Below are positions 1-30,404 of a DNA stretch of 30,404 bases, one piece after another. The notes under the pieces are model-generated. The model was not told the DNA's origin and searched no databases. It worked only from the letters and a program-made list of their open reading frames with translations. Source of the DNA: a virus; IMG/VR virus record IMGVR_UViG_3300032304_001283, positions 1 to 30,404 of that record; one strand, written 5' to 3'. The first letter of the stretch is position 1. Each line of letters begins with the position of its first letter. The translations under genes and the position numbers were made by a program.

Positions 1-2
1 AA

Positions 3-86
3 AATCCGACTGTGGTATACCGACAAAGAGCGCAAGCTGAAAATCTGGTAATCCGTGAAACCCGGTGTCTTTATGTGGAGAGCTAA
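3..86 (+). CDS. C-terminal tail of an upstream gene (partial, unidentified)
   Basis: The frame is open from the left edge of the window and ends at TAA 84-86, giving the last 27 residues of a protein whose body lies outside the window. The visible peptide is charged (it includes VYRQRAQAENLVIRE) and ends LYVES. The stop codon overlaps the ATG of the next gene by one base (TAATG), which suggests translational coupling within a virion-gene operon. In T4-like marine phages a baseplate gene would be a reasonable neighbour here, but that is only a guess from position. The fragment is too short to identify. Confidence 0.6.
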   Translation, partial: NPTVVYRQRAQAENLVIRETRCLYVES

Positions 87-1138
87 TGGCGATTGGTCGT
101 ATTTCCGGTCAGCTCTTAAAGTCTAACTTACTCCGTGCGGGTGAGAATTTAGCCTTTGAGACCGACTTACTCTATTTGGATGTTGTTAACTCTCGTATCG
201 GGATAAAGACATCATCACCTGCTACTGACCTAGATGTTAATGGTCATATACGTTCCACCAACGTCACCGTAGATAATCAATTAAACATTGGAAGCCTGCA
301 TTTCACAGGCAATACAATAACCAGCGACTCTAACACCATAGTGTTTGCTGCGTCAGCAGGTGAAGCCACAGTATATCATTCAAGATTGCAGATAGACGAT
401 CTGCAACTGCAAGGCAGCACTATATCAACAACTGCTAGTAACAGTTCTATTGAATTAGACCCCAACGGCACTGGTACTGTTAACATCATTGCCAATACCA
501 ACATCACAGGGAATCTTGTGGTCACCGGCAATGTTAATGCCACAGGTAATGTGGTTATCGGCGGAAACATACAGATCGGTGATGCACTCACAGATAACAT
601 TGTGATTAATGCTAGCATCCGCAGTGATCTAGTTCCTGAAACTGATAACACCTACGATTTAGGATCTGCTACATACAGATGGCGAGCTGTATATACCGGA
701 GCATTGTACACAACAGCAGTCAACGTACCCGCACTTGATGTAGGTAACTTGATGTTCCGCGATAATGAAATTACTACCACTACTGGACAAGATCTTTACA
801 TTGATGGCAACGGGGCGGGTGGTGTACGACTAGGCAATTTCCGTATAGTAGATAATGTGATCACCAATGTGGTGCCAGATGCCGTTTCTCAAATCGTTCA
901 ATCAGGAACGGGTTACTTTAAAATTCAAGGAACCAACGGATTTGTTCCTCCTGTGGGAGGCAATGCTACACGCCCTACAGCATATGCGGTATTAGGAATG
1001 ACTAGATTTAACAGTGACTCTGATTCATTAGAAATTTGGAACGGGTCAACATGGGCTAGCCCTGCAGGAACATCCGGTGCAGTAAGCCTTGCTGAAGCTG
1101 AAAGCACCGCAGCGGTTTATGCTCTTACATTAGGATAA
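86..1138 (+). CDS. Small tail-fibre-like virion protein
   Basis: This 350-residue protein begins MAIGRISGQLLKSNLL, which I recognise as a common N-terminus of fibre-like proteins in T4-like cyanophages. I chose ATG 86 because it carries that N-terminus, overlaps the preceding stop by one base and follows GGAGAG. An in-frame GTG at 65 would add seven residues. The segment LDVVNSRIGIKTSSPATDLD matches the 'rIGI-t-sPa--LdVnG' repeat of phage fibres. A Gly/Asn/Thr/Val-rich central part (for example NITGNLVVTGNVNATGNVVI) looks like beta-solenoid or stem repeats. Later come NTYDLGSATYRWRAVYTG and, near the C-terminus, a TRFNSDSDSLEIWNGSTW segment. No membrane segment or enzyme motif is visible. It is probably a fibre or baseplate-attached component. 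The exact virion position is unknown. Confidence 0.75.
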   Translation: MAIGRISGQLLKSNLLRAGENLAFETDLLYLDVVNSRIGIKTSSPATDLDVNGHIRSTNVTVDNQLNIGSLHFTGNTITSDSNTIVFAASAGEATVYHSRLQIDDLQLQGSTISTTASNSSIELDPNGTGTVNIIANTNITGNLVVTGNVNATGNVVIGGNIQIGDALTDNIVINASIRSDLVPETDNTYDLGSATYRWRAVYTGALYTTAVNVPALDVGNLMFRDNEITTTTGQDLYIDGNGAGGVRLGNFRIVDNVITNVVPDAVSQIVQSGTGYFKIQGTNGFVPPVGGNATRPTAYAVLGMTRFNSDSDSLEIWNGSTWASPAGTSGAVSLAEAESTAAVYALTLG

Positions 1139-1142
1139 AGAT

Positions 1143-1475
1143 ATGCCAACTATATTTAAACACAGTCTAGTTACTAGCGTAGGTACTACTCCTACAGATG
1201 TATTAGGAATAGGGGCTGGTGTTAGGGCCACAGTGATAGGTTGTAATTTGGCCAACATCACAGAATATGATACTGTTGTTGTCAATGTTCAAGTTGTTGG
1301 GGCAGATACAACGGTAAGTTATTATGTAAAAGGGCTAGCAATACCGCCAAACACTGCGGTAAAAATAATAACTCAAGGTGAAAAATTAATTTTGCCAGAA
1401 AGCACTGGTATTCGTGTGACTAGTGATACAACTGATAGCATCGATGCCACAGTTAGTTATGTAGAGATATCATAA
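1143..1475 (+). CDS. Small beta-sandwich virion protein
   Basis: This is a 110-residue protein of predicted beta-strand character. It has the pattern VGTTPTDVL near residue 13, TVIGCNLANIT near residue 30, YYVKGLAIPPNTAV in the middle and an IRVTSDTTDSIDATVSYVEI end. The pattern is familiar from small virion structural proteins that sit beside fibre genes in T4-like marine phages. The 109-residue protein at 15140-15469 has the same size and general layout (valine-rich strands, a central proline loop, terminal VVVYGIE). It begins four bases after the preceding stop. No catalytic motif is seen. The role is inferred to be structural, perhaps a fibre-attachment or decoration protein. Confidence 0.6.
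   Translation: MPTIFKHSLVTSVGTTPTDVLGIGAGVRATVIGCNLANITEYDTVVVNVQVVGADTTVSYYVKGLAIPPNTAVKIITQGEKLILPESTGIRVTSDTTDSIDATVSYVEIS
1180..1198 (+). repeat. 19-base direct repeat, first copy
   Basis: The sequence TAGGTACTACTCCTACAGA occurs here and again, with no mismatch, at 1514-1532 in the next gene. It is in the same reading frame in both and encodes VGTTPTD here and LGTTPTE there, with third codon positions identical. Confidence 0.8.
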
Positions 1476-1485
1476 GGAGAAGACC

Positions 1486-1860
1486 ATGGCAGGAAACTCA
1501 AGCACATATTATCTAGGTACTACTCCTACAGAAGGTCTAGGCAACAGTCCTCGATATTGGTATGCCCTACGTAGAAACGAAGATGGTGAAATATTTTTAG
1601 TAAGAAGCGATCAAATTATTGACAGAGATGCCTACGAGTTAAATATTCCAGGTCCATCAGAAGAAGACTTTGATACATTCGTTGTAGGAGTAGATTATTT
1701 AGATGGTATCGATGCTACTCACGAACTAGTAAAAGAAAACATGTTTTATCCTCAATATCGTTGGGACGATAGATCGTTGTTCTACTACGTTGATAGCGAA
1801 GGAATGTTTATTGTAAGAATCAACAAAGGATACACATATCCCACAGGAATTAGTTCATAA
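1486..1860 (+). CDS. Conserved small virion protein, function unknown
   Basis: The protein has 124 residues and is acidic and Tyr-rich, with YYLGTTPTEGLGNSPRYWYA at the start and RWDDRSLFYYVDSEGMFIVR near the end. A good ribosome-binding site (AAGGAGA) lies just before ATG 1486. It resembles an unnamed conserved protein found next to giant fibre genes in T4-like marine phages, but I cannot name it. Its LGTTPTE segment is encoded by the same 19 bases that encode VGTTPTD in the preceding gene. There is no signal peptide, membrane segment or enzyme motif. Placement between fibre genes suggests a virion component or fibre assembly factor. Confidence 0.55.
   Translation: MAGNSSTYYLGTTPTEGLGNSPRYWYALRRNEDGEIFLVRSDQIIDRDAYELNIPGPSEEDFDTFVVGVDYLDGIDATHELVKENMFYPQYRWDDRSLFYYVDSEGMFIVRINKGYTYPTGISS
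1514..1532 (+). repeat. 19-base direct repeat, second copy
   Basis: This is the second exact copy of the 19-base sequence at 1180-1198, 334 bases downstream. The two host proteins otherwise show no obvious similarity, so the shared bases may mark local sequence exchange or a shared docking motif. Confidence 0.8.
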
Positions 1861-1874
1861 ACTAGGATTAAGAA

Positions 1875-4800
1875 ATGGCAGAGTTTAAAATAACAAGATT
1901 TAGATACACCTGGAAAGGCAACTGGGCCGCACTAGATGATTCTACATTATACTATAAAGATGATGTAGTTTATTACAGTGGCTCTGCTTGGGTCTGTATT
2001 AGACAACACGTACCAACTTTGTTTGAAGAAAATCAGCTATTCACTCCCCCCGGCGATACCGATGCAGCTCCAGCATGGACAAAAATGGTCGAAGGTCGAG
2101 ATTGGGCAGACCAATGGACCACCGGAGTATTATACGAGCCCGGTCAATTGGTATTGGCCGGCGGAAATGTCTACCTTTGCGTAGCTTCACACACTGCATC
2201 TACAAACTTTAACAGTGATTTAATCAAATGGGAAATTTTTGCTACCGGAAGTAACTTTAGGAATACATGGACTACTGATACTAGATATCGAGTAGGCGAT
2301 GCTATAAGATACAACGGATACACATATCAGTGTACACTAGAGCATACTTCAGGCACAATATCCGAAGGTATTTCGGTAGGCAACAATGACACAGTAGAAG
2401 ACAGCACAGCAGAAACTTGGTCAACAATAGTAGAAAATTATACATATGTTGGGGCATATCAAACTTCTACACGTTATAGAAAGAATGATCTAGTAAAATA
2501 CGGTGGTAGTATCTTAAAATGTATCACCGAGCATACATCATCGGCTATCTCAGAACAAATTACAAACGCAAATTTTCAAACATACCTCGCCGGATTTGAA
2601 TTTGATAATCAATGGAATTCTACTACCTATTATGCCATAGGGGATGTTACAAGATATGGTGGAATCGTATATGTTGCCGCAGAGAATAATTATAATAGCC
2701 AACCCGGAGTCAACATTATCAATGATAATGGAAATTCCGCATGGACTGTGATAATCAAAGGAGTAAACTTCCGCGGTGAATACGATTCACAAGGTAATGA
2801 ACAATATCAAGAAGGCGATATTGTAAGACGCGGCGGGGCATTATGGGTTAGTTTAACTAATCAGTTTGCCGATGATAGTAGTTTAACGCCATTAGATACA
2901 TCTAATTGGCAGTTACAGATAGCTGCTCAAAATGCTAGAGGCAGCTGGAGAATAGACCAAGCCTATAATTTATACGACATTGTCTATTTTAAAGGAACAG
3001 TATACTACTCAAATGTTTCCCATAACAGCACATTTGAAAACTTTCCAGGAGACAACAGCAACGGTATAGATTACTGGACCACAGTGTTAGTTGGTGATCA
3101 AAATGCTGCTCTAACAATATTAGGTGATTTACTAACCTATAATTTAACACGCAATGTTTTAGAAGATGGTAGCACACAATTTACACTAGGCGATGGAAGT
3201 ACTTTTGGCACAACCGCAGTGCCCATCGGCGCAACAGATCAGCTACTGGTAGTAGAAGATAATGCAGGTAGTATCGGTTATAAAACCTGGGGAAATGTTG
3301 CAAGATTATTTTATGTCGCCACAGACGGAGTAGATGATAGCACAGATCCAAACAGAGGAATAAACTATTTTAAACCCTTCCGTACTGTGCGCTATGCATT
3401 AGAATATGCAGACGACGGATTTGCAGGTAGAACTACAATTAGTGTGCGTACAGGTGAATACTACGAAATACTACCTTTGATTGTGCCAGCAGGAACAGCG
3501 GTGGTAGGCGAAGAATTAAGATCTACCACTATTAGAGCCAGTGAACCAATCGCAGCGTTGGCCACCGATGCAGAATATACTCTAGAAACTTTGACTAGAA
3601 TTGGTACATTATTATCAAACATTATTCAAGGTGTTGTAGTTTTGGTATCTGCAGGAAATACTCAACCTCAAATTACATCATCACCGTCGACAAACATAGC
3701 AGCAGGTGTTGTAAACGATGTTTGGGCCGATATAATTGACACCATAGACTTTATGGTTAACGATATAGGAGCAATGCCAACTGTTACCGGATCTAATACG
3801 TTAACTATAGACTCGGGAAGATTATTAGCCGTTGATATTTTAGAAGCTAACAGAGAATTTATAAAAGTAGAAGCTATTGCATTTATGGCAGTAACAAATC
3901 CTCTGTACATATTTGACACTAGCAAGTGTCGTAGAGATCTAGATCGATTTATTGATGCGGTAAAATATGATTTGCGATATCCTGGAAATTACAAATCTGT
4001 ACTAGCTGGTAGATACTATGCTAATGCGGTAATTGGAAGTCAACTAGAAGACATGTTCTATGTTAGAGATACCTGCGGCATTAGAAATCTTACACTAAAG
4101 GGATTAGCCGGAACATTGCCTCCCCTAGTTGAAGGTGATGTTTATAGAATCCCTACAGGAGGAGCATTTGTCAGCCTAGACCCAGGATGGGGACCAGATG
4201 ACCAGCGAGTGTGGATCATAAACAGAAGTTGTTATGTACAAAACGTTACAACCTTTGGAGTAGGAGCAGTAGGCCAAAAAGTAGACGGATTGTTGCATAA
4301 TGGTGGTAACAAATCTATTGTCAGTAACGACTTCACACAAGTAGTATCAGACGGTATCGGTGCGTGGATGCTTAACGGCGGCCGCGGTGAACTTGTGTCG
4401 GTGTTTAGCTACTATGCACACATTGGTATGTTTTCTCAAGATGGTGGTATCATCCGTGCAACCAACGGTAACAGTTCTTATGGAGACTTCGGCGCAGTTG
4501 CTGATGGAATCGATCCCGACGAAACTGTGAGGTTTGGACAACTTAATACCAGAACAGAGCAGGCTGTTGTGGTTTCAGCATTTGCTGGAGAAATTTTAGA
4601 TTTTATTCTAGCACTTGAATTTGCTAACTGCGGCCAGAATTACACTTCAGCAGAGTATACAATTACTAGTTCAGGTGCAGGAGCCGTCGCGATACAAGAA
4701 GAATTTAGAGATAACGCCATGTTTGAATGTCTGATTTTGACATCCGGCAGCGGATTTAATCAGTACGGTAACCAAGCACAGTTTGGCGGAACATTATCTA

Positions 4801-7409
4801 TTACGTTGGCCACAGCCGAAACAGTTATTGAAGCTGACATACTTGGCATGCGAATAATTATTATATCAGGCGAAGGTACAGGTCAGTATGGATATGTTTA
4901 TTCATATAACCCTTCAACAAAACTGTGTACCGTTTACAGAGAAAGCGATGATTTACCAGGTTGGGATCATATTGATCCAGGCACCCCATCAAATCCACTG
5001 TTAACTGCTGGTACACGCTATCGTATTGAACCAAGAATTGCATTTAGTCCTCCTCCGTACTCGGCCGAAGCAATAGCATTAACAGAACCAAATGTATGGG
5101 CAGCAGCAGTCTACGGTGAAACTAGCCAAACATTTATCAATGTAACAGGCACTGTTGGCACAGGTACTACTGTAGACATTGTTCCAGCTGCTGCTAGATT
5201 TACCGTGGTAAAAACCGGAAGAACTTATTCAATTACACAGACCAATGGCGGTGCAGGATATGAAGTGGGCGATACTATAACCATTGACGGTAATGATGTT
5301 GGTGGAACAATAGTCGAACACGATATAGTACTCACAGTCACTGATGTATCAGACGACAGTACTAATTCAGTACTAGCATTTATAATAGCTGACGATAGTT
5401 TAATTGCTGCTAGTGGCAAATTTATTCTAGCACCACCTGCTGGGCACTTTGGCAAATACTCCTCGGACGGGCAAACCTGGGCAAGTTTTGATTTTCCTAC
5501 AGACGGAAACTGGAAATGTCTAGCAGCAGGAGATAATAAATTTGTTGCTATAGCAAATAATTCTAGTGATGCAGCCAGCAGCACTAACGGAATAGATTGG
5601 ACAGCACAATTTATGCCAGCTTCAAGAAACTGGAACGGAGTTGTTTACGGTAAACCTTCCACAGCGGCTACAGGGATATTTGTAGCAGTAGCAGGCAACT
5701 TAAATTCTGCAGCACGTTCTACCAATGGTATAGATTGGACATTTTCAACAATGCCCACAGTCGGCGACTCTACTCTAAATGAATGGGTTGATATTACATT
5801 TGGTTTAAATAAATTTATAGCCATAGCCAATTCAGGTAACATTGCAGCAGAAGGATTATGGGACGGTACAAGCCTAACCTGGTCTGGATACATCATGGAC
5901 GTGGTTGCAGACTCCTCAGCGAAAGATTGGGTATCTGTGGCCTACGGTAATAAAAGATTTGTTGCTATAAGCAGCACAGGTGATGTGGCCTACAGTGCTG
6001 ATGGTAGAGATTGGAAGCCAGCGACTTTGCCTACACAGGACGGGTCAACAACACACAACTGGAAACAGATTAGATACGGTCAAGGAGTTTTCTTTGCTGT
6101 AGGCGACACTGGATCGAAGACTGTGGGAGCAGAACCAACTACTGGACCAACAACCTACGCTGCTACTTCATATGACGGCATTGTATGGACTGAAAGAACT
6201 TTGGCTTCAGAACTAAATTGGGGAGTAATAGCATTTGGTAATCCAGATATTACTCTAGGCGATAGTACTTTAACTAACAGTAAACCGACTTGGATTGTAA
6301 CATCCTCTACATCTAGTGATACTATTAATCGAGTGTATACCGGAGCTAGAGCATTAGGTCGAGTAGTTGTTGGAGGAGAGGGCATATCTTCTATAAAGAT
6401 TTGGGAACCAGGCAGCGGATATACATTAGATCCTGTTATGACCTTAACCGATCCGGGCAAAATTCTTGATCCGGTGTATAAGCCAAGATTAGCAGATGGC
6501 TCTCTAGCGCAGCCGACACTCATCACTAAGGGAACTTCTTATAAAACCAGTACCACATCGGTAACTATTGTCGGAGACGGCTTTGCTGATATAATTCCTG
6601 TAGGTAGATTTATCACTGTAGATGATCTAGATTTTGTACCAGGCCCAGGGGCACAATTTTATATTGCAGGAAGACAAAATTATTTTGTTGCAGTGCTTGT
6701 GGGAATTAACGAACAAGTATTGCCCAATGGAAAAATTCGATCAAATTTCCAACTCAGTCCTAGACCCGATATAGGAGATTTTCTAGAACACGGTATGGAA
6801 GTTCTTATCAGAGAACGATACAGCCAGGTTCGTATTACAGGTCATGATTTCTTAGACATAGGTTCAGGTAATTTTGAAGAAACTAATTATCCTGATCTGT
6901 ATGTAAATTATGATTTTACTACAGCACCATTCCAGGAAGTACAAAATCTTAATGGCGGCCGGGTATTCTACACCTCTTCCGACCAAGATGGTAACTTCCG
7001 TGCAGGTGAACAATTTGCAGTAGAACAAGCCACTGGTGTTATTACTATCAGTGCCGACTTTTTCGATCTAGCAGGCCTTACAGAATTACGATTATCGGGT
7101 ATTAATGTAGGATCTACAGCAGTAATTAGAGAATTTAGTAAAGACCCACTATTTTTACAAAATTCAAATAATGTAATTCCAACGCAACGTGCTATTAGAG
7201 CCTATTTGAATTCTAGGCTAAACGTTGGAGGTGAAGATTTATTAACTCCTAGTATTATTGCAGGTACAGTAAAAGTGGGGCCAAACTTAATTAGTAATAC
7301 AGCAGCATTAACTATAACTGTTCCGGTAATAGCTGAATTTGATGGTAGCGGAGCCGGAGTTAGTGGAAGTTTAGTAGCACAGACTATGTTCTTCAGAAGT
7401 TTTAGATAA
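1875..7409 (+). CDS. Giant modular tail fibre / beta-helix adhesin (1844 aa)
   Basis: Domains in order: MAEFK start; seven W/Y-rich modules at about residues 5-407 (core YxxGDxVxYxGxxYxC followed by HT), resembling small carbohydrate-binding CBM5/12-like repeats; a pectate-lyase-like beta-helix entry near 477 (FYVATDGVDD, then PFRTVRYALEYA) with ISVRTGEYYEILPLIVPAGT near 521; one helical insert with KCRRDLDRFIDAVKYDL near 685; a conserved helix core near 785-880 (YYAHIGMFSQDGG, NSSYGDFGAVADGID); five or six Asp-box-like motifs at about 1196-1435 (SSDGQTW, STNGIDW twice, SADGRDW, SYDGIVW), suggesting a propeller; and a conserved C-terminal segment near 1693 (GGRVFYTSSDQDGNFR) and 1768 (PTQRAIRAYL). 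It is paralogous to the next gene throughout. It probably binds or degrades a host surface glycan. Hydrolase activity is not shown by any catalytic motif I can identify. Confidence 0.85.
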   Translation: MAEFKITRFRYTWKGNWAALDDSTLYYKDDVVYYSGSAWVCIRQHVPTLFEENQLFTPPGDTDAAPAWTKMVEGRDWADQWTTGVLYEPGQLVLAGGNVYLCVASHTASTNFNSDLIKWEIFATGSNFRNTWTTDTRYRVGDAIRYNGYTYQCTLEHTSGTISEGISVGNNDTVEDSTAETWSTIVENYTYVGAYQTSTRYRKNDLVKYGGSILKCITEHTSSAISEQITNANFQTYLAGFEFDNQWNSTTYYAIGDVTRYGGIVYVAAENNYNSQPGVNIINDNGNSAWTVIIKGVNFRGEYDSQGNEQYQEGDIVRRGGALWVSLTNQFADDSSLTPLDTSNWQLQIAAQNARGSWRIDQAYNLYDIVYFKGTVYYSNVSHNSTFENFPGDNSNGIDYWTTVLVGDQNAALTILGDLLTYNLTRNVLEDGSTQFTLGDGSTFGTTAVPIGATDQLLVVEDNAGSIGYKTWGNVARLFYVATDGVDDSTDPNRGINYFKPFRTVRYALEYADDGFAGRTTISVRTGEYYEILPLIVPAGTAVVGEELRSTTIRASEPIAALATDAEYTLETLTRIGTLLSNIIQGVVVLVSAGNTQPQITSSPSTNIAAGVVNDVWADIIDTIDFMVNDIGAMPTVTGSNTLTIDSGRLLAVDILEANREFIKVEAIAFMAVTNPLYIFDTSKCRRDLDRFIDAVKYDLRYPGNYKSVLAGRYYANAVIGSQLEDMFYVRDTCGIRNLTLKGLAGTLPPLVEGDVYRIPTGGAFVSLDPGWGPDDQRVWIINRSCYVQNVTTFGVGAVGQKVDGLLHNGGNKSIVSNDFTQVVSDGIGAWMLNGGRGELVSVFSYYAHIGMFSQDGGIIRATNGNSSYGDFGAVADGIDPDETVRFGQLNTRTEQAVVVSAFAGEILDFILALEFANCGQNYTSAEYTITSSGAGAVAIQEEFRDNAMFECLILTSGSGFNQYGNQAQFGGTLSITLATAETVIEADILGMRIIIISGEGTGQYGYVYSYNPSTKLCTVYRESDDLPGWDHIDPGTPSNPLLTAGTRYRIEPRIAFSPPPYSAEAIALTEPNVWAAAVYGETSQTFINVTGTVGTGTTVDIVPAAARFTVVKTGRTYSITQTNGGAGYEVGDTITIDGNDVGGTIVEHDIVLTVTDVSDDSTNSVLAFIIADDSLIAASGKFILAPPAGHFGKYSSDGQTWASFDFPTDGNWKCLAAGDNKFVAIANNSSDAASSTNGIDWTAQFMPASRNWNGVVYGKPSTAATGIFVAVAGNLNSAARSTNGIDWTFSTMPTVGDSTLNEWVDITFGLNKFIAIANSGNIAAEGLWDGTSLTWSGYIMDVVADSSAKDWVSVAYGNKRFVAISSTGDVAYSADGRDWKPATLPTQDGSTTHNWKQIRYGQGVFFAVGDTGSKTVGAEPTTGPTTYAATSYDGIVWTERTLASELNWGVIAFGNPDITLGDSTLTNSKPTWIVTSSTSSDTINRVYTGARALGRVVVGGEGISSIKIWEPGSGYTLDPVMTLTDPGKILDPVYKPRLADGSLAQPTLITKGTSYKTSTTSVTIVGDGFADIIPVGRFITVDDLDFVPGPGAQFYIAGRQNYFVAVLVGINEQVLPNGKIRSNFQLSPRPDIGDFLEHGMEVLIRERYSQVRITGHDFLDIGSGNFEETNYPDLYVNYDFTTAPFQEVQNLNGGRVFYTSSDQDGNFRAGEQFAVEQATGVITISADFFDLAGLTELRLSGINVGSTAVIREFSKDPLFLQNSNNVIPTQRAIRAYLNSRLNVGGEDLLTPSIIAGTVKVGPNLISNTAALTITVPVIAEFDGSGAGVSGSLVAQTMFFRSFR
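1890..3095 (+). repeat. Seven W/Y-rich modules in the first giant fibre
   Basis: Seven units of about 50-65 residues each start with a W near 'W--sT-Y' followed by YxxGDxVxYxGxxYxC-like cores (for example YRVGDAIRYNGYTYQC, YRKNDLVKYGGSILKC) and often HTS. They resemble short carbohydrate-binding modules of the chitin-binding type 3 kind. Later units lose the Cys and His. Confidence 0.7.
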
Positions 7410-7417
7410 GATAAATA
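7410..7417 (+). promoter_or_regulatory. Possible late promoter box before the second giant fibre
   Basis: GATAAATA lies in the 26-base gap between the giant fibres, 18 bases before ATG 7436. It matches the core of the T4 late promoter (TATAAATA), read by the phage sliding-clamp-dependent sigma factor, at seven of eight positions. A start point about six bases downstream would fall just before the GGAG ribosome-binding site at 7426. AT-rich matches arise by chance, so this is tentative. Confidence 0.35.
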
Positions 7418-7435
7418 TTGATAACGGAGTAAGCA

Positions 7436-10400
7436 ATGGCAGAATTTAAATTAGGTAGGATCAGATTTGTATGGAAGGCAGCTTGGGCAACCAGCACTAC
7501 ATACTACAAAGATGATGTAGTTAGATTTGGCGGCAAAGTATATGTCTGTCAAATAGGACATACTGCATCTGCTGATTTTAACACAGATCTAGACGTAGTT
7601 CCAACTAAATGGAATCTAATGGCTGACGGCCAACGTTGGAGAGATGTGTGGGCAACCAGCACTGTGTACCAAGAAGGCGACCTAGTAAAATACGGTGGTA
7701 CAATATACATTTGTATAGACAGCCATACTTCTGCCGCCACTGTTACTCTAGGATTAGAAGCCAACACTGCTGCATGGAATCAATTTGTTGAAGGTACAGA
7801 CTGGAAAGATGTGTGGACTATTTCAACAAGATACAAACTCAACGACATTGTAAGATACGGCGGCATCAACTATATTTGTATCACTGGTCATACAAGTGCT
7901 GCTACTGCTGCTCTAGGATTAGAAAATTCTTCTGCTAATTGGCAGGTGTTTACTCAGGGTCAAGAATATCTAGGAACTTGGGGCACTGCACCATCTACTA
8001 GATACAAACTCAACGACATTGTAAAATATGGTGCTGGTCTTTGGATTTGCACAACGCAACACACAGCCGGTGCTACATTTGCAGGCGATGCCGCAAACTG
8101 GGCACAGTATGTTGAAGGATTTGAATATGAAAATATCTGGAGTTCAGCAACTGCCTATCAACCGGGTGATGTGGTCAAGTACGGCGGTAATAATTATGTG
8201 TCAAAGACACAGCACACAAATTCAAATCCTCTAACAGGATCCGCTAACTGGGATCTGTTTTCACAAGGTCTAAGTTATCAATCAGATTGGTCTAACACAA
8301 CTTCTTATAAAATAGGCGAGGTTGTTAAGTTAAACGGTTATAACTATTTGGCCGTTGCTGACAGTCCGAGCACAGCATTCACAGTTACCGCAGTGACTGC
8401 CGCTAACGATCAGTTTACTATAGCTGACACCACAGGTATTATAGTAGGTATGACTGTGAGGTTTACAGGCACTACCTTTGGCGGAGTGTTTACTTCTGGT
8501 AGATACTATGTTAAAACTGTAGCAGCAGGTAATATCACAATCAGCACAACTAGTGGTGGAACAACATTTAATGTTACAGCAGATGCCGCAGGCTCGATGA
8601 CCGCTACAGTTTCTGCAGAACCACCAAACACAATTTATTGGGCGGCAATTAGCCATGGAATCTTCTGGAGAGGTGATTGGGCAGATGACACAGAATATAA
8701 TCTCGGCGATGCTGTAAAATACGGATCTAATTCTTATATCTGCTTATTGGCACATCGTGCAGAAAGTGATGATGGTTCTACACTCGGAGCACAAGGTGGT
8801 GGACAAGCAAATAGTCGCCCAGACCTCGATATCACTGGCATATATTGGGATGCATTAACTATAGGAAGTGAATTATCAGTGTTGACCACAACCGGCGACA
8901 TGGTATATTATGGCGGAGCAGGTCCTACAAGACTACCAGTAGGCACAGAAGGTCAAGTTTTAAGAGTTGGTTCAGCAGGTATTCCTGAGTGGGTAACTTA
9001 CGGTGAGATTAAAAATGTCTATTATGTTTCGCCGGCAGGTGAAGATCGTCCATATCCAGCATGCGGTAATTCCATAGATAAACCTTGGCAGACTATTCGC
9101 TATGCCTGCGAACAGATTGAAAAGGGTCCAAGAAACCCTAACGCACAACATCTACTAGAACTAAATCGCGCATTTATACAAAAAGAAATCACAGCTTGGA
9201 TTAGAACACAAATTTCTGCAGCACTAATCGGCGAACTTTGGTATAATTTTGATTATGACGAATATAAATGTGAGCGAGATGTTGGATTTATCATCGATAG
9301 ATTAATTTGGGATATCGGCCACGACGGCAACCTAAAAATGAGAGCCGCAGCTTTCAGCTTGCTAGGAGCATTTGGTGAGGCTGGAGAATTCTCTGCGCCA
9401 GAAGAAAGTACACCTTATGTTACACTGGCAGCAGAAGCAGACGAAGGTGTTGCAGCCTATGAACAATTAAAATTGTTAGTGGCAGATGTATTGGCCAATG
9501 AAGTTCCAACTACAGTATACCAAACATTGGCCTTAGACTCTACAGCTATTGTCGCTCAGTATATTAACACTGACTATGTGGCTGAAACTGGGATTACTAC
9601 TACTACAGATAGTCTTATAGACATCGTTATAACTGCACTGGAAGATCAAGACACAGATGCTCTTCCGGCAAGACTTGTGCCTAACAACACAATTAATATT
9701 AAGACAGGACAGTACAGAGAAACATTACCTATCATTGTTCCAGCAGAAACTGCACTAGTCGGTGATGAAAAGCGTTCAACAAACGCAGGACCAGCAGGTA
9801 GTCTAATCAGCCGCGATGATGCTAGATACAGCGTTGGAGCATTAGGTCGATTAGAAACTGTAGTTGGACAGATTATTCTAGGTACAAATGTAACTGAAAG
9901 CGCAGGCAATACTGCTATTCAAAATGCAGCAGTTCCTTTTGCCAGTGCTCCTGAAGTAACTAACATCCAGCGATTAGTCAGAACCATCCAACACCAGATT
10001 GATTTTAAAATTGGTACAAATATATTAGAAACCGTAACTAATCCTACAGGGTATAATATAGGATTTTTAGCAGGGTACGGAGATGCACGTAGCTTGTTGA
10101 GAGAAAACAAAGAATTTCTAAAGGACGAAATTACAGCTTTTATTGCTGTGAATTTTCCTGCAGTAAAATATAGCAAAACCAAATGCCGTAGAGACATCGG
10201 ATTTATAGTAGATGCAGTATGTTATGATTTAACATACGGTGGCAGTTATCAAACACTAACTGCGGGACTGGCTTATTTTGATGGCAATGCTAGCACTGAC
10301 TTGCAAATTGACAGTACTGAAGTAGCTGCTACTGTTGCTTCTTACAGCAGATTAAAAACAGTTATGCAACAGATCATTGCCAATACTACAGTTACTAAAT

Positions 10401-13400
10401 CTATCGGTAATGCAGCAACTCAGTGGACTGATAGTACTAATTTAACTGGCGGAGCCGGTGCTAATACCGCTGTAGGCAGTCTTGTAGATATTATTATCAA
10501 CATTATTCAGGGAGATTCAACCGCAAGTTTAACTCCTCAGATCAATGTCACTCAGATAGCAACACTTAATACATTTACATCTAATAGTCACGGACTACTA
10601 GTTGGCGATGCTATAGTTCCAAGAACCACCGCCAACGGATTAACCGCAGGCACAAAATATTGGGTAGTAGGAACAGTTAACACAAATACTTTTCAGCTTG
10701 CAGCCACATATGGCGGATCAGTACTAGCTTCGTTTACCAACGGCAGCGGTCTAGATTTAGACTTTGAAATCATCGACTACCCAACAGCAACTGACGCTGT
10801 TACATCAACAACTGCACTCATAGCTGCCGCAGTGACTTTAGATGCTGCACAAGAAACAATAGTTGCTGCCGCTACCACTTACATTACCACTAACTTCCCT
10901 ACGTTAGTTTATAACTCAGCTAAGTGTCAACGAGATGTAAGATTGATTCTTGAAGCAGTGATGTTTGACTTCATGTTTAACAGCAACAGTCTAACACGTA
11001 CCGCAGCATATTCATACCTAAGAGCATCGGCTAGCGATGTGTTTAGTCTGAATCAGAAAACAGCCACTCGTGCAGCATTTAGCTATGTGGCCACACAGGC
11101 AGCAGCCAACGTTGGCGGCAATGCTACAGCACAGACTCGTATTGCTACACTAATGTCACTGTTGGACGATATTGTCTACGGTGCGACTAATGAAGGCAGC
11201 ATATGTCAAACTGAAATTCGTGCTGCTGACTATGCTCGATTACAGTTAGAACGCAATAGAGCGTACATTGTATCTGAAATCACAGCCTATGGTGCTGCTA
11301 CATATACAACATCAGTTACTGCAACTACAGCAGCCACAGATGTATTCACCTGCGCAGATACTAGCTGGATGCAACGTAATGCATCAATTAGATTTACAGG
11401 AACTGTATTTGGTGGAGTAGACACCGGCACAACTTATTATATACAAAACGTAGTAAGTGCCACAACATTTAAGATTGCAGCTACAAGAAATTCAAATACT
11501 GCGTTTGATGCATCAGTAGGTACTGGTACTATGACCGTAAGTTTATATTATCCAGTTGGAGAATGCGAACGTGATGTTAATGCTTACATCGATGCACTGA
11601 AATTTGATTTGCAATATCCAGGAAACTATAAGTCAAGAATGGCTGCAAGATATTATGCCAACGCGGTTATGGGAAGCCTAGAAGAAGATATGTATTATCT
11701 GCGTAACGGTACTGGTGTACGTAATCAGACTCTACAAGGGCTCACAGGAGATCTACTAGCTGAGAACGAATTCGGTACTTCTAGAGTATCTGCCGGAGCA
11801 TACTGTTCTCTAGATCCAGGTTGGGGACCAGATGACTTCCGTACATGGATCATCGGTCGTTCTCCTTATGTACAAAACGTGGCTACATTTGGGTATGCTG
11901 CGGTTGGTCAAAAGATTGACGGTGCCTTGCATAATGGTGGTAATGATTCTATCGTTAGCAACGACTTTACACAAATCATATCAGATGGCATCGGTGCTTG
12001 GATAACCAACAACGGTCGTGCTGAATTAGTTTCGGTGTTCTCATACTACGCACACATCGGATACTTGGCAGAGAACGGTGGACGTATTCGTGGCACTAAC
12101 GGTAACAACTCCTACGGTGACTTTGGATCTGTGGCAGAAGGATTTGACGCAACAGAAACTCCTATACTCTGCGAAGTTGATAATTCAGCATTTAGAGCCA
12201 CTGTGGGATCAGTGATCACTGATGGTATCGATAAGATTTATCAGTTCGAATACGACAATGCAGGCACAGACTATACCGAAATAACATGGTCAGTATCAGG
12301 CAGTGGAGCAGGAATAGAAACTGAACAAGACGACTTCCGCGACGGTGCTGTGTTCCAAGTTAGATTGTTAGATAATTTTGAAGATTCAACCACAGCCCCT
12401 GAAGCAGATGGAAACTTTGGTGGCAGCGGATATCTTTCTAATGCCAACACTGCACAGAGTGGAACAACCACATCACTTACTCTAGCAGCCACTGATGATG
12501 AAATCACTGGCGCTTATGTAGGTATGAAGTTAATTATCACAGCAGGAGCTGGCGCTGGACAGGTTGGCATAGTATCTGCATTTACAGCTGGTACTAAATT
12601 AGCTACTGTAAACAAAGAAAGCACAGGCGCTGCTGGGTGGGACCATTTGGTTCCAGGAACTGCTATCGTAGCACCTGATGCATCATCAACATATAGTATT
12701 GAACCAAGAGTCACGTTTACTGCACCGACATATAGCAGTGCTTCGAGAACATTAGGCACCGCTCAGACCTATACTGATGCAACATTTGCACCTACTTTTG
12801 CAGTCTACTCGCCAATCTCTTCTACATCTAGTGGAAGCGGAGTATCAGCTACATTTACAGTAGTAAGAAAAGGCACAAAATACTCTGCCGTTAATATTGT
12901 TGCCGCAGGTACAGGCTATGCAAGATTAGACACTGTTACTATTGCTGGTACCAGTCTAGGCGGCGCAGCACCGTCTAACAACATCACGGTTACTATAACC
13001 GCAGTTGATTCTACAACCGGCGCTATTACCGCACTTGAGTTCGCAGGGGTAGGCGCAGGTGGTAAATTCGTAGCAATAGCCAGCGGTTCAAGAACTACTA
13101 ACACTTCTACAAACGGTACTACCTGGAGTGAAAATCTACTAGCACTGCCTAGCACTTCAAACTGGACTTCAGTAGCAGCTGGTAAATTGACTGTGGTAGA
13201 GACTGCAGGTACATTTGTAATTGGTAGAGCATATCGTATAACTTCATTAGGTAATACTGTGTATACCAGCATTGGAGCTACAACTAATCTAGTAGGTATA
13301 TACTTTGTGGCCACAGGAGCAGGTGCTGGCACAGGTACTGCAACACCAGTAGCTAATCACTTGGTAGCAATCTCAAGCAGCACAACTGTTACTTCTTATA

Positions 13401-15118
13401 GCACCGACGGTGGCACAACATGGACCGCCGGCGGATCATTACCTGGAGGGATTTCAGGAACAGCAGTATCAGTGACATACGGAGTATACAACGGCAACGG
13501 TCGTTGGATGGCATTGGGGTCAAGCGGTGCATCAGCTTATAGTGCCACTGGTGGTACGTCTTGGGTGGCAGGTGGAGCAGTTGGAGCAGGAACTTATACA
13601 GCAATAGCCTATGGTCAAGGGGTATTTGTGGCCATAACCACAGGTGCAACTACCACAAGAATCAGCATTGACGGCGGCCAAAACTGGATAGCAGGGGGTG
13701 CATTGCCCGCAAGTTCAACATGGATCAGCATAGCCTACGGTGCTAACAAGTTTGTTGCAGTATCTAGCGACGGCGCTGTGAATCCTGCTTACTCTGTAGA
13801 CGGAGGAGTTACTTGGAGCAATACCGATGCAGCTGGCTACCTAGGCTCAGGTACAATAACCAGTGTTCATTACGGACAGGGTGTATTTGTAGTCACAGCT
13901 TCCAGCGGCAATAACATGTCAAGTTCACAAGATGGTCTCAACTGGACCACAAGAGCAATTACTCGTGCTTCAGGAACCGGAGCACTGGCTGCTATTCAAG
14001 GCAATCCATCACAGTCAGGCATTTGGGCGATTATACCTTCAGCATCGACTACAGCAGCTTCAAGTGCTGTGATCGGAGCCACAGCTAAGGCTCGAGCGTT
14101 TATATCAGAAAACAAGATATTTGCAATCAGAGTAACCGATCCCGGATCAACCTATGCAGCAGCACCGACTATCACTATCACAGATCCTAACAATCTGTTT
14201 GAAGCTCCGACGCAGGTGAGAATAGGCAACGGTGCCTGTGCCAACGTCAGCTTTATTGATAGAGGTACTGGGTTTGATTCTGCTATAGTTGAAAAGGACA
14301 CCGGCGACGGGTATGCTAACAACTTTCAAAACGGTAAGTTTATGGGAGTTCGAAGAATGACTGGTGTGCCAAGTCCTGGAGCCAACGTGGTATTCGCTAC
14401 CCAACCTACTACAGTTTACAAGCTGGTACAGGTGATATCTGAATCTGGTGAGTTCGATGGTGCTAGGTCAGCATTTTTTCAACTGTCACCGCCGATGGAG
14501 ATATTTAACTCGCCAGCAGACGCTACTGGAATCACTACTCGAATACGATACAGCCAAGTTCGACTAACTGGACACGATTTCTTAGATATTGGTACTGGAA
14601 ATTTTGTAGAAACTAATTATCCCGGACTACCTACACAGGTGCCGGTACCGGCCAACGAAACCGTGGATCTAAACGGCGGACGAGTGTTCTACACTAGTAC
14701 TGACCAAGATGGTAACTTTAGAGTAGGTGCTTTATTCAGTATCGAACAGTCGACTGGTGTGGCAACTCTAAATGCTGATGCATTCAACATTGCAGGACTA
14801 TCAGAATTGAGCCTAGGTAACATCACACTAGGCGGCAATTCAGCTACAATCACTGAATTCTCAACAGATCCATTCTTAACAGCCAACTCAGACAACGTGG
14901 TTCCTACACAACGGGCTATTAGAGCATATATTTCTGCACAGATTGGTGGTGGCGGAGCTGCACTAAACGTAAATAGCTTGGTGGCAGGATTCGTCGAAAT
15001 TGCAGGAACACGTATTACTACCACAACAGGCGGCACAATCCAAATGAAAGCTAACTTTAACTTCCAGGCTGGAGTAAGAGGTTATCCGGTGGCTTGGAAC
15101 TACTTTTTAAATAACTAA
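7436..15118 (+). CDS. Giant modular tail fibre / beta-helix adhesin (2560 aa)
   Basis: This is a longer paralog of the preceding gene, starting MAEFKLGRIRFVWKAAWA. It has seven W/Y-rich modules at about residues 5-480, with a Thr-rich beta insert inside the sixth. A beta-helix entry lies near 528 (YYVSPAGEDRPYP) and its continuation near 752 (INIKTGQYRETLPIIVPAET). It has four helical segments of the type [KE]C-x-RDV (near 611, 916, 1163 and 1376), where its paralog has one. The conserved core is at about 1458-1570 (SLDPGWGPDDFRTWII, AHIGYLAENGGRI). Six Asp-box-like motifs lie at about 1888-2165 (for example SIDGGQNW, SVDGGVTW), interrupted near 1915-1970 by an inserted module with YRITSLGNT. 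GGRVFYTSTDQDGNFRVG is near 2413 and PTQRAIRAYIS near 2491. A good RBS (GGAG) precedes ATG 7436. It is predicted to be a trimeric adhesin at the tail or baseplate. Confidence 0.85.
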   Translation: MAEFKLGRIRFVWKAAWATSTTYYKDDVVRFGGKVYVCQIGHTASADFNTDLDVVPTKWNLMADGQRWRDVWATSTVYQEGDLVKYGGTIYICIDSHTSAATVTLGLEANTAAWNQFVEGTDWKDVWTISTRYKLNDIVRYGGINYICITGHTSAATAALGLENSSANWQVFTQGQEYLGTWGTAPSTRYKLNDIVKYGAGLWICTTQHTAGATFAGDAANWAQYVEGFEYENIWSSATAYQPGDVVKYGGNNYVSKTQHTNSNPLTGSANWDLFSQGLSYQSDWSNTTSYKIGEVVKLNGYNYLAVADSPSTAFTVTAVTAANDQFTIADTTGIIVGMTVRFTGTTFGGVFTSGRYYVKTVAAGNITISTTSGGTTFNVTADAAGSMTATVSAEPPNTIYWAAISHGIFWRGDWADDTEYNLGDAVKYGSNSYICLLAHRAESDDGSTLGAQGGGQANSRPDLDITGIYWDALTIGSELSVLTTTGDMVYYGGAGPTRLPVGTEGQVLRVGSAGIPEWVTYGEIKNVYYVSPAGEDRPYPACGNSIDKPWQTIRYACEQIEKGPRNPNAQHLLELNRAFIQKEITAWIRTQISAALIGELWYNFDYDEYKCERDVGFIIDRLIWDIGHDGNLKMRAAAFSLLGAFGEAGEFSAPEESTPYVTLAAEADEGVAAYEQLKLLVADVLANEVPTTVYQTLALDSTAIVAQYINTDYVAETGITTTTDSLIDIVITALEDQDTDALPARLVPNNTINIKTGQYRETLPIIVPAETALVGDEKRSTNAGPAGSLISRDDARYSVGALGRLETVVGQIILGTNVTESAGNTAIQNAAVPFASAPEVTNIQRLVRTIQHQIDFKIGTNILETVTNPTGYNIGFLAGYGDARSLLRENKEFLKDEITAFIAVNFPAVKYSKTKCRRDIGFIVDAVCYDLTYGGSYQTLTAGLAYFDGNASTDLQIDSTEVAATVASYSRLKTVMQQIIANTTVTKSIGNAATQWTDSTNLTGGAGANTAVGSLVDIIINIIQGDSTASLTPQINVTQIATLNTFTSNSHGLLVGDAIVPRTTANGLTAGTKYWVVGTVNTNTFQLAATYGGSVLASFTNGSGLDLDFEIIDYPTATDAVTSTTALIAAAVTLDAAQETIVAAATTYITTNFPTLVYNSAKCQRDVRLILEAVMFDFMFNSNSLTRTAAYSYLRASASDVFSLNQKTATRAAFSYVATQAAANVGGNATAQTRIATLMSLLDDIVYGATNEGSICQTEIRAADYARLQLERNRAYIVSEITAYGAATYTTSVTATTAATDVFTCADTSWMQRNASIRFTGTVFGGVDTGTTYYIQNVVSATTFKIAATRNSNTAFDASVGTGTMTVSLYYPVGECERDVNAYIDALKFDLQYPGNYKSRMAARYYANAVMGSLEEDMYYLRNGTGVRNQTLQGLTGDLLAENEFGTSRVSAGAYCSLDPGWGPDDFRTWIIGRSPYVQNVATFGYAAVGQKIDGALHNGGNDSIVSNDFTQIISDGIGAWITNNGRAELVSVFSYYAHIGYLAENGGRIRGTNGNNSYGDFGSVAEGFDATETPILCEVDNSAFRATVGSVITDGIDKIYQFEYDNAGTDYTEITWSVSGSGAGIETEQDDFRDGAVFQVRLLDNFEDSTTAPEADGNFGGSGYLSNANTAQSGTTTSLTLAATDDEITGAYVGMKLIITAGAGAGQVGIVSAFTAGTKLATVNKESTGAAGWDHLVPGTAIVAPDASSTYSIEPRVTFTAPTYSSASRTLGTAQTYTDATFAPTFAVYSPISSTSSGSGVSATFTVVRKGTKYSAVNIVAAGTGYARLDTVTIAGTSLGGAAPSNNITVTITAVDSTTGAITALEFAGVGAGGKFVAIASGSRTTNTSTNGTTWSENLLALPSTSNWTSVAAGKLTVVETAGTFVIGRAYRITSLGNTVYTSIGATTNLVGIYFVATGAGAGTGTATPVANHLVAISSSTTVTSYSTDGGTTWTAGGSLPGGISGTAVSVTYGVYNGNGRWMALGSSGASAYSATGGTSWVAGGAVGAGTYTAIAYGQGVFVAITTGATTTRISIDGGQNWIAGGALPASSTWISIAYGANKFVAVSSDGAVNPAYSVDGGVTWSNTDAAGYLGSGTITSVHYGQGVFVVTASSGNNMSSSQDGLNWTTRAITRASGTGALAAIQGNPSQSGIWAIIPSASTTAASSAVIGATAKARAFISENKIFAIRVTDPGSTYAAAPTITITDPNNLFEAPTQVRIGNGACANVSFIDRGTGFDSAIVEKDTGDGYANNFQNGKFMGVRRMTGVPSPGANVVFATQPTTVYKLVQVISESGEFDGARSAFFQLSPPMEIFNSPADATGITTRIRYSQVRLTGHDFLDIGTGNFVETNYPGLPTQVPVPANETVDLNGGRVFYTSTDQDGNFRVGALFSIEQSTGVATLNADAFNIAGLSELSLGNITLGGNSATITEFSTDPFLTANSDNVVPTQRAIRAYISAQIGGGGAALNVNSLVAGFVEIAGTRITTTTGGTIQMKANFNFQAGVRGYPVAWNYFLNN
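7451..8875 (+). repeat. Seven W/Y-rich modules in the second giant fibre
   Basis: Units follow the same plan as in the first fibre (YQEGDLVKYGGTIYIC, YKLNDIVRYGGINYIC, YQPGDVVKYGGNNYV). Modules 3 and 4 contain an exact 25-base repeat (7829-7853 and 8000-8024) whose first copy begins agatacaaactc. Module 6 carries an extra Thr/Gly-rich insert of about 80 residues. Confidence 0.7.
9151..11620 (+). repeat. Four-copy helical RDV segment in the second giant fibre
   Basis: Four copies pair a charged helix (ELNRAFIQKEITAWI; RENKEFLKDEITAFI; DAAQETIVAAATTYI; ERNRAYIVSEITAYG) with a [KE]C-x-RDV helix (KCERDVGFIIDRLIWD; KCRRDIGFIVDAVCYD; KCQRDVRLILEAVMFD; ECERDVNAYIDALKFD). The first giant fibre has a single copy near residue 685. 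Confidence 0.75.
13183..13350 (+). repeat. Inserted YRITSLGNT module within the propeller-like region
   Basis: About 56 residues (FVIGRAYRITSLGNTVYTSI, then YFVATGAGAGTGTATP) interrupt the Asp-box series of the second giant fibre and are missing from its paralog. Similar 'YrI-s-G-T-f--iGa' units recur in marine phage tail proteins, as I recall, so this looks like a shuffled module. Confidence 0.55.
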
Positions 15119-15122
15119 ATAT
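15115..15122 (+). promoter_or_regulatory. Possible late promoter box before the small virion gene
   Basis: CTAAATAT overlaps the stop codon of the 2560-residue fibre (TAA 15116-15118) and lies 17 bases before ATG 15140. A CTAAATA core has been described for late promoters of T4-like cyanophages, as I recall. The spacing to the GGAGA at 15128-15132 is like that of the box before the second giant fibre. The evidence is motif and position only. Confidence 0.35.
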
Positions 15123-15139
15123 ATTACGGAGAATCAAAC

Positions 15140-15469
15140 ATGGCAACAGGAAGATTAGGTACAGCTAACATTACAACAACCGCAGATACCACTGTGTACA
15201 CAGTACCTGCAACTACTTTTTCAGTAGTATCAGTAAACATCGTAAATCGCAGCTCAAGCGCATCAGCTAGTGTACGTATAGCTGTGGCGTCATCGGCAAC
15301 ACCGGCACCTGCTGAATATATCGAATATGATTCAGCACTGGTAGCAAACGGTGTTATTGAACGCACAGGCATTGTAATGGACGCTGGTAAATTAATAGTT
15401 GTTCAAACCCCAACAGCAACACCTTCATTAAGTGTGGTTGTTTACGGTATTGAAACATCGACTGCATAA
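15140..15469 (+). CDS. Small beta-sandwich virion protein
   Basis: The protein has 109 residues: MATGRLGTANITTTADTTVY, then alternating valine-rich strands (FSVVSVNIVNRSS, ASVRIAVASS), a central AEYIEYDSALVANGVIERTG loop and terminal LSVVVYGIE. This layout is familiar from small virion proteins of T4-like cyanophages and parallels the 110-residue protein at 1143-1475. The start is supported by GGAGA eight bases upstream of ATG 15140. A TAAATA box that could be a late promoter overlaps the preceding stop codon. There is no enzyme motif. Its place between the giant fibre and the S74 fibre suggests a fibre-associated or decoration protein. Confidence 0.6.
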   Translation: MATGRLGTANITTTADTTVYTVPATTFSVVSVNIVNRSSSASASVRIAVASSATPAPAEYIEYDSALVANGVIERTGIVMDAGKLIVVQTPTATPSLSVVVYGIETSTA

Positions 15470-15481
15470 GGCGGATAAAAT

Positions 15482-16393
15482 ATGGGACGAAGAACGAGTG
15501 GTCAGCAAACTGGATTTCAGAGTATCGGTAATATTCAAGCCAATGCATCGACCTTAACAACATCACAAACTAATCAAGATCTTACAATAGATCCGAACGG
15601 TACTGGCGTGGTAAACGTCAGCACAGATACTACGATCACTGGCGATCTTACAATAGCTAACCAAGGTGATCTTCGACTCAGAGAAGCGTCAGGCAACGGC
15701 ACCAACTATATTGCTCAGCAAGCCGCAGCAACAATGGCTGCAAACTATACCATTACTTGGCCGGCAGCAGTGTCAACTACCGCCGGGTTTGTGTTAACTT
15801 CCGATGCCAGTGGTAACTTGTCGTGGGCCAGCGCAGGTGGAAATATTCCTGTGAGTGATCCTGGATCGACAGCCACAGTACACTATCCGTTTTTTGGAAC
15901 TGCATCTGGATCAATCCCAACTACATTATCACCACTGGCTAGATCAAACCTATCTTTTGTTCCTAGTACAGGAGTGTTATCAGCAACAACATTTAGTGGA
16001 GCCGTATCTAGTTCCAGCGTGACTATTACTGGAGGCACCATAAACGGTACTACTATTGGCGCAACCACTAGAGCAAATGGCAGTTTTTCCACATTAACTG
16101 CTACTAGCGTAACAGAAGATTCTAGTATTGTACTGAAAGAAAATATTAATCCTATTGAAAATGCTCTAGAAAATATATTAAAATTAAGCGGTGTAACCTA
16201 CGACAGAATTGACACCAAAGAACACGAAGCCGGACTTATTGCTGAATGGGTTGATCAAGTAATACCTGACTTAGTCACTAAAAACAAGTACGGTAAACCA
16301 ATTGGCATTAAATATACAAAAATAACAGCATACTTAATAGAATCGATTAAATCATTAAAGCAAGAAATAAACGAATTAAAGAGTAACAAATAA
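15482..16393 (+). CDS. Tail fibre with C-terminal S74 intramolecular chaperone domain
   Basis: This 303-residue fibre has a beta-repeat stem (LTIDPNGTGVVNVSTDTTIT near residue 34; NGTTIGATTRANGSFSTL near 188) and a C-terminal peptidase S74 domain from about residue 212. The domain shows SSIVLKENINPIENAL, GVTYDR, EAGLIAEWVDQVIPDLV, GIKYTKITAYLIESI and a final helix. In the endosialidase/S74 family this domain helps the fibre trimerise and then cuts itself off, using a Ser at the cut site and a nearby Lys. Ser214 and Lys219 have the expected spacing (S-x4-K). The usual SDxRLKENI reads SSIVLKENI here, so Asp and Arg are replaced, which is common among marine phage members as far as I recall. The mature fibre would end near residue 213. 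Confidence 0.85.
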   Translation: MGRRTSGQQTGFQSIGNIQANASTLTTSQTNQDLTIDPNGTGVVNVSTDTTITGDLTIANQGDLRLREASGNGTNYIAQQAAATMAANYTITWPAAVSTTAGFVLTSDASGNLSWASAGGNIPVSDPGSTATVHYPFFGTASGSIPTTLSPLARSNLSFVPSTGVLSATTFSGAVSSSSVTITGGTINGTTIGATTRANGSFSTLTATSVTEDSSIVLKENINPIENALENILKLSGVTYDRIDTKEHEAGLIAEWVDQVIPDLVTKNKYGKPIGIKYTKITAYLIESIKSLKQEINELKSNK

Positions 16394-16397
16394 TAGC

Positions 16398-17012
16398 ATG
16401 GCAACTCTGTTAAACACAACGGTACAAGGTACTACATCAGTAAGAATTCCTATTGGCACAACTGCTGAGCGGCCATCACCGCTAACTGGTATGTTGAGGT
16501 ATAATTCCTCTACCCGTGTTCCTGAACTTTATGAACCATCCGGAATATGGGATCCGTTATACCCCCCTGGATCTATTATGTATTTCGCTAGAAACTCAGC
16601 GCCTGACGGATGGCTTAAGGCCAACGGTGCTAGTATATCGACTACAACCTATGCAGCTCTGTTTGCCAACATTGCCTACGCCTGGGGCGGTAGTGGCGGA
16701 TCATTTAACGTACCTGATCTCAGAGGCGAGTTTCCAAGATCTTGGGATGACGGCCGCGGAGCGGATTCAGGACGAGCCTTTGCCAACCAGCAAGGACAAG
16801 ATTGGAAAGGATTTTATCAAAGCAACGTTGGATCAAACACAACAGCATACAGCCATGGACCAGTCTACATGGGCAAAACTATATTTGGTACATTTACAGG
16901 TAACGTTTTTGGTGGACACTGGGCCGCTCCTGCCGCAGCGACAGGTACCGGTTGGGATGGTTCAGAAGTTCGCCCAAGAAATAGAGCACTTTTAGCTTGT
17001 ATTAAATATTAA
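16398..17012 (+). CDS. Tail-collar domain adhesin, copy 1
   Basis: The 204-residue protein starts MATLLNTTVQGTTSVRIPIG, followed by a stem motif (GMLRYNSSTRVPELYEPSGI). A phage tail-collar domain (Pfam Collar type, as in T4 short tail fibres and microcystin-dependent-like proteins) spans about residues 56-115: PPGSIMYFARNSAPDGWLKA, STTTYAALFANIAYAWGG and FNVPDLRGEFPR. The C-terminus carries SHGPVYMGK and RPRNRALLACIKY, a typical receptor-binding tip end. It is one of three paralogs (with 17401-18015 and 18028-18639) and is separated from copy 2 by a probable assembly chaperone. It starts four bases after the S74 fibre stop. It probably contributes to host recognition. Confidence 0.85.
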   Translation: MATLLNTTVQGTTSVRIPIGTTAERPSPLTGMLRYNSSTRVPELYEPSGIWDPLYPPGSIMYFARNSAPDGWLKANGASISTTTYAALFANIAYAWGGSGGSFNVPDLRGEFPRSWDDGRGADSGRAFANQQGQDWKGFYQSNVGSNTTAYSHGPVYMGKTIFGTFTGNVFGGHWAAPAAATGTGWDGSEVRPRNRALLACIKY

Positions 17013-17021
17013 AGGATTATT

Positions 17022-17384
17022 ATGAAAATTTACAATTATCATCCAGACACATTTGAATATATCGGACAAGGTGACGCAGATCAAGATCCCTTGGATCCCA
17101 CACATTGGCTGGTTCCGGGAAATTCCGTAGTTCTTCCACCGCCTGACTCGGTCGAGGGAAAAACTATAAATTTCAATGAAGAAACACAAACTTGGGTTTA
17201 CCGTGATATTCCACCACCTCCTGAAGATCCTAGTAAATCGTTAACTTGGAGTGATTTTAGATCTTTCGAATATCCCCCGTTTACTAACTATCTAGATGCA
17301 ATCGTAAAAGGCGACCAGGCTCAAGTTGACAAGTATATTGCAGATTGTCTAGCAGTCAAAGCTAAGTATCCAAAACCTACCTAA
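17022..17384 (+). CDS. Probable tail-fibre assembly chaperone
   Basis: This 120-residue protein has the layout of phage tail-fibre assembly chaperones (Caudo_TAP-like, T4 gp38/P2 G-like). The N-terminal MKIYNYHPDTFEYIGQGDAD motif is followed by DPLDPTHWLVPGNSVVLPPP, a short strand reading TINFNEETQTWVYRD, a proline-rich hinge (IPPPPEDPSK) and a C-terminal helical segment (YLDAIVKGDQAQVDKYIADC). Such proteins are encoded next to the fibre they fold and are usually absent from the finished virion. Here it follows collar copy 1 by 9 bases and precedes copy 2, so it may serve one or all three collar adhesins. AAAGGA precedes the ATG. Confidence 0.7.
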   Translation: MKIYNYHPDTFEYIGQGDADQDPLDPTHWLVPGNSVVLPPPDSVEGKTINFNEETQTWVYRDIPPPPEDPSKSLTWSDFRSFEYPPFTNYLDAIVKGDQAQVDKYIADCLAVKAKYPKPT

Positions 17385-17400
17385 GAACAAGGATTTCTAA

Positions 17401-18015
17401 GTGGCTATATTACAAGGATTAACAGTTGACGATACTGGGTTTTTAAGATTACCAGTTGGGACTACTGGTCAACGACCTGGTAGTCCGGTTGTGGGTATGT
17501 CTAGATTAAACACCACAACGAGTCAAAACGAATGGTATGACGGTACTGCCTGGATTGAGTTAGTTCCAACTGGCGCTATTAGATATTTCGCTAGAAACTC
17601 AGCACCTGACGGATGGCTCAAAGCCAATGGTGCTGGTATTTCAACCACAACCTATGCTAATTTATTTGCAGTAATTGGCTATGCTTGGGGTGGTGGCGGA
17701 GCAACATTTAACGTTCCCGACTTTCGTGGAGAGTTTCCGAGAGTGTGGGATGACGGCCGCGGAGTTGATTCCGGGAGAGCTCTTACAACAGCACAGGCTC
17801 AAGACTGGAAAGGGTATTACATGACCAACACTGCTAGTGGTTCATTTTCATACAGTCATGGTCCAGTTTATATGGGAAAATCAATATTTCCTTCACATAC
17901 TGGAAATTTGTTTACAGGATACTGGGCTGCTCCTAGTTCTGCATGGGGCACTGCATGGGACACATCAGAAATTCGTCCTAGAAATGTGTCGTTGTTAGCT
18001 TGTATTAAATATTAA
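17401..18015 (+). CDS. Tail-collar domain adhesin, copy 2
   Basis: This 204-residue paralog of the collar adhesin at 16398-17012 starts at GTG 17401 after AAGGA. It keeps the stem segment (GMSRLNTTTSQNEWYDGTAW), the collar domain (ARNSAPDGWLKANGAGIS, YANLFAVIGYAWGG, FNVPDFRGEFPR) and the tip end (SHGPVYMGK, RPRNVSLLACIKY). The segment between, MTNTASGSFSYSHG, differs from the other copies, as does WAAPSSAWGTAWDTSEI. The first 20 residues have diverged, while the collar core stays nearly identical at the DNA level to copy 1, which suggests selection or gene conversion on the core. Confidence 0.85.
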   Translation: MAILQGLTVDDTGFLRLPVGTTGQRPGSPVVGMSRLNTTTSQNEWYDGTAWIELVPTGAIRYFARNSAPDGWLKANGAGISTTTYANLFAVIGYAWGGGGATFNVPDFRGEFPRVWDDGRGVDSGRALTTAQAQDWKGYYMTNTASGSFSYSHGPVYMGKSIFPSHTGNLFTGYWAAPSSAWGTAWDTSEIRPRNVSLLACIKY

Positions 18016-18027
18016 AAGGAAAGAGCA

Positions 18028-18639
18028 GTGGCAACGTTAAAAAATATTACAATTAACGACACGGGAGCATTTACATTCCCATCGGGCACTACAGCTCAGC
18101 GACCAACTGCTGCTACAGGAATGATTAGATTTAATACATCTATTAGTGCTCCTGAGTTTTATGATGGAGCAATTTGGACCCCTCTAATTCCAACCGGAGC
18201 TATAGAATTATTTGCTACAACTACAGTTCCTCCAGGGTGGCTCAAAGCCAATGGTGCCAGCGTATCAACTACTACCTATGCAGCGTTATTTGCTAATATT
18301 GGATATACCTGGGGTGGTAGTGGCGGATCATTTACCTTGCCCGACCTTAGAGGCGAATTTATACGAGGCTGGGACGACGGACGTACAGTAGACAGTGGTC
18401 GAGGTTTCGCTAGTTTTCAAGATCAAGATTGGAAAGGATTTTATCAAACAAACACTGGATCAAATACAACCGGGTATAGTCACGGTCCGGTCTACATGGG
18501 CAAGGATTTATTCGGTACGCATACTGGAAATTTATTCGGCGGGCGTTGGCAAGCACCTGCGGCCGGTCAAGGCTATGCTTGGGATACTGGAAATACCCTC
18601 CCAAGAAATCGTGCAGTAATGGCCTGTATTAAATACTAA
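18028..18639 (+). CDS. Tail-collar domain adhesin, copy 3
   Basis: The third collar paralog has 203 residues and starts at GTG 18028 after AAAGGA. It carries the stem piece (GMIRFNTSISAPEFYDGAIW), a collar domain (ELFATTTVPPGWLKANGASV, YAALFANIGYTWGG, FTLPDLRGEFIRGWDDGR) and the tip end (SHGPVYMGKD, LPRNRAVMACIKY). It is the most diverged of the three at the start of the collar domain (FATTTVPPGW where the others read FARNSAPDGW), yet its QDQDWKGFYQTNTGSNTT part is closer to copy 1. It is the last virion-type gene on the left. The next gene starts 43 bases on and belongs to the accessory region. Confidence 0.85.
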   Translation: MATLKNITINDTGAFTFPSGTTAQRPTAATGMIRFNTSISAPEFYDGAIWTPLIPTGAIELFATTTVPPGWLKANGASVSTTTYAALFANIGYTWGGSGGSFTLPDLRGEFIRGWDDGRTVDSGRGFASFQDQDWKGFYQTNTGSNTTGYSHGPVYMGKDLFGTHTGNLFGGRWQAPAAGQGYAWDTGNTLPRNRAVMACIKY

Positions 18640-18682
18640 TCAATATTTAATCCGCCGTTTTTAGATAGACATATATAGTAGT

Positions 18683-19423
18683 ATGTCTATTTTCTCAAAA
18701 AATTTAAAGTTTAAATTTTACTCATCGCTTCCTGCAGTAACAAAAGAGTTTCCTATTATTCCAGCTGGTGCCTATAAGAGAAAATGGGTTCCTCCGGTTG
18801 CAGCATCATATAAAACTATTGTAGATAACATTAATAATTTTGGAAAGCCGTTCAGCGGAGTAATCAAATGTCCAGGAATCTTTAATGCTTGTAAAACTGG
18901 TTGGATAGTAACTTCGTGGTTTGATTTTATTATAGACACAACCGATGATGGAAAATCTGTAGGCTATCGACTTCCACCAACACTAGTCGAAGAAACAACT
19001 ACTAAACATCCGGTATTCGGAAAAAAATTAATTAATTTCATGAATTTGTCATTGCCTCAAATGCAAATTCCTAAACCCCCACAGTCGTTAGACACACTAA
19101 TTAAAATCTCAACACCCTGGGCAGTTGAAATCCCCAAAGGATGGAGTCTATTACTATGTCCAGTAAGCTATTCAGATGAAATAAGATTTACTTCGTCAAC
19201 AGGAATTTTACGACAAGGCGATCGCGAAATTAACCCACAACTGTTTTGGCATCAGTTTAACGGAACTGAATTGGTCAAAGCAGGAACTCCCCTGTGTCAA
19301 TTAATTCCTATTCCCGACGAGACAGTTAACTTTGATTTTGAATGTTTAGATTACACACCTGAACAAATTAAAAAACAAGATCACTACTTTTTTGAAAAAG
19401 CCTGTAAATTTCTAAGAAACTAA
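18683..19423 (+). CDS. Accessory protein of a tandem three-paralog family, copy A
   Basis: This 246-residue protein has no function I can assign. It shares conserved blocks with the next two genes: FKFYSSLP near residue 10; KCPGIFNACKTGWIVTSW followed by DF (about 68-88); a strand pair TLIKISTPWAVEIPKGWSLL (about 138-157); a YSDEIRFTSSTGIL block; and NPQLFWHQFNGTELVKAGTP leading to LCQLIPIP. The CPG / P-GW-LL / GTPLCQ-IP layout reminds me of DUF6065-type proteins found in phages and bacteria, but I cannot confirm this without a profile search. No Shine-Dalgarno-like sequence is visible before ATG 18683, unlike the virion genes. There is no signal peptide or membrane helix. It is the first of four coupled + strand genes ending in a 2OG oxygenase, so a shared pathway is plausible. 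Confidence 0.65.
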   Translation: MSIFSKNLKFKFYSSLPAVTKEFPIIPAGAYKRKWVPPVAASYKTIVDNINNFGKPFSGVIKCPGIFNACKTGWIVTSWFDFIIDTTDDGKSVGYRLPPTLVEETTTKHPVFGKKLINFMNLSLPQMQIPKPPQSLDTLIKISTPWAVEIPKGWSLLLCPVSYSDEIRFTSSTGILRQGDREINPQLFWHQFNGTELVKAGTPLCQLIPIPDETVNFDFECLDYTPEQIKKQDHYFFEKACKFLRN

Positions 19424-19428
19424 TTAGT

Positions 19429-20172
19429 ATGTATTTCTTTAATAAACCAAAATTTAAATTTTACTCTTCTGTGCCTGGCGTTACAGAAATGTTTCCGATT
19501 ATTCCAGCAACAGCTAATAGGCCTAGTTGGATGAAATCAGCTGTTGATGCTTACAAACAAAAAACTAGTACAATTTCTAATTTTGGACATCAACTTTCGA
19601 GTGTCAGCAAATGTCCTGGTATAAACGAACTAGGAAAACTTGGATGGATCGTAACTTCATGGTTTGATTTTATAATAGAAGCAAACAATCGAGAAACTGC
19701 TAGTTGGAAAGTACCATCAACATTACCTGGTGCAATTTCGCAAGCAATTCCTCCTGGAGATTTAATAAAGTTTATGAATATGGGGTCTCCGGAATTATCT
19801 ATCCCGTTGCCTGAATACACCTCAAAGCTTCTGGTAAAGATAACCATGCCGTGGGTAGTTGATATTCCGCCAGGATGGAATTTACTAATGATACCAACTC
19901 CTTATTCTGGAGAAACTCGATTTCAGTGTTCAACTGGGATGTTAAAATCGGGGTCTTTAGTAGAAGTAAATCCTCAACTCTTTTGGAATTACACCAAAGG
20001 AGAAACGTTAATCAAAGCAGGTACTCCGTTATGCCAACTAATTCCTATTCCTGACTCTTCGTTTAATGCTAACGGAGAATGCTTAGAATCCACTGCCGAA
20101 ATTAAAAAAAAACAAGAAAGTTTTTTCTATAGAAAGGGTTGTACATTTACTAGGAATCCGAATGTTCTTTAA
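19429..20172 (+). CDS. Accessory protein of a tandem three-paralog family, copy B
   Basis: This 247-residue paralog of copies A and C starts five bases after copy A ends. It keeps FKFYSSVPGVTEMFPIIPA, KCPGINELGKLGWIVTSW then FDFII, the LLVKITMPWVVDIPPGWNLL segment, YSGETRFQCSTGML, and NPQLFWNYTKGETLIKAGTP followed by LCQLIPIP. The third aromatic-His block changes from FWH to FWN, so that His is not strictly conserved. The C-terminus is basic (FYRKGCTFTRNP). A run of nine A at 20104-20112 lies inside the gene, but the frame stays intact. There is no obvious ribosome-binding site. The function is unknown, perhaps DUF6065-related. Confidence 0.65.
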   Translation: MYFFNKPKFKFYSSVPGVTEMFPIIPATANRPSWMKSAVDAYKQKTSTISNFGHQLSSVSKCPGINELGKLGWIVTSWFDFIIEANNRETASWKVPSTLPGAISQAIPPGDLIKFMNMGSPELSIPLPEYTSKLLVKITMPWVVDIPPGWNLLMIPTPYSGETRFQCSTGMLKSGSLVEVNPQLFWNYTKGETLIKAGTPLCQLIPIPDSSFNANGECLESTAEIKKKQESFFYRKGCTFTRNPNVL

Positions 20173-20923
20173 GAAAAAAGAAAAAATTGAATTTTATTCT
20201 GATAATGTAAATGCACTATATTCGCACCCAATCGAATCAGCGAGACAGGTTAAATTTAATTGGGCAGAACGCATGAAAGCGTTTTTTAAAAATAAAAAAC
20301 CCGACTGTGTTAATACGCTACGCTGTCCTGGAATTTTTACTCCTTTTAAACACGGATTTATAGTTAGTACATGGTACGACTTTAAAGTAACTACCTCTTC
20401 CACACCGCTTTCCAATGGTAGATACACCGATGCAGTATTTCCAAATAAAGATATTTTTTTAGGCAATCAAGAATCAATTCAAACACACGATCCAGTAAAT
20501 CTTACTGACTTTTATGATAATTGTGTAATCGAGGCTAGGGCTTGTCATAGAGACATTGTTAAAATTACAACAGGCTGGAGTGTAAAATTACCAAAAGGTT
20601 GGAGTTTATTACAAACAAATATACCGTATACAGACGAAACTAGATTTTCATCTTGTACTGGAATTTTTGATCCTAACACTAATAACCAAATAACTATTCC
20701 CTTATTTTGGCATGTCTTGAACGGAACTGAATTAATCAAGGCGGGAACTCCCTTGTGCTTTCTATTACCAGTGAAACTGTCAGACGGTGAGTTTGAAGTC
20801 CGTGAATCTACAGTTAGAGAACAATCTTGGTCACAATTTCATCAGTATAGAAGACATAATACATTTATTCCAAATTATAAAGCTATAGCCAGTGTGGCTC
20901 AGAAATATTTTTCTAAAAAATGA
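20162..20923 (+). CDS. Accessory protein of a tandem three-paralog family, copy C
   Basis: This 253-residue paralog overlaps copy B by 11 bases at its start and the following oxygenase by 4 bases at its end (ATGA), which points to coupled translation. Conserved blocks are RCPGIFTPFKHGFIVSTWYD, IVKITTGWSVKLPKGWSLLQ, YTDETRFSSCTGIF, FWHVLNGTELIKAGTPLCFL. It diverges most in the N-terminal 60 residues (KKKEKIEFYSDNVNALYSHP) and in its longer middle region. It has the only direct contact with the oxygenase gene at 20920-21459, so it is the likeliest of the three to act with that enzyme. The function is unknown. Confidence 0.65.
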   Translation: MFFKKKEKIEFYSDNVNALYSHPIESARQVKFNWAERMKAFFKNKKPDCVNTLRCPGIFTPFKHGFIVSTWYDFKVTTSSTPLSNGRYTDAVFPNKDIFLGNQESIQTHDPVNLTDFYDNCVIEARACHRDIVKITTGWSVKLPKGWSLLQTNIPYTDETRFSSCTGIFDPNTNNQITIPLFWHVLNGTELIKAGTPLCFLLPVKLSDGEFEVRESTVREQSWSQFHQYRRHNTFIPNYKAIASVAQKYFSKK

Positions 20924-21459
20924 AACTACTGAAAGATTATATCAAAGTATATAATGTTGAAGACGATTCGAGAGTGCTAACACTGCTGGAGTCGTCTAAG
21001 ACAACGCCTGGGTCTTGGACCGACAATCATGCAACAGTTACAGCATATCAAAATATGGACACGGTAATCTGCGAAGATATAAAAATCAAAGACATTGTAA
21101 CTGAGTGGGCAAAGAAAGTTGTCTATCAATATTCTGTAGAATTTGAAGTGCCAATTCGAGGAGCGTCCGGAGTTCGCTTTAACAAATATTCCGAAGGTCA
21201 AAAAATGGAAATGCATTTTGATCACATACATTCAGTGTTTGATGGATACTATAAAGGAATTCCGATACTCAGTATTATTGGTTTTTTAAACGATAATTAT
21301 GAAGGAGGCGAGCTTGTTTTTAACTTAGGCGGCGAATCTGTTTCTTATAAATTGCCGACTAACAGTGTTCTGGTGTTTCCATCGGCATTTCCTTGGCCAC
21401 ACGAAGTAACACCTGTAACTAAAGGTGTTAGATATACGTGGGTTATGTGGTGTTTTTAA
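20920..21459 (+). CDS. 2OG-Fe(II) oxygenase, prolyl-4-hydroxylase-like
   Basis: This 179-residue protein has the double-stranded beta-helix fold signature of 2-oxoglutarate/Fe(II) dioxygenases. The iron triad appears as His99-x-Asp101 (MHFDH) and His161 (WPHEV), with Arg171 (GVRYT) for 2-oxoglutarate. Other family features are VRFNKYSEGQKMEMHFD, IGFLNDNYEGGELVF and NSVLVFPSAF. Enzymes of this type couple decarboxylation of 2-oxoglutarate to hydroxylation of a protein residue, amino acid or small molecule. The substrate is not evident. The gene overlaps the preceding paralog family gene by 4 bases and ends exactly where the convergent oxygenase gene on the other strand ends. It is small and single-domain, as usual for phage members. 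Confidence 0.85.
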   Translation: MKLLKDYIKVYNVEDDSRVLTLLESSKTTPGSWTDNHATVTAYQNMDTVICEDIKIKDIVTEWAKKVVYQYSVEFEVPIRGASGVRFNKYSEGQKMEMHFDHIHSVFDGYYKGIPILSIIGFLNDNYEGGELVFNLGGESVSYKLPTNSVLVFPSAFPWPHEVTPVTKGVRYTWVMWCF

Positions 21460-21999
21460 TTACCTAAACGCAGGGCCATGCGCCCAACCAACAATACAGT
21501 ATCGATTACCTTCTGTAACCGGAATTACACAATGCGCAAGGTAAGAGGGAAATACCACTATCGATCCTTGATCAATGCATGAGTGAGTTATATTAGGAAT
21601 AAATTGCAAAGACCCACCTTTATAAGTTTGAGGGTCTGATAACTGGATTGAAAAACTTAATTTTCGAGTAGAGCCTTCGTCGTAAACAAAATCGTTATGC
21701 CAATCGTAATGAGCATTATTCGTTGATGTATATTTAAACATTAGTACAGGATCGCAAGGATGAAATCCTGTTATGTTAAAATTATAATGCTTTAAATTTA
21801 GTTTTGAAACTATGTTAACAATTCTTTCAATTAATTCGTTAGGAATTGTCGTTGTCGATATTTCAACAACTCTTGCTTGGGATGAATTATCTTCAGTTTC
21901 GCCTGCCACATAATCACGGTCTAAATGTTTTATAAGCAGGTCACACTCTTGTGCCGATAACAGATTTTCAACAGCTACTAAATTTAAAGATTCGTTCAT
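21460..21999 (-). CDS. 2OG-Fe(II) oxygenase, PKHD/prolyl-hydroxylase-like
   Basis: This is the last gene of the - strand modification operon. The 179-residue protein has His101-x-Asp103 (DWHNDF), distal His156 (LAHCV) and Arg166 (GNRYC), plus LSFSIQLSDPQTYKGGSLQF and GSIVVFPSYLAHCVIPVTEG, typical of PKHD-type hydroxylases. It is most like the convergent oxygenase at 20920-21459 in length and motif spacing, and the two may be diverged relatives facing each other. Its start overlaps the upstream oxygenase gene by 4 bases. The substrate is unknown. An all-active-site-present protein argues against decay. Confidence 0.85.
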   Translation of the reverse strand: MNESLNLVAVENLLSAQECDLLIKHLDRDYVAGETEDNSSQARVVEISTTTIPNELIERIVNIVSKLNLKHYNFNITGFHPCDPVLMFKYTSTNNAHYDWHNDFVYDEGSTRKLSFSIQLSDPQTYKGGSLQFIPNITHSCIDQGSIVVFPSYLAHCVIPVTEGNRYCIVGWAHGPAFR

Positions 22000-22565
22000 A
22001 AAATAGCATCGTTGTTAAGTACTACACCCATGTGGTCCATCCTTTTAAGTAAGACTTGATCATAAGCGTGATTTGCATGCTGACCGTTTTTTCTAACATA
22101 ATGAAAAAATCCCTGTGTCTGCCAATCCTGATGAGTCATCGGGTGTCTCCAATGTTTGGTTGTACATCCCTCGTATATAAGACAATCTCCTTTATATAAG
22201 ATTATTTCTTTTTCAAGACCGTTGTCATCAAAATAAAACAGCCACGGCGATGATGGATAATCCAATGTGACTGTGAAACTTATTTCGCAAGATTCTCGAT
22301 CAACATGTTTTTTTAAATCATCGCCTCTTCGATATATTCTCGAATAGTTGTAGCTAGGTATAATTTCCTCCCCAACTGCTTTTTCAACCGACGAGTGGCA
22401 TAATGCTAGTATTGAAGGATACAAATTATAAAAAGACGATGTAGTTGGACAAAGAGCATCTCCGAATATGCCGGGGCGTTTTCTTTCCTCCAGCCACATT
22501 TGTTTAGACATTTCAAGACAAATGTCTTCTCTAATTAGATTCCTTATTACAGTGTATTTTGCCAT
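21996..22565 (-). CDS. 2OG-Fe(II) oxygenase, second subfamily
   Basis: The 189-residue protein has YSRIYRRGDDLKKHVDRESC, giving His87-x-Asp89, a following EISFTVTLDY strand, and distal His138 or His141 (TTKHWRHPM). The usual C-terminal Arg may be Arg158 (HYVRKNG). KGDCLIYEGCTTKHWRHP is a hallmark of a phage/marine hydroxylase group that differs from the PKHD type next door. The segment SPWLFYFDDNGLEKEIILYK forms the central strands. It starts one base after the carbamoyltransferase gene stop and overlaps the next oxygenase by 4 bases. The substrate is not predictable from sequence. Confidence 0.75.
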   Translation of the reverse strand: MAKYTVIRNLIREDICLEMSKQMWLEERKRPGIFGDALCPTTSSFYNLYPSILALCHSSVEKAVGEEIIPSYNYSRIYRRGDDLKKHVDRESCEISFTVTLDYPSSPWLFYFDDNGLEKEIILYKGDCLIYEGCTTKHWRHPMTHQDWQTQGFFHYVRKNGQHANHAYDQVLLKRMDHMGVVLNNDAIL

Positions 22566-22566
22566 A

Positions 22567-24207
22567 TTAGTTCCCTACCATTTTGTTAATTTCGGGGAAC
22601 CATACAACGTCAAGATTAGATTTATGCAATATTTCTAATGCTTCATTTGGTTCTTCGATGAGCGGTTGTCCAGCTAGATTAAAACTAGTGTTAAGTAATA
22701 CTCCGTGTCCTGATACTTTCTTAAACTCTTTTAACAGTTCGTATATGTGTCCGTCTTCATCCGATACTGTTTGTATACGACATGTGTTGTCAGCATGAAC
22801 TACTCCAGATATTAACTCTCTTGCATTTTCTAAAACAGGAAAACTAATAGTCATGAACGGACACTCTTTGATATTCCCTAAATCAAAATACATGGAAGCA
22901 TCTTCTTTAAGTACCATAGCTGCAAACGGTCTGTACCATTCACGATTTTTAATTTTGTTTACAATATCTTTGGCATCTGGATTAAGCGGATTAAACAGAA
23001 TACTTCGATTGCCCAGTGCTCTTGGACCGCTTTCTGCGAGACCGTTATACACTCCGACACTATTATTATCAGCAAGTAACCTAGCTATATCAATAATCGA
23101 GCAAGTGGAACCTTCCACCATTGACAAATCTGCAGGTTTTCCATGTATAAATGTATTTTTTATTTTTCTAATAGTAGAATCCTGCGTTTCCATGCGATAA
23201 TACAACATTGCCATCCCTATACTATTGCCGGAGTCGTCTGCCAGCGGTTCAAAGTAAAATTCAACATCGGGAAACTGTGTAGTATAATAATGATTGGCGA
23301 CAATGTTCAATCCATAGCCGCCTGTTATGCAAATCTTTTTTAAATTTGTTTTCTCAATCGCTTTTCTAATCAACGAACACACTGCTTCTTGTGTTTGCTT
23401 TTGTACCTGGTAAGCGTAGTCTGCGTACATTTGATAGTTTTCTTTTGTTATAAATCGCTGAGAATGCTTTCTAAGTTTTCGATTAGCTGCCCTCCAGTAC
23501 CCGTCAAGCGGCTCTCTTTCAAATAACATGTCATTCGGAATGTTATCGTGTGAAAATAACTTAGGAGGATTTTCCATCGGATTGCCGTATGAAGCTAATC
23601 CCATGGTCTTTCCGTTTTCTAAAATATGCTGTTCGATAAGAGTAGTTGCTGTTTCATACACAGTAACTACACCAAATAAACTCTTGCTAGAATATTCACA
23701 TTTGGTATTATCACTTTGACGCTGGAGCCACTCTAGAGATTCTCTTTTAAATTCATCTTGCCAGTATTGTTTATACACTTCAACAAAGTTTGCCGGATAA
23801 CTTGCCGCGTAAATTGATTCGGACTCTCTTAAAGAATCAGCATGAACAGTTCCGCTTCGGTCAATAACTATTATCGCTGCTTTGTCAAACCCGCTGTTAT
23901 AAAAAGCTAAACTGGCATGCTGTACATGATGATTTTTCGATAGGTCGAGAACCACTGGAACGTTTGCTCTCTTTTTTAAGTAATTTAACCAAGTAACTAA
24001 TTCAGGATGATCACACGCAGGCGCTCCGACAACAGCCCCGTCGATGGGGCCTTTGGCTTCTTGTATTGCTCGTTCAACCGCAAGAAAAGGATTTGCATCT
24101 CTTTTTTTCTTTGAGAGGCGTTCTTCTTTATAAAATACTTCAATTTCTCCGTTGTTAATAATTGCAACAGAGCTGTCATGTAGTGGGCTTACTCCAAGTA
24201 TTCTCAT
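22567..24207 (-). CDS. Carbamoyltransferase, NodU/CmcH/TobZ family
   Basis: This 546-residue enzyme is near full family length. The N-terminal Kae1-like domain begins MRILGVSPLHDSSVAII and has the metal-site pattern His93-His94-x2-His97 (NHHVQHASLAF) with Asp116 in IIVIDRSG. It continues with GKTMGLASYG and ICITGGYGLNIVANH. The C-terminal NodU domain carries ESGPRALGNRSIL near residue 390, YRPFAAMVL, and LLNTSFNLAGQPLIEEP near 500. Known relatives use carbamoyl phosphate and ATP to carbamoylate hydroxyl groups on sugars, antibiotics or Nod factors. In this operon it sits between a halogenase and two hydroxylases, and hydroxyl groups made by an oxygenase would be natural acceptors (inference). 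It starts one base after the upstream halogenase stop. Confidence 0.9.
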   Translation of the reverse strand: MRILGVSPLHDSSVAIINNGEIEVFYKEERLSKKKRDANPFLAVERAIQEAKGPIDGAVVGAPACDHPELVTWLNYLKKRANVPVVLDLSKNHHVQHASLAFYNSGFDKAAIIVIDRSGTVHADSLRESESIYAASYPANFVEVYKQYWQDEFKRESLEWLQRQSDNTKCEYSSKSLFGVVTVYETATTLIEQHILENGKTMGLASYGNPMENPPKLFSHDNIPNDMLFEREPLDGYWRAANRKLRKHSQRFITKENYQMYADYAYQVQKQTQEAVCSLIRKAIEKTNLKKICITGGYGLNIVANHYYTTQFPDVEFYFEPLADDSGNSIGMAMLYYRMETQDSTIRKIKNTFIHGKPADLSMVEGSTCSIIDIARLLADNNSVGVYNGLAESGPRALGNRSILFNPLNPDAKDIVNKIKNREWYRPFAAMVLKEDASMYFDLGNIKECPFMTISFPVLENARELISGVVHADNTCRIQTVSDEDGHIYELLKEFKKVSGHGVLLNTSFNLAGQPLIEEPNEALEILHKSNLDVVWFPEINKMVGN

Positions 24208-24208
24208 A

Positions 24209-25789
24209 TTATTCTTTGTAATAATTTTGTTTCAAAAACTCATATAGAGTTAGTTCTTTTTCTGCCAAGGCGCTCCATCGTTTTTTTCTTTTTTCTAACG
24301 AGTCAAATACTTGATGATATTTAATCTTAAAGTCGACGCCGGCATCGTTTTCATACACCACTTGATTTACTTTGTCTAGAATAAAATAATTCATACCGAC
24401 AGCAACATACGTGATACCGGCAATTTCTTTTGGCGGTGTCGCCCACATTTTATTATTATGCAATTGATTAAATGCCGAGGCATTCTGCTGATTTTGAAAA
24501 ACCATATCGGGATCATAGACTTTTGAAGTATTGTGTTTCCAATACGGAGTGTCGTTTCTAATACTTAATGCGTAATGTAATGCCACAAACTCAGCAAATG
24601 CGTTATATTCTAAATAGGTTGCGGTGTTGTATACATCTCGATCCCACTGCGTTACAGAGCCACGCAACAGTGTCTTAATTAATTTAAATAAAAACTCGTG
24701 AACAGTAAACAGCCCGTTTGATTCTAGTGGTTCAATAAATCCTGCACTAAGTCCGATGGCTACAACATTTTTCACAAAGGTCTGACGATGAATACCTATA
24801 CGCATTTTTATATCTTTAAACTCTAAATTGTCAACCTCTTCTTTGGTTCTAGGACATATCATTTTGTTTGACATTAGATAGTTTTTAAATTCTTCCTTAG
24901 CGAGTTCCGGAGTGGTAAATTTATCACTGTACACGTACCCGGTTCCGATCCTTGCCCATAGCGGAATATTCCAAACCCACCCGTTGTCGATTGCAGTGCA
25001 ATGCGTAAACGGCTCTAGTTCTTTTACTTTATCTTTAAACGGTATTCGAGTTGCCCACGCTCTATTGTTCGGCAATTTATCTTCAAAAGATATAAATGGT
25101 TCTTTAAGACATCCCCCGAGTAGTAGACTACTAAACCCAGTGCAATCAACAAATAAATCTGCCGTTACTGTAGCTCCGGACTTTAATACTAACTCCTTAA
25201 TACCATTGTCGTTTTCGTTTATTTTCTCAACAGTGTCTTGAATAATCGTAACACCTCGAGGACAAGCATATCGATCTCGTAACCACGCTCCGAATTTTGT
25301 TGCATCGAAATGATAAGCAGCATCTGATTTTGGATTAAAATTATCAATATCCGATAATGTGAATTTATTGTTTTTGAATAATGCTGCTGAAGCAAAATAG
25401 GAATCAACAAAGTCGTCGGTTGGAATCTCAGGATAAACTGCCTTCTTTAACAGCCAATCTTGTGTGCTTGCTGACTGGTTGTTTAGCAATGGGCTTCCAA
25501 AAGGGTAATGAAAAGATCCGTAGTCCTTTTCATAAAAATCACTGAACTTAATACTAATTTTAAAAGACCCACCTGTATAAGCAATAAAATCTTTTTCGTC
25601 AATATCAAGATATTGGCAGAACTTTTTAATTCCGCCCAGTGTACTCTCTCCAACACCAACTATGGGAATATCTGGGCTTTCAATTACTGTGATATTAAAA
25701 TCTGGAAATGCTCGTATCAATGCAGATGCAGACATCCACCCAGCACTGCCGCCCCCGACAACCACAATATTTTTAATATTTTTTATCAT
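24209..25789 (-). CDS. Flavin-dependent tryptophan halogenase, copy 1
   Basis: This 526-residue enzyme belongs to the tryptophan halogenase family (PrnA/RebH-like). FAD motif GGGSAGWMSA is at residues 12-21 and GVGEST near 45. Lys77 in GGSFKISIKF aligns by eye with the catalytic Lys79 of PrnA. The halogenase signature WVWNIP is at 271-276 (WxWxIP intact). Glu356 in GFIEPLESNGL aligns with the catalytic Glu346 of PrnA, followed by Ser-Asn-Gly. All catalytic elements are present, so it is predicted active with FADH2, O2 and chloride or bromide. No flavin reductase gene is in the window, so the host must supply reduced flavin. Its start overlaps the stop of copy 2 by 4 bases. Substrate (free Trp, peptide or another aromatic) is unknown. 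Confidence 0.9.
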   Translation of the reverse strand: MIKNIKNIVVVGGGSAGWMSASALIRAFPDFNITVIESPDIPIVGVGESTLGGIKKFCQYLDIDEKDFIAYTGGSFKISIKFSDFYEKDYGSFHYPFGSPLLNNQSASTQDWLLKKAVYPEIPTDDFVDSYFASAALFKNNKFTLSDIDNFNPKSDAAYHFDATKFGAWLRDRYACPRGVTIIQDTVEKINENDNGIKELVLKSGATVTADLFVDCTGFSSLLLGGCLKEPFISFEDKLPNNRAWATRIPFKDKVKELEPFTHCTAIDNGWVWNIPLWARIGTGYVYSDKFTTPELAKEEFKNYLMSNKMICPRTKEEVDNLEFKDIKMRIGIHRQTFVKNVVAIGLSAGFIEPLESNGLFTVHEFLFKLIKTLLRGSVTQWDRDVYNTATYLEYNAFAEFVALHYALSIRNDTPYWKHNTSKVYDPDMVFQNQQNASAFNQLHNNKMWATPPKEIAGITYVAVGMNYFILDKVNQVVYENDAGVDFKIKYHQVFDSLEKRKKRWSALAEKELTLYEFLKQNYYKE

Positions 25790-27294
25790 AAGCTATTAAT
25801 ATAATTTAAGTATTCTTGATGACCAATCATCATTTTTTCGCTGTTAAAAATAGATAAATTTAACTTAACATTGTCGCTGGCATAATTATTAGTCAAATCA
25901 AGCAACGTCAAATGATGTTGATATATTTCTGGTTTTAATTTTCCTAATCCGTCCAACACACACATCCAGTTACTCGGACCGAAGAATTGAAAAGTTCGAC
26001 TGTCGTCTATGGTTATTGGTTTATGATCCCATATTTTTAGTTTTGTTGATAGATTTTTAGGTGCATTTTTACCTGAAAACTTTTTCCAAAATGCAGTGTC
26101 GGTGCGATCAGTTAGATAATGCGCATATAAAAACTCCATGATATGATTATTAAAATCTAAAATTTGAGTATTATATTGATCTACGATATCTTGATTAAAA
26201 TTGTCTATACCTATAATGTAGTTTTTAAAAGTTTCTAAACTCTTAATTGCTAACATTATTGAAGTTGCTTCTAACGGTTCGGTGAAGCCGGTTGACACAC
26301 CAATGGATATACAATTTTTAATCCATGTCTCCTCAAAACATCCAGGATCAAATTTAAAAATCTTTACTACTTCGATGTCTGTTTGAAGTTCTTGTTCAAT
26401 CTCTGCTTTGGCTCGATGTTCATCGATTAATGAACTATCGTAAACATACCCACAACCGATTCGATGCTGTAATGGAATCTTCCACATCCAACCATACTTC
26501 ATTGCTGTGGCAGTAGTATACGGGTTAGTAGTGGTTTCTGTTGGTAAGAAAAATGCTAAAGCTGAATCTACCGGAAGAAACTCTTTGTAGCTTTTCCATC
26601 GTGACTTATGAAATTTTCCAATAATTAATCTCTGAAACCCGGAGCAGTCAAAAACAAAATCACACTCAACGGTAGAGTTATTTTCTAGAGTAATCTTATT
26701 AATAAATCCATCACTATCATTAAAGCCTTTAACATTTCCTTCGACTCGATCAATTCCTCGAGACTCGGCAACAGATCTTAAATATTTGGCTAATAGTCTA
26801 GCATCAAAATGTAACGCAAATAGCCCGACATTAGTTAGTTTGCCATCATGCATGAAAAACGGACTTTTGTTGTTATCGGCATAGTGGCAAAAGGCGGTAT
26901 TGCGACCAACAGTTGTATTATTTGCAATCATGCTGTAGCTTAAGAACCCACCCTGATCGTTAATATGACTCAGCCCATAATTAAATTCTGATAGTTGTGG
27001 GTTAGTTACTAAAAAAGGATGATAATAATAAGACTGTTCTTTATTCCAATTTTCAAATTTTATAGCTATTTTTAAACTGCCGTGTGTTTCTTTGATAACA
27101 TCTTTGTAGTCAATATCTAAAAAATTTAAACAGTCAATGATGTTAGGTGTTGTCCCTTCGCCGGCACCTAAGATTCCTATCTCGTCACTTTCAATAACGG
27201 TGATGTTAGCATACGGTAATAGTTTTTGTATATACAGTGAAGTTAACCATCCAGCAGTACCACCACCAACAATTGTAATTTTTTTATTTTTCAT
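25786..27294 (-). CDS. Flavin-dependent tryptophan halogenase, copy 2
   Basis: This is a 502-residue halogenase. It has GGGTAGWLTS at residues 10-19, GAGEGT (usual form GVGE) near 43, Lys75 in HGSLKIAIKF as the likely catalytic lysine, WMWKIP at 269-274 and Glu342 in GFTEPLEATSI as the catalytic glutamate. The halide-site residues that follow are Ala-Thr-Ser rather than Ser-Thr-Gly as in PrnA. That variant is, to my knowledge, frequent in less-studied bacterial halogenases. Motifs support an active enzyme. Spacing is one base after the 2OG oxygenase gene upstream and a 4-base overlap with copy 1 downstream. Identity with copies 1 and 3 looks moderate, implying old duplication or separate acquisition. 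Confidence 0.9.
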   Translation of the reverse strand: MKNKKITIVGGGTAGWLTSLYIQKLLPYANITVIESDEIGILGAGEGTTPNIIDCLNFLDIDYKDVIKETHGSLKIAIKFENWNKEQSYYYHPFLVTNPQLSEFNYGLSHINDQGGFLSYSMIANNTTVGRNTAFCHYADNNKSPFFMHDGKLTNVGLFALHFDARLLAKYLRSVAESRGIDRVEGNVKGFNDSDGFINKITLENNSTVECDFVFDCSGFQRLIIGKFHKSRWKSYKEFLPVDSALAFFLPTETTTNPYTTATAMKYGWMWKIPLQHRIGCGYVYDSSLIDEHRAKAEIEQELQTDIEVVKIFKFDPGCFEETWIKNCISIGVSTGFTEPLEATSIMLAIKSLETFKNYIIGIDNFNQDIVDQYNTQILDFNNHIMEFLYAHYLTDRTDTAFWKKFSGKNAPKNLSTKLKIWDHKPITIDDSRTFQFFGPSNWMCVLDGLGKLKPEIYQHHLTLLDLTNNYASDNVKLNLSIFNSEKMMIGHQEYLNYINSL

Positions 27295-27295
27295 C

Positions 27296-27922
27296 TTAAC
27301 AGCTTTCCAAGATAAAGTTACCCGCTACTGAAATTCTATATTCGTCACTGCTAAAAAACGGATGAACCGCATGAGTCATCGCAGCAGGAAATACAATTAA
27401 TTTATTTTCCCATGTTTTATCAACAGGTAAAAATGTTTGTTGAATCTGCCCAACAGAGTTAGTATAAACAAATGAAAACGCACCTGCGGCATTTTTATTC
27501 GGATCTAACTCTGACAAGTGAGCATGCTCTTGTTCCATAGTGTATGGAATCTTAAGCCAGATAACAAAACTCATAATACCGCTGTGATTATGAGCGGGAT
27601 TTGATTCATGTTTGCTCATAAAATTAACCCACGGATAATCGATGGCTAGTTTATGATTTCCTCGAGTTAACGATAAATTTCCAGGATATGCAAATTCTTT
27701 ATGATAGTCAAAAATATGAGGCAACACAATATTTTCTAAATGTGTCTGACATTTTTCTAATAGATATTCTTTTTTAATTAATCCAACAAGTCCCGAATGA
27801 AAGGGTGTTGCGCTATCAAAGTCTTTTTGAATTTCATTAATTTCATCCCAGACTGGTTGCAGTTGTTCGAGAGTTAGAGTCGTTTCATAAAACCCTAGGT
27901 TGTTAAAATGGTGTGTAGTCAT
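27296..27922 (-). CDS. Putative 2OG-Fe(II) oxygenase with HxH metal motif
   Basis: The 208-residue protein resembles the 2OG-FeII_Oxy_5-like group common in marine phages. It has WVNFMSKHESNPAHNHSG, giving His111-x-His113 in place of the usual His-x-Asp, then an IMSFVIWLKIPYT strand, LIVFPAAMTHAVHPF with distal His184, and EYRISVAGNF with Arg196 for 2-oxoglutarate. The HxH form is, as I recall, normal for this group rather than a defect. It is placed between halogenases 3 and 2: its start overlaps the stop of halogenase 3 by one base, and its stop lies one base before halogenase 2. It would therefore be co-translated with both. The substrate is unknown. Confidence 0.75.
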   Translation of the reverse strand: MTTHHFNNLGFYETTLTLEQLQPVWDEINEIQKDFDSATPFHSGLVGLIKKEYLLEKCQTHLENIVLPHIFDYHKEFAYPGNLSLTRGNHKLAIDYPWVNFMSKHESNPAHNHSGIMSFVIWLKIPYTMEQEHAHLSELDPNKNAAGAFSFVYTNSVGQIQQTFLPVDKTWENKLIVFPAAMTHAVHPFFSSDEYRISVAGNFILESC

Positions 27923-29439
27923 TATGCTTTCTTTTCTAATTCGTTAATCAGTTGATCTATATTAAAACAGCCAGCAGTTAGTACCTGTGTTTCCTTGTAA
28001 TAATGTGCAATTGCATTATTAATATAACTTGGATTTATATTTGCCAGCCTTGTTATTTTTTCTAAAACATCTTTTTTAAAATGACCAAGTCCGTTAAGCG
28101 AATAGTTCCACAAGTTAGGACCGGCAAATCCCACATGGACATCGAAGTCACATTGACGAGGCAATCTACAAGTTGATAAATGAATTATTTCAGATGCTTT
28201 GGGAGTTCGTTTTACATTATTTGAAATATATTTCCAAAATTCTGTATCCGTTCGCCCCCCGCTATAGTGCATAGATATAAAATCAACCATTCCTTGATAA
28301 AGTTTAGAAATTCGGTTATTATGAGATTCCACAATAACAGGATCCAAGCTGTTATCAGCAGTATCAGCAAGACAATTTAAAATAAAATCTCTAATTTGTA
28401 TTATGGTACAATGAATGCTTGTGGCCTGCAATGGTTCTAAGAATGCCGATGATAGACCTATAGCTATGCAATTTTTAACCCAAGAATTTTTTAATCTGCC
28501 TGAATCAAATTTAATAGATTTAACTTTGTGAATGTTTGATTGAAACCTATCTTCTAGTTCCTTAATAATCTTTTGTTCGTCTGCAAACTTGCTAGAATAA
28601 ATGTAGCCTCTTCCGATCCGTTGCCTAGTAGGAATTTCAAACATCCAGCCATCATTAAGTGCAGTGGCAGTGGTATACAAGTTCTTTTCAGCAGAGTCGT
28701 TATCAACTTTAAAAGTTAATGCACAGTCGACTGGGAGATAGTTAGAATAGTCGATCCACGTAGGATTAAGTTTGCTAATTAACACTTGACCAAATCCAGT
28801 ACAGTCGATGAATAAATCTCCAGAAATTGTACTACCGTTACTCATAGATAGCGATTGAATATTGCCTGCGGTGTCTAGATTTACAGACACAACTTCGCTG
28901 TCAACAAATTCACAACCATTATTCATACTTTTCTTTTTAAGATATTCGATGGTTTTAAATGTATCTAGATGTAACGCAGGATAAGAAAACTTTTTTGAAA
29001 CTTTTCCATTCGTTAAAAACAAATCAGTAGACTTATTTTTAATTAATGTCGAACACCGGCTGGTCAAATTTATATCTTTATCAAAAGCAAGCGAACCAAA
29101 AAATAGTGTGTCAAGCGCACTGCTTGGAAAATACGACCCATCAATCGGCGAAATATAACTGGATTGATCTCCGGTCCAGTTGATAAAATTAATTCCATAT
29201 TTTGGCAAAGCATTTGTTTCTCTAATTATCTCGTCAAAGTCTAATCCTAGATCAGTGAGATAGTCTAAAAATAAACCAGTAGTTCCTTCCCCCACTCCGA
29301 TTGCCCCTAATTTAGAACTATCTATTGAGATACAAGCAACATCTTTTCTAATAGTCGAAATTGAGAATGCTGTGAGCCAGCCGGCTGTCCCGCCGCCCAC
29401 TATTACAATGCGAATTTTCTCATTATTTGAGTCGGTCAT
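27922..29439 (-). CDS. Tryptophan halogenase-like flavoenzyme, copy 3 (altered active site)
   Basis: The 505-residue halogenase family member has an intact FAD motif (GGGTAGWLTA at 15-24; GVGEGT at 48-53) and Lys80 in NALPKYGINF at the catalytic lysine position. Two usual features are changed. The WxWxIP motif reads WMFEIP (265-270), with Phe267 replacing Trp. The catalytic glutamate position is Gln338 (AFLEPLQATSI). In PrnA, Glu346 at this position is important for chlorination, so activity may be weak or altered. It could also be a different flavin oxygenase reaction, or an enzyme tuned to a non-Trp substrate. The reading frame is complete with no sign of decay. It is the first enzyme gene of the operon, 38 bases after the small helical protein. 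Confidence 0.85.
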   Translation of the reverse strand: MTDSNNEKIRIVIVGGGTAGWLTAFSISTIRKDVACISIDSSKLGAIGVGEGTTGLFLDYLTDLGLDFDEIIRETNALPKYGINFINWTGDQSSYISPIDGSYFPSSALDTLFFGSLAFDKDINLTSRCSTLIKNKSTDLFLTNGKVSKKFSYPALHLDTFKTIEYLKKKSMNNGCEFVDSEVVSVNLDTAGNIQSLSMSNGSTISGDLFIDCTGFGQVLISKLNPTWIDYSNYLPVDCALTFKVDNDSAEKNLYTTATALNDGWMFEIPTRQRIGRGYIYSSKFADEQKIIKELEDRFQSNIHKVKSIKFDSGRLKNSWVKNCIAIGLSSAFLEPLQATSIHCTIIQIRDFILNCLADTADNSLDPVIVESHNNRISKLYQGMVDFISMHYSGGRTDTEFWKYISNNVKRTPKASEIIHLSTCRLPRQCDFDVHVGFAGPNLWNYSLNGLGHFKKDVLEKITRLANINPSYINNAIAHYYKETQVLTAGCFNIDQLINELEKKA

Positions 29440-29477
29440 ATCAAAAATATTCTCAGAAGACTAGTCATGTATTCTTG

Positions 29478-29738
29478 TTAAGATTGGGTCCAATCTTTAA
29501 TTTTAGTTTCTAATTTTTTTCTAATAGACACTATTTTTTCACGCATGTCATTACCCATGGTAGGTAATTGTTTGGCGTAAACCATGTCTACATACATGTT
29601 GTCCATGTTTTTAACTTCATAGATCAAGTCATTGAGCAATTTTTTTGCTGCTAATTTTTCCTGTTCATTGGAAATTTTATCTATAGCACTATTGTATCGA
29701 TCTAGGTCGTTTTTAAATCTGTCAGTTTGTTGCAGCAT
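29478..29738 (-). CDS. Small helical protein, unknown function
   Basis: This 86-residue protein is highly charged and predicted almost entirely alpha-helical or coiled-coil (RFKNDLDRYNSAIDKISNEQ; MREKIVSIRKKLETKIKDW). It has no Cys, signal peptide or membrane segment. It overlaps the upstream Nudix-like gene by 17 bases and ends 38 bases before the first halogenase gene. It looks like a phage backbone protein rather than part of the enzyme cassette. I do not recognise it and assign no function. Confidence 0.55.
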   Translation of the reverse strand: MLQQTDRFKNDLDRYNSAIDKISNEQEKLAAKKLLNDLIYEVKNMDNMYVDMVYAKQLPTMGNDMREKIVSIRKKLETKIKDWTQS

Positions 29739-30111
29739 TTTTTATTAACTCCATTACAGTTTCTATTTTTACACGTATTACTTGATTATTTAATGTGGTG
29801 CGTAGTCCAGAATGTAGTTGTTTGGGTAAGTAATCTAACTCTGCCCAACATACAGTCTTTGATGCTAGAGTCAAAAACTCTTGATCAACCACGCACACAT
29901 ATGTGCCATATTCAAAACCACGATCTTCAGATAGATACAGTTCAATAGGAACTATACGGCCCTGTGCATATTGGGTTAATAGTTCATCTGCATCTTCTAA
30001 GAGACTGTGATTACGCTGAAATGTGGGCACAGTCCACCGCTCGTCGTCTAGGATCAACAGTATACGACCTGTGGTTTTAGCTAAGAATAATAATCCGGCA
30101 CGCTGTTGCAT
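29722..30111 (-). CDS. Nudix hydrolase-like phage protein with degenerate Nudix box
   Basis: The protein has 129 residues from ATG 30111. A longer form from GTG 30147 (141 residues) would overlap the upstream gene by 28 bases. I prefer the ATG because MQQRAGLLFLAKTTGRILLI is the natural start of a Nudix fold. EYGTYVCVVDQEFL and a C-terminal CWAELDYLPKQLHSGLRTTL segment match the late strands and helix of phage Nudix-like proteins (familiar as '-W--ld-LP-PLHpGl'). The catalytic box GX5EX7REUXEEXGU is not recognisable: the matching region (RWTVPTFQRNHSLLEDADEL) lacks the glutamate cluster. It may bind nucleotides without hydrolysing them, or have another role. Confidence 0.65.
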   Translation of the reverse strand: MQQRAGLLFLAKTTGRILLILDDERWTVPTFQRNHSLLEDADELLTQYAQGRIVPIELYLSEDRGFEYGTYVCVVDQEFLTLASKTVCWAELDYLPKQLHSGLRTTLNNQVIRVKIETVMELIKNAATN

Positions 30112-30119
30112 GCCAGTAC

Positions 30120-30404
30120 TTATCCGCCGGCGAGTTTGAAGTTCCACTCTCCTGGCAAGTACTCACCTTCAAAGGCCTTGATCCATTGAGTACCATCCCA
30201 TTTGTATTTGATACCTGTGCGTATATTTTGGATGTGTGTAGGACTAAATTCTTCACCTAGTATATCTGCAGCCTCTAAGGTATTTTGATCTGGATCCCAT
30301 ATTGTGGCCCATCTATGTCCAGTCCACTCTACAATAGAGTTGGCTTTGATAATAGGATCTGTGCCGTCTTGATTTTCCCAAGATGAATCATTGTTGCTGG
30401 GCTC
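30120..30404 (-). CDS. C-terminal fragment of a virion-type protein (partial)
   Basis: The frame is open from the right edge and ends at TAA (30120-30122 on the - strand), giving 94 residues. The fragment is Trp-rich and acidic: VEWTGHRWATIWDPDQ, TGIKYKWDGTQWIKAF and a final LPGEWNFKLAGG. Repeated aromatic 'K/RW-DGTQW' hairpins resemble phage structural or fibre proteins that cover small beta domains. The true start is outside the window, so length and identity are unknown. The following Nudix-like gene starts 8 bases after this stop if ATG 30111 is used. Confidence 0.6.
   Translation of the reverse strand, partial: EPSNNDSSWENQDGTDPIIKANSIVEWTGHRWATIWDPDQNTLEAADILGEEFSPTHIQNIRTGIKYKWDGTQWIKAFEGEYLPGEWNFKLAGG

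Follow-up and report, generated by a model that had tools for sequence, protein, structure and literature searches.

What is the role of a run of carbohydrate-binding-like modules at the very start of a viral tail fibre? The question is raised by a viral DNA of 30,404 nucleotides, the whole of which is called the window here. A preliminary description had placed seven repeat units at positions 1890-3095, likened them to chitin-binding type 3 modules, found their N-terminal placement surprising, and offered three roles: a flexible aromatic stalk, polysaccharide binding, or service as acceptors for nearby halogenases. The units lie in a tail fibre, P0001, which neighbours a paralogous fibre, P0002. 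The features referred to below are as follows.

1486..1860, + strand: 124-aa ORF immediately 5' of P0001; PHROG 8997
1875..7409, + strand: P0001, ORF for a tail fibre of 1844 aa; PHROG 9851 tail fibre protein, E 1.6e-140
1875..1907, + strand: N-terminal tip of P0001, MAEFKITRFRY, a putative docking peptide
1908..2096, + strand: unit 1 of P0001, aa 12-74, CBM5/12-like; found by the P0002-units HMM; the most position-specific unit
2103..2249, + strand: unit 2, aa 77-125; Pfam and P0002-units HMM
2253..2435, + strand: unit 3, aa 127-187; top Pfam match within P0001, 34 bits
2442..2594, + strand: unit 4, aa 190-240; Y195, L214 and F234 at the core places, instead of W, Y and W
2598..2762, + strand: unit 5, aa 242-296, lacking the His; model of 244-297 resembles chitinase C 1wvv_B, Z 8.2
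2766..2918, + strand: unit 6, aa 298-348, lacking the His; Pfam and P0002-units HMM
2937..3095, + strand: unit 7, aa 355-407; model of 355-405 resembles chitin deacetylase 4nz4_A, Z 8.8, 1.0 Å over 48 residues
3300..4544, + strand: beta-helix-like body of P0001, aa 476-890, with a helical insertion at about aa 557-701; VIA matches
6792..7232, + strand: conserved C-terminal domain of P0001, aa 1640-1786; 38-48% identity to fibres of named cyanophages and a pelagiphage
7436-15118: P0002, neighbouring paralogous fibre of 2560 aa; PHROG 9851 tail fibre protein, E 4.7e-169
7472..8866, + strand: seven-unit array of P0002, paralogous to that of P0001; Pfam E 1e-37
about 8372-8620, + strand: insertion of about 80 residues splitting unit 6 of P0002

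The CBM5/12-like units of two adjacent fibres

The seven units occupy aa 12-407 of P0001 (window 1908-3095), in agreement with the coordinates given earlier. They are 49-67 residues long, number seven in each of P0001 and P0002, and are joined by only a few residues; an 11-residue tip precedes them in both fibres (MAEFKLGRIRF in P0002). The Pfam profile CBM_5_12 (PF02839; curated cut-off 26.2 bits) scores above its cut-off against both whole P0001 (74.6 bits, E 6.2e-21) and P0002 (128.3 bits). Across the window it finds 13 places, six in P0001 and seven in P0002, with unit 1 of P0001 absent from the 13; seven of these score at or above the cut-off, in one case only jointly with its neighbours. 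An HMM built from the P0002 units alone gives 183.5 bits against residues 1-412 of P0001 and finds all seven units singly (13.7-40.2 bits). The rest of P0001 (residues 413-1844) scores 0.7 bits against it, and of 1000 residue shuffles 774 scored, the best at 8.0 bits, and 226 gave no score. The motif by which the units had been recognized, YxxGDxVxYxGxxYxC with HT, holds as a consensus only: the aligned His is present in five of the seven P0001 units (N272 and Q330 replace it in units 5 and 6), exact HT in three (units 2-4), and the Cys, two places past the aligned Tyr/Trp/Leu, in four (units 1-4).

Both sequence and predicted fold thus bear out the likeness to chitin-binding type 3, or CBM5/12, modules. 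An AlphaFold2 monomer of P0001 1-412, folded from a 31-row alignment from which seven phage-record rows were omitted, consists of repeated beta modules (mean pLDDT 78.3, pTM 0.50); in the model, where mainly units 5 and 7 were compared by VIA, these are small twisted beta-sandwiches of the chitinase-module type. Chitin-binding matches to the array model include chitin deacetylase (Z 8.8), chitinase C (8.2), and ChiA1 (5.5), and a tail fibre chain of phage A-1(L) is matched at Z 8.0 (1.1 Å over 49 residues). Further matches are a contractile injection system (CIS) cap protein (Z 6.9), Cis13 (6.2), the 7-7-1 fibre (5.9), the Pam1 tailspike (5.7), the Milano spike (5.6), KP1 (4.9), and Carin 1 (4.0). 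A VIA Z under 8 is weak taken alone and may reflect merely a common arrangement, but the 7-7-1 and Cis13 proteins are matched independently by sequence profiles: the array profile matches residues 29-103 of the 7-7-1 long tail fibre at E 1.2e-5 (unit profile, E 0.0099), and the unit profile matches residues 38-63 of Cis13/All3316 at E 3.9e-4 (array profile, E 0.039). For the Milano spike the sequence match is suggestive only (unit profile, E 0.19; array profile, E 0.056); antibody chains are present from E 0.016 onward in the unit-profile search. Among the predicted viral proteins of BFVD there are 79 matches at E <=0.001, and some of the labels among the best 50 of these are ChiC_BD, CBM 5/12, and collagen-like fibre.

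Core residues and ligand aromatics

The CBM12 of ChiA1 binds its ligand through the Trp of a W-x-P sequence six places after the His. In CBM5, an exposed pair, Y-W or W-W, is part of the ligand surface, and a conserved Tyr and Trp belong to the core (PMC8449059). Modules were scored as carrying a ligand signature if they had the Y/W-W pair of CBM5 or, at six residues past the His, the W-x-P of CBM12. The bacterial control modules, extracted with Pfam, come from six genomes, of which five are Vibrio, and are not a random sample: the two genomes that gave matches among the 56 of the class were supplemented with four further Vibrio genomes. Phage modules were deduplicated from 565 to 436, one of which was unscored in the signature count. 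The signature is present in 48 of the 54 bacterial modules (38 with the pair, 10 with W-x-P) versus one of 435 phage modules, and in none of the 14 units of P0001 and P0002. Trp at the sixth place after the His (H+6) occurs in none of 358 modules of the window's clade and in two over all groups (two modules without a residue at the His column); Phe occurs there in 71 of the 358.

The core, by contrast with the ligand aromatics, is kept in the phage modules: Tyr is conserved in 99%, Trp in 79% and 83% at its two columns, and Asp in 85%. By homology with the Tyr and Trp described for CBM5, the conserved Tyr and Trp of the phage units would likewise be core residues. Since the structural core is kept and the exposed sugar-gripping aromatics are absent, the units are most likely a stalk. 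It is probable that they are beads of the CBM5/12 fold that have turned structural and form the virion-side stalk of the fibre. Of the three roles first proposed, the stalk fits best, with the conserved aromatics assigned to the module core and not to its surface. Burial of the aromatics in a packing core was what the preliminary description had named as refuting its idea, and homology points to such burial. An aromatic polysaccharide-binding face in the units is not supported, and binding of chitin or cellulose as the main role is disfavoured, as the ligand aromatics are missing.

That the array binds some polysaccharide through a changed ligand and face, perhaps near a corner formed by His, Thr, and Ser, with capsule, lipopolysaccharide, or sheath glycan held by the avidity of the stalk, is unlikely. 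The units are members of CBM5/12 by sequence and fold, the Phe at H+6 could stack on a sugar, and lactic phage adhesion devices carry modules of other CBM families for which binding to cell-wall sugars has been proposed in the cited text (PMC8540738). The His-Thr-Ser corner, conserved in 66%, 55%, and 53% of phage modules, respectively, counts in favour of this proposal and against a structural reading. Set against these points are the near-complete loss of the known ligand aromatics and the sequence variation of the array, which is no greater than that of the remaining fibre: 50-aa windows of the protein within the array have a mean pairwise identity of about 0.65 versus 0.70 overall in P0001 (21 sequences), and of about 0.81 versus 0.795 overall in P0002 (12 sequences). 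Likewise, the carbohydrate-binding module at the distal end of the neck fibre of A-1(L) was reported not to bind the host (PMC10966104), and as of 2014 there was no report that tailspike head domains bind sugar (PMC3966878). The lowest identities in P0001 (0.45-0.52) fall at aa 551-700; the array as a variable receptor-binding region was rejected, as it is not the least conserved part of the protein. A bolder version, in which the array is a set of CBMs with a changed ligand whose His-Thr-Ser corners, in up to 21 copies per trimer, loosely hold host envelope or sheath polysaccharide along the whole stalk, is very doubtful; if it were true, the fibre would walk the host surface until its beta-helix part reached the receptor.

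Unit number, the fibre body, and the attached end

In tblastn searches of 50,697 phage records, the P0001 array matched 24 (15 Synechococcus, four Prochlorococcus, and one other cyanophage, two marine single-cell viruses, pelagiphage Mosig, and one Vibrio phage) and the P0002 array matched 30. The P0001 array was found at 24 IMG/VR loci and the P0002 array at 25, one locus being common to both lists, and many of these loci carry two array fibres side by side. Relatives in cellular genomes were not confirmed among the genome contigs searched with P0002 units 1-5, and the open-licence papers searched yielded no account of CBM5/12 units in tandem in the fibres of cyanophages. In the array fibres of P-SSM2, S-CAM1, S-CAM3, S-SSM7, Sf-FS3, and Mosig (PHROG 9851 type), the tip, N-terminal array, beta-helix segment, and C-terminal domain are arranged as in P0001; these phages have five or six units and one array fibre in the stretch examined, whereas the window's clade has two adjacent fibres of seven units each. 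A short ORF also precedes the cyanophage array fibres, in the same place as the 124-aa ORF of the window (position compared only).

In the distinct array ORFs of the IMG/VR loci, the window, and named records L057-L063, the first unit begins at aa 12-14. The second fibre of L028, whose coordinates were wrong, was dropped from the subsequent analysis. A tip of the form MA[ED]F is present in 17 of 19 representative array proteins, counted by eye, the exceptions being one L030 fibre and L050. Arrays of the window's clade have seven units (in one L023 fibre there is an extra partial match inside the split unit 6), those of P-SSM2, S-CAM1, S-BM3, S-CAM3, S-SSM7, and Sf-FS3 have five, that of Mosig has six, and those of L048/L049 have eight; a few distant IMG/VR fibres range from five to seven. 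The number is thus constant within a clade and ranges from five to eight across clades, which counts for the stalk reading. Counted against it are proteins of Vibrio phage XC31 and Tunturi_5 (a Tunturiibacter phage), in which units run along most of the chain. In named phages L064-L067 there are 3 to 20 units, the first of them away from the tip. Within the portion read, a 4734-aa ORF of a 195-kb relative (L129; G001:C1:66500-82500, minus strand) contains six or more scattered units. The S-BM3 array is a stand-alone protein of 297 aa, closed by a stop and containing five units (L060 7001-7894), and a separate 6.3-kb structural gene comes after it; S-BM3 is a natural split of the array from the fibre.

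Unit 1 is position-specific, its best match being another unit 1 in 258 of 342 cases; units 2-5 are less so, with same-place best matches in 144, 84, 90, and 88 of 342, as expected of a docking unit followed by spacers. As a structural stalk, the array would belong to a homotrimeric fibre whose N-terminal tip, together with unit 1, would dock it on the baseplate or on an adjacent tail protein, and units 2-7, stacked as trimeric beads, would make up a neck or stalk. Its reach would be set by the bead count; sugar would not be bound by the units, and host recognition would be left to parts further down the chain.

Of those parts, the region after the array in P0001 matches the beta-helix of the 7-7-1 fibre (9rkv_N, Z 10.8) and CBA120 TSP1 (Z 7.8) by VIA; the model of residues 400-1000 has a mean pLDDT of 52.3 and is reliable only at aa 476-730, and assignment of the region as a beta-helix is tentative and model-based. 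Residues 727-890 are conserved in cyanophage fibres. The beta-helix carries a variable, all-helical insertion with the motif KCxRD...YDLxYPGNYKS, at aa 557-701 of P0001 (about 3543-3977) and near aa 611, 916, 1163, and 1376 of P0002. VIA matches to this region from row 12 onward are mostly phycobiliproteins (Z 6.1-6.9), the Pfam Phycobilisome profile scores below its cut-off against P0002 (E 0.066 and 0.02), PF00502 is matched by two of 27 insertion members, and a five-row profile gave four weak matches, all to phycobiliproteins or their relatives (E 0.51-1.4). The 27-row profile has no phycobiliprotein match, and this lead was given up. The distal part of both fibres contains STNGxxWT-type repeats (P0001 aa 1236-1439, window 5580-6191; P0002 aa 1891-2171), perhaps a beta-propeller. 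Elsewhere in the window there are three similar tandem ORFs of 203-204 aa (16398-17012, 17401-18015, and 18028-18639); the first, which was the one submitted to the PHROG search, matches tail collar fibre PHROGs.

Placement of the stalk at the virion side can be weighed against attachment of the fibre through its conserved C-terminal domain or its side, with the N-terminal array as a free end or an adaptor to another fibre protein. The C-terminal domain is the best-conserved part between phages (38-48% identity versus 24-29% for the array from residue 1) and has matches among PHROGs with a baseplate wedge subunit annotation (E 2.2e-11 at best), the array of S-BM3 is a separate protein, and the fold is C-terminal in Pam1. 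Nevertheless, the closest solved sequence relatives are attached through the matching N-terminal part, and the C-terminal domain always co-occurs with the array in the ORFs collected, so that it is not singled out as an anchor; attachment by that end or by the side seems quite improbable. Because conservation is higher in the C-terminal domain than in the array, it was dropped as a guide to the attached end.

It is extremely improbable that the flavin-dependent halogenases use the aromatic-rich array as their acceptor and modify its Tyr or Trp: three Trp_halogenase-family ORFs do lie in the window (minus strand, 24209-29439), but about 21 kb from the P0001 array, PF04820 is found in only two of eight array-bearing phage records searched (P-SSM2 and S-SSM7; G001 may be incomplete), a co-occurrence that gives no support, the conserved aromatics would be core residues by homology, and no link from these ORFs to a protein substrate was found in the analysis. 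The three ORFs belong to a minus-strand cluster at 22567-29439 that also includes a carbamoyltransferase and a 2OG-Fe(II) oxygenase; more than one 2OG-Fe(II) oxygenase lies in the downstream region.

Comparison with known modules, fibres, and injection systems

Chitin- and carbohydrate-binding labels are frequent on phage tail fibres, and the present results suggest that the fold and its core have been reused as a structural bead by phages and contractile injection systems. The missing ligand aromatics provide a simple sequence test that may tell structural from binding copies; they also caution against inferring a host or substrate from a Pfam label. The clade-fixed bead number of five to eight offers a natural series for relating stalk length to adsorption.

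The CBM5/12 modules of chitinases and chitin deacetylases (ChiA1, 1ed7; chitinase C, 1wvv; DA1, 4ny2, with two tandem modules) share sequence profile, fold, and core Tyr and Trp with the phage units, which differ from them in lacking the ligand aromatics. The fold is common to P0001 units, the 7-7-1 long tail fibre (9rkv, Z 5.9), and the Milano tailspike gp124 (8fqc, Z 5.6), and the order of N-terminal module, beta-helix, and C-terminal domain is likewise common to P0001, 7-7-1, and Milano. Residues 1-120 of the 7-7-1 fibre are described as the baseplate anchor (PMC12796354), and residues 1-175 of gp124 as a tail-binding module composed of a pair of small domains that resemble those of CBA120 TSP1 and TSP3 (PMC10811340), compared with seven units in P0001. 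A subdomain with the fold of the ChiA1 chitin-binding domain, D2, was reported in 2014 in the head of CBA120 TSP1 (PMC3966878); like the P0001 array it lies on the virion side of a beta-helix spike, but it is a single subdomain of very low identity to the chitinase module, whereas the P0001 units are recognized by Pfam. CBM5/12-like modules at the N-terminus of a fibre are therefore not as surprising as had been supposed: solved baseplate-anchored fibres and spikes carry them there, as the 7-7-1 match and the likeness to the TSP1 head indicate.

In A-1(L), the length and residue numbers of the matched chain suggest, by our own assignment, the joint domain of short tail fibre gp33, which binds the wedges (PMC10966104). 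Cis13 (All3316), a small fibre-like protein of the thylakoid-anchored contractile injection system of Anabaena, has the fold of the P0001 units; it is described as trimeric, with N-terminal domains that bind the baseplate, and differs from P0001 in its size (154 aa) and terminal membrane helix (PMC8894136). The fold is not tied to the baseplate, as it also occurs C-terminally in the receptor-binding domain of the Pam1 tailspike (residues 586-642, Z 5.7) and in the CIS cap protein, which is not a fibre. Taken with these systems, the P0001 array is most likely a longer version of an already known fibre part.
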